Shown here: in pieces, positions 1 to 64,000 of the stretch
Numbering within the stretch: position 1 is the first letter of the stretch
Layout of the letters: each line of letters starts with the position of its first letter
Translations under genes and position numbers: made by a program
Notes under the pieces: model-generated
Told to the model about the DNA's origin: nothing
What the model saw: the letters and a program-made list of their open reading frames with translations, nothing else
Databases searched by the model: none
Assembly (NCBI RefSeq): GCF_900111935.1
Contig: NZ_FOYN01000004.1
Span: 124,001-188,000, forward strand
Origin: Halorubrum sodomense
GTDB lineage: Archaea > Halobacteriota > Halobacteria > Halobacteriales > Haloferacaceae
Direction of reading: 5' to 3'
Length of the DNA: 64,000 nt

Positions 1-30
1 ACGTCGAGCAGGGCCATCGGGAGCATTTTC

Positions 31-774
31 CTATGCATCAGGGGTCACCTCACTCGCATCCTTATATAAGGATTGGAAGTGCTGTGTGAAAATCTTTGCT
101 GTGCCAATATCGTAGAAGAGCATTCCCATGTCCCCCTGATTGAGATTTATCAAGACCGTGCCTTCGTCACTTACGTAGAACGATGTATCGACCTCATCAA
201 CTTCTCTGAAATCTGCGGCAGGCATATCATTAGCAACATCTTGGAGCTCGGGGCGGCCTCCCCAGCCGATAATTCGGACATCTACGCCCTCTTCTGCCTT
301 CTCTTGAATTAGTTCTCTGTCTTGCTCGGAGAGCCAGAATGAACGCTCAAGAATCCAGATTCTGTCTTCAGCCCCCTCAAAGAGTTCACGCGCTTTCGTC
401 GAAGTATCAGCAATACCAGTCGTCACCCATGCAGGATGAGATTGGGACTCCAGATTAAGGTCGTACGCGGGTTCCAACGCCTCAATCGCCTCCACAGCCA
501 TATCCTCAAACTTCCGTTGGTTTGGCTCAATCAGCTTCCGAGGGTTTTGTGCGTCCCAGTTGGTCGGTTGGACGCCCTGCTTGACTACAGCGTCCTCGCT
601 GTGTAGCTTGTTCAGCGTATCATAGACACGACCCTGTGGAATCTCGGCTCGGACAGCAACATCTGAGGCCTCCAGCGGTCCATACCGTACAAGAACTCGG
701 TATGCTGCTGCCTCGTACTGTCCCCACTCCATTATTGTCTGGAGGGATTCATTGAGTTCGTAATTGTCAGCCAT
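31..774 (-). CDS. TrmB-family transcriptional regulator with PLD-like C-terminal domain
   Basis: About 247 residues. Residues 15-70 form a winged helix of the TrmB type (tyrosine-rich first helix, recognition segment IPQGRVYDTLNKL). Residues 125-240 match the TrmB C-terminal phospholipase-D-like sensor fold (alternating strands such as RIWILER and VDVRIIGWGG), which in characterised TrmB proteins binds sugars or other small ligands. I chose the second ATG (774) because a TATA-like box (GATATACA on the minus strand, 796-803) sits about 26 bases upstream, fitting a leaderless mRNA; an in-frame alternative start is at 786. It is divergent from the CBASS-like operon with a 154-base gap, so it is the natural candidate regulator of that operon, but this is inference from position only. 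Confidence 0.85.
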   Translation of the reverse strand: MADNYELNESLQTIMEWGQYEAAAYRVLVRYGPLEASDVAVRAEIPQGRVYDTLNKLHSEDAVVKQGVQPTNWDAQNPRKLIEPNQRKFEDMAVEAIEALEPAYDLNLESQSHPAWVTTGIADTSTKARELFEGAEDRIWILERSFWLSEQDRELIQEKAEEGVDVRIIGWGGRPELQDVANDMPAADFREVDEVDTSFYVSDEGTVLINLNQGDMGMLFYDIGTAKIFTQHFQSLYKDASEVTPDA

Positions 775-856
775 ATCAACAACCACTATTATGGTTGTAT
801 ATCAAAACATCGCTCAGTATTTTCATATAGAAACAGCTTGCGTTGTTTCACTCAGG

Positions 857-863
857 TTATATA
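857..863 (+). promoter_or_regulatory. TATA box of the CBASS-like operon
   Basis: TTATATA in the divergent intergenic region, about 70 bases before the ATG at 929. This would give a leader of roughly 40 bases. It is the only strong plus-strand TATA match between the regulator and the operon. Confidence 0.5.
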
Positions 864-928
864 CCCCCTCCGCACCTTGTGATGATGTAGCGATATGTGT
901 AGGGACGCGAGAAGCGGGGTGCTGGTCA

Positions 929-1711
929 ATGAATAGTGGGTATCTGACGGGTGTAATCCCACGGATAGAAGCGAAACAGGAACATCTCGACCTCGCATCG
1001 AGGGCGAAGTCGATTGAGACTGTGATGCTTGACTACCCCCATGCACGCCGGCTCGACCAGAATGGCGTCAATCTCGCGGACATCGATGTCGAACTCATAC
1101 TCACCTCCACAGTACCAGACGAGACATTGGAGGAGTGGTTTCCTGCCCGTGAGCTAGCGTTCGCTAAGAGAGTCGGAGCAGATGCCATAGTTCCCTGCGA
1201 CCGTCCGGTCTACAATAGTGACGCGCGTTCTCAACGAATCGAGACCGTCCAGACCTATGTGGCCGACTTGAAGGAGTTCGTTCCGAAGTTCCAGAGTGCT
1301 GGTGTTGAAGTGGTCCCCTTGGTCAAGGGCGAAACCGAGTACGAGCGTCGTCTTTGCTACGAAGCGTTCGCAGAGCTTGGCCTGACGGGATTGGCCTACT
1401 ACTGCGTCCAATACTTCAGCTACGGATTTCGATACAAGGCCCTGCTTGAGCGCATCCATCGTATCGCACGTGAATTTGAACCAGAGAACATGATGCTAAT
1501 CGGCTTCCAATCGGAGAACTTGGTATCGGACTTTCCACCATGCGTGACTGGTGCGGCTGGTCAACGGTGGCTACGAAAATTCAACCCTCGGAACATGTCT
1601 GTCGAGACAGCCGTACGTCAGTACGATGTTTGGAGTCAACAGGTTGAGTCCGCTCTTGCGATAGGACAGGCACCACTCTATGCGTTCACGAACTCACGGG
1701 GGTGGGCCTGA
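929..1711 (+). CDS. TIM-barrel protein resembling tRNA-guanine transglycosylase/DpdA (first gene of CBASS-like operon)
   Basis: 260 residues from the ATG at 929. The order of motifs resembles the TGT barrel: VGADAIVPCDRPVYN corresponds to the Asp-containing strand end of TGTs, and VVPLVKGETEYERR followed by an AELGLTGLAYY strand resembles the GIVQGG-and-following part. A late IGFQSENL strand follows. The zinc-binding CxCxxC...H segment and the PUA region of archaeosine TGT are absent, so this is at most a minimal TGT-superfamily barrel; DpdA, the DNA-modifying relative in 7-deazaguanine systems, is the best functional analogy. Its stop overlaps the next start (TGATG), so it is translationally coupled to the CD-NTase. 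An unrelated TIM-barrel enzyme is possible; the family call is tentative. Confidence 0.5.
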   Translation: MNSGYLTGVIPRIEAKQEHLDLASRAKSIETVMLDYPHARRLDQNGVNLADIDVELILTSTVPDETLEEWFPARELAFAKRVGADAIVPCDRPVYNSDARSQRIETVQTYVADLKEFVPKFQSAGVEVVPLVKGETEYERRLCYEAFAELGLTGLAYYCVQYFSYGFRYKALLERIHRIAREFEPENMMLIGFQSENLVSDFPPCVTGAAGQRWLRKFNPRNMSVETAVRQYDVWSQQVESALAIGQAPLYAFTNSRGWA

Positions 1712-2649
1712 TGGGGACTGACATCGCCCCACCCGGATATCCCGGAAATCAGGATGAGAATGAATCTGAACAACAGAATACAGGTCAAACCTCGTTGGAT
1801 GACTATGCGGATGAAACTGGACCCACGAACCGCCAAGGCAAGACGATTAACGAGCGTCGGGAGCGACTAGAGCAGATTCTAGAAGAGGAGATGGAGGTCG
1901 TCGAGAGCCATCAGTTCGGGTCGTTTACCCGAGGGACGATGGTGGGCCCACTTTCGGAGGACTCCGATACGGACGTGATGTTCGTTCTAAGCCGTGAAAA
2001 ACACGGCAAGTGGGAACGTGGAGAAAATGGGTCGAGCAACTGCCTCCGGGCAGTAAAACGAGCACTGGAGAAACGATATCCCAATTCGAAGGTCAAAATC
2101 GACCGAAACGTCGTGAGTGTCCAATTCAGCGACTTCACCGTGGATGTTGCTCCGGCCTTCAAGGACGGAACTGGAGGCTACAAAATCCCGGACACGTACA
2201 GCGAAGGTAGGTCTTGGGTGCGCACGAACCCGCGAGGCTACAAGCAACGCTTCGAAGCAGTCGACAACGCCCGTGGCGGTAAACTCCAGAAAGTAGCTAG
2301 AGTGGCGAAGAAGCTCCGTGAGAATCGAAATGTTCCGGTTAGTTCGTACCACATGGAGGTGATGGCCTATGACCATGTACACAACCATCCCAACAAGGAC
2401 GCGTCGACTGAGGAATTAGTCGAAGGGTTTGTTGAAGAACTCCCTCGCCGGATTTCGCGGGGGACTCGGGACCCCGTAAACGGTGACCGATTGGACTCAA
2501 ATATGGACCGCTCGAATCGAAAAGAGGCTATCAGGAAGGCCAAAGCTGCTCGGAGACAGATGCGAGACGCAAGAGCCCATCGACAGACCGGTGACAATGA
2601 AGAGGCGAACGAGAAGTATGGCGATGCTCTCGGGGAGGACATCGACTAA
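1711..2649 (+). CDS. CD-NTase (CBASS cyclic-oligonucleotide synthase)
   Basis: 312 residues with the OAS/cGAS-type nucleotidyltransferase signature. A GSFTRGT motif (about residue 68) is followed by the metal-binding pair in SDTDVMFVL (about residue 90). The third acidic residue is in FTVDVAPAF (about residue 145). The C-terminal helical part contains VAKKLRENRNVPVSSYHMEV, typical of the OAS1-C-like domain. The first 45 residues and last 60 are charged and probably disordered. Such enzymes make cyclic di- or trinucleotides on phage infection that activate a co-encoded effector. Start: the ATG at 1711 overlaps the previous stop; a GTG at 1702 is also in frame. The adjacent SLATT membrane gene supports a CBASS role. 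No Cap2/Cap3 or HORMA/TRIP13 genes are seen, so it would be a minimal (type I-like) system. The product nucleotide cannot be read from sequence. Confidence 0.85.
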   Translation: MGTDIAPPGYPGNQDENESEQQNTGQTSLDDYADETGPTNRQGKTINERRERLEQILEEEMEVVESHQFGSFTRGTMVGPLSEDSDTDVMFVLSREKHGKWERGENGSSNCLRAVKRALEKRYPNSKVKIDRNVVSVQFSDFTVDVAPAFKDGTGGYKIPDTYSEGRSWVRTNPRGYKQRFEAVDNARGGKLQKVARVAKKLRENRNVPVSSYHMEVMAYDHVHNHPNKDASTEELVEGFVEELPRRISRGTRDPVNGDRLDSNMDRSNRKEAIRKAKAARRQMRDARAHRQTGDNEEANEKYGDALGEDID

Positions 2650-3188
2650 TGGACGGAATTCGAGATAAAATTCGCCATAGGGCGGAGAACAAGGCCGACT
2701 CCATCTGTTACACGTACAAACAGCACTTTGCAGCGGCCAACTTCTACCGTGCGCTTTCGCGTGTGCTAGATGTCGTAATGTTTGCTGCTGCTTCGTTGAT
2801 ACTCGCAACGAATTTCTGGGGTGTGATGCCGAATCGATATATCGCGATTCCTGCGCTGCTCATCGCCGGTATTACTGGATATCGGCGGGGTACGAATCTG
2901 GAAGACAGGGCAGAAGAGTTCCGCCGGTCAGCTCGTCGCTATCACGCACTTTTCGACGAGTACCGCGATTTCCTCGCAATCACAGTGGTCTCGGAAGATT
3001 TGAACGACGAGGAAGTTATGGCGAAGTTCGACCGACTCAGTGAGGACCGTCGCCAACTGAACCGGACGACGCCCGACGCAAATGGAGTCTGGTATCGGTA
3101 CATCAAGTGGAAGGGCGAGGACAAGATTCGAGAAGAGATTACCACAACAACCGAAACGAGGGAAGCCCTCTCAGGGGGTAAAGGATGA
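2649..3188 (+). CDS. SLATT-domain two-helix membrane effector
   Basis: 179 residues. An N-terminal amphipathic helix (residues 5-32) is followed by two transmembrane helices (about 39-60, VLDVVMFAAASLILA; and about 66-84, YIAIPALLIAGITGY). A long charged helix with regularly spaced Arg/Tyr (RAEEFRRSARRYHALFDEY) and a soluble tail follow. This is the SLATT layout, described as a pore-forming effector linked to nucleotide-second-messenger synthases. It starts on the last base of the upstream stop codon (TAATG), so it is coupled to the CD-NTase. The expected role is membrane disruption and abortive infection once the cyclic nucleotide is made. Confidence 0.8.
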   Translation: MDGIRDKIRHRAENKADSICYTYKQHFAAANFYRALSRVLDVVMFAAASLILATNFWGVMPNRYIAIPALLIAGITGYRRGTNLEDRAEEFRRSARRYHALFDEYRDFLAITVVSEDLNDEEVMAKFDRLSEDRRQLNRTTPDANGVWYRYIKWKGEDKIREEITTTTETREALSGGKG

Positions 3189-3613
3189 CACGTAGCCCCG
3201 CTGCTTCGAGCGCAACGATTGCAGAGGATGCGTTTGAAGGCAAAATTATTGCTGTTATTCTGATACCGGTCTTCCAGACGATATTCATTGAGATGGCGGG
3301 AGTGTTGAACGACGCACCTGCTACAGAACATGCGTTTATCGACCCAGCAAGCTACGCGATGATGTTTGTTGGTGTATTAGGATTATTCAGTATCGGATTG
3401 ACTGTCGCTTCGGTTGTAGGGTCCTATATTATCGCAGGAGTTCCGGGTGTCATCGCTTACTTCGTATTCGATTTGCTTGTAGCGGCCATCCTCAACTCTA
3501 TCGCGGTCGCTACACTCTTGTTCGTCGTCGGTATTCCGACGTTTGCGCTCATCATCTGGGCCAATCGAATGGTCGGTCAAAACACACACCGTCAACGTGG
3601 CTTTAGCAGGTGA
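3185..3613 (+). CDS. Small multi-pass membrane protein in the CBASS-like operon
   Basis: 142 residues with three or four hydrophobic helices (about residues 20-42, 55-80, 85-105 and 106-128) and a short basic tail. No known family recognised. The start overlaps the SLATT stop (ATGA), so it is the fourth gene of one transcript. It could be a second effector, a partner of SLATT or an immunity/assembly factor. The gene has no enzyme motifs. Confidence 0.65.
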   Translation: MTRSPAASSATIAEDAFEGKIIAVILIPVFQTIFIEMAGVLNDAPATEHAFIDPASYAMMFVGVLGLFSIGLTVASVVGSYIIAGVPGVIAYFVFDLLVAAILNSIAVATLLFVVGIPTFALIIWANRMVGQNTHRQRGFSR

Positions 3614-3732
3614 CCGTCGCCCTAATCAACCCAATCTTGGTTGACATTATCCAACCAAGTCCGAGTAAAAATCGCTCTTAAGGTCTGTTCCGTTATTTCC
3701 CCTCTCTCGACACTCCTCCGTCTTTCTCCACA

Positions 3733-3870
3733 TCACTTTTTCGAGACGCCGAGTTCGCTGACAACCTCTCGAAGCATGGCCCGAGAGATGAGCGACACGT
3801 CTTGACCGAGGTAGTCGATGAACCCGCCGTATCGCGTCCAGCCTTTGGCTCTGTGATAACTATACTTCGT
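3733..3870 (-). pseudogene. 3' remnant of a degraded gene
   Basis: Reading the minus strand from 3870 to a TGA at 3733-3735 gives about 45 codons of protein-like sequence (including KGWTRYGGFIDYLGQDV and ending ELGVSKK) with no start codon and an immediate upstream stop (TAG at 3871-3873). The composition is that of a real C-terminus rather than random sequence. I take it as the tail of a gene lost when the neighbouring cassette inserted. I could not identify the parent family. The rest of 3614-4034 holds no gene that I can support. Confidence 0.4.
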
Positions 3871-3975
3871 CTACTCAGAAGAAGTGTCTTGAGTAAAAGA
3901 AGTCACAAGGACAGCTCGGGTAGGAGTCAGGCTCTCGATTTTTCTGGAACACGAGACAGTAGAGGAGAGGCCCTA

Positions 3976-3989
3976 TTCAAACATTTGAA
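3976..3989. promoter_or_regulatory. Perfect inverted repeat, candidate operator
   Basis: TTCAAA-CA-TTTGAA is a perfect 14-base palindrome, with a further TTTGAA half-site at about 4003, located 45 bases before the HTH gene at 4035. The position suits autoregulation by that HTH protein, as in many toxin-antitoxin operons. Confidence 0.4.
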
Positions 3990-4034
3990 TTCTACCAAAA
4001 CTATTTGAACAGGGGGCACAAAGGTGGGGATACA

Positions 4035-4574
4035 ATGACTAATGCGCTAGCCGGGTCGTGGGATGAAATGAGCGGTCGAGAGCGTGTTCGAGCGGTGATG
4101 GAGACGCTAAGCGGGGCTGCAACGGTACAGGAAATCTCGGACCGCGCGGATGTCTCTCGGAACACGGCAGATGACGAACTCAAACAGATGGAGGCTGACA
4201 ACCGAGTCCACCAGACCCTCGTAGATGGCAAAAAGGGCTACCAGCTCAACCCGGCTAAGCTGTTCTTTGATGAGATAATGGAACTCATCGAGGAGCACAC
4301 CCGGGATGAATTGAATGTCGAACTAGTGGACATCAAGAAAGAAAAAGAAGAACTTGAAAATGAGTTCGGTGTAGAGTCGCTAACGATGTTCCGCGAGCAG
4401 ATGTTAGAGAACGAGGACATCTCGGCGGACGAGTTGCGGGAAAGACAGAACATCGCATCAACGTGGGAGACGCTCAATATGGAGGAGAAGCTCTACCGGC
4501 ATGCATTGCGTCTCTATGATGACGTACAGGACATCTCTTCGGCCGACTCAACTACACCGACTGCTCTCCCCTGA
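4035..4574 (+). CDS. DUF7342-type winged-helix protein, probable antitoxin/regulator
   Basis: 179 residues. Residues 10-75 are a winged helix (TVQEISDRADVSRNTADDELKQM), and the remainder is a long charged coiled-coil-like helix (DIKKEKEELENEF). It matches the haloarchaeal DUF7342 layout. The ATG at 4035 is preferred to a TTG at 4005 because it begins at the conserved N-terminus before the winged helix. Five bases separate it from the next gene, so the two form an operon. The pairing of this HTH type with a TumE-like protein recurs in haloarchaea and suggests a toxin-antitoxin or regulator-effector pair. Confidence 0.75.
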   Translation: MTNALAGSWDEMSGRERVRAVMETLSGAATVQEISDRADVSRNTADDELKQMEADNRVHQTLVDGKKGYQLNPAKLFFDEIMELIEEHTRDELNVELVDIKKEKEELENEFGVESLTMFREQMLENEDISADELRERQNIASTWETLNMEEKLYRHALRLYDDVQDISSADSTTPTALP

Positions 4575-4579
4575 TATTT

Positions 4580-5077
4580 GTGCTCTTTCTCGCAAATCGT
4601 ACCAACGTTCAAGCTCGTCAATTACACAAACGGCTCCGGAACCAGCTAAGGTCTGGAGGGTACTTCCATACGGTCCAGCTAAAGCGTAGTCCAGCGCGAG
4701 CAGCAGGTCCATACCGAATCTACGCTGAGACGGACCCGCGCATCTTCCTTGGTGACACCTCGTACCCTGAAAAGGAAGGTCGTCTAGAGGTCGGGTTCGA
4801 TATCAATACTTCAGCACCGTATGAACACTACCGGTTGAACTGGATTGAGCCAAATCGGAATATAATGGTGGGATGGCATCAAGACCATGGCCACGACGAC
4901 TTAGGGAAAGTCCATGCACAGGTAAACGACGGTAAAACTGTAGTTGAGCACGTATCGGCTACGTTCATTGATGCACATCCTCTGGAAGTATTCGAGAAAC
5001 GAATGGAGGCTCTCCCGGACCTTATCAAGTCCATTGAATGGAAAGACGGCCGTCCAGTTGGACTTGATTGGCCCTGA
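4580..5077 (+). CDS. TumE-like putative toxin partner
   Basis: 165 residues from a GTG start 5 bases after the HTH gene. The middle part (about residues 90-150) has the pattern of TumE-family (DUF6516-like) proteins: a YRLNWIEP strand, GWHQDHGHDDLGKVHAQV with clustered His/Asp, then a conserved HPLEVFEKRM helix. Members of that family are proposed toxins of two-gene systems. The assignment is from motif memory only. The first 50 residues are basic and may be wrongly included if translation starts further in. Confidence 0.6.
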   Translation: MLFLANRTNVQARQLHKRLRNQLRSGGYFHTVQLKRSPARAAGPYRIYAETDPRIFLGDTSYPEKEGRLEVGFDINTSAPYEHYRLNWIEPNRNIMVGWHQDHGHDDLGKVHAQVNDGKTVVEHVSATFIDAHPLEVFEKRMEALPDLIKSIEWKDGRPVGLDWP

Positions 5078-5129
5078 GTCATTTCAGCGGTTGTCTCGCG
5101 ACGATGACTCGAACTGGGTCTAATCAGTC

Positions 5130-5633
5130 TTAAACGCCAACCTCTTTCGCTCGCTGCTTCAGCTCCGCATCCTTTGCGTCAACTCCGTCTAGTGAGTTGA
5201 GTTCGACACTGGCGTCTTCCAGCGCGAGTTCGACCCGCGCGAGACTCCAACGCATCATAGCGAGCTGCCTGTACACGGTCTGAGACACGTACTCCTGTAC
5301 GTCCTCGATAGACGCTTCCAATTCATCGAATTCCTTAGCAAGTTCAACGACATCTACCTTTGTGCGGGCAGGCTGGCGGTCATGGGAGATAAGTCTCTTC
5401 GCTTCTCTCATTTTTTCGTCCGGGATAACCGCGACCTTCATTCTCACCCCGGACCGCGAGGGAATCTGTGACCGCTCGATTTCAATATATCCGTGTCGCT
5501 CTAATTTTCGGAACTGGTACTGTAACTGGCCCTCAGTTAACTCTGTGCGCCGCCGAATCGTCGACGTGGCCGCTTCGCCGTCTTCTTCAAGGACAGCCGC
5601 GATAAATTCACGCGTTTCTTCGGTCTGATTCAT
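5130..5633 (-). CDS. Winged-helix protein with C-terminal coiled coil
   Basis: About 167 residues. Residues 5-60 form a MarR/ArsR-like winged helix (STIRRRTELTEGQLQYQFRKLERHGYI), and residues 90-165 are predicted long helices (VVELAKEFDELEASIEDVQEYV). An AT-rich stretch with TATA-like sequence lies directly upstream (5641-5665). The ATG at 5642 is a possible longer start. It is convergent with the TumE-like gene. Probably a DNA-binding regulator encoded by the integrated element; its target is unknown. Confidence 0.7.
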   Translation of the reverse strand: MNQTEETREFIAAVLEEDGEAATSTIRRRTELTEGQLQYQFRKLERHGYIEIERSQIPSRSGVRMKVAVIPDEKMREAKRLISHDRQPARTKVDVVELAKEFDELEASIEDVQEYVSQTVYRQLAMMRWSLARVELALEDASVELNSLDGVDAKDAELKQRAKEVGV

Positions 5634-5642
5634 CTGAATCAT

Positions 5643-6102
5643 ATATAATTATTGATAGTAAGACTGTAAATGTGTATGGGTGTCACAGGCTTTCAAAGCA
5701 TGGTCGGACAGCCTTTGACGGGGTATAATTCGAAGCTTCTTACCAAGGCTTCCAGAGGCTTTGCCCACTATTTCCGACTCTTACTCATAGACACGCCCCC
5801 CTCAAAGAGTGTAGAACCCAAGGTGATTCTCTTGAAAAAGTGTATGAGTCCACAGCGAACAACTCGATACCGGAGAGAGCAACGACGAGGTACACCTAGT
5901 TATCGCCAACTCCCAGATACTCGGAGAACGAACCTCGACACGTAATGCGAGCGAGCGCGCGAACCACACACCTCACTCTCGAAGAACACTAACAAGGGGG
6001 ATACTTCTTAGAACAGGACAGGACTTGGAGGCAGCCAGTCGGCGACAGCACAGCAGTCGAGGTCAGCGAATCCGATATAGTCGGCGAGACCGTTTCAGGA
6101 CC
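5643..6102. other. Intergenic stretch, 460 bases
   Basis: The left end is the AT-rich promoter region of the winged-helix gene at 5633. The open frames inside have a composition unlike real haloarchaeal proteins. I see no RNA gene or repeat. Confidence 0.4.
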
Positions 6103-6342
6103 ATGGTCGACGACTCAGCGATAGACTGGCCCGACGACCTCGAATGTGGCGAATGTGGTGTAATCGTTGGTGAGGACGGAGTGCGTATCCAGTACGAATC
6201 TCTCTTGAGCCCCCTCGAACCGGAGTTATACGCGTGGTGTAATACCTGCTCTCCTGACACCGAAGAAGAGGAACAAGAACTGTGGGCTCACGTGAAAGCG
6301 GGAGACTTCAGAGAGCAAGCCCAATCGTGGGATGAATACTGA
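6103..6342 (+). CDS. Small zinc-finger protein
   Basis: 79 residues from the ATG at 6103. It has two Cys pairs (CGECG near residue 17 and CNTC near residue 46) that can form one zinc ribbon, and an acidic C-terminal half. Such micro-proteins are frequent in haloarchaeal mobile elements. Function unknown. Confidence 0.6.
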   Translation: MVDDSAIDWPDDLECGECGVIVGEDGVRIQYESLLSPLEPELYAWCNTCSPDTEEEEQELWAHVKAGDFREQAQSWDEY

Positions 6343-6413
6343 GGAACGCAGACCTTGGACGTACAATTCTTTTCGACGCTTTCGAGTGAACCACAGTCGG
6401 TTGCTGGTATTCT

Positions 6414-7352
6414 CTACAGACCGAACAGGCGCGAGGCCATGACTCTCTTGACTTCTTCCAGTTCGAAATATTGCTCATCGGAAATCAAAACGCTCGCGTG
6501 AGTTGGACGACGATTCGCTATGTCGATAACTGCCTCAAAGGGAATCGAATCACCATAATAAATTGCCTCGTCTGATGGAGCAGGCCCATCCCATTTCCAC
6601 AGGACTTCAACGACCTCGTTGTCAACTTCGACCCACGCGTGCGTCGATGCGCGAGATGGATGACTGGCCATAGCAAGTCCTTCACAATAGCGAACATCGT
6701 CGTAGACCTCGAACGCGTTCGTGCGAAGTGCCTCAAAAGCGAGTAAATAGCACGAATTCGCGTCAATACTGTTGGCACGCCATTCTTCGGCGACGGCGAC
6801 CACATCTTCCGGTGGGTTTGTCGACCGTCTTGATGGATTATACTTGACCCCATCAATCGGACAGGAGCCCGTAAGCACAGCGTAGTCTATCGCGCTCCCG
6901 AGGTGGCGGACTCGCTCTTTTGAATCTGCCAACAAGCGGTTCGCGCGTCGGCGTCTATTGAATGAATTACGCCACTTTTCGTATTCAATCATATCAACGC
7001 CAGCGTCTATGAGGAGGCCGTAAGCCTCATCCTCAGAGAGTTCACTACGAGCGGAAAGATTGCCAAGATAGTAGGCAATCGCGTCGTGCTGAGTGGCAAC
7101 TACATCGACAGTGCTATCATGAAAATTGCTTCGCTGGACTTCTAAACGGTTGTCTGTGTTCTCACGAGTCGCGGCACCGCGAGTGAGCAAAAAATGGAGC
7201 GTATCACGGGGGTTATTCATGTGACTCACATCAGTGGAGTGTTGGCAGATGAGTTCGTGGTCATCTGCTTCTATTGTTACCTCGGTAATTGCCCCGCTCG
7301 ACGGGTACATCGTGCTATCATACGAGTTAGAACGCTTATACTTAGCTGGCAC
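6414..7352 (-). CDS. Uncharacterised protein with transglutaminase/papain-like C-terminal motif
   Basis: 312 residues. No family recognised over the N-terminal half, which is rich in Arg and helical (for example SFNRRRRANRLLADSKERV). The C-terminal third has a Cys in NSCYLLAFEAL, a Cys in RYCEGLAM, then STHAWVEVDNEVVEVLW. The Cys...HAW...D/E spacing resembles the catalytic layout of transglutaminase/papain-like folds. A TATA-like stretch at 7368-7378 supports a start near 7352. Probably accessory cargo; the enzymatic idea is inference. Confidence 0.6.
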   Translation of the reverse strand: MPAKYKRSNSYDSTMYPSSGAITEVTIEADDHELICQHSTDVSHMNNPRDTLHFLLTRGAATRENTDNRLEVQRSNFHDSTVDVVATQHDAIAYYLGNLSARSELSEDEAYGLLIDAGVDMIEYEKWRNSFNRRRRANRLLADSKERVRHLGSAIDYAVLTGSCPIDGVKYNPSRRSTNPPEDVVAVAEEWRANSIDANSCYLLAFEALRTNAFEVYDDVRYCEGLAMASHPSRASTHAWVEVDNEVVEVLWKWDGPAPSDEAIYYGDSIPFEAVIDIANRRPTHASVLISDEQYFELEEVKRVMASRLFGL

Positions 7353-7677
7353 AGGGCCTCTATCTATATTATCAGTCTCTCATTTACTCATATGGCATTA
7401 TATTTTGATAGTAGCAAAATTCTCAGTTTGATGGGCCTGCTCAACTCTTTCTGGCAAAGGTCAGTCTCATAGGTTCTACAGACTGATTTTGCTACAATCG
7501 AAGGCGTGTAAATGTGGCTACTGTATGGTGGGACTACTCAGTTATGACACATGATGTATTATTTGTATTGCCTGAAAAAAGGCTTTTAGGGCCTTCTAAA
7601 CCCGTTCTTATTTATACTAATTTCAGAAGCAACATATATGTATAGAGTAAAGCGTCCGAAATTATGAGGAATAAAAC
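7353..7677. other. Divergent promoter region, 325 bases
   Basis: AT-rich stretch between the cargo gene and the integrase. It contains TATA-like sequences at 7368-7378 (serving the minus strand) and at 7608-7617 and 7633-7642 (serving the integrase). I found no gene here. Confidence 0.45.
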
Positions 7678-8844
7678 ATGTCCTCTAAACCAAACAATCG
7701 AGACGATGTACGAGTCCCGAAGTATACCCGGGAAGAAATGAACGTTGGAACAGTCAGCGATACGCTCCGGGGAGAACTGAACAAAAATCAGTTCACTCTC
7801 TACAAGGACTGGCAACTCGCGGTCCTCCGGTGGGCGTTCGACCGTGGACGCCGGCCGAGTCGACGGAAGGGCTACGCGAGGAACTCCATGCCCCACATCA
7901 AGAGCGCAGTAGAGCGGTTCAGCGTGTGGCTCTACACAGAGTGTGGATTCACCGTTGAGTTCACGGAAGAACACCTCGACGACTACTGGTACTACCAGCT
8001 TGGGCGGGACACGAAGCTCGACAGCAAGCGTCGAGAGCTGTTGAACGTTAGGCTCGTCCTCAAGCAGAGGGGGAAAGAGTGGAAGATTCCGGAGAGCGAG
8101 GAAATCTATCGGGACATCGCCGAGGAGGAAGCCGACCCGGGATTCAGAGACTGGTACCGTGACTACGAGCTGAAGGATATCAAGGCAGCATCTCTGGACC
8201 TCCACACGACCCCAGACCGAAAGAAGCTCTCCGAGGGAGAAATTGAGGAGTGGGGAGCGTACCTCGCTCAACGGCTTGAAAAGCCGAAGAACAAACTCAC
8301 TGATGAGGACTGGGAGGCCGAAAGTTGGAAGGTTCCAAGCCTTGTGTACGTGTCGTGCGACATTGGTCTACGCCCCTGTGAGGTGACCCGGGCACAGGTC
8401 TACTGGGCAGATATCGAGGGTGCCAGCAAGCCGTACATTCGAATTCCACGGAAAGAGGATTCGAAGCTGGGCAAGAAGAACCGCAACTGTCGGCTGAGCG
8501 TTGAGGCTGCAAAGATTCTCGAACGTTGGATAGACGAGCGCGAGACGCTACCAGAGTACAAGGACACAGATGCCCTCTGGCTCACGAGTGAGGGGAACCG
8601 ATACGTGAGCAGCACGCTCCGTCGCACGGTCATGATTCCGCTTCAGCGAGAGGCCGGCATCAACATCGACAAGCGCGAGAACGGCTGGTACATGATTCGA
8701 CGTGGACTCGGAACTGACATCGTCAACAAGGGCGGCGACATCAGTCTCCTGATGCAGCAGCTCCGCATCGACCGCTACGAGACCGCCTTGCGATACGTCC
8801 AGAATGCGGACAAGGCCTCTGAAGACTACTTCGACGTGCGGTAA
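7678..8844 (+). CDS. Tyrosine-type site-specific integrase
   Basis: 388 residues. The N-terminal SAM-like core-binding domain (about 30-150) is followed by a catalytic domain (about 205-385). The box I Arg is in SCDIGLRPCEVTR, the box II segment is MIRRGLGTDIVNKGGD with Arg in place of the usual His of HxxR, and the nucleophile candidate is the Tyr in ALRYVQNAD. A purine-rich GAGGA lies 8 bases before the start. It is 470 bases from a partial tRNA-His that looks like its att half-site, and it is followed by a small winged-helix protein. It is expected to integrate and excise the element. Confidence 0.9.
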   Translation: MSSKPNNRDDVRVPKYTREEMNVGTVSDTLRGELNKNQFTLYKDWQLAVLRWAFDRGRRPSRRKGYARNSMPHIKSAVERFSVWLYTECGFTVEFTEEHLDDYWYYQLGRDTKLDSKRRELLNVRLVLKQRGKEWKIPESEEIYRDIAEEEADPGFRDWYRDYELKDIKAASLDLHTTPDRKKLSEGEIEEWGAYLAQRLEKPKNKLTDEDWEAESWKVPSLVYVSCDIGLRPCEVTRAQVYWADIEGASKPYIRIPRKEDSKLGKKNRNCRLSVEAAKILERWIDERETLPEYKDTDALWLTSEGNRYVSSTLRRTVMIPLQREAGINIDKRENGWYMIRRGLGTDIVNKGGDISLLMQQLRIDRYETALRYVQNADKASEDYFDVR

Positions 8845-8915
8845 TCGACACGAGTAGGCGACAGCAACTACTACCATGCTTGAGCCACCTTTCCCAGACA
8901 GAGAAGTGACCAAAA

Positions 8916-9176
8916 ATGCCCGAAGGACATCTTACCGTTAGGGATAGAGTGTGGGATGCTGCGTTGACGACGCTCGTTAACCGCGGCAAGTTCAAGTTAA
9001 GCGACCTCTCGTTCGATGAATCACAGACAGCGACTGTGAGAAGGGTTCTGAAGACGATGATAGAATTGGGTTGGCTCAAGAAAGATAGCAAGGGGTCCTC
9101 CATCTATCGGCTTGGACCGAAGGCAGAGCTATTGCTGGACGTAGACGAAGAGATTATCGAGTCGGCAAATTCGTGA
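8916..9176 (+). CDS. Small winged-helix protein, possible excisionase or element regulator
   Basis: 86 residues with a winged-helix core (LSDLSFDESQTATVRRVLKTMIE, then a GWLKKDSKGSSIYRL wing). It is located between the integrase and the att site, the usual place of a recombination directionality factor, and it could instead control integrase expression. Confidence 0.65.
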   Translation: MPEGHLTVRDRVWDAALTTLVNRGKFKLSDLSFDESQTATVRRVLKTMIELGWLKKDSKGSSIYRLGPKAELLLDVDEEIIESANS

Positions 9177-9312
9177 AAACACTCACCACTCTTGCGTAGA
9201 TTATCTTTGGTTTCCTCATATTGGCTTCTGTGACATCTAGGGGCCCCTAAACACTTTTTAGCTCAAATCTATTTTCTCAATCTAACCAAATTTGTATATC
9301 GTTTTACTTTCT

Positions 9313-9355
9313 CCTTGTGGAGGCTGAGACGCGGGTTCGATTCTCGCACCCGGAC
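9313..9355 (+). other. Partial tRNA-His(GTG) 3' half: attachment site (attR-like)
   Basis: The 43 bases contain an anticodon loop TTGTGGA (9315-9321, GTG anticodon), the 3' anticodon-stem strand, a variable loop, a complete T-arm (stem 9331-9335 with 9343-9347 around TTCGATT) and the acceptor 3' strand ACCCGGA followed by C (9355). A C at position 73 is diagnostic of tRNA-His. The sequence upstream cannot complete the anticodon stem, D-arm or acceptor, so it is not a functional gene. This is the pattern left when an integrase inserts at the anticodon-loop region of a tRNA. The intact tRNA-His should lie at the left end of the element on the plus strand, outside the window. Confidence 0.8.
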
Positions 9356-9356
9356 C

Positions 9357-9560
9357 TACACGGCGGAGCCGTGTTGCGTTTTCACCGGTTCTCAATACAA
9401 CGAGAACCATCTGTCTCAAGTCAAAAAGGCGGGTCTCCGGGTGGTTCCCAACCCGTCCGAAGCGTACCCGTCACCGACTCCCGAGAACACCTCATCGGCT
9501 GGAGTAATCGCAGCTTTCGATTACAACGGTAGCGAGGCGAATTCATCCGTTTACCTGAAT
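9357..9560. other. Short intergenic stretch between att site and IS element
   Basis: About 200 bases of intermediate composition. The open frames look spurious. It may contain the original downstream sequence of the tRNA-His gene. Confidence 0.3.
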
Positions 9561-9573
9561 TGAGGCGCTAAGG

Positions 9574-9616
9574 CCCCTTCCTCAACGAACGAGCGAAGAG
9601 AGTGAGTAGGGAGGGG
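9574..9616 (+). repeat. IS left-end hairpin
   Basis: CCCCTTCCT (9574-9582) pairs with AGGGAGGGG (9608-9616) with one G-T wobble, enclosing a 25-base loop. Subterminal hairpins of this type are the recognition sites of IS200/IS605-family transposases. Confidence 0.6.
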
Positions 9617-9714
9617 ATACAGCGCCGCACGGTTCTCAAACACGTTCGACGCTCGGCCCACAGACCCACGCAATCGAAACAACAATACGCATAGATACGC
9701 ATAATACGTATGTA

Positions 9715-9834
9715 GTGAGGCGGAAGAACATCACCATCCGCGAAGACCAAGCCGAGTGGGTCGAGGAGAACCATCTTAACCTCTCGTCGTTCGTTCGCGG
9801 ACAACTTGACGAACTCATCGAAGAACGCTCGTGA
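9715..9834 (+). CDS. Mini ribbon-helix-helix protein upstream of TnpB
   Basis: 39 residues from a GTG start, ending in a TGA that overlaps the tnpB GTG (GTGA). The sequence shows a strand KNITIRED followed by helices WVEENHLNLSSFVRG and LDELIEER, matching a CopG/Arc-type fold. The same small gene precedes tnpB in other haloarchaeal IS elements. It probably represses the element's transcription, by analogy only. Confidence 0.65.
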   Translation: MRRKNITIREDQAEWVEENHLNLSSFVRGQLDELIEERS

Positions 9835-11066
9835 ACTACAACTACAGGTATCGACTCCGACCGTCCGACGCTCTCGAAGAACAGTTAGCGTGGACTGTCG
9901 ATACCTGTAGACAGGTCTACAACCACTTTCTCCACCGACTCAACCGCACCGACGACACCTCGGCGTACTCTGAGCAGAAGCTCCTGCCGAGTCTCAAGAA
10001 GTGGTGGAGCGACCTGAAAGGCGTTCACTCGAAGGTACTACAGAAGGTCGTACAACGGCTGTACGATAACCTCTCGACACTACGAGAGCGCAAAGAGAAG
10101 GGCTACCGCGTCGGGACGCTCAAGTGGAAGGCACCGGGCGAGTACCGCAGTTTCACCTACAGTCAATCCGGCTTCAAGCTCAAGAACACGGGCGGTCGGA
10201 CGCGACTGTGGCTCTCAAAACTCGGAGAAATCCCCCTCACCTTCCACCGCGACCTCCCCGACGACGCTGACATTAAGACCGTCACGGTCAAGCAAGAACC
10301 TACCGGGAAGTGGTACGCCATTCTCGGCATCGAGACGCCCGACGACCCGCCGGAGAAGCCGGAGAATCCCGAGAACTGCGTCGGTATCGACGTGGGGATT
10401 CTCAAGTACGCTCACGACACCGACGGAACCGCCGTCGAATCCCTCGACCTGTCCAACGAACGCGAACGTTTGGAACGCGCACAGCGCGACCTCTCGCGGA
10501 AACAGCACGGGTCGGACAATTGGGAGAAACAGCGTCGGGTTGTGGCAGAACGCCACGCCGAGTTGAAGAACAAGCGCCGCGACTTCCTTCACAAGCTCTC
10601 GAACTACTACGCTCGGGAGTACGACTTGGTGGCCGTCGAGGACTTGGACGCGAAGGGGTTGGTCGAACTACCGGGCAACTCGCGGAACCGGGCAGGTGCG
10701 GCGTGGGGGACGTTCCTGCGGATGCTCAAATACAAGTGCGAACGCGAAGGAACGCACTTCGTTGCTGTGAATCCGCGCGGAACGACGAAAGAGTGTGCGT
10801 CCTGCGGCGTTTCGACCGAGAAACCGTTGTGGGTGCGCGAACACTCCTGCCCGGCGTGTGGGTTCGAGGCCGACAGAGACGCGAATGCGGCGTGGAATAT
10901 TCTTTCTCGCGGTGTGAAGAAGCGGTTAGGAGCGGGACGCTCCGAATCAACGCCTGTGGAGACTGCGCTCCCTGTGTCCTCGGTTGTGGATGCAAAGCGC
11001 GTCGTGGAAACAGGAAGCCCCACCCTCAAGCGCGAGGGCGTCAGCCCGAGCGGTAGGGTGGGGTAG
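9831..11066 (+). CDS. tnpB: TnpB, RNA-guided RuvC-like endonuclease of IS605/IS1341 elements
   Basis: 411 residues, full length for the family. RuvC-I Asp is in VGIDVGILKYA (about residue 186) and RuvC-II Glu in VAVEDLDAKGL (about 270). A zinc finger is formed by CASCG and CPACG (about 323 and 343), and RuvC-III Asp is in EADRDANAAW. All catalytic residues are present, so the nuclease should be active. TnpB proteins use an RNA from the element's right end to cut the empty donor site and promote retention. GTG start overlaps the upstream RHH stop. The C-terminal tail is encoded within the right-end hairpin. Confidence 0.93.
   Translation: MNYNYRYRLRPSDALEEQLAWTVDTCRQVYNHFLHRLNRTDDTSAYSEQKLLPSLKKWWSDLKGVHSKVLQKVVQRLYDNLSTLRERKEKGYRVGTLKWKAPGEYRSFTYSQSGFKLKNTGGRTRLWLSKLGEIPLTFHRDLPDDADIKTVTVKQEPTGKWYAILGIETPDDPPEKPENPENCVGIDVGILKYAHDTDGTAVESLDLSNERERLERAQRDLSRKQHGSDNWEKQRRVVAERHAELKNKRRDFLHKLSNYYAREYDLVAVEDLDAKGLVELPGNSRNRAGAAWGTFLRMLKYKCEREGTHFVAVNPRGTTKECASCGVSTEKPLWVREHSCPACGFEADRDANAAWNILSRGVKKRLGAGRSESTPVETALPVSSVVDAKRVVETGSPTLKREGVSPSGRVG
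11018..11063 (+). ncRNA. Right-end hairpin and probable omega/re-RNA scaffold
   Basis: Perfect 9-base inverted repeat CCCCACCCT (11018-11026) / AGGGTGGGG (11055-11063), overlapping the last tnpB codons. In this family the 3' end of tnpB and adjacent sequence encode the guide RNA scaffold; the guide would start just past the right end of the element (after about 11070). The RNA boundaries are inferred. Confidence 0.5.
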
Positions 11067-11197
11067 TTCACGCGTGAGATGAAGCCGACAACTGAGAATC
11101 TATCCGCGTTCCCGCCCGTACTCGGGCTTGGATACTTGGCTGGCTCGTTCGGGTGTTAAGCCGACACTCAAATCAGCCAGCGTGTCAAGACCCACGT

Positions 11198-12664
11198 ATG
11201 CGCGATCAGCTCCGACGTCATTATCACTCGATTCGCAATCGAATCCTGCGAATTGAACGACGTGAGGTTCACGAGATCCGTCGGTGGCTCGAGGACACGG
11301 AGAATCTGCTTCACTTCTCTGTCGTGGTTATCGTACCGCTTCTCATCGGAGCCATCACGTGGATAGCGAACGTCTCACCGGTCGTGTCCTTTCTCGTTTA
11401 CCCGCCGCTGGCGTCGGGCACATATACGCTGTTTGCTGACCCTGACGGACCGTACTCCTCGCCAACGAAGTTCGTCGGTGGGATGACCGCCGGGGCGCTC
11501 AGCGGATGGTTCGCGCTCGAAATCGGAACGCGGTTCTGGTACCAGACTCCGGCCGAGCAGTTCCAGGTACAGGCTGGCGTGGCTGCGTTCGGTATTTTTC
11601 TCACCGGGATCGTCACGTGGGTCCTCTCACTCGAAGAACCGACGGCGTTTTCGACGGCGCTTCTCGTCCTCGTCACCGGCTCCGACCGGCTGGCGTACGT
11701 CACTGGAATCATCGGAGCGAGTCTACTCATCGCCGGCGCCTTCGTACTCTGGCGGCGGCACTTCTATCACGAGCGCGCCCGCTATCTGTACACGTCCACC
11801 CACGGTGACGATCAGATCCTTGTACCTGTCCGTGGCGAGACGTCCGAGTCACTCGCCCTCTTTGCCGCACGTCTCGCGGCCGCCCACGACGCCAGCAAGG
11901 TCGTTCTCCTGAGAACAGTCAGTGAGGAGGTCATCGAGGAAACCGAAACGATAGTGGCGGCTACTCAACGGGGGACTGTTCCCGAGGCTCCTGAAGAACC
12001 GCCGGACGAAGGCGTAACCCGCGCGGCTGAAGAGTTGGTGACTGAACAGCAACTACAGCGGCTCGAAGGACTCAAAAATCTGGTCGAATCAACCGTCGAC
12101 GTATCGTGTGAGTTCGTGATCGCCGCGGAGGGAAATTCAGCTGGAGAAACCGTCCTCACGACGGCTGAAGAGGAGAACTGTGATCTGATCGTCTGTCCGT
12201 ACGACACCGAAGACGGAGGCCCCAGTCCGTTCGTCAGAACGATCCTGAAGGGTAACACGGACTCGATCGTGTTGCGTTCATCGAACGGACGAACGGAGTG
12301 GCGGCGCATTCTTGTAATGGCCCGCTCGTCAGGAGAACCTGCCAACGCGATGCTTGACTTCGCGGTTCGACTCCTCCCCCCCGACGGGACGATAAGTGCG
12401 TGTACTTGTATTTCACACCAACAGGAGCGTCGGACAGCGGAGATTATGCTTGAGAATCTCGTCGAACAATTTTCGACGGGTATCGAGACTCGCATCAGCG
12501 TCGCGTCTGCCGAAGCGTTCCTCGATCGGAACGCATCCTCGTACGACCTAGCAGTTGTCGGGGCGAGCACCGATCGAAGCGTTCTCTCACGAGTCGTGTC
12601 CATGCCGACATTCGAGCGCATTCAAGAGGTTGACTGTGACGTCGCAATCGTCCATCGAGCATAG
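11198..12664 (+). CDS. HPP-family membrane protein fused to two universal-stress (UspA) domains
   Basis: 488 residues from the ATG at 11198. The N-terminal region has at least four transmembrane helices (about residues 35-200) with the HPP-like stretch YPPLASGTYTLFADPDGPYSSP. Two UspA-like domains follow (about 210-375 and 385-488); the first contains ILVPVRGETSESLALFAARLA. HPP proteins are linked to nitrite or other solute transport; UspA domains commonly bind nucleotides. The fusion suggests a regulated membrane permease. GC is lower than in the core genome. Confidence 0.85.
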   Translation: MRDQLRRHYHSIRNRILRIERREVHEIRRWLEDTENLLHFSVVVIVPLLIGAITWIANVSPVVSFLVYPPLASGTYTLFADPDGPYSSPTKFVGGMTAGALSGWFALEIGTRFWYQTPAEQFQVQAGVAAFGIFLTGIVTWVLSLEEPTAFSTALLVLVTGSDRLAYVTGIIGASLLIAGAFVLWRRHFYHERARYLYTSTHGDDQILVPVRGETSESLALFAARLAAAHDASKVVLLRTVSEEVIEETETIVAATQRGTVPEAPEEPPDEGVTRAAEELVTEQQLQRLEGLKNLVESTVDVSCEFVIAAEGNSAGETVLTTAEEENCDLIVCPYDTEDGGPSPFVRTILKGNTDSIVLRSSNGRTEWRRILVMARSSGEPANAMLDFAVRLLPPDGTISACTCISHQQERRTAEIMLENLVEQFSTGIETRISVASAEAFLDRNASSYDLAVVGASTDRSVLSRVVSMPTFERIQEVDCDVAIVHRA

Positions 12665-12773
12665 AAAGTCGTCTAACCCCGGTTTCACGAACCCTTCTCT
12701 TGGTGGGTTCAAATTGCGATTCGGAACCGTACGCATCAGAAAATTAATCCGACGGCAAAGAATTTCACAACAA

Positions 12774-13433
12774 GTGACCGAATACGACACAGTTCTTTTT
12801 GACAGTGACGGAGTATTAGTTGAGCCACCAACGTATGAAACCAAAGTCGAAGCGACACGAGCGGCTTTCACAGAAGTAGGGGTTAAACGGCCTAAAAACC
12901 ATCATATCGACGAAATAGTGAATGGCACTACGGTCGAACGGCTTCACGAAATATGTGCCGCCTACGAACTTGACGTGAACACATTTTGGGAAGCCCGTGA
13001 GCGTCTCGACGAGGAGTCTCAATTTAAAAAGTTTGAATCAGATTCTCGAACCCGTTACGACGACGTTACGGCTATTTCGGACGTTTCTCAGACCTGTGGC
13101 ATCGTGAGTAACAACCATCACAGTACGATTGAATTCGTGATGGATTTTTTCGACCTACAATCCACATTCGACACCTATTATGGGCGTGAGAAGACGGTGG
13201 AGAGCCTCGACTACAAGAAACCAAACACGCATTATCTCGACTTGGCGCTGTCGGAACTCGGCGGAGAATCCGCGCTCTACGTCGGTGATAGCGAGCACGA
13301 CGTGATAGCCGCTCATCAAGCGGGTATGGACTCGGTGTTCGTTCGCAGACCCCATTGTACGGACGTGACCCTTTCGACCACCCCCACGTATGAGATAAAT
13401 AATCTACACGAAATACCCGAGATAGTGGGTTGA
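12774..13433 (+). CDS. HAD-superfamily hydrolase, phosphoglycolate-phosphatase-like
   Basis: 219 residues from a GTG at 12774. Motif I is VLFDSDGVLV (nucleophile Asp of FDSD), motif II is the Ser of GIVSNNH, motif III the Lys of LDYKKPNTHY, and motif IV is YVGDSEHDV. A helical cap domain occupies about 20-85. Substrate is unknown; small phosphate esters such as phosphoglycolate are usual. AT-rich compared with the core, so probably acquired. Confidence 0.85.
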   Translation: MTEYDTVLFDSDGVLVEPPTYETKVEATRAAFTEVGVKRPKNHHIDEIVNGTTVERLHEICAAYELDVNTFWEARERLDEESQFKKFESDSRTRYDDVTAISDVSQTCGIVSNNHHSTIEFVMDFFDLQSTFDTYYGREKTVESLDYKKPNTHYLDLALSELGGESALYVGDSEHDVIAAHQAGMDSVFVRRPHCTDVTLSTTPTYEINNLHEIPEIVG

Positions 13434-13541
13434 TCTCGCTGTGAACTACCCCTGTACTCATCGAAGCGACTCACCGCCTCGAGGCGAAACGACGTCAGTC
13501 GATTACGGGATGAAACAGCGGTCCGCAGCCGTGGGTAGCGG

Positions 13542-14402
13542 TCAGGGGAACTCCTCCGGGCTGGAACTGCTGGATCGATAGCGCTCCGACAGGGGTTCAA
13601 TCGGTGTTCTGGGGGTCATCGAGCGCCCGTACAGACCGATCAAAACAACGGCGATCAGCCACCATGTTCCAGAACCGACGACGAACGCCACCGGCAGTAT
13701 TTCCTCTGCCATTCCACCGGAACCTTCCAGAACGCTTCCGACGTTGATCGCGGCATGTAAGAACACAGCAGGGATCACTCCGCCGTCGGTGAGGTTGACA
13801 AGCGCACCGAGGACAGTTGACGCACCCAAAACGAAGGTCGTGTATTCCACAAGGAACAGCGGATCAAGAGTGAAGTTCGGGTGTCCGAAAAACAGGGGGA
13901 GATGCCACACCCACCACAGCACTCCGACGGCGAGACTCGCCGTTAGAACCGATAGCCGCTCTTGGAACCGTGGTTGGAGAAATCCACGCCACCCGAACTC
14001 CTCAACACCCCCGAAAAGGACGACGTTGAGTACGAAGAATCCGAACAGTAGAGATAGCGGGGCAGGCGGTGCGTAGCGTACTGATCCGCCGCTGAGCGCG
14101 GCGAGTACCGGCTGGAGTTCCCCGACGACGACCGGGAGGGATACCGCGCCGAGGTACACCCACACCGGAAACCGCCACTGAAGTGCCCGCCCGAGCCAAT
14201 CTCGGGTCGGGATGTCACTCGCCCAGACGACGAGTACCGCTCCGACCGGGAGACCCCACTGTCGCGGGAACGTGTTGATGTAGACCGGCAAGGTCTCCCA
14301 TAAGCCCATTACGTAGTAGATCGCGTCCCACGACCACGACCAACTGAACACGATGAGGAGGAACGCCGGAACACGGTGTGTGTCGACCCAGGATTGGATC
14401 AT
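13542..14402 (-). CDS. CPBP-family intramembrane metalloprotease
   Basis: 286 residues with about eight transmembrane helices. Motif 1 is EEFGWRGFLQPR (EExxxR, about residue 135), motif 2 is WWVWHLPLFF (His about 165), and a later His is in AVFLHAAINV. These make up the CPBP/Abi intramembrane glutamate protease site. Substrate unknown; relatives include CAAX processing enzymes and bacteriocin immunity proteins. The start at 14402 avoids nine extra polar residues before the first helix. Confidence 0.85.
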   Translation of the reverse strand: MIQSWVDTHRVPAFLLIVFSWSWSWDAIYYVMGLWETLPVYINTFPRQWGLPVGAVLVVWASDIPTRDWLGRALQWRFPVWVYLGAVSLPVVVGELQPVLAALSGGSVRYAPPAPLSLLFGFFVLNVVLFGGVEEFGWRGFLQPRFQERLSVLTASLAVGVLWWVWHLPLFFGHPNFTLDPLFLVEYTTFVLGASTVLGALVNLTDGGVIPAVFLHAAINVGSVLEGSGGMAEEILPVAFVVGSGTWWLIAVVLIGLYGRSMTPRTPIEPLSERYRSSSSSPEEFP

Positions 14403-14610
14403 GGCGAGATCAAAACCACGTACCCTCACAGCGTCCGTTGCTAGGTTTGAAATATAGTTCTTCGCAAGTTCCGTACAAAAGCCCGCAGGTAAATCGGCTA
14501 CTAACAGATATCTGGTAGAGATACCCTACTGTATCTCGCATGACCTTCCGGAAATTTCTCTCATATCTGGATATCATTTACGAGTGAATTTACTATAACG
14601 TAGGTGTGTA

Positions 14611-14624
14611 CGCCCGCGACACTA
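14611..14624 (+). repeat. Left 14-base direct repeat flanking the toxin-antitoxin module
   Basis: CGCCCGCGACACTA, identical to 15431-15444. The two copies bracket the DUF433/PIN-like module and nothing else. Confidence 0.7.
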
Positions 14625-14696
14625 CCGGGCGAGAATCTACTAGTAGGCTCGGTGGACGTGGAACCGGCCGTGTGAGCGACGAGTGACTGCCGAAAA

Positions 14697-14705
14697 GATA
14701 TAAAC
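14697..14705 (+). promoter_or_regulatory. TATA box of the DUF433/PIN-like operon
   Basis: GATATAAAC about 28 bases before the ATG at 14729, consistent with a leaderless transcript. Confidence 0.6.
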
Positions 14706-14728
14706 GAGAACACGACCAACAGAAGCGT

Positions 14729-15004
14729 ATGAGTATTTCCCGCGACGAGAGAGTCCTCGGGGGGGAACCCCGAATCGAGGGGACGAGAGTCGGCGTCCGG
14801 CACGTCGCGGCCAGGGTCGTCGATAGCGACCGGTCGCCCGCACACGTCGCAGACCAACTCGAACTCTCCCTCTCCGAGGTGTACGAGGCGCTCTCGTACT
14901 ACTACGCGCACGTCGAGGAAATGCGTGAGTTCGAGCGTGAAAACGAGGCTGCCTTCGAGCGAATTCACGAGTCATCGCTGAAGCCGAAGGAAACGATTCA
15001 GTGA
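14729..15004 (+). CDS. DUF433-family antitoxin
   Basis: 91 residues. The N-terminus VLGGEPRIEGTRVGVRHVAA is the DUF433 hallmark, followed by a helix-turn-helix-like segment (SPAHVADQLELSLSEVYEALSYYYAH). DUF433 proteins act as antitoxins of PIN-like (VapC45/DUF5615) toxins. It overlaps the toxin start by four bases (GTGA). Confidence 0.88.
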   Translation: MSISRDERVLGGEPRIEGTRVGVRHVAARVVDSDRSPAHVADQLELSLSEVYEALSYYYAHVEEMREFERENEAAFERIHESSLKPKETIQ

Positions 15005-15369
15005 CAGGAGCGCGGATTCTCTTGGACGAGCACGTCGGGCGAGTGTTCGAGCGCGTGCTCAGCGAACGGGGCTACGAGGTCGAGCAGGCGAAGGACGTGT
15101 TCGGCGAGTTCACGGAAGACGCTGAGTTACTGACGTGGTGCGGCGAGCACGGTGTCGCGCTGATGACGAACAACGCGCGGGACTTCGAGAAACTACACCG
15201 GGAGATCGACCACGCCGGGCTACTGCTCTACTACGATCAGAACCGCCCCGACGAGGATCCGGAAGGAGTAGCGCGAGTCGTGGACGAAGTGTTCACCCAG
15301 TACGGAGCGACGGACATCGAAAACGAGATCGTTGACCTCGACGAGTGGTACGACTGGCTACACGGGTGA
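15001..15369 (+). CDS. DUF5615 PIN-like toxin
   Basis: 122 residues from a GTG overlapping the antitoxin stop. The N-terminus ILLDEHVGRVFERVL carries the first acidic residue of the PIN-like (Mut7-C/DUF5615) site. FTEDAELLTWCGEHG and LMTNNARDFEKLH supply the conserved acidic and T-x-(N/D)-xxDF motif. Expected to be an RNase toxin neutralised by the DUF433 protein. Confidence 0.88.
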   Translation: MTGARILLDEHVGRVFERVLSERGYEVEQAKDVFGEFTEDAELLTWCGEHGVALMTNNARDFEKLHREIDHAGLLLYYDQNRPDEDPEGVARVVDEVFTQYGATDIENEIVDLDEWYDWLHG

Positions 15370-15778
15370 CTGACAGTCAACAGTTCGATGCCCGACTCTA
15401 CAGCGCTACCGCTTTCTGATTCGAAATGTGCGCCCGCGACACTAACGACCGGTCTCATCTCCGGCGGCGTGCCGCGTCGACCGGGAAACCCTCGTGGCGG
15501 GCGGTCGCCTGCGCGGCGACGGGCGGGTCGCGTCTGCGACCGGTGTCACGCGCCTGGGTTCTCCGCGCTGTCATCGCTCCCATCGGGGAGTACTCGGGCG
15601 GGGACTGACGGCGCGCGGAGGGACGTAGCGACCCGAGGGGCTTAACGGTCCTGTTCGGCGGTGAGGGGGTTCCCGTTCCCCGCTCTCGCCCGTCAGCGGT
15701 TCGTCGGCCACGTGGAGCGATCGGTGGTATCGGCGCGTATCCGAACGCACTTACGTCCCTGTCACGGACCCACGCGCA
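15370..15778. other. Intergenic transition from accessory to core DNA, 409 bases
   Basis: Contains the right copy of the direct repeat (15431-15444), then a GC jump into core-like composition from about 15450. Frames here look like spurious high-GC open frames. I see no RNA gene. The asd promoter should lie at its right end. Confidence 0.4.
15431..15444 (+). repeat. Right 14-base direct repeat flanking the toxin-antitoxin module
   Basis: CGCCCGCGACACTA, exact copy of 14611-14624. The flanking sequences beyond the repeats differ. Confidence 0.7.
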
Positions 15779-16825
15779 ATGACAGTCCGAGTCGGAATCC
15801 TCGGCGCGACGGGCGCCGTGGGCCAGCGATTCATTCAGCTGCTCGACGACCACCCGACGTTCGACCTCGCCGCGGTCACCGCGAGTTCGGAGAGCGCGGG
15901 CAAGAGCTACCGCGAGGCGGCCAAGTGGCGCGTCGACACCCCCATCCCGGACGACGTCGCGGAGATGGAGGTCGCAGAGACGACGCCAGCGGGCGTCGCG
16001 GACGCGGACATCGACCTCCTCTTCTCGTCGCTCCCTTCCGGGGTCGCGGCCGAAGTCGAACCCGACTTCCTGGAGGCCGGGTACGTCGTCTCCTCGAACT
16101 CCTCGAACGACCGCATGGCCGCGGACGTGCCGCTCACGATCCCCGAGATCAACCCCGACCACCTCGACCTGATCGAGGTCCAGCGCGACGAGCGCGGCTG
16201 GGACGGCGCCCTCGTGAAGAACCCGAACTGCTCGACGATCACGATGGTGCCGACCCTCGCGGCGATCGACGAGTTCGGCCTCGAAAGCGTTCGCGTCTCG
16301 ACGCTGCAGGCCGTCTCGGGCGCCGGCTACTCCGGCGTCACCTCGATGGAGATCATCGACAACGCCATCCCGCACATCGGCGGCGAGGAGGACAAGATGG
16401 AGACGGAGTCGCGCAAGCTGCTCGGCGAGTTCGACGGCGCCGAGGTCGCGCTCCACGGCGCCGACGTGGCCGCCTCCTGCAACCGGATCCCCACGCTCGA
16501 CGGCCACCTGGAGAACGTCTTCGCCGAGTTCGCGGCCGACCCCTCCCCCGAGGACCTCCGCGAGGCGATGCGCTCGTTCGAGGGCGCCGGCGACCTCCCG
16601 AGTTCGCCGGACCAGCTCATCAAGGTGTTCGGCGACGACGAGCCGGAGCGCCCGCAGCCCCGCCTCGACCGCACGTACGCGGACGGGATGGGGATCGTCG
16701 CCGGCGGCGTCCAAGCCACCGAGGCCGGCGCGAAGTACAACTGCCTCGCGCACAACACGATCCGCGGCGCGGCCGGCGCCTCGCTGCTCAACGGCGAGCT
16801 GCTCGTCGAGGAAGGGTACGTCTAA
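15779..16825 (+). CDS. asd: Aspartate-semialdehyde dehydrogenase
   Basis: 348 residues, full length. The NADP-binding motif GILGATGAVGQRF opens the protein, the catalytic Cys is in KNPNCSTITM (about residue 150), and the substrate-binding part includes LQAVSGAGYSG. It reduces aspartyl phosphate to aspartate semialdehyde for threonine, methionine and lysine synthesis. It is flanked by intergenic sequence on both sides, so transcribed alone. Confidence 0.95.
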   Translation: MTVRVGILGATGAVGQRFIQLLDDHPTFDLAAVTASSESAGKSYREAAKWRVDTPIPDDVAEMEVAETTPAGVADADIDLLFSSLPSGVAAEVEPDFLEAGYVVSSNSSNDRMAADVPLTIPEINPDHLDLIEVQRDERGWDGALVKNPNCSTITMVPTLAAIDEFGLESVRVSTLQAVSGAGYSGVTSMEIIDNAIPHIGGEEDKMETESRKLLGEFDGAEVALHGADVAASCNRIPTLDGHLENVFAEFAADPSPEDLREAMRSFEGAGDLPSSPDQLIKVFGDDEPERPQPRLDRTYADGMGIVAGGVQATEAGAKYNCLAHNTIRGAAGASLLNGELLVEEGYV

Positions 16826-16870
16826 GATCGAAGTCGGTCTACGGTCATCGTCGACGGCGACCTCGACTAT

Positions 16871-17213
16871 TTTTAAATAACCAGTAGCGACTGGACCGCG
16901 GGTCGCGATTCTAATGTTCCCAGTGGCGCGCGCCTCCGAGTGGCCGCCTCTGGCGGCCACGAGGAGCGCGTGCGAGGGAGTCGGGCGGCCGGAGCGAAGC
17001 GGAGGCCGCCCGACGAGGCTGGGGAGGCGTGAGGTGCGGTGCCGGGTGGGAATCGAAGGGGCAGCCGGGAGGACGAAGACGCGCGACGCAAGCACCGCAG
17101 GGAGCGAACGGAGTGAGCAACCGAGGAGCGCAGCGAGCGCATCGAGTCCTCCCGGCTGGGGCTTCGGCGGTGTTCTTCGCCACTCGGCGATTACTTAGTT
17201 AAAAATAAACGGT
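16871..17213 (+). repeat. Dispersed structured repeat, copy A
   Basis: The sequence is gene-free and bounded by AT-rich ends (TTTTTAAATAA and TTAAAAATAAA). It folds into consecutive hairpins: 16940-16948 with 16952-16960 (9 pairs, extended outwards by CTCC/GGAG-type pairing), 16980-16990 with 17004-17014 (11 pairs), and a long-range 13-pair stem 17062-17074 with 17146-17158. Between stems lies the core GAGGCTGGGGAGGCGTGAGG (17015-17034), identical in copy B near 57358. Copy B is on the opposite strand. Open frames across it are artefacts. It may be a non-coding RNA or a non-autonomous mobile repeat. Confidence 0.75.
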
Positions 17214-17258
17214 CGTCGAGGTGGTCGCCCTCGCCACCACAGCCGACCCACTCGCCTC

Positions 17259-19253
17259 TTACTTCCCTTCGAACTCGGGCTCGCCGTCGCCCATGAACGC
17301 CGTGACCCCCTCCATGAGGTCGTCGGTGTTCATTACGTGGCCGAAGCCCATCGCCTCCACTTCGAGGCCGGCCTCGTTGTCCGTCCGGCCGGCGTGGATC
17401 GCGCGCTTCGTGTACTTCTGGGCGATCGGCGGGCCGCCCGCGAGCTGCTCGGCCAGCTCACGCGCCCGCTCGTCGAGCTCGTCGTCCGGGACGACCTCGT
17501 TGACGAAGTCGTACTCGGCCATCGTCTCGGCGTCGTAGCGGTCGGCGGTGAGGATGATCTCCTTCGCGCGCCCCTCGCCGACGATCCGGGCGAGCCGCTG
17601 GGTGCCGCCCCAGCCCGGGAGGAGGCCGAGGTCGAGCTCGGGCTGGCCCAGCTCGGAGCGCTCGGAGGCGATCCGCATGTCCGCGGCGGTCGCCAGCTCC
17701 ATCCCGCCGCCGAGGCAGTAGCCGTCGATGGCGGCGACCACGGGCTTGTCCGACGCCTCCAGCTTGCCGAACGTCTGCTGGCCCTGCCGGGAGAGCTCGA
17801 CGGCGTGGATCGGGTCGGCGCCGCCCGCGGCCATGCTCTGGATGTCCGCGCCCGCGGAGAACGCGCGGTCGCCCGCGCCGGACAGCAGGATCGCCCGGAC
17901 CTCGTCGTCGCCGTCGAGCCGGTCGATCGCCGTCGCGAGCTCGTCGAGCACCTCGTCGCTGATCGTGTTCATCCGGTGCGGGCGGTCGATCTCGACGTGC
18001 CCGACCCGGTCTTCGACCGCGACGTTCAGCACCTCGTAGTCGGCGCCGCCCTCGGCGTCGCCCGCGTCGCCGCTCCCGCTACCCGCGTCGCCGCGAAAAC
18101 CGCCCGCCTCGGCGGCCTCGCGCAGGTAGTCGGTCGCCGCGTAGCGCGCCTCGCCGGTCTCTTCCGCGAGGGCGTCGAGCGTCTCGACGAGCGAGTCGAG
18201 CCCCTCGGCGTCGGCCAGCTTCGCCGGGCCGTCGGGGAAGCCGGCGCCGAGCTTGACCGCCTCGTCGATGTCCTCGGCGTCGGCCACGTCGTTCCCGATC
18301 AGGCCGGCCGTCTCGTTGGCCATCACCGCGAGCAGGCGGCGACGGACGTCGGCGTCGACCGCGTCGCTCGGGATCTGGGCGCCGTCGCCGTCCTCGTAGT
18401 CGTAGAACCCCTTGCCGGTCTTCTTGCCGAGGTCCTCCGCCTCGACCTTCTCCGCTAAGAGCGGGCAGGGGCGATAGGCGTCACCGAGGACTTCGTGCAT
18501 GTACTCCAACACGTGGTAGCCCACGTCGATGCCCACCTGGTCCGCGAGTTCGAACGAGCCCATCGGGAGGCCCATGTCGAACTTCGTCGTGGAGTCGACC
18601 GCCTCCATCGTCGCGTCGCCGGACTCGACGATCCACGCCGCCTCGTTCATCAGCGGGACGAGGATCCGGTTGACGATGAAGCCGGGGCTGTCCTTGCGGA
18701 CCCTGACCGGGGTCTTCCCCATCGACTCCGCGAGCCCCTCGATCAGGTCGAGCGTCTCGTCGCTCGTGTGCTTCCCGGAGATGACCTCGACGAGGTCCAT
18801 CCGCACCGGCGGGTTGAAGAAGTGCATGCCGCAGAAGCGCTCGGGGCGGTCGGTGACCTCGGACAGCTCGGTGATGGAGAGGCTGGAGGTGTTGGTGACG
18901 AAGACGGCCTCGTCGGGCGCGTGCTCGACGACCTCGTCGTACACGTCCTTCTTGATCGCCATCTTCTCCGGAACGACCTCGACGACCACGTCGGCGCCGT
19001 CGAGCGCGTCCTCGAGATCGACGAACGCCTCGACGCGGTCGAGCGCGGCGTCGGCCTCGTCGTCGCCGATCCGGTCCTTCTCGGCGAGCTTGCCGAGCGA
19101 CCACTCGATCTGGTCGTATCCCTCCTGAACGAGCTCCTCATTGATGTCGCGGAGCGACACGTCGTAGCCGGCGAGCGCCGCCACTTCCGCGATGCCGTGG
19201 CCCATGTTCCCGGCACCGAGCACCGTCACGCGCTGGACGTCTTCGAGCTGCAT
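17259..19253 (-). CDS. Fused 3-hydroxyacyl-CoA dehydrogenase / enoyl-CoA hydratase
   Basis: 664 residues. The N-terminal half (1-390) is a 3-hydroxyacyl-CoA dehydrogenase: NAD motif VLGAGNMGHGIAEVA, then GMHFFNPPVRMDLVEV with the catalytic His, and a C-terminal helical domain. After a Gly/Asp-rich linker (about 395-410) comes an enoyl-CoA hydratase/isomerase (410-664) with GAGDRAFSAGADI and IDGYCLGGGMELATA oxyanion-hole segments and Glu in GQPELDLGLLPGWGG. The domain order is reversed relative to bacterial FadB, as in other archaea. It carries out two successive steps of fatty-acid beta-oxidation or a related CoA pathway. Confidence 0.92.
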   Translation of the reverse strand: MQLEDVQRVTVLGAGNMGHGIAEVAALAGYDVSLRDINEELVQEGYDQIEWSLGKLAEKDRIGDDEADAALDRVEAFVDLEDALDGADVVVEVVPEKMAIKKDVYDEVVEHAPDEAVFVTNTSSLSITELSEVTDRPERFCGMHFFNPPVRMDLVEVISGKHTSDETLDLIEGLAESMGKTPVRVRKDSPGFIVNRILVPLMNEAAWIVESGDATMEAVDSTTKFDMGLPMGSFELADQVGIDVGYHVLEYMHEVLGDAYRPCPLLAEKVEAEDLGKKTGKGFYDYEDGDGAQIPSDAVDADVRRRLLAVMANETAGLIGNDVADAEDIDEAVKLGAGFPDGPAKLADAEGLDSLVETLDALAEETGEARYAATDYLREAAEAGGFRGDAGSGSGDAGDAEGGADYEVLNVAVEDRVGHVEIDRPHRMNTISDEVLDELATAIDRLDGDDEVRAILLSGAGDRAFSAGADIQSMAAGGADPIHAVELSRQGQQTFGKLEASDKPVVAAIDGYCLGGGMELATAADMRIASERSELGQPELDLGLLPGWGGTQRLARIVGEGRAKEIILTADRYDAETMAEYDFVNEVVPDDELDERARELAEQLAGGPPIAQKYTKRAIHAGRTDNEAGLEVEAMGFGHVMNTDDLMEGVTAFMGDGEPEFEGK

Positions 19254-19394
19254 ACCTGAGGGTCGGAACCGTCATGGTTGAACGTTTCCATCTTCCAAAC
19301 GCCAAACTCGACGTAAGTTTATTCGGGCGACAGACGCCCGCGCGCAAGCCCCCGAAACCGAACCGCACTCGTACCTGCGGCCCCGCTCACCGAC

Positions 19395-19991
19395 ATGGAC
19401 GACCCCGTCGCGGCGACACTGCGCGAGGACCCGACGATGGCGGCGCTCGTCGACCGGCACGGCCCGCTCGACGTCGCGCCCGCGGACGACGAGTTCGGTC
19501 GGCTCTGTACCTCGATCGTGAACCAGCAGCTCTCGACCGCCTCCGCGAACGCGATCCGCGAGCGGTTCGTGGCCGAACTCGACGGCGACGTGACCCCGGA
19601 GCGCGTCCTCGCCGCCGACGAGTCGGCGCTACGCGAGGCCGGGCTCAGCGCCACGAAGGTCGAGTACCTGCGGAACGCGGCCGCGGCGTTCCGCGACGGC
19701 GACGGCGAGTTCACTCGAGCGGGATTGGCGGGCGTGAGCGACGAGGCGGTCGTCGACCGTCTCACCGAGATCCGCGGCGTCGGCGCGTGGACCGCGCGGA
19801 TGTACCTCATCTTCGCGCTCGGGCGCGAGGACGTGCTCCCGCTCGGCGACCTCGCGGTGCGGAAGGGGATCGAGCGGGCCTACAACGACGGCGAGGAGCT
19901 GTCGCGCGCGGAGATGCGCGAGATCGGCGAGGCGTGGCGCCCCTACCGGAGCTACGGCACGCGATACATCTGGGCCGAGTACGAGTCCTGA
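19395..19991 (+). CDS. DNA-3-methyladenine glycosylase II-like (HhH-GPD)
   Basis: 198 residues. The helix-hairpin-helix is in LTEIRGVGAWTARMYLIFAL and the catalytic Asp in LPLGDLAV. The N-terminal CTSIVNQQLSTASANAI helix is typical of the AlkA class. It removes alkylated purines in base-excision repair. It lacks the N-terminal AlkA domain of E. coli, as usual for short archaeal forms. It diverges from the dehydrogenase/hydratase fusion. Confidence 0.9.
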   Translation: MDDPVAATLREDPTMAALVDRHGPLDVAPADDEFGRLCTSIVNQQLSTASANAIRERFVAELDGDVTPERVLAADESALREAGLSATKVEYLRNAAAAFRDGDGEFTRAGLAGVSDEAVVDRLTEIRGVGAWTARMYLIFALGREDVLPLGDLAVRKGIERAYNDGEELSRAEMREIGEAWRPYRSYGTRYIWAEYES

Positions 19992-20009
19992 TCCGCCGGC
20001 CCGTCGGCG

Positions 20010-20273
20010 CTACTCGAGGACGACGTGATCCGGGTCACACGACGGACAGAGGCGGGATATTCCGCCCGGGACCTCGAGAAACGCCGTGCCACAGCGGATA
20101 CACGCCCGCTCTCTGCTGCGACCCACGACGTTCCCGCCGCCCGCGTCGAAGGGGGATCCGGTCCCGTGGCTCGGGCATTCGTCACAGATGCGCGTGACCG
20201 TTCCGGCGGGCTCGGTGAAGCGCTCGTGGCATCGAATACAGGTTCGGGTCCGCTCGTCCGTGACCGCGTTCAT
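20010..20273 (-). CDS. Small protein with two zinc ribbons
   Basis: 87 residues with two repeated units: CIRCHERF...CDEC (about 12-33) and CIRCGTAF...CPSC (about 58-78). The units are similar to each other, suggesting internal duplication. Likely nucleic-acid or protein binding; no family named. Confidence 0.75.
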   Translation of the reverse strand: MNAVTDERTRTCIRCHERFTEPAGTVTRICDECPSHGTGSPFDAGGGNVVGRSRERACIRCGTAFLEVPGGISRLCPSCDPDHVVLE

Positions 20274-20297
20274 GCGTGTTGCGTGATTTCGATCGCG

Positions 20298-20744
20298 CTA
20301 TCGGTTTCGGGTCGGGGCCTCCTGTTCGGGCTCGGGGGTCGACGGTCGGTCGTCGGCCGTCGCGTCCTCGCGGTACAGTCGGAGGATCTCTTCGAGGAGG
20401 ACGGCGTGCCGGTCGCCCGGGACGTACTGGTGGTCGATGAAGTCCTCGGCGTCGCTGAACTTTCCCCTGAGTGCGAGCTTCCGCACGAACGCCACGGACT
20501 CGAAGAACGGCGGGCCGTCCGCGTCGGCGTCGCCGCCGAGCTCTCGCTCGGCTTCCGGCATCACTTCCGATTCGATGGCGTCGTAGTCGATCGTCGCCGG
20601 GTCGTACTCGTCGAGCGTCCGAGAGAGCACGTAGTCGGCCGAGAAGCGGTAGAACTCCGATTTGCTCTCAAACTCCCCCTCGTCGACGAGCGATTCGATC
20701 TCCTCGACCACCGGCTCGGGAAACCGGACCGTACTTTTCACCAT
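20298..20744 (-). CDS. Ribbon-helix-helix (CopG-like) regulator
   Basis: 148 residues from the ATG giving MVKSTVRFPEPVVEEIESLV, the strand and first helix of an RHH domain, followed by FESKSEFYRFSADYVL. The C-terminal 90 residues are acidic and helical, with a Pro/Glu tail. A DNA-binding dimer is expected. An upstream in-frame ATG at 20762 would add six residues that are not conserved-looking. Confidence 0.8.
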   Translation of the reverse strand: MVKSTVRFPEPVVEEIESLVDEGEFESKSEFYRFSADYVLSRTLDEYDPATIDYDAIESEVMPEAERELGGDADADGPPFFESVAFVRKLALRGKFSDAEDFIDHQYVPGDRHAVLLEEILRLYREDATADDRPSTPEPEQEAPTRNR

Positions 20745-20870
20745 ATGCCGTGACGTTGACACCCTCGGTCTTATAGTTTGGTCAGACGACCTCGGCGTTC
20801 GGCTCGGAGAGGCGCTCGACGTCCGGCTCGGTGACGTCCTCGGCGTCCGGTTCGGCGGCGTCCGAGAAAA

Positions 20871-22226
20871 TCACTCCTCCTCTTCCAGGACCTCCCCGGC
20901 CTCGGCGCGCTCCGCCTCGTCGGTGTCGGCGCGGCGGCGCACGTCGACCCGGTAGTCGGTGAGGATGTCGCGGCCGAGCAGCAGCGGGTACTCCATGTGG
21001 CCGCGGTCCTCGACGCTCGCGGTGACGGTGTGCTGGTTCCCGCCGATGCCGATGACGAGGTCGACGACCGGGCGGGCCTTTCCCCCCTTCACGCTGCCCG
21101 ACTTGACCCGCGTCATGCTCTTTATCGGACCGGCGCCGATCTCGGCGGCCAGCTGGGTGTCGATGCTCGTCCGGGTCGCGCCCGTGTCCGACTTCGCGAG
21201 CGCCTGCGTGGAGCCGGAGGTGCCGGTGACGACGACCTCCTCGATGTAGCCGATGTCCGGCTGCTCGGTGGGGGTCGGCTTCGGCGCGGGCGCGCAGGAG
21301 GGCCGCGAGTCGTCGAGGCGCTCGGCGACGCGCGCGACCGCGTCGTCGTCCACCTCGCCGCCGACCGTCTCGATCGCGAGCCGCGCGATGTGCGGCGCGG
21401 GGCTCGTGCCGGTCGCCTCGAAGAGGCCTTTGAAGCCCGCGGTCGGGTTCACCTCCAGCACGTACCAGCCGTCGTACCCCTCGACGAGGTCGACGCCGGC
21501 GTAGTCGAGCCCCATCACCTCGGCCGCGTAGAGGGCGGTGTCGGCCGCCTCCTGCGGCATGTCGTCGGTCGCGTCCTCGACCGCGCCGCCGAGCGCGACG
21601 TTGGTCCGCCAGTCGCCCTCGGGGGCGTACCGGTACATCGAGCCGACGATCTCGTCGCCGACGACGTACACCCGGAGGTCGCGGTGTTTCTCGTCGTCCC
21701 GGTCGATCAGCCGCTGGAGGAACGCCTGGCGGTTCCCCACCTTCGGGTTCACGCGCTCCGTGAGGTCGACCTTCCACGTCCCGCCGCCGTGGGTGCCGAT
21801 CGCGGTCTTGTACACGCCCACGTCGCCGAATCGCTCGCGGCCCTCGTTGAGGCGGTCGTTCGACAGCGCGAGCAGCGCGTCGGGCACGCGGATGTTCCAG
21901 TCCGCGAGCGTCGCGGCCGTGGCGAACTTGTGGATCGACGCGAGCACCGCGTTCGGCTCGTTCAGCATCGGCCGGATGCGCTCGAACGTCGCCGCCAGCC
22001 CCAGCAGCTCCGCGGGCTGGTCGGTGTTCGACAGGAGGAGCCGGTTCGCGATCACGTCGACCGCGGGTTCGACCGACACGTCGCCGTCCTCGACGCTGAC
22101 CGCGGCGTTCTCCTCGCGGAGCCACACCGGCTCGTGACCGAGGTCCTCGACGGCGTTGCAAATTGCCTTCGTCTCCTTGCTGTTGTGCAGCGACAGCACT
22201 CCCACCCGAACCGAGTCCGAACTCAT
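20871..22226 (-). CDS. RimK-type ATP-grasp ligase fused to a retropepsin-like (RimK-associated) protease domain
   Basis: 451 residues. Residues 1-285 are RimK-like: VGVLSLHNSKETKAI, the ATP-grasp segments VYKTAIGTHGGGTWKV and RVYVVGDEIVGSMYR, and metal-binding LEVNPTAGFKGLF. Residues 315-440 match the RimK-associated ATP-dependent zinc protease-like domain (VVTGTSGSTQALAKSDTGA, with the DTGA aspartyl-protease-like motif, and a YPLLLGRDIL end). RimK adds glutamates to protein or small-molecule carboxylates. The hydrolase domain could trim the product. Usually these are separate neighbouring genes; here they are one chain. Confidence 0.85.
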   Translation of the reverse strand: MSSDSVRVGVLSLHNSKETKAICNAVEDLGHEPVWLREENAAVSVEDGDVSVEPAVDVIANRLLLSNTDQPAELLGLAATFERIRPMLNEPNAVLASIHKFATAATLADWNIRVPDALLALSNDRLNEGRERFGDVGVYKTAIGTHGGGTWKVDLTERVNPKVGNRQAFLQRLIDRDDEKHRDLRVYVVGDEIVGSMYRYAPEGDWRTNVALGGAVEDATDDMPQEAADTALYAAEVMGLDYAGVDLVEGYDGWYVLEVNPTAGFKGLFEATGTSPAPHIARLAIETVGGEVDDDAVARVAERLDDSRPSCAPAPKPTPTEQPDIGYIEEVVVTGTSGSTQALAKSDTGATRTSIDTQLAAEIGAGPIKSMTRVKSGSVKGGKARPVVDLVIGIGGNQHTVTASVEDRGHMEYPLLLGRDILTDYRVDVRRRADTDEAERAEAGEVLEEEE

Positions 22227-22388
22227 GTCCACACCTGCGTGGGCCGAGCTAAAAGGCGCGCCGATCGGTTCGACACGGCGACCGATCGAGGGCCGTCGAG
22301 GCCGCGAGCGACGGGTTCCGACCGGCGAGGCGGTCGCGCGGAACCACGGAGGATCACGGTTAACTCCGCGTCCGCCGAACCCCGTCGC

Positions 22389-23660
22389 GTGACCGACGCA
22401 GTCAGGGTCTTCCTCAGACGCCGCGGGAGGGTGTTCCGTCCCGCCTCCCGCGGCGCGACCGAGGAGGGGAGCGAACCGCTCGAAGTCCTCGTGGGGGACG
22501 TACTCGCGGGGGAGAGCGACCCCGCCGAGAGCGCGCGCCGGGTTGTCCGCGACGCGACACCCCGAGGGGAGTCCGAACTCGTCCGCCGCGGGAAGCCGCT
22601 GTCCGTCCCGGTCGGGGGGACCGACCGGACCCTCTCTCCATTCCTGTTCGAGGTCGCGGCCGGCGGCACGGCCGACGACGCCCCGCGCGATCCCCCGACC
22701 GCCGCGGGCGAGTGGCTGCCGCCGACGGCGTTCCTCCGGCACACGACGGCACCCGGGCTGTGGGAGAGCTACCGCCGTGTCGGCCCCGACGCCGACCTGC
22801 TCCGGACCGACCGGACCCACGGCGCGGCGTGGCTCTCCGTCAGGGCGCTGGAAGCGCTGCGCGACCGCGCCGGCGCGGTCGCGTTCGGCGCGCTCGACGG
22901 CGGCGTCGACCGGGTCGCGGAGACCGCTCGGGAGCTCCGCGGCGCACGCCCGAGCATGATCGTCGTCCGACACCGGATCGACCGGGTACTGAGCGGGGCG
23001 GACCGCGCGCCGGAGGCGGTCCACGACCGCGCCCTCGCGGGGCTCGACGCCGCGCTCGACGCGGACCGGCTGGCGGCGGAGCGGGCGGCGGCCGCGGTCG
23101 CGGAGACGGTCGGTCCGGCGGCGACGCTGTCGCGGTCCGGAACCGTCGCGGCGACGCTGCGCCGCGTCGACCGGCCGGTCGTCGTCGGGGAGTCGCGCCC
23201 GGGCCGCGAGGGGGTGGACGCGGCGGAGCGGTTCGCCGCCGCCGGCGTCGACGCGACGCTCGCGACCGACGCCGCTCTCCCCGGGCTCGTCCGCGAGGGC
23301 GACGTCGGCTGCGTCCTGCTCGGTGCCGACCGGATACTGCCGAGCGGCGGCGTCGCGAACAAGGTCGGCTCGTATCCGCTCGCCCTGGCGGCGGCCGACG
23401 CGGGCGTCCCGGCGTACGCGGTCGCGGCCGCGGACAAGGTCGCGACGGCGGACGAGGTCGTCCGCGAGTCGGGCGACCCCTCGGCGGTGTACGACGGCGA
23501 CCGCGCCGTCGCGGTCGAGAACCCGATCTTCGAGCGGGTCCCCGGCGACCTGCTGGCCGGGGTGCTAACGGAGGACGGGCGGCTCGACCGGGCGGCGGTC
23601 GCGGCGCGGGCCGCCGAACACGAGTCCCGAGCGGAATGGACCGACCGGTGGGACCGCTGA
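22389..23660 (+). CDS. NUDIX-like domain fused to eIF2B-alpha/MtnA-like domain
   Basis: 423 residues from a GTG. Residues 1-120 look like a degenerate NUDIX domain (AVRVFLRRRGRVFRP, then WLPPTAF; the canonical GxxxxxExxxxxREUxEE box is not intact). Residues 150-410 have the eIF2B alpha/beta/delta and methylthioribose-1-phosphate isomerase fold: TLSRSGTVAATL, VVVGESRPGREGV, CVLLGADRILPSGGVANKVGSYPLAL. These folds include sugar-phosphate isomerases, so a nucleotide or ribose-phosphate metabolic role is likelier than translation. It is divergent from the RimK fusion. Confidence 0.8.
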   Translation: MTDAVRVFLRRRGRVFRPASRGATEEGSEPLEVLVGDVLAGESDPAESARRVVRDATPRGESELVRRGKPLSVPVGGTDRTLSPFLFEVAAGGTADDAPRDPPTAAGEWLPPTAFLRHTTAPGLWESYRRVGPDADLLRTDRTHGAAWLSVRALEALRDRAGAVAFGALDGGVDRVAETARELRGARPSMIVVRHRIDRVLSGADRAPEAVHDRALAGLDAALDADRLAAERAAAAVAETVGPAATLSRSGTVAATLRRVDRPVVVGESRPGREGVDAAERFAAAGVDATLATDAALPGLVREGDVGCVLLGADRILPSGGVANKVGSYPLALAAADAGVPAYAVAAADKVATADEVVRESGDPSAVYDGDRAVAVENPIFERVPGDLLAGVLTEDGRLDRAAVAARAAEHESRAEWTDRWDR

Positions 23661-23690
23661 CGCGGGACCGCGGCCCGACGGCCGGGTCGT

Positions 23691-23700
23691 CATATATAAA
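23691..23700 (+). promoter_or_regulatory. TATA box upstream of the aspartoacylase-like gene
   Basis: CATATATAAA centred about 29 bases before the ATG at 23725, consistent with a leaderless mRNA. Confidence 0.6.
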
Positions 23701-23724
23701 CCCTCCGCAGCGCTCCCTCCTGTC

Positions 23725-24768
23725 ATGAGCGACGACCGGGCGTTCACGTACAACGGCGGGGCGGTACCGCCCGGCGACACCCAGAACATCCGCTACGGGA
23801 TCAGCGAGACGTACCTCGGCGACCCGGTGCGGATCCCGGTCACCATCGTCAACGGCGAGCGCGACGGCCCGACCGCGTTCCTCACCGCCGCCGCCCACGG
23901 CGACGAGCTCAACGGGATCGAGGTCGTCCGCGAGGTCGCCCACGAGTGGGACCTCTCGGAGCTGGCGGGCACGCTGGTCTGTCTCCCGGTCCTCAACGTC
24001 CCCGGCTTCCTCGCCCAACAGCGCTACCTGCCGGTCTACGACCGCGACCTGAACCGGTCGTTCCCCGGGAAGCCGGGGTCGACCAGTTCGAAGCGGATGG
24101 CCCACCGGATCTACGAGAACTTCGTCGCGCCGTGCGACTTCGGACTCGACTTCCACACCTCCACCCGCGGCCGGACGAACATGCTCCACGTCCGCGCCGA
24201 CATGACCGACGAGTCGGTCCACCGGCTCGCGCTGGCGTTCGGCTCCAAGGTGATCATCGACAGCGACGGGCCGGGCGGCACCCTCCGCGGCGAGGCGACC
24301 GACGACGGCGTCCCCACGATCACGATCGAGATGGGGGAGGCCCACCGGTTCCAGCGCCCGCTGATCGACGACGCCCTCGCCGGCGTCCGCTCCGTGTTCG
24401 CGGAGTACGGCCTGCTAGAGACCGACACGGTGCGCTGGCCGGGCTGGCGGACGATCGTCGCCGGCGCGGGCGAGAAGACGTGGCTGCGCGCCGACTCCGG
24501 CGGCATCGTCGACACCCACTTCGAGAGCGGGTCGCTCGTCCGCGAGGGCGAGCGCATCGCGACGATCACCAATCCGTTCAAGGAGGACGCCGTCGCGGTC
24601 GAAGCCCCCTTCACCGGCCTCCTGATCGGGCTCCTAGAGAACCCGGTCGTCTACCCCGGCAACCCCCTGTGTCACCTCGTCGAGATCGGCGAGTCGACCC
24701 GCCGGGCGATCGAGGCCGGCGACGCGCCCGAGCCGGTGGGACAGCCGACGCCGACGGCGTCGCGGTGA
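23725..24768 (+). CDS. Succinylglutamate desuccinylase/aspartoacylase-family zinc hydrolase
   Basis: 347 residues. The zinc ligands are in AAAHGDELNGIEVV (His and Glu of HGDE), the Arg pair is in DRDLNRSFPG, the third ligand is in FGLDFHTSTRG, and the catalytic Glu is in ITIEMGEAHR. The C-terminal beta domain ends around residue 325. It belongs to the M14-like AstE/AspA family that hydrolyses N-acyl amino acids. The substrate is not predictable. Confidence 0.88.
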   Translation: MSDDRAFTYNGGAVPPGDTQNIRYGISETYLGDPVRIPVTIVNGERDGPTAFLTAAAHGDELNGIEVVREVAHEWDLSELAGTLVCLPVLNVPGFLAQQRYLPVYDRDLNRSFPGKPGSTSSKRMAHRIYENFVAPCDFGLDFHTSTRGRTNMLHVRADMTDESVHRLALAFGSKVIIDSDGPGGTLRGEATDDGVPTITIEMGEAHRFQRPLIDDALAGVRSVFAEYGLLETDTVRWPGWRTIVAGAGEKTWLRADSGGIVDTHFESGSLVREGERIATITNPFKEDAVAVEAPFTGLLIGLLENPVVYPGNPLCHLVEIGESTRRAIEAGDAPEPVGQPTPTASR

Positions 24769-24787
24769 GGTCGCGGGAGGGGCGGTT

Positions 24788-25315
24788 TCAGCTCCCGCCG
24801 AGCCGCTTCCGAAGCCCGAGCGCGGCGCCGGCGACGACACCGACGAAGCCGACCAGGAACGCCGCCGGCTGGAGGAGGACGCGCTGCGCGACGACGCCCA
24901 CGGGCTCGCGCTCGACGGTCCGGGTCCAGAACTCGTACCGCTCGCCGTCGTACGCGACGATCAACAGGCCGTCCCCGAGCGTCGGCTCCGTCGGGTACGA
25001 CAGCGAGTCGACGCGTTCGTCCGGTCTCTCGACCCCGAACCCGCCTTCGGGAGCGTCGCGGGCGCGGTCGAACGCCGCCCGGGCCTCGGGCGCGAGGTCG
25101 GCGTACGCGACGACCCCGTTCGACGCTTCGGCGCTGCCGTTCGCTCTCCCGGCCGCCGGCGACTCGATGCCGGCCGCCGACCCCTCTCCCACCGGCCGGA
25201 CCGTGTGCGTGTACGCGGGGTCCGGCTCACCGACCGAGACGGGGAGATACAGGGGGTTCGCCATCAGGAGGAGGCCGAGCGCGACGAGCGCGGCGGCCGC
25301 GAGCGGGGTGCGCAT
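24788..25315 (-). CDS. Haloarchaeal membrane-anchored protein of unknown function
   Basis: 175 residues. There is one N-terminal transmembrane segment (about 4-24), an extracellular-type acidic domain (30-140) with VVAYADLAPEARAAFDRAR, and one C-terminal transmembrane segment (about 147-168). The topology suggests a loop outside the cell held by two helices. No enzyme motif. Confidence 0.75.
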   Translation of the reverse strand: MRTPLAAAALVALGLLLMANPLYLPVSVGEPDPAYTHTVRPVGEGSAAGIESPAAGRANGSAEASNGVVAYADLAPEARAAFDRARDAPEGGFGVERPDERVDSLSYPTEPTLGDGLLIVAYDGERYEFWTRTVEREPVGVVAQRVLLQPAAFLVGFVGVVAGAALGLRKRLGGS

Positions 25316-25355
25316 ACCCCGGGTTCGGCGGGCCGGGAGTTGAGCCTTTCCGACC

Positions 25356-26120
25356 CTACCGCCCGATCGTCCCCTGCCGCGTGACGGGCGCGTCGGGGTC
25401 GACGAGGAAGGCGACGACCGTCGCGCCCTCGCCGCCCGCGGTCACGGTCGGCGGGGCGCCGTCGCCGGTCCACAGGACGCTCTCCGTCTCGTCGAGGGCG
25501 GCGCCGCCGACGTCGACCGACCCCTCGAAGACGTACGCGTAGGCGTCTCGTTCCCCGGCCGCCGGGAGCGTCGCGCCTTCGTTCGCGTCGAGTCGAACGT
25601 CGTAGCAGTCGACCGCGTTGCGCACGGTGAACGGGTGATCCGCGCCCGCGGACGCGAACACGCGGCGCCACTCGTTCGGCTCGGGGTCCGGCAGCGGGCC
25701 GTGCTGGATCCCGGGCGCTAAGCCGAGCTCCCGCGGGCGGACGAAGATCTGGAGCATCCGGAGCGGCGGGTCGTCCGCGAGCGTCTCCTCGGCGTGCCAG
25801 AACCCCTCGCCGGCGTTCATCACGAGCAGGTGGTCGGCGTCCGTGACGAGCTCGTTTCCCTCGCGGTCGTCGTGGCGCATCACGCCCGCGGGCACCCACG
25901 AGACGATCTCCTCGTCGCGGTGCTGGTGCATCCGGATCAGCGTGCCGGGGTCCATGAACGACTCGACGACCGTCGACAGCGGGCCGTAGCCGTGGTCGTC
26001 GTGGTCCGGGAGGTTGCGGCCGGGGAAGTTGAACCGAGTGCGGAACTTCCCCTGGTCCTGAAAGACGTCGGATCGGGGCGCGGGGTAGAGCCCGCGGTCG
26101 GTGGTCGTGGTGGAGTCCAT
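25356..26120 (-). CDS. Pirin-family protein
   Basis: 254 residues from the ATG at 26120. The pirin N-terminal bicupin is recognisable: FNFPGRNLPDHDDHGYGPL, then the metal-binding HQHRDEEIVSWV with His/His/Glu, and MNAGEGFWHAEE. The C-terminal cupin follows. Pirins are iron-binding proteins; some have quercetinase activity. Divergent from the methyltransferase gene, with 143 bases between. Confidence 0.9.
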   Translation of the reverse strand: MDSTTTTDRGLYPAPRSDVFQDQGKFRTRFNFPGRNLPDHDDHGYGPLSTVVESFMDPGTLIRMHQHRDEEIVSWVPAGVMRHDDREGNELVTDADHLLVMNAGEGFWHAEETLADDPPLRMLQIFVRPRELGLAPGIQHGPLPDPEPNEWRRVFASAGADHPFTVRNAVDCYDVRLDANEGATLPAAGERDAYAYVFEGSVDVGGAALDETESVLWTGDGAPPTVTAGGEGATVVAFLVDPDAPVTRQGTIGR

Positions 26121-26263
26121 TACCAACTGGTAAAATCTCCGTCGGCAAAAGCCGTCCGGTGGAGGGGACCGGCGGAAGGCGGGGTGTGGACGGCGAGCGA
26201 GGCGCGGGTGCCGCCCCGCGACGGCGACGCGCTCTTTTGTCCCGCTCCCCACAATCCGGTACC

Positions 26264-26872
26264 GTGACGACCGTCCTCTCGGATCTCGACCGCCGCAAGC
26301 GCGACGACCGGCCGGACGGGACGTTCTACGACGAGCCGCGGTTCGTCACCCACGCCGACGACGCGTTCCTCGCGCGGCTGACCGAGCTGTACGACTCCGT
26401 CACCGAGCCCGGCGACCGCGTCCTCGACGCGATGAGCAGCTGGGTGTCGCACCTGCCCGACACCGACTACGAGCGCGTCGTCGGCCACGGGCTCAACGAG
26501 GCCGAGCTGGCCGCGAACGACCGGCTCGACGAGTTCGTCGTCACCGACCTCAACGCCGATCGGTCGCTCCCGTTCGACGACGACGCCTTCGACGTCGTCT
26601 GCTGTGCGCTGTCGGTCCAGTACCTCCAGCATCCCGGGGCCGTGTTCGCGGAGTTCGCCCGCGTCCTCGCCCCCGGCGGAACGGTCGTCGTGAGCTTCTC
26701 GAACCGCATGTTCCCGACGAAGGCCGTGCGCGCGTGGCGCGCCGCTTCGATGGCCGAGCGCGCCGACCTCGTCGAGGAATACCTCGCCGCGGGCGGGTTC
26801 GAGGTCACCGAGCGGATCGCGGAGCGGCCGGGGGAGGACCCGTTCCACGCCGTGGTCGGGAGGCTCCCGTGA
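26264..26872 (+). CDS. Class I SAM-dependent methyltransferase
   Basis: 202 residues from a GTG. Motif I is weak (DRVLDAMSSWVSHLP), followed by motif II-like FVVTDLNADRSLPFDDDAFDVVCCALSV and RVLAPGGTVVVSFSNRM. This resembles type 11 methyltransferases with a modified glycine-rich loop. It overlaps the next gene by four bases (GTGA). Substrate unknown. Confidence 0.85.
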   Translation: MTTVLSDLDRRKRDDRPDGTFYDEPRFVTHADDAFLARLTELYDSVTEPGDRVLDAMSSWVSHLPDTDYERVVGHGLNEAELAANDRLDEFVVTDLNADRSLPFDDDAFDVVCCALSVQYLQHPGAVFAEFARVLAPGGTVVVSFSNRMFPTKAVRAWRAASMAERADLVEEYLAAGGFEVTERIAERPGEDPFHAVVGRLP

Positions 26873-27273
26873 CGCCGCGCGGCGTCGCGGTCGTCGCCTT
26901 CGACCTCGCGCTCGCCGTCACGCTCGGCGCGGCCGCGCGGCTCGCGCACGTGCTGTGGTACCGCGCCCTCGCGACGAGCGTCGCCGTCGACTTCGCCGGT
27001 TCGGTCGCCCTCGGCCTCGTGTTCGGGGTCGGGCACGTCCTCGTCGCCTCCGGCGACCGCGTCTTCGGCACCGCGGAGCGGGACGCCGACGCGTGGGTGT
27101 TTCGCCCGCGACGCGTCGCCGCCGCGTTCGGGGTCGGCTTCCTGCTCCACGCGTCGATAGCGCCGGCGTTCACGCCGTTCGGGCTCGAACCGAGCGGCGT
27201 CAACGCGGTGCTCGCGACCGGCGGCGCCGCGGTCGGGCTCTGGTCGCTCGCCGTCCGTCGGAGAACGCGGTAG
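26869..27273 (+). CDS. Small four-helix membrane protein
   Basis: 134 residues from a GTG overlapping the methyltransferase stop. Transmembrane segments at about 8-28, 40-60, 82-100 and 108-126. No family named. The coupling to the methyltransferase suggests a shared process. Confidence 0.7.
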   Translation: MTPRGVAVVAFDLALAVTLGAAARLAHVLWYRALATSVAVDFAGSVALGLVFGVGHVLVASGDRVFGTAERDADAWVFRPRRVAAAFGVGFLLHASIAPAFTPFGLEPSGVNAVLATGGAAVGLWSLAVRRRTR

Positions 27274-27311
27274 GGGGCGGGGCCGAAACGCCCGACTCCG
27301 AGGCCGCTCGT

Positions 27312-28655
27312 TCAGTCCGCGGCCGCCGGCTCGACCGTTTCCAGGCCGGACCCGCTCGGCGGCCGGAGGGCGAAGGTCGCCAGTCCCGCGGCGACCGCCA
27401 GCCCGCCGCCGAGGAGGAACGTCGGGTTCCAGCCGAGGGCCGCGACGAGGTAGCCGGCGACGACGCCGGAGAAGACGCCGCCGCCGACCTTCGCGGTGTA
27501 CAGGACCGCGTAGTTGCCGGAGGAGTTGGCCGCGCCGTAGTAGTCGGCCAGGAGCGACGGGAAGAAGACGTACAGCGGCGAGGAAAAGAACATCGCTCCG
27601 AGGACGAACACGACGAAGACGGCGCCGTTGCCCGCCTCGCCGGCGCCGACGAGGCCGATCCGGAACAGCCCGGCGAGGAGGAACGAGCCCGCCATCACGC
27701 GCTTGCGGCTGAAGCGGTCGGTCGCCTCGCCGAGGATCAGCCGCGAGACGCCTGCCGCGACGGGCAGCAGGGTCGCCGACAGCGTCGCGACGAGCGCCGC
27801 GAGCCCGAAGTTCTCCGCGAACCGGACCACGTTCGCGATGACCAGGAGGTCGGCGCTCGCCATCGCGATGAACATCGCGTACAGGAGCCAGAACTGCCAC
27901 GTCGTGAGCATCTCTCGCGTCGAGTAGTTTCGGCCGCGGATCGACGCCGCGAGGCCCTCGTCGCCGTCGTCGTCGCCGTCCGCCCGATCCAGCCAGTCCT
28001 TCGGGGGGTCTCGGAGGAGGAGCGACCCGACCAGCGTCACGACCAGGATCCCGATCCCGATGTTGCGGAGCACGTCGCTGTACGCCGTCACGGTCGCGTT
28101 CGCGCGGACGTACGGGACGACGAGGGCGCTCCCGGCGGCGAACGCCATCGTCCCGACCCCGGTCGTCAGCCCCGTTCGGTCGGGGAACCACTTGACTGCG
28201 GTGTTGACCGCGACGGTGTAGACGATGCCGACGCCGACCGCGCCCAGCGAGTACAGCAGGTACAGCTGCCAGAGGCTCGTCGCGTACGCGAGCCCGACGT
28301 ACCCGCCGCCGGCCAGGATCGCCGCGAGGAACGTGAGCGCACCCGGGCCGCGGCTGTCCCGCCACTTTCCCGCGGGGAACTGCGAGAGCGACTGGAACAC
28401 CACGTAAAACGAGAACACCGCGCCGAGCGCCGGGAGCGCGATGTCGAGGCCCTCCGAGAGCGCCGGCGAGATCGACGACCAGACGTACTGGTACGGGCTC
28501 ACCGCGGCCATCATCCCGGCGGCGGCGGCGATCTGCCACCACCGCGAGAAGCCGAGGGTGTCGGCCGCGCGCGCGGCGTAGTCGACGCCGCCGGCCGTCG
28601 CCGCTCCCTCCGCTTCCCCATCGGCGTCCTCCGCCGTCGGTTCGCCCTCACCCAT
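27312..28655 (-). CDS. MFS transporter, OFA (oxalate/formate antiporter)-like
   Basis: 447 residues, twelve transmembrane helices. The N-terminal acidic tail precedes WWQIAAAAGMMAAVSPYQYVWSSI. Conserved loops include KWFPDRTGLTTGVGTMAF, typical of the OFA group, and FSRKRVMAGS between helices 8 and 9. Substrate would be a small monocarboxylate or similar anion. Confidence 0.85.
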   Translation of the reverse strand: MGEGEPTAEDADGEAEGAATAGGVDYAARAADTLGFSRWWQIAAAAGMMAAVSPYQYVWSSISPALSEGLDIALPALGAVFSFYVVFQSLSQFPAGKWRDSRGPGALTFLAAILAGGGYVGLAYATSLWQLYLLYSLGAVGVGIVYTVAVNTAVKWFPDRTGLTTGVGTMAFAAGSALVVPYVRANATVTAYSDVLRNIGIGILVVTLVGSLLLRDPPKDWLDRADGDDDGDEGLAASIRGRNYSTREMLTTWQFWLLYAMFIAMASADLLVIANVVRFAENFGLAALVATLSATLLPVAAGVSRLILGEATDRFSRKRVMAGSFLLAGLFRIGLVGAGEAGNGAVFVVFVLGAMFFSSPLYVFFPSLLADYYGAANSSGNYAVLYTAKVGGGVFSGVVAGYLVAALGWNPTFLLGGGLAVAAGLATFALRPPSGSGLETVEPAAAD

Positions 28656-28996
28656 CGTCGTTCGTCGTCCGCGTGCTGTCGGTCTGTGTCATGACGTGCG
28701 TGTCCCGTGTCGGTCCGCGTCCCCGCGCCCGTCTCTCCGTCCGTCGCGGGGCGGGCCGCTCGTTTTCACTCACCGCACTCGTCGACTAAAACGCGTCGTT
28801 GCGGTCGGTCCCCCGCGCCGACTCGCACGACGCGGACCTCGCGGTGATCGGCGCCGCCCGCCGACCCGGGCTCGACCGCCTCCGTCACTCCGACTCGGTC
28901 CCGGCCCGCGTCCGGCGTTTCGCTCCGTCACCGCGTCCTCGACGCCGCGGTCGCCGCCACGCGACCGATTAAGTGGATCGGAGCCCAACGATCGGT
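28656..28996. other. Divergent intergenic region, 341 bases
   Basis: GC-rich with no supportable gene. A TATA-like GATTAAGT at about 28966-28973 lies 25-30 bases before the GTG of the oxidoreductase gene, suggesting a leaderless start. Confidence 0.4.
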
Positions 28997-30079
28997 GTGA
29001 CCCACGTAGGCATCGTCGGCGCGGGCGCCGGGGCGGCCGCGGCGGCGTTCGTGATCGACAGCACCGTGCCCGACGCGGACGTGACCGTCCTTGAGAAGTC
29101 CGGCGGCCTCTGCGGGCGCGCGGCGACCCGCCGCCACGACGACCTCACGTACGACTACGGGGCGAACTACCTGAAAAGCGACGACGACCGCGTCGTCGAA
29201 CTGATCACCGAGACGCTCGACGACGAGGGGCTCGTCGACGTGACCGATCCGGTGTACACCTTCGAGGCGGACGGAGCGGTGTCCCCGGGCCGCGACGCCG
29301 ACGACCACAAGTGGAGCTACCGGCGGGGGCTCACACAGATCGCGAAGCGGTTGTTCGGCCGCACCGACGCGACCGTCCACCGACGCACCCGGGTCGAGAC
29401 GGTGCGGCGGGTCGACGGTGCGGGCGGCGCGGGCGGGGGCGCAGACGAAGCGAACGGCGACGACCGCTGGGAACTCGACGACGCGGACGGCGAGACGCAC
29501 GGGCCGTTCGACGCGCTGCTGTTGAATCCGCCGGCCCCGCAGACGGCCGAGCTGCTCCGGACGGCCGAGTGGGACGACCCGCTCCGCGAGACGCTCGTCG
29601 AGGCCGTCGGGAGTGTCGAGTACGGGAGCGTCTGGACCGCGGTCCTCCACTACCCGTTCTCGCTCGACGTTCCCTACTACGCGCTCGTCAACACCGACAA
29701 GGAGCACGCGGTCGGCTGGATCTCCCGCGAGGAGTGTAAGGCCGGCCACGTCCCCGACGGGGAGACGCTGCTCGTCGTCCAAGCGAACGGCGCGTGGTCC
29801 GCCGCGCACTACGACGACGACCCGGCCCGGAACGTCGACGCGCTGGCGGCCCACGCCGCCGACATCATCGGCGACGATCGGCTGGCCGACCCGGCGTGGA
29901 CCGACCATCAGGGGTGGCGCTACGCGCTCCCCGAGGGCGGCGTCGACCGCGGTCCCGTCGACTCGGCGCGCGACGTGGGGCTGTACCTCCTCGGCGACTG
30001 GGTCGCCGGCGAGGGACGCCTCCACGCCGCGATCGCGAACGGGCTCGACGCCGGCGAGCGCGTCGCGTACCGGATCTAG
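28997..30079 (+). CDS. FAD-dependent oxidoreductase, renalase/amine-oxidase-like
   Basis: 360 residues from a GTG. The FAD-binding Rossmann motif VGIVGAGAGAAAAAFVI is at the N-terminus, followed by VLEKSGGLCGRAATRR (second glycine/arginine box) and DYGANYLKSDD. The C-terminal FAD motif is in GLYLLGDWVAGEGRLHAAIANGLDAGER. This is the layout of renalase-like NAD(P)/FAD proteins. Electron donor and substrate unknown. Confidence 0.85.
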   Translation: MTHVGIVGAGAGAAAAAFVIDSTVPDADVTVLEKSGGLCGRAATRRHDDLTYDYGANYLKSDDDRVVELITETLDDEGLVDVTDPVYTFEADGAVSPGRDADDHKWSYRRGLTQIAKRLFGRTDATVHRRTRVETVRRVDGAGGAGGGADEANGDDRWELDDADGETHGPFDALLLNPPAPQTAELLRTAEWDDPLRETLVEAVGSVEYGSVWTAVLHYPFSLDVPYYALVNTDKEHAVGWISREECKAGHVPDGETLLVVQANGAWSAAHYDDDPARNVDALAAHAADIIGDDRLADPAWTDHQGWRYALPEGGVDRGPVDSARDVGLYLLGDWVAGEGRLHAAIANGLDAGERVAYRI

Positions 30080-30204
30080 GGAGGAGCGGGAAACGAGAGA
30101 TTCGGGGATGGCGCCGCGGTCGGACGCGGCGGCGCCGCTCCGAGAACGGCGGCTTTTCGAAAAAGCGGTTCTGCGACGCCTCGGCCGGCGGCCGGGCGGT
30201 CGCG

Positions 30205-30492
30205 TCAGTTCGTCGTGATCCGGTACTCGACCGTGCCCAGACCGGGGAGCGTGAGCGTCTGGACCCGTCCGCTGCGTCGGCGCAGGGTCCGCAGGACGGA
30301 CCGCGAGAGGATGGCGAGCGCGACGGTGCCGGTCAACAGCGCGACGCTCGCCACCGGGTACGCGAACGCGACGAACGGAACGACGATGAGCGCGAGGAAC
30401 GCGAGGGTTCCCAGCGGCGAGCGACTGCCCGGCGGCGATTCGGAGCCGATCCGTCGGTGCTGGTCCGCCGAGATCATGGAGCCTTGATTCAT
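30205..30492 (-). CDS. Small two-helix membrane protein
   Basis: 95 residues. Transmembrane helices at about 28-46 and 47-65 (FLALIVVPFVAFAYPVASVA), then a basic segment and a C-terminal strand region (LTLPGLGTVEYRITT). No known family recognised. Confidence 0.6.
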   Translation of the reverse strand: MNQGSMISADQHRRIGSESPPGSRSPLGTLAFLALIVVPFVAFAYPVASVALLTGTVALAILSRSVLRTLRRRSGRVQTLTLPGLGTVEYRITTN

Positions 30493-30834
30493 ATCTCACC
30501 CTACACGCTCCGACGACTAAAACCTTTCATATTCCAAATAAGTTTTGAGAAATGGTACCAACACTCACGCACGGAAAACATCTAAAACGGTCGTTCATGC
30601 CGTGTAAGTGGTACCATGGGAACGGTTAGTACACTTCTCATATATCTGTGACATACGTCGGTCGGTGGCGCCGATCCCGCCCGGTGGTTGGGGGTTCCCG
30701 GTGGGCGCGGACGCCGCTCGCGGTTCCGGCGTCGGGGGGCGCGCTCCGCCGGCGGCGACGCCGGACCGGCACCGCGTTCGGCGGTGGCTTTATTCCGGTT
30801 CGAGTCGTCCCGTAGATACGGACAGAGACACACG
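30493..30834. other. Intergenic region with repeated palindrome, 342 bases
   Basis: A local AT-rich island in a GC-rich region. TGGTACCA occurs at 30553-30560 and 30609-30616, 56 bases apart. A TATA-like TCATATATC (30637-30645) has no obvious downstream gene start within 60 bases. No coding region is visible. Confidence 0.45.
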
Positions 30835-31134
30835 ATGACACCCGACACTCCCACTACCGATCCAGCGCTCGTCGTTTCCGCCCCGGAGCGCAGGCGCGCG
30901 GTCGCCGGCCTCGCCGACGACACCGTCGAGACGGTCGCAGATCTGCGCGTTCGCGGCCGGGCCGACGAGATCGCCGCCGAGCTCCGCGAGACGCACCTGC
31001 CGGCCTTAGAGGAGGCCGGCTACATCGAGTGGGACCGGGAGGCCGGGACCATCGAACCCGGCCCCAACTTCGAGGAGGCCGCGGCCCACGTCGACGACCT
31101 CCCGATGCCGGAGCCGGAGCCCTCCGACGACTGA
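30835..31134 (+). CDS. DUF7344-like winged-helix protein
   Basis: 99 residues. The pattern APERRRAVAGLADD...ETHLPALEEAGYIEWDREAGTIEPG matches the haloarchaeal DUF7344 winged helix, though shorter. Probably a DNA-binding regulator. It precedes the DNA methylase by 91 bases in the same direction. Confidence 0.75.
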   Translation: MTPDTPTTDPALVVSAPERRRAVAGLADDTVETVADLRVRGRADEIAAELRETHLPALEEAGYIEWDREAGTIEPGPNFEEAAAHVDDLPMPEPEPSDD

Positions 31135-31225
31135 CGCTCCGACCGATCGCGCGCCCCGGCACGAGGCCCCGCCGCCGGCGCGGCCCGGGACGTTTTTGTC
31201 CGGGCGCGAGCGACACCCGACAGCG

Positions 31226-32146
31226 ATGGCCGAGCCGATCCTCAAGTGGGCGGGCGGGAAACGGCAGCTGCTCGACGAGCTGTACGCCCGGTTCCCGTCC
31301 TCCTTCGGCCGGTACCACGAGCCGTTCGTCGGCGGCGGCGCCGTCTTCTTCGACCTGGAACCGCCGCACGCGACGATCAACGACGCGAACCCGCGGCTCG
31401 TGAACTTCTACGAGCAGGTCCGCGACCGCCCCGACGAACTGCTCTCTCGGCTGGCCTCGTTCGACGACCCCGAGAGCGACCCCGACCCGGAGTTCCCGTA
31501 CGCCGCGGAGACCGCGCGCGGTCAGGCCGTCGACAGCTACTACTACCAACAGCGCGCGCGGTTCAACCGCCGCCCGTACGAGGGGGAGTTCGACCCGCTC
31601 GAAGAGGCCGCCCTCCTCCTCTACCTCAACCGCACCTGCTACAACGGCCTCTACCGCGAGAACGCGGACGGCGGATTCAACGTCCCGGTCGGGCGGTACG
31701 TCGACCCCGACTGGGTTCAGCGAGACCGCGTCCGGCGCGCGAGCGATCTGCTGGCCGACGCCGAGATCCGACGGGGAGACTTCGCGTACGTCCTCGACGC
31801 GGCGGAACCGGGCGATCTGGTCTACTTCGACCCGCCGTACGAGCCGATGAGCGCGACCGCGAACTTCAACGAGTACAGCGCGTCGGGGTTCGACCGCGAG
31901 GACCAGCGCCGCCTGCTCGACGTCGCCGGCGAACTCGACGACGCCGGGGTGTGGGTCGTGCTCTCGAACAGCGGCATGATGTACGACGCGTACGCCGACG
32001 CGGGGTTCCGCGTCGACCGCGAAGACGCGACACGCGCGATCAACAGCGACGCCGACAACCGGGACGCCGTCGACGAGATCGTCGCGACGAACGTCCCGCC
32101 CGCCGAGCGCCGGGAGGCCGGCCAGCGGAAGCTCTCTCGCTTCTGA
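31226..32146 (+). CDS. Dam-like (D12 class) adenine-N6 DNA methyltransferase
   Basis: 306 residues. The SAM motif is WAGGKRQLLDEL plus YHEPFVGGGAVFF (motif I), with NDANPRLVNFY and the catalytic DPPY in VYFDPPYEPM (about residue 203). This is the Dam/DpnM order. No restriction endonuclease is nearby, so it is an orphan methylase, which in the Dam family usually acts at GATC. Specificity is inferred from family only. Confidence 0.88.
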   Translation: MAEPILKWAGGKRQLLDELYARFPSSFGRYHEPFVGGGAVFFDLEPPHATINDANPRLVNFYEQVRDRPDELLSRLASFDDPESDPDPEFPYAAETARGQAVDSYYYQQRARFNRRPYEGEFDPLEEAALLLYLNRTCYNGLYRENADGGFNVPVGRYVDPDWVQRDRVRRASDLLADAEIRRGDFAYVLDAAEPGDLVYFDPPYEPMSATANFNEYSASGFDREDQRRLLDVAGELDDAGVWVVLSNSGMMYDAYADAGFRVDREDATRAINSDADNRDAVDEIVATNVPPAERREAGQRKLSRF

Positions 32147-32263
32147 ACCGGTCCCGAGCGGCCGCCGGCGGCAGCGACCGCCGGGGCCGCCGGTGTCGGT
32201 TTCCGCGTCCCCGACCGCGCCGTTACGGCGGGCTTTTTGACCTCCCCCGCCGACGGCCAGGGT

Positions 32264-32713
32264 ATGACCGATCTCGATATCGACCTCGTCCTCGTGCCCG
32301 TCGACGGCAGCGAGGAGTCACACGAGGCGGTCGATTACGCCATCGCGCTCGCGAGCGAGTACGGCGCCGGCGTCCACGCGCTGTACGTGCTCGACGAGGA
32401 GGTCGTCCGCGCCATCGACCACGGCGTGGTCGACGAGAGCGAGGTGGCCGCCGACTCCGAGGCGTTCACCGACTCCGTCGCGCGCCGCGCGGAGGCTGCC
32501 GAGGTCCCCCACAGCAACTCCATCGCCTACGGCTTCTCCACGTCGGTGAAGACCGTCCACCCCGGGAGCGTCGTCCTCGACACCGCCGAGGAGCTGGAGT
32601 CGGACTTCATCGTCGTCCCGCGCGAGCCGGTCTCCGGCGATCCCGGCGAGGTGCTGGGGAAGGCCGCGGAGTACGTCCTGCTGTACGCGAGCCAGCCCGT
32701 GTTGTCCGTCTGA
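32264..32713 (+). CDS. Universal stress protein (UspA family)
   Basis: 149 residues. VLVPVDGSEESHEAVDYAIALA is the UspA N-terminus, but the ATP-binding G-x2-G-x9-G(S/T) loop is replaced near the C-terminus by VPREPVSGDPGEVLGKAAEYV, so nucleotide binding is uncertain. The stop overlaps the next ATG (TGATG). Confidence 0.88.
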   Translation: MTDLDIDLVLVPVDGSEESHEAVDYAIALASEYGAGVHALYVLDEEVVRAIDHGVVDESEVAADSEAFTDSVARRAEAAEVPHSNSIAYGFSTSVKTVHPGSVVLDTAEELESDFIVVPREPVSGDPGEVLGKAAEYVLLYASQPVLSV

Positions 32714-33522
32714 TGGTCGTCGGCCTCCTCCCGGCGGGAACGACGCTACCCCCCCTCCCCCACCTCCTCGTCGTCCTGCTCGCGACCGGCGGGGTCGTCG
32801 CCGCGCTCCGCCGCCGGCGCCCGCGGGTCACCGCCCGGCGCGTGCTCGCGCTCGCCCCGTGGATGGCGCTCGGCTCCGCGGCCCACGTCCTCTACGTCGT
32901 CGATGCGCTCCCGCCCCTCCTCGCCCCGTTCGCCGGATCTCCGACCGTCTATCTCACGGTGGGGTCGCTGGCGGGCGCGGCGTGGCTCGCCGCCGCCGCC
33001 GCTCGCCCGGACCGGGTGGCGACGGCCCTCGCGGCCGCGGGCGCGCTCTGCCTCCTCCCCGTCGTCGCCGTCGCCCTCGGGACCGGGCTCTCTCTCGCCG
33101 GCGCGCGCTGGTCGGCGGTCGCGCTCGCGCTCGCCCTCCCGATCACCGGCGCCGCCTGGGCCGGCCTGACGCGCCTCCGGCCCGAGGTCGCGGTCACCGG
33201 CGGCGTCGGCGCCCTCGCGCTGTTCGGCCACGCGCTCGACGGCGTCTCGACCGCGGTCGGCACGACCCAGCTCGGCTTCGGCGAGCGCACGCCGATATCG
33301 CGGATCCTCCTGGAACTCGGCGGGATCCCCCCGGTGCCGGTGTTGGGCGAGGGGTGGCTGTTCCTGCTCGTGAAGCTCGCGGTCGCGAGCGCCGTCGTGT
33401 GGCTGTTCGCGGCGTACGTCCGCGAGGAGCCGGCGGAGGGGTACCTCCTCTTAGGCTTCGTCGCGGCGATGGGGCTCGGGCCGGCCGCGCATAACCTGCT
33501 GTTGTTCTCCGTCGCGGCGTGA
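32713..33522 (+). CDS. DUF63-family membrane protein
   Basis: 269 residues with seven or eight transmembrane helices. The pattern WMALGSAAHVLYVV...GHALDGVSTAVGTTQLGFGERTPIS is typical of DUF63, an archaeal conserved family of unknown function. Translationally coupled to the UspA gene. Confidence 0.85.
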   Translation: MVVGLLPAGTTLPPLPHLLVVLLATGGVVAALRRRRPRVTARRVLALAPWMALGSAAHVLYVVDALPPLLAPFAGSPTVYLTVGSLAGAAWLAAAAARPDRVATALAAAGALCLLPVVAVALGTGLSLAGARWSAVALALALPITGAAWAGLTRLRPEVAVTGGVGALALFGHALDGVSTAVGTTQLGFGERTPISRILLELGGIPPVPVLGEGWLFLLVKLAVASAVVWLFAAYVREEPAEGYLLLGFVAAMGLGPAAHNLLLFSVAA

Positions 33523-33537
33523 ACTCGGCGTCCGTCC

Positions 33538-34020
33538 TCAGCGGACCGCCAGCGCGAACGCGACCGTGACGCCGGCGAGCAGGACGGCCTGGACGAACGC
33601 GCTGGCGAGGGCGCCGACGGCCGCGTAGGCCGCCTGCCGAGCGGCCTCGCGCGTGTCGCCGTCGTGCTCGTCGAGGGCGGCGACGAAGACGGTGCCCCCC
33701 AATCCGACGACGAGCCCGATCGGGCCGAGCGGGATCAGGAGCGCGATCCCGACCAGCGTCCCGACGACGACCGTCCGGGTCGAGGCCCCGCCGAGCCGCC
33801 CGGAGACCATCCCCGACGCGACGTCCGCGGCGGCGGCGAAAAGCGAGACGACGACGAGCGCGACCGCCACGGCGAGGCTCGGCTCCGCGAACCCGGTGGT
33901 GTACGCGTAGCCGACGACGGTCAGCGCCGCGAGGACGCCGCCCGGCACGAGCGGGACGAACGAGCTGGCCGTCCAGACGACGAGCAGCGCGATCGCCACC
34001 CCGGCCGCGAGAGTCACCAT
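33538..34020 (-). CDS. DUF456-family membrane protein
   Basis: 160 residues with four or five transmembrane segments. The signature is FVPLVPGGVLAALTVVGYAYTTGF followed by a glycine-rich helix IGPIGLVVGLGGTVF, matching DUF456. Function unknown. Convergent with DUF63. Confidence 0.8.
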   Translation of the reverse strand: MVTLAAGVAIALLVVWTASSFVPLVPGGVLAALTVVGYAYTTGFAEPSLAVAVALVVVSLFAAAADVASGMVSGRLGGASTRTVVVGTLVGIALLIPLGPIGLVVGLGGTVFVAALDEHDGDTREAARQAAYAAVGALASAFVQAVLLAGVTVAFALAVR

Positions 34021-34093
34021 ACGGACCGGACGCTACGTGCGCTGAAAACACTTCACTTCGATCGACCCGGCGGGGACGGGTCCGCCGACGCCG

Positions 34094-34675
34094 TTAGTCC
34101 TCTTCCTCGACGACTTCCGGGTCCTCGATGGCCGACTGGAGCGAGTCGAGCCCGTTGACCCATTCGGAGACAAGCCCGTACGCCAGGTCCTCGACGAGCT
34201 CCATGTCGAGCGCCTCGCCGTCGATGACGCGCGTGCCGGCCTGGACGACGTAGCCGAGCGCGGCGTCGAGGTCGTCGCCCTCCTCGGCCTCGGCGGCCGC
34301 GCGCACGAATTCGCTCACGTCGCCCTCCACGACGCCGCCGACGACGTACTCCTCGGCCGCGTAGAAGACGGGGACGAGCGAGGTCTGGACGCCGTCGATC
34401 AGCATCACCTTGTCCTCGTCGTCGAAGTCGACGTCTGCGAGGACGATGTCGCGGATGTCGTGGATCTCCTCGACGGCGCGGTCCTCGTCGATGCGGTCGT
34501 CGTCGAACGCGGCCAGCACCTTCACCACGGCGATGGCGGCGTCGTCCTGGAGGTTGAGGAGGAGCCGCGCGGAGTCCTCGTTCTCGGGGTCGAGGTCCTC
34601 CTCGGCCAGCCTGTCGAGCCAGTTCTGCCAGCGTTCGTCGGTATAGAACGTTTCGACGGCGTCGTCGTCGGTCAT
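34094..34675 (-). CDS. DUF2150-family protein
   Basis: 193 residues from the ATG giving MTDDDAVETFYTDERWQNWL. The sequence is very acidic and helical and matches the haloarchaeal/methanogen DUF2150 family, soluble proteins of unknown role. The upstream ATG at 34702 adds nine unconserved residues. Confidence 0.85.
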   Translation of the reverse strand: MTDDDAVETFYTDERWQNWLDRLAEEDLDPENEDSARLLLNLQDDAAIAVVKVLAAFDDDRIDEDRAVEEIHDIRDIVLADVDFDDEDKVMLIDGVQTSLVPVFYAAEEYVVGGVVEGDVSEFVRAAAEAEEGDDLDAALGYVVQAGTRVIDGEALDMELVEDLAYGLVSEWVNGLDSLQSAIEDPEVVEEED

Positions 34676-34759
34676 GTCCCGTACGTCGCCCGGACTACTC
34701 AAATGCCTTTCCTATCGATCGCCGCGCGAGACCGCGTCTCACCCGTGAGAATCCCGGAT

Positions 34760-35617
34760 TCAGGGCTCCCGTTCGAGCGTCGACTCGGTGTCGATCCCGT
34801 ACACGTCCCGGGGCGTCTCGACGTGCGCGCGCCGGACCGCCTCCTCGTGCCCCTCTTCCAGCAGCCAGCGCACCCGCCGCGGGACGGTCTTCGGCCCGAG
34901 GACCATCCCCGGCCGGTCCGGGTCGTCGACGTAGTCGGTCTCCATCAGGAACGGCTCGCCCGACTCGGCGGCGCGCTCTAACCGCTCCTCGTCGCTCATC
35001 ACGCTCGGCGTGACGCCCGCCAGCTCGCCGGCGGCGTAGTGTTTGACGACGTTCGCGGGGTCGAGGCCGACCGCCTCCGCGACCGCGGCGAGGTCGGTCA
35101 GGTCCTCCGTGGCCTCGGTGTGGAGCTGGACCGCGCAGTCGACCTCGGCGCCGAGCTCGAACGCGCGGCGCGTGACCGCGTTCGACGCCTCCCAGACCGC
35201 GTCGCTCACGTCGTAGTGGGGGCGTCCGGACTTCAGCGCCAGCGCGTCGCCGTCCGCGACGTACTCGCTCGCGACCTTCAGGCCGCCGCGCATGAGGTCG
35301 CGGGCGTCCTCCGGCGAGAAGCCGCGCTCGTCGACCAGCCGGCTGATCAGGCCGGGGTGGACGCCGAGGACGGGCCACGCGCGCCCCGGAAGCGCCTCCG
35401 TCGCGGCCGCGACCGTCTCCAGCGTCTCCTCGAAGACGGCCCGGAACTCCTCGGGCTCGTCGGGCTCGACGCCGAGCAGCCACGAGGGCTTGTTCACCAC
35501 GAGCAGGTGGGTGCCGCCGAGCCGCGCGAACTCCTCGACGGCCTCGATCCCCCGCCCGTGTCGCGGGTCGAGGTGGAGGTGATCGTCCAGCACGGGCGTG
35601 CCGAGATCCTCGGTCAT
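34760..35617 (-). CDS. TatD-family metal-dependent hydrolase
   Basis: 285 residues. The metal-binding HxH is in LDDHLHLDPRHGRG, with further ligands in VQLHTEATED, VKHYAAGELAG and METDYVDDP. TatD relatives are DNases or RNases. The motif order is that of the archaeal TatD-like subgroup. Confidence 0.85.
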   Translation of the reverse strand: MTEDLGTPVLDDHLHLDPRHGRGIEAVEEFARLGGTHLLVVNKPSWLLGVEPDEPEEFRAVFEETLETVAAATEALPGRAWPVLGVHPGLISRLVDERGFSPEDARDLMRGGLKVASEYVADGDALALKSGRPHYDVSDAVWEASNAVTRRAFELGAEVDCAVQLHTEATEDLTDLAAVAEAVGLDPANVVKHYAAGELAGVTPSVMSDEERLERAAESGEPFLMETDYVDDPDRPGMVLGPKTVPRRVRWLLEEGHEEAVRRAHVETPRDVYGIDTESTLEREP

Positions 35618-35647
35618 GGGCGCCCGTTCGACCGCGCGCGATTAGAA

Positions 35648-35695
35648 GGATCGGTCTCGGGCGGGATCGGTCTCGGGAGGGATCGGTCTCGGGCG
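35648..35695. repeat. 16-base tandem repeat, three units
   Basis: GGATCGGTCTCGGGCG repeated three times with one substitution, between the TatD and dioxygenase genes. Probably replication slippage. Confidence 0.7.
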
Positions 35696-35737
35696 GGCGG
35701 ATCGCGTTCAGCCCGGGGTGGCGCGCCGAGACGCCGC

Positions 35738-36778
35738 TCAGTCGGCGCGGTTCGCGGCGAACTCCGTCTCCGGCCTCGGCACCGTCACGTCGTCGAGCCC
35801 GGCCTCGATCTCGTCGCGGCGGTCCTCGAACCGCCCGGGTAGCACCAGGCGCTCCCCGAGCGCGTCGAGCGGTTCGTCGCTCGCGTACCCCGGGTCCGCG
35901 GTGGCGAGCTCGAAGAGGACGCCGGCGAACTCGCGGAAGTAGACGGAACGGAACCAGTGGCGGTCGATCTGTTCCGTGGGGCGTAATCCCAATGACGCCA
36001 CCGCGTCGCGCGTCCCGGACTGGTCGGCGTCGGTCGGCGTCTGGAACGCGACGTGGTGGACGGTGCCGCGGCCCGAGCTCCCCTGCCGGTCCGTCTCGAC
36101 GACGTCGACGTACTTGCCCACGGCGCCGCCCGCGGCGAAGCGAGTTCGGTCGTTACCGGTCGCGGCGTCCGCCCCGGACTCGGACTCGGTCAGCCCCATC
36201 GTTTCGAGGAGCCCCTCGGTGCGCTCGGCGTCGTCGAGCCACAGCGTCACCGAGTGGAAGCCGCGGATCGCGGCCGACTCGGGGACGAACGCGGTCCACG
36301 CGGTCGTCGGGTCGTCGTCGGGGATCTCGACGGCCACCAGCTCGACCGGGAGCCCGTCGGGGTCGCGGAAGGGGAGGACCGTCTCGCCGAAGCGCTCCTC
36401 GCGGGCGTCGTAGTCGACGCCGCGCTCGTCGAACCGCTCCTCCCAGTAGCCGAGGCTCCCCTCGGGGACGCGGAACGCGGTTCGGGAGACCTGCCCGGCG
36501 CCGACCTCGCCTTCGGGGAGGTCGGTCCACGGGAAGAACGTCATGCTGGTGCCGGGGGTGCCCTCGGCGTCCCCGTAGAAGAAGTGGTACGTGCCGGGGT
36601 CGTCCTGGTTGATCGACCGCTTCACCAGCCGGAGGCCGAGCGTCTCGACCCAGAAGTCGAGGTTCCGCTGGGGGTCGCCCGCGACGCAGGTCACGTGGTG
36701 GATTCCGGGGGTGGGCGTCGGGCCGTCTCCCGCCGCGCCCTCGGCGCCGGCGTCGGTGGAATCGGATTCGTCCGTCAT
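35738..36778 (-). CDS. VOC-family ring-cleaving dioxygenase-like protein
   Basis: 346 residues with two vicinal-oxygen-chelate modules. The first opens with GIHHVTCVAGDPQRNLDFWV and YHFFYGDAEGTPGTSMTFFPW. The second contains GFHSVTLWLDDAERTEGLL and GTVHHVAFQTP. The His/His/Glu metal ligands are conserved. Relatives include LinE-type hydroquinone dioxygenases and glyoxalase-like enzymes; substrate uncertain. Confidence 0.88.
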   Translation of the reverse strand: MTDESDSTDAGAEGAAGDGPTPTPGIHHVTCVAGDPQRNLDFWVETLGLRLVKRSINQDDPGTYHFFYGDAEGTPGTSMTFFPWTDLPEGEVGAGQVSRTAFRVPEGSLGYWEERFDERGVDYDAREERFGETVLPFRDPDGLPVELVAVEIPDDDPTTAWTAFVPESAAIRGFHSVTLWLDDAERTEGLLETMGLTESESGADAATGNDRTRFAAGGAVGKYVDVVETDRQGSSGRGTVHHVAFQTPTDADQSGTRDAVASLGLRPTEQIDRHWFRSVYFREFAGVLFELATADPGYASDEPLDALGERLVLPGRFEDRRDEIEAGLDDVTVPRPETEFAANRAD

Positions 36779-36864
36779 AGTACCCGATACGTGGCCCAGG
36801 GACTTGAATCGGCGCGGACACGGATGTTACCGGGTCCTCGGCCGCGGCGGAGCGGACCGACGGC

Positions 36865-37755
36865 TCACCGCGTCCGCGCCATCGCCCGCTCGATCCGGTC
36901 GCGGAGCCCGTCCAGTCGCTCGCCGACCGAGCCGACCGCGGCGAGGACCGGGTAGGTGACGTCGAGGTCTTGGTAGCAGTACGCCGGCAGGTCGACGTCG
37001 TCGCTCAGCGCGAGCCGCCGCTCGTGCTCCGCGAGCACGCGCTGGCGGCGGGCCGCGATCCGGTCGCAGTCCCCGTGGAGCGCCTCGATTCGAGTCCGAC
37101 AGGCGTCCAGCGCGCCGAACCCCGGCGTTCCGGCCTCGGTTTCGTCGTCGCTCTCGCTCCGGGGCTCGGCGTCGCCGCCGAGTTCGTCGCGGATCGCTTC
37201 GATCTCCGTCCGGATCGGGTCGAGTCGGGACTCGGCGCGCTCGACCGACTCGGTCTCCGATTCGAGCGCGTCGAGGAACGCTTCGCGCTCCTGGACCGCG
37301 GTCTCGGCGGCGCTCAGCAGGGAGCGCTTGTACTCCTCGTGGAAGTAGTCCGTCCTGGTGAGCGCGTACGCGAGCTCGGGGCCGAACTCCTCGACGACGC
37401 TCCGCTCGTAGGTGTCGTCGTACTCCGCCTCGTAGTGCGGGACCGACATCACCGTCGCTCGGTACGCGTCCCGCACCGCGACGAGTCGAGAGCCGGGAGA
37501 GGCGGTCCCGCGGCCGGCGCCCCCGACGGAACCCTTCACCGAACCGCCGGCTAGGCCTCTGACACCGGCGAATCCGTCACCCCCCGAGGCGTCCGACGGA
37601 CCGGTGCTCACGCTCTCGTCGGGTATCGACGACACGCGACCGCGGAACGCCCGAAGCGCCTCCCGCTCGTCGACGGTCCGGCGGCGCTCGATCCGGAGGG
37701 CGGCCCGCGCCGCACGGACCGGGTCGTTCCCCTCGTCCGCGTGAGTGGCTGCCAT
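36865..37755 (-). CDS. DUF7260-like haloarchaeal protein
   Basis: 296 residues, helical and charged. The N-terminus PVRAARAALRIERRRTVDEREALRAF and the segment VMSVPHYEAEYDDTY match the DUF7260 pattern. Coiled-coil-rich middle (about 150-200). A minus-strand TATA (ATATAA at 37789-37794) lies 34-39 bases upstream. Function unknown. Confidence 0.75.
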   Translation of the reverse strand: MAATHADEGNDPVRAARAALRIERRRTVDEREALRAFRGRVSSIPDESVSTGPSDASGGDGFAGVRGLAGGSVKGSVGGAGRGTASPGSRLVAVRDAYRATVMSVPHYEAEYDDTYERSVVEEFGPELAYALTRTDYFHEEYKRSLLSAAETAVQEREAFLDALESETESVERAESRLDPIRTEIEAIRDELGGDAEPRSESDDETEAGTPGFGALDACRTRIEALHGDCDRIAARRQRVLAEHERRLALSDDVDLPAYCYQDLDVTYPVLAAVGSVGERLDGLRDRIERAMARTR

Positions 37756-37928
37756 ACGCCGCCGTACGCCGAGCCCCGTAGTAAACGCTTATATGAGGGG
37801 TATCGCGGCCGCCAGAGCGGTTCGGACCGCTCCGGAGCGGTATATATCTCTTCGCCGTCGAACCCGCGGCCGCCCGATCGCCGGCGCCGGTGGACAGCAA
37901 CTTTACCGCTCCGCCGCCGAGCGTGGCC

Positions 37929-38294
37929 ATGGAGAAGGTCTCTCTCGCCGAGGCGTTCGACTCGTTCGACGAGACGTGGTCGCCGCGGCTCGCGGGCGAA
38001 CTCAACGGGCAGGCGGTCAAGCTCGCGAAGGCGGACGGCGAGTTCGTCTGGCACCGACACGAGGCGGCCGACGAGCTGTTCTTCGTCCACTCCGGGCGGC
38101 TCCGGATCGAGTTCCGCGAGGCGGGCGACGCGGTGTTGGAGGCGGGAGAGTTCACGATCGTCCCGCGCGGGACCGAACACCGTCCGGTCGCGGAGCCCGA
38201 GGCCGACGTCGTGCTGTTCGAGCCGAGCGAGACGCGCAACACGGGGAACGTCGAGAGCGACGAGACCGTGACCGAGCCGGAACGGCTCGACTGA
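37929..38294 (+). CDS. Cupin-domain protein
   Basis: 121 residues from the ATG at 37929. The cupin metal site is FVWHRHEAADELFFVHSGRL (His, His, Glu) with the second motif GEFTIVPRGTEHRPV. A single-domain cupin of unknown substrate; some act as small isomerases or metal-binding regulators. Confidence 0.85.
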   Translation: MEKVSLAEAFDSFDETWSPRLAGELNGQAVKLAKADGEFVWHRHEAADELFFVHSGRLRIEFREAGDAVLEAGEFTIVPRGTEHRPVAEPEADVVLFEPSETRNTGNVESDETVTEPERLD

Positions 38295-38297
38295 TCC

Positions 38298-38636
38298 TCA
38301 CGGCGCGACGGCGCGCGCGACTGACCCGAACAGGGGCAGCCCCAGCCCCGCGCCGACCGCGACGTACACGACCGGCCGCATCCCCGGCACCGCGGCGGCC
38401 GCCGGGCCGAGCGAGACCGCGAACGCGACGAGGGAGGTCACGCCGGCGCCGAGCGCGTACGCGACGCCGCGACGGACCGTCGGCGCCGCGAGCGAGGCGA
38501 GGGCACCGGCCGCGATCAGCCCGAGCCAGTGGGCCGACGCGAGCGCGACGCCGACCGCCGTCGCGGCGACGAGCGCGACGGCGTGCGGTCGCGGCTCCGT
38601 CCTGACGCGGTCCAGGAGCGAGGGCGAGCCGCTCAT
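38298..38636 (-). CDS. Small three-helix membrane protein
   Basis: 112 residues from the ATG at 38636, which overlaps the stop of the acylase gene (ATGA). Transmembrane segments at about 20-52, 60-83 and 88-108. It is the downstream gene of an acylase operon. No family recognised. Confidence 0.65.
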   Translation of the reverse strand: MSGSPSLLDRVRTEPRPHAVALVAATAVGVALASAHWLGLIAAGALASLAAPTVRRGVAYALGAGVTSLVAFAVSLGPAAAAVPGMRPVVYVAVGAGLGLPLFGSVARAVAP

Positions 38637-41098
38637 CGCGACTCCTCCGTCGGCTCGAACCGCACCGTCGGCCCGCCGCCGGCGCCGAGCGGCATCGGGC
38701 GCTGGTCGTTGTCGAGCCACCGCCGGAGCTGGTCGTCGTAGTGCTCGGAGAAGTAGTCGCCCGAGTTGCCGCCCGGCAGGACCGCGGTCGCGTCGGTCCC
38801 CGGGCGCACCACCATGCGCCAGCTCGACCCGACGGCGGACTCGACGCGGTAGTTCTTCACGGTCGCGGACGAGCCGTCGGCGGGCAGTTCCTCGTAGTTC
38901 AGGAACGGCGCTTCACCGCCCAGCGGGTGGTCCATCGCCCGGGTGGTGTTGTAGTCCCCGTACGCCTCCCAGCCCGCCTCGTCGGTTTCGTCGAGCGCGT
39001 CGCGGAGGGCCTCGACCGCGAGGTCCGCACGCGAACGCCCGTCGAACAGCGGGTCGTCGTCGGGGAGGCGCGCGAGCGTCCAGTCGCTCGGGTAGTACGC
39101 CTCCCCGAGGTCGGCGTCGGAGAAGGCCGGGTCGAAGACGCGCTCGCGGAACTTCGGCAGGTAGCGGGCGAAGAGCAGCGCGGCGCGGGAGTCGCGCCGC
39201 ATCCGGTACTCCCACTCGTCGAGCGCGTTCGCGGCGTCGACGAGCGCCGGATCCGGGTCGGCCCCGGCGCGGACGGCGGCGACCAACTCGGGGACGAACT
39301 CCGGCGCGCGGCCGTCGCGAACGTCGCTCTGGAGCGCGCGGTGGAAGTCGGGGTCCGTGGCGCCGGTCCCGCTCCCGGGGTCGTCGGCGTCGTCCCCGCC
39401 CACCGCGTCGTCGAGCCGGTCGGCGATCCGCGCGCCGCGGTACGGGGCCGCGTAGTGCACGCCGACGTAGTGGACCGGGTCGTCGATCGGGCGCTGATTC
39501 GCCGTCGAGAGGGTGTCGGGGTCGATCGCGTGCGGCTTCTCCGCGAAGGGGACGAAGCCGTCCCACGAGGACTCGCCGAACGGCTCGAACCCCTCCCACT
39601 CCCCCTCGCCCGCGGAGCCGTCGAAGATCCGATCCCCGGCGACGACCTCGCCGTCGATACGGCGGATCGGGAGCCGGCCGGTCGCGAAGTAGAGCGTCCG
39701 CCCGTCCGCGTCCGCGTACACGAGGTTCTGGGTCGGCAGATCGAAGTCGCGGGTCGCCTCCAGCAGGTCGTCGATCCCCTCGCTTCGCCCGTACGCCTCG
39801 ATGGCGGCCGTGGTGCGCGTCGCGGTGTGGCCGGTCCACGCGACGCCGACCGTGCGCCCCTCGCGCTCGATCAGCGGTCCGTGGACGGTGCGGCGCACGC
39901 GGAGCTCGCGGTCCTCGCCGCCCGCGACCGGGATCGCCTCGCGCTCGTCGGTCTCGAACGGGCGCCACTCGCCGTCGTACCGGTAGCGGTCGCCCGCGTC
40001 GTCGATCTCGTACCGGTAGCAGTCGAGGACGTCGGCGCCGAGGTTGGTGAACGACCACGCGCCGCGGTCGTTCGCGCCTGCGATGACGAACGGGACGCCG
40101 GAGAACGTCGCGCCCCGGACCGACCGCTCGGGGGTGTCGACCGACTGCTCGTACCACAGCGGCGGCGCCTGTAAGGAGAGGTGCGGGTCGTACGCGACGA
40201 TCGGCGTTCCGCTCTTGGTGTGCTCGCCCGAGACGACCCAGCTGTTCGAGCCGACGCCCGTCGGGGACTCGAAGCCGGAGAGCCAGTCGGTCAGCACCGG
40301 GCCGACCGGATCGGTCGATCCGAGCGAATCGACGGGCGAGCGGACCGAAGCGCGGTCGGCCCCGCGGAGTGCGGACGCCCCCGCTTCGGACAGCCGCGTC
40401 TCGGTCCCGTCGAGGATCGTCTCGTCGTGGTCGTACCGCCTCGGAAACAGCGTCGCCGCGCGCTCCGCACCGAGGCGGTCGGCGACGAGCGCGCGCCGGA
40501 GTTCGCCGAAGTTCCCGGTGAGCGTCCACGAGATCTGTTTCTCCATCAGCATCGAGTCGACGGGGGTCCACGGCGCGGGCTCGTAGCCGATCAGCTCGAA
40601 CTCCAGCGGGAGCGGCAGGTCCCTCATCGCCGCGTTGACTCCGTCCGCGAACGCCTCGACGAGGGGGCCGGCGCGGGTCTCGGCCACGACCCCCCACGTG
40701 GCCTCGGCGGCGTCGGCGAACCCCATCGCGACGTTGAACTCGTCGCTGTCGAGGGTCGCCTCCCCGACGACCTCGGAGAGCCGGCCGCGCATGGCGCGGC
40801 GCTGGAGGTCCATCGCGAACAGCCGGTCGAACGCCTGGCAGTAGCCGACCGCGAAGTACGCGGCTGGCTCCTCGTCCGCCTCGATCCGCGGGACGCCGAA
40901 CTCGTCGCGCGAGACGCTCGCCGCCCCGTGGGGGCTCTCGACGGTCTCCGGGAGCGACCGGTCGGCCGCGTCCCACGTCTCGCCGGACAGCGGGGCGAAC
41001 GAGTCGAGGAGGTCGGCCGCGTCGCTCGCCGCCAGCCCGGCCGTGCCGGCCGCGAGGGCGCTCGCGAGGACCGCGCGGCGCGTGGTATCGCGCGTCAC
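38633..41098 (-). CDS. Penicillin acylase-family amidohydrolase, Tat-exported
   Basis: 821 residues from the GTG at 41098 (an ATG at 41125 would add nine). A Tat-type signal with twin Arg (TTRRAVLASALAAGTAGLA) starts the protein. The autoprocessing junction and nucleophile Ser are in GVGSNSWVVSGEHTKSGTPI (about residue 280), followed by YDPHLSLQAPPLWYE. The length fits alpha-spacer-beta proenzymes. Family members cleave acyl-amides such as beta-lactams or acyl-homoserine lactones. GTG is preferred because the TATA box overlaps the ATG. Confidence 0.88.
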   Translation of the reverse strand: MTRDTTRRAVLASALAAGTAGLAASDAADLLDSFAPLSGETWDAADRSLPETVESPHGAASVSRDEFGVPRIEADEEPAAYFAVGYCQAFDRLFAMDLQRRAMRGRLSEVVGEATLDSDEFNVAMGFADAAEATWGVVAETRAGPLVEAFADGVNAAMRDLPLPLEFELIGYEPAPWTPVDSMLMEKQISWTLTGNFGELRRALVADRLGAERAATLFPRRYDHDETILDGTETRLSEAGASALRGADRASVRSPVDSLGSTDPVGPVLTDWLSGFESPTGVGSNSWVVSGEHTKSGTPIVAYDPHLSLQAPPLWYEQSVDTPERSVRGATFSGVPFVIAGANDRGAWSFTNLGADVLDCYRYEIDDAGDRYRYDGEWRPFETDEREAIPVAGGEDRELRVRRTVHGPLIEREGRTVGVAWTGHTATRTTAAIEAYGRSEGIDDLLEATRDFDLPTQNLVYADADGRTLYFATGRLPIRRIDGEVVAGDRIFDGSAGEGEWEGFEPFGESSWDGFVPFAEKPHAIDPDTLSTANQRPIDDPVHYVGVHYAAPYRGARIADRLDDAVGGDDADDPGSGTGATDPDFHRALQSDVRDGRAPEFVPELVAAVRAGADPDPALVDAANALDEWEYRMRRDSRAALLFARYLPKFRERVFDPAFSDADLGEAYYPSDWTLARLPDDDPLFDGRSRADLAVEALRDALDETDEAGWEAYGDYNTTRAMDHPLGGEAPFLNYEELPADGSSATVKNYRVESAVGSSWRMVVRPGTDATAVLPGGNSGDYFSEHYDDQLRRWLDNDQRPMPLGAGGGPTVRFEPTEESR

Positions 41099-41123
41099 CT
41101 CCCGACCGAGGCCGCGATCCCTC

Positions 41124-41133
41124 ATTATAATTT
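41124..41133 (-). promoter_or_regulatory. TATA box of the penicillin acylase gene, overlapping the upstream ATG
   Basis: On the minus strand AAATTATAAT runs into the ATG at 41125. A transcription start about 26 bases downstream falls near 41098-41103, i.e. at the GTG, which makes the ATG untranslated and the mRNA leaderless. Confidence 0.5.
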
Positions 41134-41188
41134 GGATCGGATCGGGCGCGGGAAACGTACATCCGTCGGCCGGCCGTACGGCCGATCG

Positions 41189-41929
41189 ATGGAGGTCGCG
41201 CTGATCACGGTCGGGGACGAACTGCTCTCGGGCGACACGGTGAACACGAACGCGAACTGGCTCGCCGCGGAGCTGAGCGACCGGGGCGTCGCCGTGAAGC
41301 GGATCCTCTCGATCCCGGACGAGAGGGCCGAGATCGCGGCGCGCGTCCGGGAGTACGCCGACGACTTCGACGCGGTGATCGTCACCGGCGGCATCGGGAG
41401 CACCCCGGACGACGTGACGGTGGAGGCGGTCGCGGACGCGTTCGACCGCGAGATGGTCGTCACCGACCTCACGCGCGAGTCGGTCGAACGGCGGCTGGCC
41501 GCGATCCGCGAGCGGGTGCCCGACCGCGAGTTCGACGTCGACGTCGCGGCCGAGGCGGCGGTCCCGGCGGGGAGCCGACCGCTCGTGACCGAGGCGGGAC
41601 TCGCGCCGGGCTGCGTCGTCGAGAACGTCTACGTCATGCCGGGAATTCCGGACGAGCTGAAGGCGACGTTCGAGACGGTCGGGGACGAGTTCGCGGGCGA
41701 CCGTCGCTCGCGGTTCCTGTACACCGTCGAGCCGGAGTCGAACATCATCGCCGCCTTAGCGGAGGCGGCCGAGCGGTTCGACGTCGCCGTCGGCTGTTAC
41801 CCCGACCGCGAGGCCGCCCACAACCGGTTGAAGGTGACCGCGACCGACGACGACGCGCTCGACGCGGCCGCGGCGTGGCTGCTGGAGAACGCCAACGCGA
41901 GCGAGACGCCGGTGTCGCGCGACTGGTGA
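41189..41929 (+). CDS. CinA-type molybdopterin-binding-domain protein
   Basis: 246 residues. VALITVGDELLSGDTVNTNANWLAAEL and IVTGGIGSTPDDVTVEA are the MoCF/CinA N-terminal signatures. The family is found in competence/damage-inducible proteins and in NMN/ADP-ribose hydrolases. No amidase domain (CinA C-terminal) is present, so the molecular role is unclear. Confidence 0.88.
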   Translation: MEVALITVGDELLSGDTVNTNANWLAAELSDRGVAVKRILSIPDERAEIAARVREYADDFDAVIVTGGIGSTPDDVTVEAVADAFDREMVVTDLTRESVERRLAAIRERVPDREFDVDVAAEAAVPAGSRPLVTEAGLAPGCVVENVYVMPGIPDELKATFETVGDEFAGDRRSRFLYTVEPESNIIAALAEAAERFDVAVGCYPDREAAHNRLKVTATDDDALDAAAAWLLENANASETPVSRDW

Positions 41930-41974
41930 GGACGGGTCACGTCGGACCCGTCCGGGGACCGTCTGCCCGCGTTC

Positions 41975-42175
41975 GTGGTCGGTCCGGCGGTCCGAACACA
42001 CGGCCCCGGTCGGGTTTCGTACGAGTGCGATTCATCCGGACACACGACGGTACGCGCCGCAACCGTGGTCCTCGCCGGCGACGAGTCGCACGCCGACTAC
42101 GGTCGCCTCGCGAACGCCTCGGAGGCGGCCACGGAGTTCGCGGAGAACGACGACGACGAGATCATCACGTTCTGA
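41975..42175 (+). CDS. Possible small acidic protein
   Basis: Open frame of 66 codons. The C-terminal 40 residues (VRAATVVLAGDESHADYGRL...ATEFAENDDDEIIT) look like a genuine acidic haloarchaeal sequence, the first 20 do not; an internal GTG start is likely. No family recognised. Confidence 0.35.
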   Translation: MVGPAVRTHGPGRVSYECDSSGHTTVRAATVVLAGDESHADYGRLANASEAATEFAENDDDEIITF

Positions 42176-42358
42176 CAGACGCCTCGGACCGCTGGCGACC
42201 GGTGCGCCCCGGCGTACAGACGCGTCGCCCCGGTACTCCCCCGACTGCGACCCCGACTCCGACCGCGTCACCGAGTCCGACTCCGACCGCGTCACCGAGT
42301 CCGACTCCGACCGCGTCACGGCGTCGTTCCAGACGCCCCGTCATCTGCGCCCGCGTCG
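42176..42358. other. Downstream sequence with stalk-like repeats
   Basis: Gene-free in my reading except that a plus frame through 42237-42321 reads repeated TPTPTASPSP, a composition of haloarchaeal surface-protein stalks. No start codon or downstream sorting signal (PGF) is attached, so it may be a leftover of a surface-protein gene. Confidence 0.3.
42253..42319 (+). repeat. 24-base tandem repeat, about 2.8 units
   Basis: Unit CCGACTCCGACCGCGTCACC plus GAGT repeated at 42253, 42277 and 42301. A plus-strand frame reads a Thr/Pro/Ser-rich SPTPTA repeat. Confidence 0.8.
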
Positions 42359-43078
42359 CTAGATGAACTCCGAGGGGTTCGGCCCGTTCGTGACGTGGAC
42401 CTCGAACGGCTGCGTGCCGACGTCGTCCCGCTCGACGAGATGCCAGTACGTCTCGGCCAGCTCGTCGGGGTCGAGGAACGTCTCCGCCTCTCGGTCGGGC
42501 TGGCGCTCGCGGGCGTCGGGCGAGTCGATCTGTCCGTCGATCACGACGTGCGCGACGTGAACGCCCTCGCCGCCGAACTCCTGGGCGATGTCCATCGCCA
42601 TCCCGCGGGCGGCGAACTTCGCGGCCGTGAACCCGATCGCGCCGCCGCGGCTCCGCACCGCCGAGGTCGCGCCCGTGAAGATCACCGTCCCGCCGCCTGT
42701 TTCGAGCATGTCGTCGACGGCCTCTTGCGAGCAGACGAACGCGCCCCGGCCGTTGACCGCCCACGCCTCCTCGAACGCCTCGACGCTCGTGTCCATCAGG
42801 CCGGTCCACGACGCGGCGCTCGCGTGGTTGACGAGGACGTCCACCGGCCCGAACGCCTCGCGGACGGTCTCGAACCCGTCCCGGACCGCGTCGACGTCGG
42901 TGAGGTCGGTCGTGACCGCGAGCCCCTCCCCCGGGTCGGGGAGGTCGGCCGCGAGCGCCTCGACGTACTCCGTCGAGCGGGCGAACAGGGCCACCCGACA
43001 CCCCTCCGCCGCGAGCTTCCGCGCGAGCGATTCCCCGAGCCCCGGACCGACGCCGGCGATCACTGCCGTGCGAGTCAT
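42359..43078 (-). CDS. Short-chain dehydrogenase/reductase
   Basis: 239 residues. The cofactor motif is modified: TAVIAGVGPGLGESLARKLA. The expected Asn motif is VLVNHASAAS. The catalytic YxxxK is replaced by FTAAKFA: Tyr is Phe at the expected position while Lys is kept. That, with Thr/Ser at GATSAVR, could mean altered or lost activity. Substrate unknown. Confidence 0.85.
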   Translation of the reverse strand: MTRTAVIAGVGPGLGESLARKLAAEGCRVALFARSTEYVEALAADLPDPGEGLAVTTDLTDVDAVRDGFETVREAFGPVDVLVNHASAASWTGLMDTSVEAFEEAWAVNGRGAFVCSQEAVDDMLETGGGTVIFTGATSAVRSRGGAIGFTAAKFAARGMAMDIAQEFGGEGVHVAHVVIDGQIDSPDARERQPDREAETFLDPDELAETYWHLVERDDVGTQPFEVHVTNGPNPSEFI

Positions 43079-43152
43079 GTCTCCGCTAACGGGGGCCCGG
43101 TTGAAAACGATGTGTTCGCGGCGATTCGGCTGCGTCCGTAGCAGCGCCGCTC

Positions 43153-43458
43153 TCAGGGCTCCGGTCCGTCGACCCCCCCGTCCGTCGAGGACGAGGGCGT
43201 CCGCTCGAGCGGGTGGCCTCGTGAGGTGACGCCGTCGAGCCGGACGATCCGCCAGCCGTCGCCGCGACATCGGACCGGCTCCAGCACGGCCGTGACGGTG
43301 TCTCCGCGACCGAGTTCCCGGAGCCGCTCGCAGACCCCCTCACTCGCGTCGATAGCCTGGTAGGCCCGCCCGTCGACGCCGTACAGCGTCACTCCACCGT
43401 CGCGGTTCGGTTCCGCCGCGACCGTACATCGCCGTCGGACCACGTCGCTCGCTCCCAT
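43153..43458 (-). CDS. Haloarchaeal small protein of unknown function
   Basis: 101 residues, beta-rich (CTVAAEPNRDGGVTLYGVDGRAY, then TVTAVLEPVRCRGDGWRIVRLDG). Resembles small conserved haloarchaeal proteins of about 90 residues. No motif suggests a catalytic role. Confidence 0.6.
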   Translation of the reverse strand: MGASDVVRRRCTVAAEPNRDGGVTLYGVDGRAYQAIDASEGVCERLRELGRGDTVTAVLEPVRCRGDGWRIVRLDGVTSRGHPLERTPSSSTDGGVDGPEP

Positions 43459-43567
43459 GGGTCTGAGGGCCGTCCCGATCCGTCATAAAACGAACTATGA
43501 GGCCATCGTACGCCGATAGATGGCTATTGAGCACTACCGACGCGACCCGGACGAACCCCGACCGAGT

Positions 43568-45058
43568 TCACTCGGCCGGCTTCGCCCGGAGCTCCGGGAA
43601 GTACCGGCCGTGGAAGTCGAACGGGACCGCGTGCGGTAACGTCGCCCGAGCGCGCAGAGAGAGGGTCTCGCCGTCGAGGACGAGCAGGCGCGACCGGCCG
43701 GCGTCGACGTCGAGCGCGACGGTCACGACGACGCCGTCGTCCTCGGCCTCGCCGTCGGGCGCCGGGACGAACAGGGGCTCGCCGAAGTAGTCGCCGCCGT
43801 CGTCGAAGGTCCGGACCGCGTCCGTCTCGGCGTCGACCTTCACGACGCGTCGCGCCCACTCCGTGACCGGGGTGTCCATCCCCATCGCGTAGACGTAGCG
43901 GTGAGAGCGGCACCAGCGCGCGGGCGACGCGGTCGGCAGCGCGCTGCCGCCGTCGAACAGGCGTTCCCGGGACACCGCCGCGTCGCCGCCGCCGTATCGG
44001 TTCGCACCGATCGCCGACCCGAGGTCGACGGTGAACCGTTCGATCCGACCCGCCATGGTCCCCATCTCGCCGGCGCGGACGTTCTCTAAGTACAGCGAGT
44101 CGATCGCGGTCGCGTCCGGGATCGTTTCGAGATCGAAGACCACCTCGGTCCCGCCGTCCCGTTCGAAGGCGTTGACGTGGTGAAACCCGAAGAACGGGTC
44201 GGTCGTCGGGTCAGCGACCACGTCGCCCGTCGTCCGGTCTAGCACGACGATCCGCGTGCCGCGATCGGGCTCCCACTCGAACTGTTCGATGAACGGGGGT
44301 TGCCGGCCCGGCTTCAGGAACCGACGCGGGTCGAGTCGGAGGGGGAACTCCGTTAGGACGACGTACCGGGGCGTGAGCGCGAAGCTGTGCATGTACGCCG
44401 GCTCGTCGGTGTCGACGCTGCCGACGTGGCGACGCTCCCCGTCTCGGGTCCACGCCGTGACGTGGTACCGGCTCGTCCGTCCGAACTCGGTGTCGACCGT
44501 GACGAGCGCCCCCGTCGCCGGGTCGCGCTTGAAGTGAGCGCAGGAGAGCTGGCCGCTCGGCGCGTCGCCTTCCCGGTCGACGTGGCCGGCCGTCGCGAGC
44601 GTGTTCGGGTCGACCCCGACGCCCCGCGGCGACTCGGTCAGCGCCACGTACTCGTCGCCGATCCGCTCGGTGACGATGTTCGCGTTGTCGTACGGCTCCG
44701 CGAGGAACGTCGCCAGCCGCGAGCGCAGGGTCGTCTCGCCGGTGGCGAACCCGCCCTCGAATTCGCCGCTCGTCGCCGCGTCATACGCGTCGCTCCGGAG
44801 GAAGCGGTTGCGGTAGTGGACCGCGTCGCCGTCGCCACCCGAAACCGAGTCTGCGCGGTCCCCCGGATCGAAGGTGAAGCGGTACAGCATCGCCAGGCCG
44901 TCGAACCAGTGGTCCACGTCGCTCCCGTCCGGGAACGAGAACGCGCCGGGACCGTTCCGGATCAGACTGCCCCGGAGCCACGCGGGCAGATCGCCCCGGA
45001 CCGGAATCGACGCGGTCGTCTCCTCGTGAAGCGAGTGGAACCCGGCGTGCGAGACCAT
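43568..45058 (-). CDS. Carotenoid oxygenase (RPE65/CCD family)
   Basis: 496 residues. The family N-terminus (SIPVRGDLPAWLRGSLIRNGPGAF and HWFDGLAMLYRFTF) is clear, and His ligands for the Fe(II) site lie in SCAHFKRDP, YMHSFALTPRYVVL, FGFHHVNAFE and near the C-terminal PFDFHGRYFPE. It cleaves carotenoid double bonds to apocarotenoids; retinal production for rhodopsins is one possibility. The gene stands alone. Confidence 0.9.
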   Translation of the reverse strand: MVSHAGFHSLHEETTASIPVRGDLPAWLRGSLIRNGPGAFSFPDGSDVDHWFDGLAMLYRFTFDPGDRADSVSGGDGDAVHYRNRFLRSDAYDAATSGEFEGGFATGETTLRSRLATFLAEPYDNANIVTERIGDEYVALTESPRGVGVDPNTLATAGHVDREGDAPSGQLSCAHFKRDPATGALVTVDTEFGRTSRYHVTAWTRDGERRHVGSVDTDEPAYMHSFALTPRYVVLTEFPLRLDPRRFLKPGRQPPFIEQFEWEPDRGTRIVVLDRTTGDVVADPTTDPFFGFHHVNAFERDGGTEVVFDLETIPDATAIDSLYLENVRAGEMGTMAGRIERFTVDLGSAIGANRYGGGDAAVSRERLFDGGSALPTASPARWCRSHRYVYAMGMDTPVTEWARRVVKVDAETDAVRTFDDGGDYFGEPLFVPAPDGEAEDDGVVVTVALDVDAGRSRLLVLDGETLSLRARATLPHAVPFDFHGRYFPELRAKPAE

Positions 45059-45198
45059 GGCAGACTACGGGGGCGCGGCGGGCTAAGGTCTGACGGCGAT
45101 CGCTGCCTCTCCTACATCGCCGCTGCGTTCCGTCGAGAGGATCCGGATGAGAATCCTTGACCTCTCAGTAGCTCCTTCACGAACGTCAGGAAAGCGGA

Positions 45199-45273
45199 TG
45201 GGTTGGGGCGGATTCGAACCGCCGGCCTGCTCCGTGTGAAGGAGCCGTCATAACCTAGCTAGACCACCAACCC
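45199..45273 (-). tRNA. tRNA-Val(CAC)
   Basis: 75 nt on the minus strand. The acceptor is GGGTTGG/CCAACCC plus A73, the anticodon stem GCTCC/GGAGC holds loop TTCACAC (anticodon CAC), and the T-arm is GGCGG-TTCGAAT-CCGCC. CCA not encoded. A TATA-like CTTAAGT (minus strand, 45300-45306) lies about 27 bases upstream. Confidence 0.95.
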
Positions 45274-45356
45274 GTCCATGTCGAGGTATCCGACCTCCGG
45301 ACTTAAGAGTTACCTTACGCCGAAGCTTCATTCTGGGGGCGCCCGAATCGCCCGCC

Positions 45357-45884
45357 GTGACCCACGAACTCCGCTTCCTCGAGCGGCTCCGCCAGCACGT
45401 CGCGAGCCTCCTCCACGCGCCGCTGTCGCTCGTCGGCCTCTACGCCGAGCGGAAGACGCCCCGCGAGCAGTACGCGTTCACGGTCCGCGAGCCGTACCCG
45501 GTCGTCGAGGCGCGGCTCCACCGGCTCGGGTTCGTCCGCAACCTCGTCTCCTCGCTCAAGTATCGGGCGTACGCGACGCCTCCGGAGACCACCGTCGCGA
45601 GTTGGGTGCGGTATCCGGAGGGCGCGCTCGCGAGCGACCACCAACTTCACCTCGCCTTGTACGCCGGTTCGGACCGTTCGACGACGGACGTGTACGCCCA
45701 CTGGGAGCCGTCGTGGATCCGCCACCCGATCCGGCACTACCGCGCGACCGACGTCGACGCGCAGAAAGGCATCGAACGGGCGCGGTCGCTGTTCGAGGAC
45801 GCGGGCATCGAGTACGCGGTGCTACCCGCCGAGCAGCGAATCGGCGGCGACGCGGCCGCGACCACGGGGCCGCCGCTGAAATAG
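45357..45884 (+). CDS. Conserved haloarchaeal protein of unknown function
   Basis: 175 residues from a GTG. Mixed alpha/beta. VVASWVRYPEGALASDHQLHLALYAGSDRSTTDVYAHWEP-type sequence (positions about 80-125) contains many His and Trp. No transmembrane segments. Family not recognised. Confidence 0.65.
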   Translation: MTHELRFLERLRQHVASLLHAPLSLVGLYAERKTPREQYAFTVREPYPVVEARLHRLGFVRNLVSSLKYRAYATPPETTVASWVRYPEGALASDHQLHLALYAGSDRSTTDVYAHWEPSWIRHPIRHYRATDVDAQKGIERARSLFEDAGIEYAVLPAEQRIGGDAAATTGPPLK

Positions 45885-45922
45885 GTCGTCGTCTTCGGGC
45901 CGTTCGACGGGTTCGGTCGGCG

Positions 45923-46198
45923 TCACTCCGCGGCGGCGTCTTTGCCGCGGTACTCGGCCACGCGCTTCCGGGCGGACGCGACCGCTTCGCGGGCCTCACC
46001 CTCGGCGCGGTCCTCGAGTTCCTTTAAATCAGCCTGGAGCCTGTCCAGCCGTGAGGGTTCGGGCTCCTCCTCCTCGTCGCGACCGACGATCTCCTTCACA
46101 CGCGCCTCAACGGGCTCTAACTCCTCTACCACGCCGGCTTTCGCGTGTTCCGCCGCTCGACCGAGGTAGTACCGTGCGTCTTCGAAGTGCTTGCTCAT
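45923..46198 (-). CDS. DUF7553-like small helical protein
   Basis: 91 residues starting MSKHFEDARYYLGRAAEHAKAG. The N-terminal helix and coiled-coil C-terminal half (LDRLQADLKELEDRAEGEAREAV) match the haloarchaeal DUF7553 pattern. Function unknown. Confidence 0.75.
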   Translation of the reverse strand: MSKHFEDARYYLGRAAEHAKAGVVEELEPVEARVKEIVGRDEEEEPEPSRLDRLQADLKELEDRAEGEAREAVASARKRVAEYRGKDAAAE

Positions 46199-46325
46199 AT
46201 CTGTCCTTTGGTGGAGGGCAGATATAATCTTTGTGGCCGCGTTGCGAGGACAGTATTCGGCGCGCCGGGTCGATCGGAGTCCGAAGGGTCCGCCGAAACG
46301 TCGGACCCGCGGGCCGAATCGGCTA

Positions 46326-47282
46326 TCACTCCCGCGCGCCCGGGGGCAGCGGGTCGGCGTGGTCCGCGATCGCCTCGGCGACGCGGTGCGGGTGTTCGTG
46401 GACGACCCAGTGGGTCGCCTCGTCGATCGCGAGCAGTCGGCCGTCGGCGCAGCGCTCGACGCTCTCGTGGGCCAGCCGGCGCGCGAGGAACCGGTCCTGC
46501 GCGCCCCAGATAACGAGCGTCGGGACGGAGACCGCCGTCTTCGCGGGCTCGGGGCGGTCGCGGACGATCGCGCGGTACCAGTTCACCATCGCCTCGAACG
46601 CGCCGTCGCGGTCCCACGCCCGGCGGTACCGCCGAAGGTCCTCGTCCGCGAAGGTGCCGGGCGCGCTCGTGTCGCGTAACGCGTTCGTCGCCAGCCGCCA
46701 GTTCCCGGCGCTCGCGACCGCCTCAGGCAGCTTGGGAAGCTGGAACGCGAGCACGTACCAGCTCTTGAGCCGCTGGTCCCACGAGGTCCGGAGCGCGCGC
46801 TCGAAGACGCTCGGATGCGGCACGTTGACCGCGACCAGCTCCGAGACGCGGGCCTCGTGGTGGAGCGCGAGCCACCACGCCACCGCGGCGCCCCAGTCGT
46901 GGCCGGCGACGGCGGCCGTCTCCCGGTCGTAGGCGTCGATCAGGCCGACGACGTCGCGCGCGAGCTCGTCGATCCGGTAGTCGCGCACCGCCGGCGGCTT
47001 CGCGGAGCAGTTGTAGCCGCGCTGGTCCGGGACGACGACGCGGTAGCCGGCGTTCGCGAGCGGCGCGATCGCCTCGTGCCAGCCGTACCAGAACTCCGGA
47101 AAGCCGTGAAGCAAGATCAGGAGCTTCCCGTCCTCCGGGCCGGCCTCGACGACGTGGAGCGGCACGCCGTTCGTCTCGACCGCGCGGGACCGGCCCGGAA
47201 CCGAGTCCGGTATCTCGTCGTCGGGGACCGGTTCCGGTAGCGCAGCCTCGTCGACCGGCCGGCCAGCGGGGGCGTCGTCCAT
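46326..47282 (-). CDS. Alpha/beta hydrolase, epoxide-hydrolase-like
   Basis: 318 residues from the ATG at 47282. The HGFP oxyanion motif is in LLILLHGFPEFWYGWHE, the nucleophile Asp in VAGHDWGAAVAWWLA, the acid in VIWGAQDRFL, and the His in IDEATHWVVHEHP. An Asp nucleophile inside GHDWG indicates an epoxide hydrolase or haloalkane dehalogenase. Physiological substrate unknown. Confidence 0.88.
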   Translation of the reverse strand: MDDAPAGRPVDEAALPEPVPDDEIPDSVPGRSRAVETNGVPLHVVEAGPEDGKLLILLHGFPEFWYGWHEAIAPLANAGYRVVVPDQRGYNCSAKPPAVRDYRIDELARDVVGLIDAYDRETAAVAGHDWGAAVAWWLALHHEARVSELVAVNVPHPSVFERALRTSWDQRLKSWYVLAFQLPKLPEAVASAGNWRLATNALRDTSAPGTFADEDLRRYRRAWDRDGAFEAMVNWYRAIVRDRPEPAKTAVSVPTLVIWGAQDRFLARRLAHESVERCADGRLLAIDEATHWVVHEHPHRVAEAIADHADPLPPGARE

Positions 47283-47438
47283 ACCGATCCCGTGTGTCGG
47301 TACCGGCAAATAGGTACGCTCGCCCGGGGTGCGGGGGATCGAAATCCTCAAGCGGCTGGCAGCCGCGATTCCGAGTATATAACGAACTCCGGCGTTCGAC
47401 CGCGGTGAGCGCGTTCTCCGGGGATTCGCACGTGCCCT

Positions 47439-48965
47439 ATGACAGCCGATTCGTCGACTCCCTCAGCCGCGGACGCGGACGCGTCGAGCGACGACGCGAC
47501 CGTCTCGAACGTCGTCCTCGTCACGGTGGACTCACTGCGTGCGGACGCCGTCTCTCCGTACGATACAGCGCGTCAGTCGCCCGTTATCGACGGCCTCGCG
47601 AATTCCGGGACCGTGTTCGACCGCGCGTTCGCGACCGGCAACTGGACCCCGTTCTCGTTCCCCTCGATACTCGCCTCGGAGCCCGTGTTCGCCCGGTCGG
47701 GCGATATCGGCGTCGACGAGTCGGTGACCCTCGCGGAGGTGCTCTCCGACGCGGGAATCGCGACCGGGGGGTTCAACGCCGCGAACGGCTTCCTCACCGA
47801 TCACTGGGGATACCCCGACGGATTCGACGAGTTCGAGCCGTTCGTTACGAGCGTCGGTTCCAGCGTTTACAGCCGGTACCTCGCCGCGCACCCGACGGTC
47901 GAAGCGTGGATCCAGCTCGCGACCTCGCCGGTCCGCCGGCTCGCGTCGAAGCTCCGCGGCGACGACGACGACCGCCCGTTCCTCGACGCCTCGCGCATGT
48001 TCGACGTCGAGGACGCCGCGATCGGGTTCGTCGACGACACCGACGAGCCGTTCTTCCTCTGGGTCCACTACATGGACACGCACACCCCGTACGTCCCCGC
48101 GCCGCGGTACATCCGCGAGGTCTCCGACGGCATCGTCGGCACCCATCGGATGCTTCACGCGCACACCCGAACGAGCCTCGGCCTCGAAGTTGGCGAGCGG
48201 ACCCTTCGCGAACTCCGGACGCTGTACCAGGCGACGGTGCGACAGGTCGACGCCAGTATCGGCCGGCTGCTCGACGCGTTGACCGACGCGGGCGTGGCCG
48301 ACGACACCGCGGTGCTGCTCGCGGGCGACCACGGCGAGGAGTTCCAGGACCACGGCCACCTCGCACACTACCCGAAGCTGTACGACGAGCTGATCCACGT
48401 CCCGCTCGTGGCGGAGGTGCCCGGGCTCGACGGCGGGCGCGTCGACGGCCACGTCGGGCTCGACGCCATCCCGCCCACGGTCGCCGACCTGCTCGGCGTC
48501 GACTCCGCGCCGGAGTGGCACGGCGAGTCGCTCCTGCCGGCGCTCGGCGGCGACGACGCTCCGTCCGAATCGGGCGATCCGAACGGCGACGCGCTCCCCG
48601 ACGACCCCGTCGTCTCGGTCACCGTCCGCGGCGAGGACGTGACCCAGCAGCCGATCCCTCGATCGCTGTCCGACGGCGACCTGTTCGTCAGCGCGCGCGA
48701 CGACGACTGGACGTACATCGAGAACGTCGACGCCGGCGAGCGCGAGCTGTACCATCGCCCTTCCGACCCGACCCAACAGGAGAACCTCGCGGTCGACCCC
48801 GACGCGGAGGCGCGAGCGGTTATCGACCGGTTGGCGCCGGTCGTCGACGACCACGCGAAACTGCTGCGCGAGCGCGGCGCGGCGGCCGCCGAGCGCGGCG
48901 CGGCGACCGACGACGAGGTCGACGAGGACCTCGAAGCCCGCCTCGAAGCGCTCGGGTACAAGTGA
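47439..48965 (+). CDS. Sulfatase/alkaline-phosphatase superfamily hydrolase
   Basis: 508 residues. VVLVTVDSLRADAVSPYDT is the sulfatase metal-binding start. The nucleophile region GNWTPFSFPSILAS has Thr/Ser and not the Cys-x-Pro-x-Arg of formylglycine sulfatases. LLAGDHGEEFQDHGHLAH supplies the second metal site. No signal peptide, so likely cytoplasmic or acting on lipid-linked substrate. It overlaps the GtrA gene (TGATG). A TATATAA at 47376-47382 lies about 60 bases before the start. Confidence 0.88.
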   Translation: MTADSSTPSAADADASSDDATVSNVVLVTVDSLRADAVSPYDTARQSPVIDGLANSGTVFDRAFATGNWTPFSFPSILASEPVFARSGDIGVDESVTLAEVLSDAGIATGGFNAANGFLTDHWGYPDGFDEFEPFVTSVGSSVYSRYLAAHPTVEAWIQLATSPVRRLASKLRGDDDDRPFLDASRMFDVEDAAIGFVDDTDEPFFLWVHYMDTHTPYVPAPRYIREVSDGIVGTHRMLHAHTRTSLGLEVGERTLRELRTLYQATVRQVDASIGRLLDALTDAGVADDTAVLLAGDHGEEFQDHGHLAHYPKLYDELIHVPLVAEVPGLDGGRVDGHVGLDAIPPTVADLLGVDSAPEWHGESLLPALGGDDAPSESGDPNGDALPDDPVVSVTVRGEDVTQQPIPRSLSDGDLFVSARDDDWTYIENVDAGERELYHRPSDPTQQENLAVDPDAEARAVIDRLAPVVDDHAKLLRERGAAAAERGAATDDEVDEDLEARLEALGYK

Positions 48966-49387
48966 TGATTCGAGCGGTCCTCCGCGACCTCGCGAGCGGG
49001 CCCATCGCGGGTCAGATGCGCCGCTTCGTCGTCGGCGGCGCGCTCACGGCCGGGCTCCAGATGGCGCTGCTGTGGCTGTTCGTCGACATCGCGGAACTGA
49101 ACCTCTACGTCGGCGCGACGGTCGCCATCGAGATCACGATCGTCTGCTCGTACGTCCTCAACAACGCGTGGACGTTTCGCGCGACCCGGAACACCGGCGT
49201 CGCCGACTACCTCTCGGGACTGCTGAAGACGAACCTCGTCCGCGGCACCGCGATCCCGATCCAGCTCGGCGTGCTCGCCGCGCTGGTCAGGTGGGTCGGC
49301 GTCATGTACCTCGTCGCGAACGCGGTCGCGATCCTCGTCAGCGGGGTCTACCGCTTCGTCCTCGACTCACAGTGGACGTGGGGGTGA
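48965..49387 (+). CDS. GtrA-family membrane protein
   Basis: 140 residues, four transmembrane helices. MRRFVVGGALTAGLQMALLWLF, then NAWTFRATRN and YRFVLDSQWTWG are the family signature. GtrA proteins take part in polyprenyl-linked sugar translocation and cell-surface glycan synthesis. Being coupled to the sulfatase gene suggests a shared role in surface glycans. Confidence 0.88.
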   Translation: MIRAVLRDLASGPIAGQMRRFVVGGALTAGLQMALLWLFVDIAELNLYVGATVAIEITIVCSYVLNNAWTFRATRNTGVADYLSGLLKTNLVRGTAIPIQLGVLAALVRWVGVMYLVANAVAILVSGVYRFVLDSQWTWG

Positions 49388-49405
49388 GGCGGACGCCGAC
49401 TCTGA

Positions 49406-49474
49406 GCGCGGTCCGCGGGCACTCAGAAGCGCGGTCCGCGGGCACTCAGAAGCACGGTCCGCGGGCGCTCAGAA
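49406..49474. repeat. 23-base tandem repeat, three units
   Basis: GCGCGGTCCGCGGGCACTC plus AGAA repeated at 49406, 49429 and 49452 with few changes. It lies between the convergent GtrA and TVP38-like genes and overlaps the end of the latter. Confidence 0.75.
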
Positions 49475-50170
49475 GGGGAGCCGCGGCTCGAAGCGCTCGA
49501 CCAAGTCACGCACCGCGTTCTGTTTGTAGTAGCCGACGGCGGACGCGACGACGACGACCGCGACGAGCGCAACCGCCGAGAGGAACCGGCCGCTCGCGAG
49601 TTCCCCGCCCGCGTACACCGTTATCACGTAGGCGGGGAGCCGACCGACGGCGATGACGGTCATGAACGTCGGAAGCGACCACTTGGTGAGCCCGCTCAGA
49701 AAGCAGATGGCGTCGTCGGGGAGCCCGGGAATGATGACGAACGCGAACAGCCCCGGGACGCCGACCGTGTCGACGAAGTCGTCGAAGCGGGCGACCACGT
49801 CCTCGTGGAGGACGCCCTCGACGAAGGAGCGACCGTACCGTTTCGAGAGCGAGAAGGCGACCGCGCTGCCGATCAGCACGCCGGTGAGGCTGTAGACGGT
49901 TCCCCAAAACGACCCGAAGAGGAACCCCGCGACGAAGGCGAGGACCTGTCCCGGTATCGGCGCGACGATGACTTGGAGGGCCTGGATGCCGATGAAGACG
50001 ACGGGGGCGAAGAACCCGAACTGGTCGAGCCACGTGCGGAGAGCCTCAGCGTCGGTGATGAACCCGGCGTACCGGTTCACGAGGACGTAGAGCCCGACCG
50101 CGAGGAGCGCGACGCCGACCGCGGCCGCGATCCCCCGCCGGCGGTCCGCCCGCGAGGAGAAGAGTTGCAT
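49469..50170 (-). CDS. TVP38/TMEM64-family membrane protein
   Basis: 233 residues, about six hydrophobic segments. The DedA/SNARE-associated signature is in FVAGFLFGSFWGTVYSLTGVLIGSAVAF and VIIPGLPDDAICFLSGLT. Relatives act as lipid scramblases or flippases. Function here is inferred from family. Confidence 0.88.
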   Translation of the reverse strand: MQLFSSRADRRRGIAAAVGVALLAVGLYVLVNRYAGFITDAEALRTWLDQFGFFAPVVFIGIQALQVIVAPIPGQVLAFVAGFLFGSFWGTVYSLTGVLIGSAVAFSLSKRYGRSFVEGVLHEDVVARFDDFVDTVGVPGLFAFVIIPGLPDDAICFLSGLTKWSLPTFMTVIAVGRLPAYVITVYAGGELASGRFLSAVALVAVVVVASAVGYYKQNAVRDLVERFEPRLPF

Positions 50171-50311
50171 TCAGGTGATAGCGGGTGACAGAGGGCCTTG
50201 AACCTTGCCAACGGGACGACCACCTGCGACGGCTCGGACCGTGTCCGGGACGGCCGTCGCAACGTCCGGCCCTTTATGTTCTCGTTCGCCGTCGTGGGTA
50301 CTGTCCCATTC

Positions 50312-51661
50312 ATGTCCAGCCGGCTCCGACATCCGCTCGTCTCCGTCGCTCTGACGTTCGCCGTCACGCTCCCGTGGATCGGGACGTTCTTCTCGTACGG
50401 CGGGTACGGCACCGTCCATCCGGGAGAGAACATCACGCCGCTGGCCGCCGTCCTCGTCTCCGGGCTATCGATCCTCGGCGCCGCGTTCCTGCTCGCGTGG
50501 GCCGCCGAGACCGCCGAGAAGGACGTTCCGCAGGCGTTCGCGATCGCGGTCCTCGCCGTGCTCGCCGTCGCCCCCGAGTACGCCGTCGACGCGCTGTACG
50601 CGTGGCAGGCCGGCGCCGGCTCGGCCGCGGCCGGCAACCTCGCGGTCGCGAACATGACCGGCGCGAACCGGATCCTCATCGGGCTCGGCTGGTCCGGTAT
50701 CGCGCTGTTCACCATCTACCGCGCCGCGACGACGAACGACGCTGCGGTCGAACGACGGTCGGGGACCCTCACGGACGCGGTGACCCTCGACCGGGACCTC
50801 GCGACCGAGATCACGTTCCTCCTCGTCGCGACCACGTACGCCTTCTTCATCCCGCTGAGCGGCGGGATCGGCCCGATTGACACCGCTTTCCTCGTCGGAC
50901 TGTTCGTCCTGTACATCTCCATCATCATCCGCGGCGACGTCGAACCGCCGGCCGCTCACGTCGGCGTGCCCGCCTACTTTCAGGAGTACCCGAAGGCGCG
51001 CCGGATCGGCGTCGTCCTGTTCGGGTTCGCCTTCTCGGGCGCGATCATCTTCACCGCGGTCCACCCGTTCGCCGAGGGGCTCGAGCAGCTGGGGCTCCAG
51101 TACGGGATCCCGGAGTTCTTCATGATCCAGTGGCTCGCGCCGCTCGCCTCCGAGAGCCCCGAGCTGATCGTCGTCGCGTACCTCGTGAACAAGGCGCGCT
51201 CGACCGCCGGCTTCAACGCGCTCATCTCCTCGAAGCTCAACCAGTGGACCCTACTCATCGGAACGCTCGCGGTCGTGTACTCCATCTCGGCCGGCTCGAT
51301 CGGGACCCTCTCGTTCGACGCCAAGCAGGCCGCGGAGATCTGGATCACGGCGGCCCAGAGCTTCTTCGCCATCGCCATCATCGTCAACTTCGAGATCAGC
51401 GCCCGGGAGGCGGTCGCGCTGCTCGTCTTATTCGCCACGCAGGTGATGGCCGAGTTCTACATCATCCGGACCTACGCCGAGCCCGCCGCGACCGAACTGA
51501 GCATGACGGTGCTGTACGCCTTCACCGCCGTCTACGCGGTCCTCGGGATCGCGCTGTTCGTCAAGCGGCGGCGGAGCGCGAACGAACTCGTCAGACGCAC
51601 GGTGCGGACGGCACAGACCGCGTTCGGCCGCCGGGAATCCCTCCCCGAACGCGAGGACTGA
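50312..51661 (+). CDS. Sodium/calcium exchanger-family membrane protein
   Basis: 449 residues, about eleven transmembrane helices. The two inverted alpha repeats of the CaCA family are visible: APEYAVDALYAW with GNLAVANMTGANRILIG, and ASESPELIVVAYLVNKA with FNALISSKLNQWTLLIG. The Glu/Asn residues that coordinate the cation are kept. The ATG at 50312 is preferred; an ATG at 50276 is also possible. Confidence 0.88.
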   Translation: MSSRLRHPLVSVALTFAVTLPWIGTFFSYGGYGTVHPGENITPLAAVLVSGLSILGAAFLLAWAAETAEKDVPQAFAIAVLAVLAVAPEYAVDALYAWQAGAGSAAAGNLAVANMTGANRILIGLGWSGIALFTIYRAATTNDAAVERRSGTLTDAVTLDRDLATEITFLLVATTYAFFIPLSGGIGPIDTAFLVGLFVLYISIIIRGDVEPPAAHVGVPAYFQEYPKARRIGVVLFGFAFSGAIIFTAVHPFAEGLEQLGLQYGIPEFFMIQWLAPLASESPELIVVAYLVNKARSTAGFNALISSKLNQWTLLIGTLAVVYSISAGSIGTLSFDAKQAAEIWITAAQSFFAIAIIVNFEISAREAVALLVLFATQVMAEFYIIRTYAEPAATELSMTVLYAFTAVYAVLGIALFVKRRRSANELVRRTVRTAQTAFGRRESLPERED

Positions 51662-51703
51662 GCGAGCCTCCGGTCGCTTTTCGATCCGTCGATGTCGGCG
51701 CGG

Positions 51704-52498
51704 TCACGCCAGCGGCGCCGCGCTCCAGTACGCCATCCGCATCGGAATTCCCTCGGCGTCTCGGTACTCCGCGCCGGCCGGCAGGAACCGGAGCTCGTCG
51801 ACCGGGTAGCGCGCGACGACCGCCAGCCCGAGCGCGTCGACGGCGTCGTCGACGGTGGGGTCCGCGGCGTCGGCCTCGCGCCCGCCACCGATCGCCTCGG
51901 GGTCGCCGGCCAGATCCCGGCAGATCCGCCCGAGCGCGGCGCCCGGGTCGTCGAGGTGCCCGTCGAGCGCGTCCAACCGCTCCCCGACGCCCGGCGCCGT
52001 CGTCTTCGAGCGCTCGAGGCGGCTGCCGTCGAGTCCGCGGAAACACACCTCCGGGTGCGCCTCCATCACCTTCTCACGCGCCGCCTCGTCTTCCCGGAGG
52101 AACGCGTCGACCTCGCCGACCGCCGGCGCGATGTGGTACGACTGGCGGCTGAGGCCCTTGTCGAGGTCGACCCGGTTTCGCTCGCTCACCGTCTCGTAGT
52201 CCGCGCCGGTCCTCGCGGCCTCGCACGCGCCCCGCGACGGAACGGGGAACACGCTGCTCGGGCGCTCTGCCGCCGACCGCGCGGCCGAGTCGACGGCCTC
52301 GCGAGCCGCCAAGGTTTCCGCGTCGTCGGGGAGTCCGATCGGCACGTCGACCAGCATTCGATCGACGCCGTCGTCGCCGTTCCACAGCGCTTCGAGGTCG
52401 CGTTCGAGGCGGCACTCCGGCTCGCCGTCCTCGTCGATCGCGACTGCGAGCCACGCCCCGCCCGCCCAGTCGACGCCCGCGACGGTCTCGGTTGGCAT
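51704..52498 (-). CDS. DUF429-family protein
   Basis: 264 residues. Opens with VAGVDWAGGAWLAVAI, followed by RMLVDVPIGLPDD and VMEAHPEVCFRGL, the DUF429 motif set (an RNase H-like fold). Predicted nuclease or ATPase-like protein of unknown role. Divergent from the large channel gene, with a 124-base gap. Confidence 0.88.
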   Translation of the reverse strand: MPTETVAGVDWAGGAWLAVAIDEDGEPECRLERDLEALWNGDDGVDRMLVDVPIGLPDDAETLAAREAVDSAARSAAERPSSVFPVPSRGACEAARTGADYETVSERNRVDLDKGLSRQSYHIAPAVGEVDAFLREDEAAREKVMEAHPEVCFRGLDGSRLERSKTTAPGVGERLDALDGHLDDPGAALGRICRDLAGDPEAIGGGREADAADPTVDDAVDALGLAVVARYPVDELRFLPAGAEYRDAEGIPMRMAYWSAAPLA

Positions 52499-52593
52499 GT
52501 CGTCACCGTCGGCGGTGTCGGTAATAAACCGTGTCAGATCGAGTGACAGCGAGCCCGGACCGACCCCGGGCGGTCGTCGAAGCTCACCCACGC

Positions 52594-52599
52594 TTATAT
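52594..52599 (+). promoter_or_regulatory. TATA box of the HEAT/pentapeptide/K+ channel gene
   Basis: TTATAT centred 26 bases before the ATG at 52623. The spacing predicts a leaderless mRNA and fixes the start codon, excluding the upstream in-frame ATG at 52497. Confidence 0.65.
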
Positions 52600-52622
52600 T
52601 GCTCGCTCTGAACGGGGCACAC

Positions 52623-55600
52623 ATGCGCGAGGACGCACCGCTCTCGGAGTGGGCGGAGACGGCCGCGAGCGATCAGGACGCGGTCGTCGAACACGTTCCG
52701 GAGGTCGTGGCACTTCTCGACGACGACGACGCAACGGTTCGAAACGACGCGGTGACGGTCCTGAGCCGGGTGGCAAAGACGCGATCGGACGCGGTTCTGG
52801 ACGCCCTTCCGGCACTGATCGAACGGCTCGAGGCCGACGATCAGAGCGTGATCAGACACAACAGCGCGCTCGCGCTCAGCCGGCTCGTGGAAAACCGCCC
52901 GGAGGCGTGTCGAGACGCGATCGAACCCCTCGTCAGGGGGCTCACGGACGGCGACGGCGACGTCCGCGAGAAATGCGGGAGAGCGCTCGATAACTTCGGT
53001 CCCGACGCCGCGGGCGACATCGAGGATGCGAGCGTGAGAGCTGTCGAAGACGCCGCCGACCGGACAGGCGCTGAGACGTCGACCGAGCGAAACGAGGCGA
53101 CACTGGCGCTCACACGCCTCGCGCTGAGATATCCCGAGGAAGTCGCCACGCACACCGAATCGCTCCGCGACCGGCTGGACGACGAGGACAACGTGGTCAG
53201 GTACCACGCTGCGCTGTGTCTGAATCGGATCGCCAAACGGCAACCGCACTTGGTAGTCGAGGCCGTCGAGCCGCTGGCCGACCGCCTCGACGATCCGGAT
53301 GCGGACGTGCGAGCGCTCGCGAGCGAAGCGCTGGCGTCCGTATCCGAAGACGCTCCCGGGGCCGTGACCGAAACGAGCGGTGCGCTCGCCGATGCGCTCA
53401 CCGACAGTAACGACGAGGTCCGTGCCCACGCGGTCGGCGCGTGTCGCGCGCTCGTGGCCGAGTACCCCGACGTGGTGTTGCCGGCGCAGTTCGAACTCGT
53501 CGACCTGCTCGCGGACGCTCGCGGGGAGACGCGGGCGGACGCAAAGAAGGCGCTCCACGGCTTGGCCGACGCGTCCCCCGACGAGGTCGCCGACGTGCTC
53601 GCGAGTACCCGCGACGAGGACTTCGACACGAGCAGCGTCGACGCCGTTCACGGAGAGATAGAAGCGGTCGCCGAGGACGCCGACGGAGCGAGCGCGACGG
53701 ACGTGGAGCCGCCGGCAGGCGACGAGGTGGCCGACGAAGCGGGCGAGAAGCTCCGGGAGCTGGCGGCGGTGATGGAGACGGCCGGGGCGGAGACGCTGGC
53801 CACGTTCGACGACGACATGCTTCGGGAGTTCCTCACGTTGACGGACTCGATCGACGCCGAGGCCGTCTCGGGCGTCGACGCCGGCGACCTCGCGGAGATG
53901 CGCGAGACCGTTCGGACCGCGCTCGACATCGACGGGGGAGACGGCCGCGAGGCTTCCGACCCGGCGACGGACGGCGAGGTCGGTGCGATCGAGACGGGCT
54001 GGGACGAGGACGCGCGCGTCGACCCCGCCGCTCGCCCGGACGACGGCTGTTCGTACGGACGCGACCTCGGAGAACACGCGCGGGAGCAGGACGACGACGT
54101 CTGGACCTGTCACCGGAGTCCGCGGGAAGACGGCGAGTACTGTCTGTTTCACGCCCCGGTCGAAGACACCGACGACGAGGCCGTTCGGGACGCGTTCCTC
54201 GAAGCGATTCAACGGCCGGGACGGGGGCCCAAGGAGTTCGTCGGCGCTCGGTTCGGCGATCTGAACCTCTCGTTCGACATCGTAGACGGGCCCGACAACT
54301 ACCCGATCGATCTCAGGTACGCCACCGTCGAGGGGTCGATCAACTGTCGGCGGGCAGAGTTCGGGCAACCGCTCTGGTTCGAGGGGGGAAGGGTCGCCGG
54401 CGGGATGAACTGTAACGTGGTGACGTTCAAGACGTGGGCGTCCTTCGAGGGGACGACCATGGAACACGCGTGGTTCGGGAAGTCGGAGTTCCGTGACGGA
54501 GTCTCCTTCGACAACGCGACCATCCGCGAAGAGGCGCTGTTCACCGGGGCGACGTTCACGGATCGCGGAGACTTCGAGGGAGCGCGGTTCGGCGCCCACG
54601 CGGAGTTCTCTCGGACCGTCTTCGATTCGGCGTCGTTCGAGCACGCACACGCCGCGGGGACACTCGACCTCGGACACGTGGTCTGTGATCGCTCCCTCAA
54701 AATGGGAGCGATCGAGGCCGAAGACGATATCAAAATCCGGGGCGGCCGGGTCAGGAATCTCAGACTGTCGGACGCCGACGTCGACGGCGACGTCTCCGCG
54801 TCGAAGCTGACCGTCGAGAAGACGATCCACGCCTCGGACGCACGGGTCGGTGGAACGCTGTCGGTTTCGAGCGCCGAGGTCCGGCAGGACGTACTCTGCC
54901 AGGACCTGACCGCGGGGGGCGTCGACTTCGACGCCGCCTCGGTCGCGAAGCGGTTCTCGTTCCAGCGGACGCGCGTCGCCGGGGACTGCGCGTTCAGTGG
55001 GGTCTCTTTCGGGGACGTGACGACGTTCCAGGGGGCCGAAATCGACGGCGATATGGACCTCTCGCTCGGGACGTTCGAGGAGCTGCTGACGCTGCGGGAA
55101 GCCGAGGTCGGCGGCTCGCTCGAGGCCAGTTCCGCGTCCGTGGGCGAACAGGCCGACTTCGTCCACCTCGACGTGGGTGGCGACTGCGACCTCTCCTCCG
55201 TCACGTTCGGCGGGACGGTCATGTTCTTCGAGGGGACGATCGAGGGCGGGTTGGACATCTCGTCGAGCCGCTTCGAGGGGCAGCTGTCACTCTCGATGAC
55301 CGTCGAGGGCGAGTTCGACGGCGACGTCGCCCGCTTCGAGGACGACGTCAACGTCGTCGACACGTCGGTCGGGGGTCCGACGACGTTCAGCAACGCGACG
55401 TTCGGGCGAGACGCGCTCTTCCAGCTGTGCGAACTGCGGGACGCGTGTGCGTTCGACGACGCGGAGTTCGCCGAAGACGCGTCGTTCGCGCAGACGGTCG
55501 TCGAGGGGCCGGCCTCCTTCGAGACGATCACGGTCGGCGGCGTGGCGAACTTCGACGGCGTGAACTTCGAGTCGGGGGCCGCGTTCTTCGGGTCGACGTT

Positions 55601-56699
55601 CGCCGATCTCACGTGTCTGGGAACGCGGACCGGCGACGGGTCGGTCGTTGACATGCGGAACTGTGAGATCGCCGACGGGGCGATCGCGCTCCCGGATGAC
55701 GGCGACGTCGCCTACGACCTCGCGAACGCGGAGCTCGGCGCGGTCGAACTTTCCGACGGCCTCGGGGAGACGAGCGACGTGGACCTCTTCGAGTACTTCC
55801 GGTTCGCGAACACCAGCTTCGACGGGTTCGACTTCGGGAACTACAAACAGGAACTCGCGGAGGCCAACTGGCAACTACACACCACCGTCGACGACGCGGA
55901 GTTCGTGAACCCCGGAAGACAGGACCTCATCGACGCGCTCGCCGTCGAAGACGAGCTGGACGAGGTCGACGACAAGCTGGACGGGGAGCTCTTCGACGAG
56001 GTCGATCACGTCGGGATGCTCCAAGAACAGACCGGACTGGACAGGGCAGTCATCGAGGAGATCGCCGACGCCGAGGATGCCTCGGAGATGCCGAGCAGCG
56101 AGGCGCTGTACGAGATGACCGGTGACGAGGAGTTCCGTGAGACGACGACGGCCGCCGACCTCGAAAACACCTACCTGAAGGCCAAAAACGGCGCGGATCA
56201 GGTCGGCGACCGACACGTGGCCGCGCAGTTCTTCGTTCAGGAGATGAAGTACAGGCGGGCGAAAAACTACCGGTTCGTTCGAGACCCGGATCAGGACCCC
56301 GATGTGCGACTCGTCTCGGCGGGCAAGTGGTTCGGAAACTACCTGCTGCACCAGTCCTGCGGCTACGGCGAACGACTGTGGCGAGTCATCTACGCCTCCG
56401 TGGTCGTGGTCGTCGGATGGAGCTTCATGTACGCGACGCTCACGGAGGGGACGTCCGGAGACGCGGCGGGGCTGACCACCGAGGGACTCGACGGCCTCTC
56501 GCAGCTCGCGACGCCCGAGGGCGCGGACATCATGGTGAAGAACCTCTACTTCAGCATCGTCACGTTCACCACTCTCGGGTACGGCGACATCCAGCCCGTC
56601 GGGACGCTGTCTCGGTTCCTCGCGGGCTTAGAGTCGTTCCTCGGCGCCCTTCTGGTCGCGCTCGTGGTGTTCGTCCTCGGTCGCCGCGTGTCGTGGTGA
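52623..56699 (+). CDS. Giant HEAT-repeat / pentapeptide-repeat / two-helix K+ channel fusion
   Basis: 1358 residues. Residues 1-360 are HEAT repeats with recurring (L)-D-D-x-x-x-V-R-x-x-A units. An acidic linker follows (360-470). At 476-515 is a Cys/His cluster (CSYGRDL...WTCHRS...CLFH) that fits a zinc knuckle. Residues 520-1070 are pentapeptide-like repeats (AxFxx/AsFeg, for example FTGATFTDRGDFEGARFGAHAEFS) predicted to form a right-handed beta-helix. A helical linker (1100-1240) ends in EMKYRRAKNYRF. The C-terminus has one transmembrane helix (about 1253-1275), a pore loop with TLGYGD at 1317-1322 and a second helix (about 1333-1355). The filter is that of K+ channels. The large soluble part should face the cytoplasm as sensor or scaffold. 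No RCK domain is present. Confidence 0.9.
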   Translation: MREDAPLSEWAETAASDQDAVVEHVPEVVALLDDDDATVRNDAVTVLSRVAKTRSDAVLDALPALIERLEADDQSVIRHNSALALSRLVENRPEACRDAIEPLVRGLTDGDGDVREKCGRALDNFGPDAAGDIEDASVRAVEDAADRTGAETSTERNEATLALTRLALRYPEEVATHTESLRDRLDDEDNVVRYHAALCLNRIAKRQPHLVVEAVEPLADRLDDPDADVRALASEALASVSEDAPGAVTETSGALADALTDSNDEVRAHAVGACRALVAEYPDVVLPAQFELVDLLADARGETRADAKKALHGLADASPDEVADVLASTRDEDFDTSSVDAVHGEIEAVAEDADGASATDVEPPAGDEVADEAGEKLRELAAVMETAGAETLATFDDDMLREFLTLTDSIDAEAVSGVDAGDLAEMRETVRTALDIDGGDGREASDPATDGEVGAIETGWDEDARVDPAARPDDGCSYGRDLGEHAREQDDDVWTCHRSPREDGEYCLFHAPVEDTDDEAVRDAFLEAIQRPGRGPKEFVGARFGDLNLSFDIVDGPDNYPIDLRYATVEGSINCRRAEFGQPLWFEGGRVAGGMNCNVVTFKTWASFEGTTMEHAWFGKSEFRDGVSFDNATIREEALFTGATFTDRGDFEGARFGAHAEFSRTVFDSASFEHAHAAGTLDLGHVVCDRSLKMGAIEAEDDIKIRGGRVRNLRLSDADVDGDVSASKLTVEKTIHASDARVGGTLSVSSAEVRQDVLCQDLTAGGVDFDAASVAKRFSFQRTRVAGDCAFSGVSFGDVTTFQGAEIDGDMDLSLGTFEELLTLREAEVGGSLEASSASVGEQADFVHLDVGGDCDLSSVTFGGTVMFFEGTIEGGLDISSSRFEGQLSLSMTVEGEFDGDVARFEDDVNVVDTSVGGPTTFSNATFGRDALFQLCELRDACAFDDAEFAEDASFAQTVVEGPASFETITVGGVANFDGVNFESGAAFFGSTFADLTCLGTRTGDGSVVDMRNCEIADGAIALPDDGDVAYDLANAELGAVELSDGLGETSDVDLFEYFRFANTSFDGFDFGNYKQELAEANWQLHTTVDDAEFVNPGRQDLIDALAVEDELDEVDDKLDGELFDEVDHVGMLQEQTGLDRAVIEEIADAEDASEMPSSEALYEMTGDEEFRETTTAADLENTYLKAKNGADQVGDRHVAAQFFVQEMKYRRAKNYRFVRDPDQDPDVRLVSAGKWFGNYLLHQSCGYGERLWRVIYASVVVVVGWSFMYATLTEGTSGDAAGLTTEGLDGLSQLATPEGADIMVKNLYFSIVTFTTLGYGDIQPVGTLSRFLAGLESFLGALLVALVVFVLGRRVSW

Positions 56700-57089
56700 C
56701 GCTCGGTGACCGATCGCGAACGGGGCGTCGATCGATAGCGCTCCGTCTCGGCTTCAAAACGATCCACTGAGACGCCTCGGGGCGGCCCGTTGAGACACCC
56801 ACGTGGCCGCGGATACCTGTCAGTAGAGGCTGGAAAAAGTATATGCGGGAAGTGGGCCGGCACGAATTTGAATCGTGGTTACGGCCACCCGAAGGCCGAA
56901 GGATACCAAGCTACCCCACCGGCCCGCACTCGATTGAAGGCCGCTCGTTCTTTTAATCCTTCCGAAAGGGGGGCGATCGGAGAGGTACAGTCAGCATGCG
57001 GATCAATGATGTCTGGGAGGATTGACGGCAGCCACGGGCACCGCCGAAGATCCCTCGTTCATTTATAAGTGTCAGAAAAGCAGATAGAC
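56700..57089. other. Intergenic region with tRNA-Pro, 390 bases
   Basis: Holds the tRNA-Pro gene (56853-56925) and its promoter. A minus-strand TATA-like GATTAAAAG (56951-56959) lies 26-34 bases upstream of the tRNA. The AT-rich segment near 57060 (ATTTATAAGT) may mark the edge of the adjoining repeat. No protein gene. Confidence 0.5.
56853..56925 (-). tRNA. tRNA-Pro(CGG)
   Basis: 73 nt on the minus strand. The acceptor GGGCCGG/CCGGCCC is followed by A73, the anticodon stem CGGCC/GGCCG holds loop TTCGGGT (anticodon CGG), and the T-arm is CACGA-TTCAAAT-TCGTG. CCA not encoded. Confidence 0.95.
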
Positions 57090-57233
57090 GGTGGACACCA
57101 CCAAAGCCCCAGTCGCTCGCTTATAAATGGTTGATCTCGGATCCTCGGTGGACACTACCAAAGCCCCAGCCGCTCGCTTATAAATGGTTGATCTCGGATC
57201 CTCGGTGGACACCACCAAAGCCCCAGCCGCGAG
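57090..57233 (+). repeat. 57-base tandem repeat adjoining structured repeat copy B
   Basis: Units begin at 57090, 57147 and 57204 (GGTGGACACCACCAAAGCCC...), two complete and one partial, differing by single bases. Each full unit contains TTATAAAT and the CCAAAGCCCCAG tail that also ends the structured repeat, so the array looks like repeated additions of the element's end. Confidence 0.85.
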
Positions 57234-57490
57234 GCCGACGTACGCTCGCTGCGATACACAGTCGGTCGCTAACGCTCCCTCCTTGCGGTACTTGTGTCGC
57301 CTACGTCGGCCTCGCGGCTGCCCCTTTGAGTCCCACCCGACCGCGATCGCACCGCAGCCTCACGCCTCCCCAGCCTCGCGGCTCACGCTTCGCGGCTTCG
57401 CCGCTCGCGTTCGCCGCGTCCCTCGCGCGTGCGACTCGCGCCCTGTCGGGCGCTCGTCGGCACGCGCCACCGCACCGCGTCCTTATTTAT
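57204..57490 (-). repeat. Dispersed structured repeat, copy B
   Basis: Minus-strand counterpart of the repeat at 16871-17213. The shared 20-base core is at 57358-57377. The long-range stem is a perfect 19-pair inverted repeat (57224-57242 with 57302-57320). The terminal hairpin pairs 57425-57432 with 57460-57467, 57433-57435 with 57456-57458 and 57438-57443 with 57448-57453. Stem sequences differ from copy A but stay paired. The AT-rich end (TTATTTATAAAT) contains the stop codon of the CHY zinc-finger gene. Confidence 0.75.
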
Positions 57491-57903
57491 AAATCGTCGT
57501 TGCCGTCTCCGTCGTCCGAACCCTCAACCTCGAAGTACCGGTGGCGGTGTTTCCGACAGCCGGGGTTGAACGCGGCGCCGCACGCGGGGCAGGCGTCGTC
57601 GTCGGCCTCGAGGTATTCGCGGGCCGTGAGCGTCGTCCGGCAGGCGCCGCACAGCACCGCCGGCTCGTCGAAGCGCTCGCGGGGCCACGGGACCGCCTCG
57701 TGGTCGGCGGCCGCGTCGTGGCAGGCGTCGCAGGGGTAGTACGTCCCACAGCAGCCGAACCGGAGCGCGACCACGTCGACCGGGTCGTCCCAGTGCGCGC
57801 AGCGCGTCTCGGGGTCGATGTCGATTCCACGCAGGGGCACCTCGAAGCGCGGGTCGGTGTCGGGCGCGGTCGTCGTCTCGCGGTCGGAGGGGTCGGTCGA
57901 CAT
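57487..57903 (-). CDS. CHY zinc-finger protein
   Basis: 138 residues. CAHWDDPVDVVALRFGCCGTYYPCDACHD carries the CHY-finger Cys/His set (given here only as the block near residue 35-65), followed by CGACR and CPACG pairs. Archaeal CHY proteins are single-domain and of unknown role. An ATG at 57927 would overlap trmY by 14 bases; I chose 57903. The gene ends inside the AT-rich edge of the repeat. Confidence 0.85.
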   Translation of the reverse strand: MSTDPSDRETTTAPDTDPRFEVPLRGIDIDPETRCAHWDDPVDVVALRFGCCGTYYPCDACHDAAADHEAVPWPRERFDEPAVLCGACRTTLTAREYLEADDDACPACGAAFNPGCRKHRHRYFEVEGSDDGDGNDDL

Positions 57904-57913
57904 CGCCGGAGGG

Positions 57914-58528
57914 TCAGTAGCTGGCATACCCGTCCGTGTCGAGCCAGTTGTGGACCACGGTGACGGCGTGGTCCGCGTGGAGCAGCTCGGGCCCGACGCG
58001 CAGTCGCCGCTCGGCGCGGCCGGCGATCGCATCGGCCTCCGATTCGGCGAAGTCGTGGTGGTCCGAGAGGACGAACACGGGATCCTCGGGGGGCTCGGCG
58101 TCGACGAGCGGATCGCCGTCCTCGTGGAGCTGGACGAGCGTCCCGTCCGGCCCGCGCCCGTCCCCGCCGACGAGCCGGTCGAGCGTCGCGTCGAGGCCCA
58201 TCCGGCGGAGTTCGACGCCGGGCGAGACGTCCGCGGGCATGTGGCCGATCGCGTCCGCCTTGGCGTCGAGCGCGTCGCGGACCCGCGCGGCGACGTTGCG
58301 CTCGTCGGGGTGAAGGCGTCTGAGGCTGTCGGCGTCGAAGGTGACCGTGAACTCGTCGGCGATCACGAGGTGGACCCGGACCGCCTCGCGGATCCCGTGC
58401 GAGAGGAAGACGCCGGCGCTCACGCACCGGCAAAGCAGGTCGAGCCGCCCGGCCCCGGGGATGTCCGACAGCGAGATCGCGTCGGGGTCGGTGGGGACGT
58501 CGCGGCCGACGACGACGAACTGGCGCAT
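57914..58528 (-). CDS. trmY: tRNA (pseudouridine54-N1)-methyltransferase
   Basis: 204 residues starting MRQFVVVGRDVPTDPDA, the TrmY N-terminus. The SPOUT-fold knot is represented by PVFVLSDHHDFAESEADAI and the C-terminal VTVVHNWLD. It methylates N1 of pseudouridine 54 in tRNA T-loops in archaea. Followed closely by the CHY gene on the same strand. Confidence 0.88.
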   Translation of the reverse strand: MRQFVVVGRDVPTDPDAISLSDIPGAGRLDLLCRCVSAGVFLSHGIREAVRVHLVIADEFTVTFDADSLRRLHPDERNVAARVRDALDAKADAIGHMPADVSPGVELRRMGLDATLDRLVGGDGRGPDGTLVQLHEDGDPLVDAEPPEDPVFVLSDHHDFAESEADAIAGRAERRLRVGPELLHADHAVTVVHNWLDTDGYASY

Positions 58529-58579
58529 GTCCGTGGCTCGCCCCGGATCCTCATAAGGCGTGCGACCCGATCGCCGGGT

Positions 58580-58720
58580 ATGAGCCTCACCGGCCTGTGT
58601 CAGGTCTGCGAGGCGGCCACGGCGAGCCGGACCTGTGACCGCTGCGGGCGCGCCGTCTGCGACGACCACTGGGACGAGAGCGCGCGCGCCTGCTCCGGGT
58701 GCGCCGCCGGCCGCGGGTAG
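58580..58720 (+). CDS. Mini zinc-finger protein
   Basis: 46 residues with CQVC, CDRC, VCDDHW and CSGC, four metal-binding pairs typical of a compact double zinc site. It is divergent from trmY with a 51-base gap. Such short proteins are widespread in haloarchaea; function unknown. Confidence 0.75.
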   Translation: MSLTGLCQVCEAATASRTCDRCGRAVCDDHWDESARACSGCAAGRG

Positions 58721-58745
58721 CTCGGTTCGCTCGGCGAGCCGGTCG

Positions 58746-59576
58746 TTATCGGTGCCGGTTCAGCCGCTTCGTGAGCCGCTTCGCCGCGTCGCCCGCCGCG
58801 CCGAAGTAGGTCGCCTCGTCGCCGGGGCGGCTCGACTCCTCGCCGGCGAAGATGATCCCGCGCGAGGAGTTCACGAGGCCGACGTCGACCGGGAGGTCCG
58901 GGCGCGCCGCGAGCCCGTGCTCGACCGCGGCCTCTGCGTCGCCGCCCTGCGCGCCGACGCCGGGCACGAGGAAGGGGATCTCGGGGACGATCTCGCGGAC
59001 CTCGGCCAGCTCCTCCGGCGCCGTCGCCCCGACCACGAGGCCAACGTTGTCGTTCGCGTTCCACACGTCCGCGAGCGCGGCGACGCGCTCGTAGAGAGGC
59101 TCGCCCGAGGCGAGTTCGAGGTCCTGGAGGTCGGCGCCGCCCGGGTTCGAGGTGCGACAGAGCGCGAACACGCCCTTCTCCGCGCGGTCGAGGAACGGCT
59201 GGAGCGAGTCGCGCCCGAGGTACGGGTTCACGGTGATCGCGTCGACGTGGTCGAGGACCTCGGCGTACCGCCGCGCCGTGTTGCCGATGTCGCCGCGTTT
59301 GGCGTCGAGGAGGACCGGGACCCCCTTTCCCTCCGCGTACGCCGCGGTCTCGCGGAGCGCGCGCCAGCCGTCGGGGTCCTCGTAGAACGCCGCGTTCGGC
59401 TTGTAGCAGGCGGCGTGCTCGTGGGTCGCGTCGATGATCCGTCGGTTGAACGCCCACCGCGGGAGGTCGGCGTCGGTCACGTGTTCGGGGAGCCGACTCG
59501 GGTCGGGGTCGAGCCCGACCGAGACGACGCTGTCGACCGCGTCGATCCGGTCCGCGAGCGTCTCGAAGAAACCCAT
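58746..59576 (-). CDS. pyrF: Orotidine 5'-phosphate decarboxylase
   Basis: 276 residues. VSVGLDPDPSRLP at the N-terminus, the catalytic DAKRGDIGNTA (Lys/Asp array) near residue 92, and the phosphate-binding PGVGAQGGD. The length and motif order match the bacterial-type (PyrF long) subfamily found in haloarchaea. Last step of UMP synthesis. Confidence 0.95.
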   Translation of the reverse strand: MGFFETLADRIDAVDSVVSVGLDPDPSRLPEHVTDADLPRWAFNRRIIDATHEHAACYKPNAAFYEDPDGWRALRETAAYAEGKGVPVLLDAKRGDIGNTARRYAEVLDHVDAITVNPYLGRDSLQPFLDRAEKGVFALCRTSNPGGADLQDLELASGEPLYERVAALADVWNANDNVGLVVGATAPEELAEVREIVPEIPFLVPGVGAQGGDAEAAVEHGLAARPDLPVDVGLVNSSRGIIFAGEESSRPGDEATYFGAAGDAAKRLTKRLNRHR

Positions 59577-59623
59577 ACGCGCCCTGTGGCGGCGGGCGCA
59601 CTAACCGTTGTGTTCCGAGCTCG

Positions 59624-60937
59624 TTAACAGGAGCAGTAGTACTCGCGGTCGACGAACTCCGTCTCGAACAGCTTCGCGGCCGGTCCCGGGTCGGCGGGGC
59701 GGTAGACGCCGGTGGTGAGGTTCCCCTCTCGCTCGAACTCGCCGGAGACGAGGCGTCGCCAGTCGGCGGCCGACAGCTGGTCCCAGAACGTCTCATCGCC
59801 CGCGAGCAGCGAGAGGTAGTCGGGGAGGTACACCCACCGCGTCGGCTCGACGCCGTCCGACTCGTAGGTCGCGTCGGTGACCGCGGCGTAGGCGGCCATC
59901 GGGAGGTTCGCGCCCGCGGCGACCGGCATCGAGATCCACTTCCACGGCCGGGTGTTGACGTCGAGCAGCAGGAACTCGTCGCGCGCCTCGTCGTAGACGA
60001 ACTCCGACTCGCTGATCCCGTGGTAGCCCGCGTCGTCGAGGACGGCGAGCGCGCGCTCCTCGATCGCGGGTTCGTCCGCGGTCTCGACGAGACAGGAGGT
60101 GCCGAAGTCGCGCGGGTATCGCACCGCGGCGTTGCCGACGACCGCGAGCGCGTCGTCGCTCCCCGACGGGGGGACGTACGACGCAAGCGAGTGGTCCTTC
60201 CCGGTCGCGATGTCGACGCGCTTCTGGGCCATCACGGCGATCCCCTCCTCGCTCGCGGCCGCGACGACGTCCGCGAACTCCTCACGGTCCGCGACCTCGA
60301 TCACGTTCGTACCGAACGCCTCCTCGAAGTCGCGCTTGAGTTCGGGCTTCACCACCAGCGGGAAGCCGAGCGCGTCGGCGGCCTCCTCGACCGACGCGTC
60401 CGCGTCTCGCGTCCCCGCCGCCGCGGTCTCCGCCAGCCGGTACGTCTCCGGGTAGGGCACGCCGAGCGCCTCGCAGGTCGCGTACAGTTCCGACTTGTTC
60501 AACACGTCGTCGAGCGTCTCGCTCCCCGCGAACGGGAGTCGGACGCCGTCCGGGTCGGCCTCGGCGTACGAGAGCGCCCACTCGTCCATACAGCCGAACG
60601 CGACCGCCTCGGTGCCCGCGGCGTCGACGATCGCCTCCACGTCCTCGCGGAACCCGTCGAGGTCGTCGAGCGGGTACGTCACCGCCCCCGCGAAGTCGAC
60701 CGCGTCGGACGGCGGGGCGAGCCCGTCGTGGGTAACGGTCCCGGTCCCAGCGTCGCCGGCGTCGCCGGCGCCGCCCGCGCGGTCGAGCGCGATCACGGGC
60801 ACGTCGTGGGCGTCGAGCGCGTGAGCGACGCCGAGTCCGGTGATGTGCGCGTTGCTGACGAGCGCCGGCGGTCGGTCGAAGTCGGCGTCCGCGAGCGCGT
60901 CGATCAGTCCCTCGGTGGATCGAAACTGGTCTGCCAT
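59624..60937 (-). CDS. ATP-grasp carboxylate-amine ligase-like protein
   Basis: 437 residues. PreATP domain (about 20-120), ATP-grasp segments FPLVVKPELKRDFEEAFG and IAVMAQKRVDI, and metal-binding FLLLDVNTRPWKWISMPV. It resembles carbamoyl-phosphate-synthase-like ligases that activate carboxylates. The chain ends in YYCSC, a Cys pair at the extreme C-terminus that could bind metal or a thioester intermediate. Substrates unknown. Confidence 0.85.
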   Translation of the reverse strand: MADQFRSTEGLIDALADADFDRPPALVSNAHITGLGVAHALDAHDVPVIALDRAGGAGDAGDAGTGTVTHDGLAPPSDAVDFAGAVTYPLDDLDGFREDVEAIVDAAGTEAVAFGCMDEWALSYAEADPDGVRLPFAGSETLDDVLNKSELYATCEALGVPYPETYRLAETAAAGTRDADASVEEAADALGFPLVVKPELKRDFEEAFGTNVIEVADREEFADVVAAASEEGIAVMAQKRVDIATGKDHSLASYVPPSGSDDALAVVGNAAVRYPRDFGTSCLVETADEPAIEERALAVLDDAGYHGISESEFVYDEARDEFLLLDVNTRPWKWISMPVAAGANLPMAAYAAVTDATYESDGVEPTRWVYLPDYLSLLAGDETFWDQLSAADWRRLVSGEFEREGNLTTGVYRPADPGPAAKLFETEFVDREYYCSC

Positions 60938-61087
60938 ACCCCGTCTCGTCGGTCGACGCACAAAAGCGTCCCACGTACCGGTTCGGAGTGCCCGTATCGA
61001 CGACGAGAAGCGACGCGTCGACACCGGAGGCGTGGCTCTCGCGGTCGACGCGAGCGCCTTTTCAGGCCGCGTCGCCTCCGGATCGGT

Positions 61088-61666
61088 ATGACGGAATCCG
61101 ACGACGCCGAACCGGACGCCGAGCGCGTCGACGCGGTCGACGAGCCCGACGCGGCCGACGAGCCCGACGCGGCCGACGAACTCCCCGACCGGGTCCGGCG
61201 GGCGTTCGCGGACCGCGGCTCCTTCGAGCGCGACGGCGACGCGTGGGTCTCGACGACGACCGCGTTCGACGGGCGCGTCCGCGCCGAGCCGACAGAGGCG
61301 GAACGAATCGGATTCGCGGTGACCGTCCGCGTGCCGATGCTCTCGGCGGTCACCGCCGACGAGGTCGCCGCCGTGGTCGAGGACGGCTGGGCCGACACCT
61401 TCGAGCGACGCGCGGTCGACGTCGGCGGGGTCACCCGCCGCGAGCGCGAGTTCGATCCGGTCGTCGAGCGCGAGGGCGACGAGATCCGAGTCACCTACGC
61501 GTTCACGGACAGCAACGAGCGTCGCGGCGTCGACGACGCGGGCGCGCTGATCGACTTCGTCGAGGGGACGTACGTCCAGGGCGTGATTCCCGGCTACGAG
61601 TACACGGAGCCCGTCTCGGACCTGCTCTCGGCCGCGCGCCGGCAGGGCGGCGACGGTGCCGTCTGA
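61088..61666 (+). CDS. DUF5813-like haloarchaeal protein
   Basis: 192 residues. A 35-residue Asp/Ala/Pro-rich N-terminus with the repeated DEPDAA precedes a folded domain (DRVRRAFADRGSFERDGDAWV, then VTVRVPMLSAVTADEV). It matches DUF5813. A 20-base duplication (61647-61666 and 61667-61686) spans the stop codon, so the last codons and stop are repeated. Confidence 0.78.
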   Translation: MTESDDAEPDAERVDAVDEPDAADEPDAADELPDRVRRAFADRGSFERDGDAWVSTTTAFDGRVRAEPTEAERIGFAVTVRVPMLSAVTADEVAAVVEDGWADTFERRAVDVGGVTRREREFDPVVEREGDEIRVTYAFTDSNERRGVDDAGALIDFVEGTYVQGVIPGYEYTEPVSDLLSAARRQGGDGAV

Positions 61667-61745
61667 GCGGCGACGGTGCCGTCTGAGCGGCGGCGACCCG
61701 GTCCGGGGACGATAGGGGGAAGTGTCGGCGGCCCGTACGGCGACC

Positions 61746-62069
61746 ATGCTCGCGCTGTTCGGGTTCGGCAGCCTCCTCGCCTTGGTCGCGTTCCACACGT
61801 TCCTCGCCGGGGTCGCGACCCGATTCTTTCGGATTCAGCTCTCGACGTCGTGGGGATCCGTCGTGTACACGCTCGTGTTGACGCCAGTGCTGTTGTTCGT
61901 CTCGACGATCGTCTTCACGGGCGTGCTCGGCGTCGGGACCGGGATCGACGTCGGGAGTTCGACGATCCTGCTGTCGCTGCTGGTCGCGCTCCCGCTGGCG
62001 CTGGGCGTCGCGATCGACTACCTCTACGTCCCGTCGCCAGAGGAGTACGAACTGCCGGACACGCGCTGA
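61746..62069 (+). CDS. Small three-helix membrane protein
   Basis: 107 residues with transmembrane segments at about 2-24, 36-60 and 68-90 and a short polar tail (YVPSPEEYEL). No family named, though the pattern is that of conserved haloarchaeal proteins. Confidence 0.7.
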   Translation: MLALFGFGSLLALVAFHTFLAGVATRFFRIQLSTSWGSVVYTLVLTPVLLFVSTIVFTGVLGVGTGIDVGSSTILLSLLVALPLALGVAIDYLYVPSPEEYELPDTR

Positions 62070-62116
62070 GGGACTCGCGAACAGGGATCTCAGCGTTCGA
62101 GCGAACCGGAGGCCTC

Positions 62117-62710
62117 TCAGCGTTCGACGAGGTCCGCGACGACTTCCTCGACGCGAGCGACCACGTCCTCTGGCGCGCGCGTCGCGTCGACCCGGTGGAA
62201 CCGGCCGGGGTCGGCGTCGATGAGGCGCTCGTAGTTGTCGCGAACGGCCGCGAGGTAGCCGTCTCGCTCGAACTTGTCGGTCCGGCCGGCGCGCTCGGCC
62301 GCGGTCTTCGGATCCAGATCGAGGTATATCGTCGCGTCCGGCGGGCGGGAGAACGCGGCGTGGATCCCGCGGACGTACTCCACGGGCCGCTCGATCCCGG
62401 CGTCGGCGCGCGCGAGCGTCGCCCCCTGATAGGCGAACCGAGAGTCCGAGTAGCGGTCGGCTATCACCAGGTCGCCGTCGGAAAGCGCCGGCCGCACGGT
62501 CTCCGAGAGGTGGTTCGCGTGGTCGGCGGTGTACAGGAACAGCTCCGCGAGCGGGTCGGCCTCCGGGTCGCCCATCGACCGCGCCACCGCCTCCCCGTAC
62601 CAGCTGTCGGTGGGTTCGCGGGTGAACGTCGCGTCGGGGTACACGTCGTGGAGCGCCTCCCAGACGGTCGTCTTGCCGCTGCCGTCGAGCCCCTCCAGCG
62701 TGATCAGCAT
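62117..62710 (-). CDS. tmk: Thymidylate kinase
   Basis: 197 residues. P-loop [11 protein letters not shown], the DR motif in [15 protein letters not shown], and the LID-like [12 protein letters not shown]. Phosphorylates dTMP to dTDP. Convergent with the small membrane protein gene. Confidence 0.93.
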
Positions 62711-62879
62711 GGTGGCGTTCCGCCGCCGCGACGAATAAACGACCCGGGTCGCGGCGGCGCAGTCCGGGGCGCCTCGCCGCGAGCGCGACGCCCGTCCGAC
62801 CGCCCTTTTTAGTGACCGCTCCCCGAACGGCGGGCATGGTCGTCGACTCAGCGGTCGGTCGCGCGCTCGGAGGGGTCGG

Positions 62880-64000
62880 ATGGTAGCGATCGCCGTCTCG
62901 TTCGCTCGCGTGGCGGGCGCGCTGGTGTTGGTCGCGCTGAACGGCTTCTTCGTCGCCTCGGAGTTCGCGTTCGTCAGGATCCGGGCCACCTCGGTCGACC
63001 AGCTGGTCGAGGACGGGACGGCCGGCGCGGAGACGCTCCAGGAGGTGATGACCAACCTCGACGACTACCTCGCGGCGACCCAGCTCGGGATCACGCTCGC
63101 GTCGCTCGGGCTCGGGTGGATCGGCGAGCCCGCGGTCGCGGCGCTCATCGAACCGGTCCTCGGGGGGATCCTGCCGCAGGGGGCGGTCCACCTCGTCGCG
63201 TTCGCGATCGGGTTCTCCGTCATCACGTTCCTCCACGTCGTCTTCGGCGAACTGGCGCCGAAGACGATCGCCATCGCGCAGGCGGAGCGGATCTCGCTGC
63301 TGCTCGCGCCGCCGATGCGGCTGGCGTACCTGATCTTCTCGCCCGGCATCGCGGTGTTCAACGGCACCGCGAACGCGTTCACGAGCCTGATCGGCGTGCC
63401 GCCCGCCTCCGAGAGCGACGAGACGCTCGAAGAGCGGGAGATCCGGCGCGTGCTGGCCCGATCAGGTGAGGCCGGCCACGTCGACGAGTCCGAGGTCGCG
63501 ATGATCGAGGGCGTCTTCGAGCTCGACGACACCGCGGCCCGCGAGCTGATGGTCCCCCGCCCCGACGTGGTCTCGCTGCCCGCGGACGCGTCGCTGGCGG
63601 CGATCCGCGAGACGGTCCTCGACGTGGGGCACACGCGGTACCCGGTCGTCGGGAGCGACGACGCCGACCGCGTCGTCGGCTACGTGGACGTGAAGGACGT
63701 GCTGCGCGCGACCGAAGAGGACGACGCCGACGCCACCGCGGGGGACCTCGCGCGCGAGATACTCGTGGTCCCGGAGACGACGAGCGCGAGCGACCTCCTC
63801 GTCCAGTTCCGCGACGAGCGCCGACAGATGGCGGCGGTGATAGACGAGTGGGGCGCCTTCGAGGGGATCGCCACCGTCGAGGACGTCGCCGAGGCGCTGG
63901 TCGGCGACCTCCGGGACGAGTTCGACGTCGCCGAGCGCCGCCACACGATCCGGCGGACCGGCGACCGGACGCACGAGGCCGACGGGTCCGTCGCGCTCGT
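62880..64000 (+). CDS. CNNM/HlyC-CorC-family transporter-like protein, truncated by the window end
   Basis: The first 373 residues are visible. An N-terminal DUF21/CNNM membrane domain (about 1-165, four helices, with [14 protein letters not shown]) is followed by a CBS pair (about 180-330: [23 protein letters not shown], then a second module ending [15 protein letters not shown]). The CorC_HlyC C-terminal domain begins near 345. Proteins of this type are linked to Mg2+/Co2+ efflux. Confidence 0.9.

Follow-up and report, generated by a model that had tools for sequence, protein, structure and literature searches.

A 41,973-bp integrative element in the tRNA-His gene of Halorubrum sodomense and its predicted defence cargo

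The question raised by this locus is whether a partial copy of tRNA-His(GTG), facing an integrase gene, marks the end of an integrated element and, if so, where that element begins and what it carries. The window analysed here is a stretch of 64,000 nucleotides from H. sodomense (G000; C6:124001-188000, window position 1 being C6:124001). The first-pass annotation had described 43 bases, from the anticodon loop through C73, that matched tRNA-His(GTG) "and no further", and had predicted from their direction an intact plus-strand tRNA-His with an identical 3' segment to the left of the window, delimiting an element of more than 9.3 kb.

The two ends of the element and its empty site

The predicted gene lies on the same contig and the same strand, 41.9 kb left of the fragment. 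The presence of the fragment and its exactness are as described, but its length is 46 nt: "no further" was wrong by three, because the identity includes the CTA past C73. The copy thus runs from the last two 5' anticodon-stem bases via the anticodon loop to C73 and on through CTA. The features that define the element are the following.

C6:91356-91429, plus strand: intact tRNA-His(GTG)
9313-9358, plus strand: putative attR, 46-nt 3' part of tRNA-His(GTG), 46/46 identical to C6:91386-91431
1-9312, no strand: right-hand 9.3 kb of the integrated element (41,973 bp in all), recognised by the direct repeat, the GC step and its absence from G074; the element's left end lies beyond the window, at C6:91386

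With both copies counted in full, the interval measures 41,973 bp, in agreement with the minimum size proposed. Its GC content is 53.4%, as opposed to 69.9% in 7.4 kb of left flank and 69.3% in 54.6 kb of right flank; low GC is also seen in the first 6 kb right of the element. A chance origin of the fragment is excluded by the search of its own genome, where the next match beyond the two tRNA-His copies has E = 0.45 (12 matches listed), and an Rfam search of the window and the 40 kb to its left returned tRNAs only.

Comparison with relatives, as suggested in the first-pass annotation, provides the empty site. In the Halorubrum genome G074 the left flank through tRNA-His (C6:89128-91431, 91.3% identity) runs straight into the right flank (C6:133313-133554, 92.8%), and the two matches overlap by exactly 46 bases. 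When the H. sodomense flanks are joined around a single 46-mer and aligned to G074, all 672 bases align, with 626 identities, 46 mismatches and 8 gaps. The junction between tRNA-His and right flank recurs in G005, G010 and G027, where the gene directly abuts the equivalent of window 9356-9474, while G017, the nearest relative on the left side, continues into ordinary chromosome after tRNA-His. The tRNA gene is present in 52/52 genomes of the genus, and a second 3' copy of at least 44 nt occurs only in G000, G030, G027 and G074. All of these copies mark element ends, so that the occurrence of the fragment in relatives without an element, which the annotation had named as contrary evidence, was not observed among these genomes.

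Terminal direct repeats with an intact tRNA gene, an internal integrase near one end and an empty site in G074 are what is found in integrative elements residing in tRNA genes. We thus consider it about 96% probable that a 41.97-kb integrative element entered tRNA-His(GTG) by site-specific recombination and that the fragment is its attR. An element of the SSV type, with a suicidal integrase, is ruled out because the integrase reading frame is unbroken, with its end 468 nt short of the att fragment. Regarding conjugative elements, no relaxase or conjugation ATPase was recognised among the proteins scanned, and the weak TraC/VirB4 matches of a HerA-like ATPase are far below cut-off. The element may still be mobile today.

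Insertion of an island in a tRNA gene is a well-known phenomenon; what is new here is this particular element, bounded with an empty site and with named cargo, of which no description was found in the literature searched. The closest published case is Genomic Island 3 (DV11) of Haloquadratum walsbyi HBSQ001, a 52-kb strain-specific insertion in tRNA-His with a 43-nt repeat of the 3' end (PMC3119063). As far as the available description of that island goes, the two have in common the tRNA-His site, the terminal 3' repeat, an integrase and restriction-type cargo. They differ in the placement of the integrase, which in the island directly follows the intact tRNA at the left end and in H. sodomense lies at the far end, facing the att fragment. 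On the strength of the island's description, as opposed to its sequence, the H. sodomense element also differs from it in integrase lineage, empty site and named cargo.

Integrase, winged-helix gene and right-end motif

The annotation had placed an integrase and an excisionase-sized winged-helix gene beside the fragment, and the right end does contain both, together with two copies of a short motif.

7678-8844, plus strand: tyrosine integrase, 388 aa, uninterrupted (Pfam Phage_integrase, PF00589, 34.4 bits, cut-off 27.1)
8916-9176, plus strand: 86-aa winged-helix-like protein, candidate directionality factor
9184-9194, plus strand: weak copy of CACCAnATTTG (two mismatches), in the same position class as at the G030 and FL176 right ends
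9284-9294, plus strand: arm-like motif CACCAnATTTG (one mismatch), 18 nt ahead of the att core

The same arrangement is found in two sister elements. Halorubrum ezzemoulense DSM 17463 (G030) has the integrase (53% identical), the winged-helix gene (49%) and a tRNA-His fragment in the same order, and Haloarchaeobius sp. FL176 (G306), which belongs to another family, has them at 58% and 75% identity with an identical 43-mer, the small gene again lying between integrase and att fragment. In both genomes an intact tRNA-His stands on a separate contig and is followed by the same left end, with 86% identity over 72 nt in G030. Each sister element is split over two contigs, and we infer the pairing of their ends. 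The leftmost ~65 nt of the H. sodomense element are shared with G030 and FL176, which identifies the left end as that of the same kind of element. This left end carries CTCAGCCTTCTACGGCTGAG, which resembles the anticodon arm of tRNA-His and is kept in all three elements with one loop base changed.

We refer to this integrase lineage as type A. It is rare, being detected in 2/52 genomes of the genus (E <= 1e-60) and 3/392 sampled genomes of the order (E <= 1e-80). Five plasmid records match it at up to 45% identity, one of them spanning most of the query at 31.5%; among viral contigs 77 pattern matches were obtained, none of them an integrase relative. An alignment with XerA shows the nucleophile, Tyr373, to be retained. 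The HxxR and H/W positions, placed according to the XerA active-site pattern, read YMIR and Ile (Ile364) in all three type A proteins, and this departure at two positions counts against the main reading. The predicted structure of the integrase was unusable (mean pLDDT 39.6). As for the 86-aa gene, both its place and its sequence are conserved in relatives; its winged-helix identity is more tentative, with an HTH_IclR match below threshold and a winged-helix-like model of low confidence (pLDDT 61), for which a comparison against the PDB gave 498 matches at E <= 10 and 0 at E <= 0.001.

Between the stop codon of the winged-helix gene and the core, the right ends of the three elements are unalignable and share no common 9-mer, yet all of them contain CACCAnATTTG. 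Within one mismatch, the motif occurs six times in the three right ends, a number reached by 0/150 dinucleotide-preserving shuffles, in which the best 11-mer of this shape occurred four times; the motif had been noticed by eye in the tested sequences, and the shuffle test covers any 11-mer with a free sixth base, a shape fixed afterwards. Its copies stand ~100 nt apart (positions 13/113, 12/110-113 and 5/105, the first G000 copy having two mismatches). At the same stringency there are four occurrences in the 41,480 nt of element interior and none in the G030 left end. Judging from this distribution, the motif copies are probably arm sites for the integrase or for the winged-helix protein.

Characterised archaeal integrases are reported to be bidirectional without a directionality factor, and integrases that target tRNA genes commonly use the anticodon loop and stem for overlap and binding (PMC8371274). 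The att core described here includes the anticodon arm of tRNA-His. Under the proposed mechanism, the tyrosine integrase would have recombined a 46-bp attP, which duplicates the 3' part of tRNA-His, with its counterpart attB, restoring the tRNA gene at the left (attL, C6:91386-91431) and pushing the old 3' part to window 9313-9358 (attR). The left and right copies have no differing base by which to place the crossover; by analogy with other tRNA-targeting integrases, strand exchange would most likely take place in the anticodon arm. The winged-helix protein and the right-end arm sites would then probably steer the reaction towards integration or excision.

A more distant type A integrase with a winged-helix gene was observed in G325 beside a 3' fragment of tRNA-Gln(CTG) (L198, L202). 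AGCAAATATGGT, the arm motif in reverse orientation, stands ahead of this fragment and also ahead of an intact tRNA-Gln located 18.5 kb from it. As a sister element in tRNA-Gln this candidate was rejected, since the intact gene matches at only 79% over ~50 nt, which does not establish an att pair.

Predicted cargo and its assembly

Within the window, the cargo of the element comprises a regulator and a block of three genes.

31-786, minus strand: TrmB-type regulator, part of the backbone (Pfam TrmB 48.4 bits; 86-88% identical in both sister elements)
764-1711, plus strand: TGT-like protein adjoining the CD-NTase (PADLOC TGT E 2.1e-135, the match starting at residue 40; the true start codon is probably an internal one)
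1702-2649, plus strand: CD-NTase (SMODS, oligonucleotide cyclase; Pfam SMODS 93.0 bits, PADLOC Cyclase E 1.1e-163)
2649-3188, plus strand: SLATT_4 two-TM effector (Pfam 30.2 bits, cut-off 27; PADLOC 2TM effector E 6.3e-12)

A predicted CD-NTase adjoining a predicted effector is the arrangement that defines CBASS, and the SMODS cyclase, the SLATT_4 effector and the TGT-like neighbour are all in keeping with it. The ancillary genes of CBASS type IV are TGT and QueC (Cap9). A TGT-like gene is present here, no QueC match was recognised among the proteins scanned, and the module is possibly type IV-like.

Left of the window, genes for a DUF499 ATPase, a DUF7680 protein, a DUF1156-type methylase and an SNF2-type helicase stand in a row. 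PADLOC assigns HmaC (2e-84), HmaB (2.6e-64) and HmaA (2.3e-47), all three far below the NCBIfam equivalog cut-offs. By gene content, the combination of DUF499 ATPase, N6-methylase and helicase is that of a DUF499-centred BR/Hma system, and the same row of ATPase, DUF1156-type methylase and SNF2-type helicase appears in the account of DUF499-centred BREX-related/Hma systems (PMC12839542); the present set differs from those systems in its scores and in the DUF7680 gene between ATPase and methylase. A PDC-S01-type AAA protein is encoded between this helicase set and a run of consecutive Mre11-like, SbcC/Rad50-like, NurA-domain, HerA-like and PLD-like genes. These five genes, at L011:309-9785, form a single operon on a mobile element, beside a DUF499-type system. 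An antiviral function for this cargo is predicted from gene content. Of the proteins scanned, none was recognisable as the product of a virion or conjugation gene.

Several lines of evidence bear on how this cargo was assembled. The PadR-TrmB-TGT-CD-NTase-SLATT block is common to both sister elements, and its CD-NTase is 99.4% identical between H. sodomense and G030, as against 53% for the integrases, a disparity which means that modules are exchanged; the cargo may be composite. It is conceivable, at odds of roughly one in three, that the integrase brought only a smaller backbone (regulators, CD-NTase module, integrase and winged-helix gene), and that the defence genes of the left 25-30 kb arrived later by other routes. 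In favour of such a composite island, when 31 element proteins were compared with the G030 and FL176 pieces examined, only those of the backbone and of a few small or regulator ORFs found matches, and the DUF499/methylase/helicase and Mre11-Rad50-NurA-HerA-PLD genes have no match in those pieces. The sister elements are incomplete, however, which makes missing cargo weak evidence; the shared leftmost ~65 nt, moreover, indicate a common left end, and the H. sodomense genome has no internal long copy of tRNA-His.

Far less probable is that the element is a defective or satellite provirus and not an integrative element of plasmid-like or defence-carrying kind. At about 30% identity, its integrase resembles those of haloviruses such as HSTV-2, and the HSTV-2/HRTV group provides full-length tyrosine integrase relatives (29-32% among the matches listed, from 49 phage records); a phage-type regulator, phrog_15150, is also encoded. 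The haloviral enzymes belong to tailed viruses, whereas no capsid, portal, terminase or tail family was found in the present element by Pfam on 30 of its proteins or PHROGs on 10, small ORFs aside.

Setting these alternatives beside the reading of an integrative element, we tentatively propose that type A elements may constitute a family of defence-gene carriers moving between haloarchaeal families and using an arm-and-core type of site. Such a site would combine a core in the tRNA anticodon arm, an inverted repeat resembling that arm ~45 nt inward of the left end, and paired CACCAnATTTG copies ~100 bp apart at the right end; the winged-helix protein, encoded between integrase and attR, would serve as a dedicated directionality factor. 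This broader proposal, with the roles that it assigns to motif and winged-helix protein, is a conjecture drawn from sequence comparison, and we rate it well below even odds.

The tRNA-His site as an insertion hot spot

Comparison with relatives indicates that the right flank is the remnant of an older, unrelated tRNA-His element and not pristine chromosome.

9359-9554, no strand: 5' remnant of a type B tRNA-His element, lacking the start codon of its integrase (88-94% identity to what comes just after tRNA-His in G005, G010 and G027; same start-codon loss in G074)
9555-11070, plus strand, right boundary approximate: later TnpB insertion into the type B remnant (ORF 9831-11066), absent from G074
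15421-15617, no strand: conserved 197-nt block (52/52 genomes of the genus), marking the return to shared chromosome and the right limit of the hot spot

A fuller version of the older element is seen in G027, where tRNA-His is directly followed by the beginning of another integrase gene (29% identity to type A) and the element, some 21 kb long, has a 44-nt fragment of the tRNA-His 3' part at its far end. This type B element uses the same attB as the present one. It differs in its integrase, which adjoins the tRNA gene as in the Haloquadratum island, and no common gene order was seen. H. sodomense retains only the first part of the type B integrase gene (9359-9554), while G074 shows, 3 kb on, a decayed second tRNA-His fragment (4/46 bases changed) that is the end of the older element. 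Since the flank beyond the fragment derives from another tRNA-His element, the hot spot extends to about window 15420, and the comparison with G074 and G027 places the 42-kb element in front of the remains of its predecessor, ahead of which the defence-carrying element would have landed.

Other small features were observed in this region. The TnpB element was inserted after TTTAC and has a small ribbon-helix-helix-like ORF just upstream (by eye). The 197-nt block is non-coding, lies upstream of an aspartate-semialdehyde-dehydrogenase-like gene (named from its translation), is 84-98% identical across the genus and gave no match against Rfam; it is a candidate conserved RNA. Within 14608-15440, CGCCCGCGACACTA occurs at about 14611 and again where this block starts; the ~0.8 kb between these repeats encode a toxin-antitoxin pair of DUF433/DUF5615-like type (by eye) and may represent a second small insertion site. 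Further on, inverted copies (76%) of an intergenic repeat of ~170-250 nt lie at 17014-17173 and 57209-57378; the repeat recurs in relatives, and one copy is near tRNA-Pro.

Many haloarchaeal tRNA genes are followed by units of ~100-160 nt at whose end the last ~20 nt of the same gene are repeated exactly. Units of this kind follow tRNA-His in 30 of 62 genomes examined (e.g. L038, L090, L088:6719-7110) and usually duplicate 22-24 nt (19-24 overall). In the H. sodomense genome a 20-nt tail copy (up to two mismatches) lies within 300 nt of 10/43 tRNA genes (e.g. L144, L159, L169), against 1/1682 pairs with the tail of another gene; the corresponding figures in G012 are 4/29 and 1/750. In the tRNA-His units the T-arm recurs in inverted form, and most of them fold as two hairpins (mean z -3.8 against mononucleotide shuffles); some units are tandem (101 nt twice in G019, 111-nt units in FL176). 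RNAalifold gave no consensus fold because the spacers do not align; the single folds agree. These repeats are possibly minimal tRNA-targeting elements, and are reminiscent of the E. coli tyrT rtT repeats; a literature search for them, including rtT/tyrT, found no match, which is no proof of their absence from print. That the fragment at 9313-9358 might be a relic of such repeats, common as they are downstream of tRNA-His, is refuted by the empty site: it is 46 nt long, has no inverted T-arm partner, lies 41.9 kb from the gene, and has on its right the flank that adjoins tRNA-His directly in G074, G005, G010 and G027.

The observation of 43 bases has thus led to a precisely bounded mobile element of 42 kb, with an empty site and with sister elements that include one from a second family. 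A single tRNA-His gene has been used in succession by two unrelated integrases, the younger insertion being stacked before the remnant of the older one. The system also provides a candidate for an archaeal integrase that would work with a directionality factor and arm sites. More generally, the availability of a bounded element with its empty site and sisters makes the spread of CBASS-like and DUF499-type defence modules among haloarchaea directly testable.

Follow-up and report, generated by a model that had tools for sequence, protein, structure and literature searches.

Gene and genomic context

In the window, the 64,000-nucleotide stretch of Halorubrum sodomense DNA analysed here, one open reading frame appears to join HEAT repeats, pentapeptide repeats and a K+ channel pore, which raises the question of whether this is a single real protein and, if so, how its soluble parts could act on the pore. 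The first-pass annotation, made from the letters alone, placed all three in one frame, and its coordinates and its length of 1358 residues (ATG at 52623, stop at 56697-56699) are correct (Table 1). The frame is conserved across three species; full-length proteins of 1358 and 1355 aa are encoded at the same locus in two other Halorubrum species (G026 and G132), and in all three the gene lies between tRNA-Pro and genes for DUF429 and VTT-domain (DedA-like) proteins. A frame error joining separate genes is ruled out by its conservation in three species and by purifying selection. A longer frame starting at 52497 is rejected as well, because homologues start at the position of 52623 and a TATA-like box fits this start. 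This box is kept as TTATAT in G026 and reads TTATGT in G132, and the 29-nt spacing from the box to the ATG is kept in close relatives. The arrangement is consistent with a leaderless start, and the leaderless promoter proposed earlier is plausible.

Several other Halorubrum have no detectable copy of the gene between tRNA-Pro and the DedA-like gene, and the HEAT-channel gene is thus lineage-specific. The stretch adjacent to tRNA-Pro differs in length among other Halorubrum (L088:2834-7010 and L089:5474-8318), and this flank may be a variable insertion site. Elsewhere in the window, the GC content of positions 1-16000 is 50-62%, against about 70% in the remainder, which suggests an integrated element.

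Table 1. Features of the HEAT-channel gene (positions in the window) and members of its filter-less sister clade (positions in their own loci).
Feature	Residues	Position	Strand	Evidence
TATA-like box TTATAT, 29 nt 5' of ATG (leaderless spacing)		52594..52599	+	
Complete CDS, 1358 aa + stop	1-1358	52623..56699	+	sequence; complete homologues at this locus in G026 and G132
HEAT solenoid, nine helix pairs	25-356	52695..53690	+	Pfam, AlphaFold2, Foldseek
Acidic linker, low-to-moderate-confidence helices	357-470	53691..54032	+	AlphaFold2; charge
C-C-C-H zinc-knuckle motif (CSYG..WTCHR..YCLFH)	476-510	54048..54152	+	sequence; family comparison
Pentapeptide_3 beta-helix	~531-1044	54213..55754	+	Pfam, periodicity, AlphaFold2
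C-terminal beta-helix cap and acidic ~110-residue insert	1045-1180	55755..56162	+	AlphaFold2; charge
Coupling helices (ENTYLKAKNGA..G....F..EM..RR....CGYGERLWRV)	1181-1252	56163..56378	+	AlphaFold2; family alignment
TM1	1252-1272	56376..56438	+	AlphaFold2; hydropathy
K+ selectivity filter TTLGYGD	1316-1322	56568..56588	+	sequence; Ion_trans_2; Lmo2059 alignment
TM2	1328-1357	56604..56693	+	AlphaFold2; hydropathy
Sister-clade members		L098:2801-4366; L100-L107, L118, L126, L130-L138, others	- (L098)	

Domain architecture

The N-terminal part belongs to the HEAT repeat superfamily, being built of tandem antiparallel helix pairs of ~35-40 residues that form an alpha-solenoid. HEAT, HEAT_2 and HEAT_EZ score above the Pfam cut-off in the first ~340 residues (E to 4.6e-18), AlphaFold2 models of the window and locus sequences contain the nine helix pairs with pLDDT mostly >90 over residues ~20-330, and the model matches HEAT/ARM structures in Foldseek (E to 4.6e-12). 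The array has a net charge of -43, and the earlier suggestion that the solenoids might bind nucleic acid is not favoured, although haloarchaeal proteins are acidic in general. In the linker that follows, residues 436-470 have pLDDT <50; a linker of this kind between HEAT array and knuckle is recognisable in only 3 of 170 family genomes, all three of them Halorubrum. The putative zinc knuckle of the first-pass annotation can be pinned to a C-C-C-H motif, which is present in all but a few of the intact family members read and which constitutes the N-terminal domain of HEAT-less relatives.

The second solenoid is a pentapeptide rod. Pfam recognises 10 stretches of Pentapeptide_3 (76 bits, E 2.6e-21), and the AlphaFold2 model of residues 440-1358 contains, besides the zinc-knuckle region, a regular beta-helix over ~510 residues, with pLDDT mostly 90-97. 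A strict period-5 test across the rod is negative, because the true hydrophobic period is 5.45 residues (power 2.87, where 95% of shuffled sequences stay below 1.63); together with a 5/6 strand spacing, this period identifies the repeat unit as an alternating 5+6 (11 residues) instead of a strict pentapeptide, and the rod would have ~23 coils at 22 residues per coil. Between the rod and the coupling helices lies an insert of low confidence (pLDDT 31-47). The acidic insert is ~99-115 residues long in all three HEAT lineages, as opposed to 35-52 residues in the closest HEAT-less K+ relatives measured. A unique tie between the long insert and HEAT is ruled out, since some HEAT-less, filter-less members also have one.

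The coupling helices carry the family signature xYLxAKxxA...G...EM..RR...GYGExxxRV before TM1, which is kept from haloarchaea to Aeromonas and Nostoc. This region has no convincing match to a Pfam family and is a candidate new domain family (window positions 56163-56378). Its net charge is +3, whereas those of the soluble parts range from -12 to -53; the concentration of positive charge before TM1 is consistent with a cytoplasmic N-terminus. The two-helix pore with a TLGYGD filter described at first pass is borne out by an Ion_trans_2 match at residues 1307-1356 (44.3 bits against a cut-off of 22.5, E 1.6e-11), the filter itself, and membrane helices at 1252-1272, 1298-1317 and 1328-1357 in the AlphaFold2 model, corresponding to TM1, pore helix and TM2. 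Two TM helices around a pore loop place the protein among the 2TM members of the K+ channel superfamily, and the canonical T(T)xGYGD filter occurs as an identical TTLGYGD in G026, G132 and a further haloarchaeon, G332. TM2 closes the chain, and no gating domain follows it at the C-terminus.

Conservation is highest in the pore, which is 97-98% identical between species, with a dN/dS of 0.01 in both comparisons with G132 and of 0.18 for the close pair of the window and G026, which differ by few changes. Across comparisons dN/dS is 0.20-0.24 for HEAT and 0.07-0.09 for the rod; against the more distant Halorubrum, the values are 0.20 for HEAT, 0.09 for the beta-helix and 0.01 for the pore. As dN/dS is low throughout, all parts are functionally maintained, HEAT being the fastest in amino-acid change.

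Family distribution and origin of the HEAT variant

A survey of 391 haloarchaeal genomes at E <= 1e-6 with the last 274 residues gives matches in 198, some of them via the pore alone. The proteins extracted have a common chassis, consisting of a zinc knuckle C-x(n)-W-x-C-x(n)-C-x-F-H, a Pentapeptide_3 rod, coupling helices ending in GYGExxxRV and a 2TM pore. Relatives are found in Nostoc and Aeromonas as well as on plasmids of haloarchaea, and the chassis thus crosses domains of life. Their only annotation is "pentapeptide repeat-containing protein" (Haladaptatus, Haloarcula, Halorussus, Halobellus, Nostoc). A scan of genome contigs yields one relative, apparently from the same genome as G132, and phage records contain no match to the channel protein.

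The channel chassis is not new and the HEAT array is a rare addition to it. Comparing the survey for the pore with that for HEAT across these genomes gives HEAT-fused channels in 5 of the 391, in three families: the three Halorubrum (the window included), G332 and G034. The G034 protein is divergent, with a GFG filter, and that of G332 (L038:9155-12792) is broken just after the beta-helix into two overlapping frames of 887 and 325 aa, representing either a frameshift or a split gene. Homologues do not, then, always lack the HEAT part, as the first-pass annotation had allowed they might, although most of the family does. The HEAT-less relatives read begin with the zinc knuckle or close to it, and HEAT is therefore an extra module placed before a protein that is already complete. 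In a tree of the coupling helices and pore, twelve HEAT-less K+ channels form a clade with the five HEAT rows placed around it, a pattern that takes at least two changes. Grouping all HEAT forms in one clade is rejected by a narrow margin only (AU p = 0.045), and HEAT may have been gained once and then lost, or gained twice or more often. Among the long-frame relatives read (5 of 12 fetched loci), no other N-terminal module is recognisable on the chassis, and their upstream extensions look like spurious open frame. Proteins of ~1400 residues with HEAT repeats in other genomes are, among the matches listed, not at channel positions.

A sister clade (support 100/99) keeps the zinc knuckle, rod, coupling helices and 2TM hairpin, and has TTLGYGD replaced by motifs such as FSLESFITLVLGG, with the conserved form (F/L)S-x-x-(S/G/T/N)-F-x-x-x-x-x-G. 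Most of its hairpins no longer score as Ion_trans_2. One filter-less member, at L098, is a protein of 522 aa. The clade is widespread: the query finds matches in 130 genomes, among them K+-type relatives recognised via the coupling helices. A copy in the H. sodomense genome itself (contig C9, 350451-350921) matches the whole query and probably belongs to the clade, which is possibly a channel of different selectivity. Degenerate filters of another kind occur at L037:9747-13769 and L040:13343-14527, where paralogues beside intact K+ members read TFITLEYV; in these tandem copies the filter may have decayed or the selectivity changed.

Comparison with known channels

The closest counterparts are pentapeptide 2TM channels (PF13576 or PF00805 with PF07885), which have the same beta-helix, GYGE coupling helices and C-terminal 2TM pore and which, in haloarchaea and Aeromonas, have the zinc knuckle also; unlike the 1358-residue protein they have no HEAT array, and their rod is often shorter. 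With Lmo2059 and with the NaK-type, KirBac and KcsA pores, the protein shares the P-loop, the TTxGYGD filter and Ion_trans_2, and two-TM K+ channels in the PDB are matched at E ~0.002 by the sequence alone and at ~1e-5 by the profile of the family. Two-TM K+ channels with known gating domains, such as RCK and Kir, carry those domains C-terminally. In contrast, all soluble parts of the 1358-residue protein are N-terminal and nothing follows TM2. HglK of heterocystous cyanobacteria is a membrane protein predicted to have four TM segments at the N-terminus, with its pentapeptide region at the C-terminal end (PMC8145042); it likewise combines a pentapeptide domain with the membrane, but in the reverse order, and no channel is reported for it (PMC8145042).

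Proposed gating mechanism and function

Since no sequence lies after TM2 and it is the coupling-helix pair that provides the conserved link to the pore, gating would come from the N-terminal side. The protein is, at slightly better than even probability, a homotetrameric 2TM K+ channel gated from the N-terminal cytoplasmic side by an added HEAT input, where we infer the tetramer, the gating direction, the partner and the role. Four C-terminal TM1-P-loop-TM2 hairpins would make the pore, as the filter and fold imply; before TM1, each subunit would present the helix pair with GYGExxxRV at the membrane face and, beyond it, a rigid pentapeptide beta-helix rod capped by the zinc knuckle. In this variant only, a HEAT array on the flexible acidic linker would act as an added input for a binding partner, its state being passed on to TM1 and TM2 by the rod and coupling helices. 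Physiologically, the channel would most likely be a K+ valve triggered by stress or by a partner, in a cell with molar K+ inside. Against such gating stands the low-confidence insert between rod and coupling helices, so that mechanical coupling is only proposed; against gating by HEAT in particular, most relatives have no HEAT, so the chassis does not depend on it. A bolder version, in which a HEAT receptor acts through the ~23-coil beta-solenoid as a lever on the 2TM pore of a protein-partner-gated K+ channel, within a modular family that swaps input module and pore selectivity, is conceivable although doubtful. A search of open-access papers gave no published precedent for such an N-terminal gating design, and its outcome agrees with the earlier statement that no described channel with a HEAT array was known.

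The absence of HEAT from most relatives and its distance from the pore, on a linker partly of very low confidence, would also suit a module that serves localisation or assembly alone, such as one that docks the channel on a cytoplasmic complex, with no allosteric control of gating. This is unlikely; the long insert in all three HEAT lineages hints at co-adaptation, though some HEAT-less members have a long one too. Somewhat less likely again is an antiviral effector, in which HEAT would sense a viral component or activity and the opened pore would depolarise or de-potassify the infected cell. The logic would be that of HalA, reportedly the channel effector of the Hailong anti-phage system, with a channel domain and a separate soluble regulatory domain. 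HalA (PDB 9nyi) is the best Foldseek match to the rod-pore model (E 3.6e-3), a weak match with TM-scores of 0.15/0.35 that serves as analogy only, and the patchy spread (3 of 170 family genomes), the faster amino-acid change of HEAT than of rod and pore, and the tandem and broken family copies would fit defence as well. Kinship with HalA, however, finds no support in sequence searches: HalA is not matched by sequence or by any family profile, and it is not known to have a beta-helix or HEAT in common with the 1358-residue protein. HEAT is, moreover, under purifying selection on average, and the neighbours, the same in three species, are housekeeping genes (TrmY-type methyltransferase, CHY zinc finger, OMP decarboxylase, DUF429 and VTT-domain protein).

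No synthase or nuclease partner, nor any HalB-type/nucleotidyltransferase gene, is among the neighbours scanned, and PADLOC gives weak HEAT-type matches only, with none to a channel effector. There is no defence island at the window locus, and none is evident near the plasmid-borne relatives inspected, an unannotated Aeromonas stretch aside. The defence role raised at first pass is thus not favoured; control of stress or K+ is preferred, because the locus is housekeeping, no partner gene is present and no defence profile matches. Least probable among the readings considered is a membrane-tethered scaffold, whose 2TM hairpin would conduct little or nothing while holding a HEAT/pentapeptide platform at the membrane. 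The soluble part of ~1250 residues, the two paralogues with degenerate filters and a whole sister clade devoid of the K+ filter speak for it, but the filter of the 1358-residue protein is canonical and lies in its best conserved region.

Significance

The chassis is widespread among haloarchaea and also occurs in bacteria, yet the literature search gave no paper on its function, and the word channel is absent from a 2021 review of pentapeptide proteins. With the HEAT variant, possible gating of a K+ pore by an N-terminal solenoid becomes tractable to study. The filter-less sister clade may have altered its pore selectivity while keeping the chassis, and could thereby allow the evolution of selectivity to be tested.
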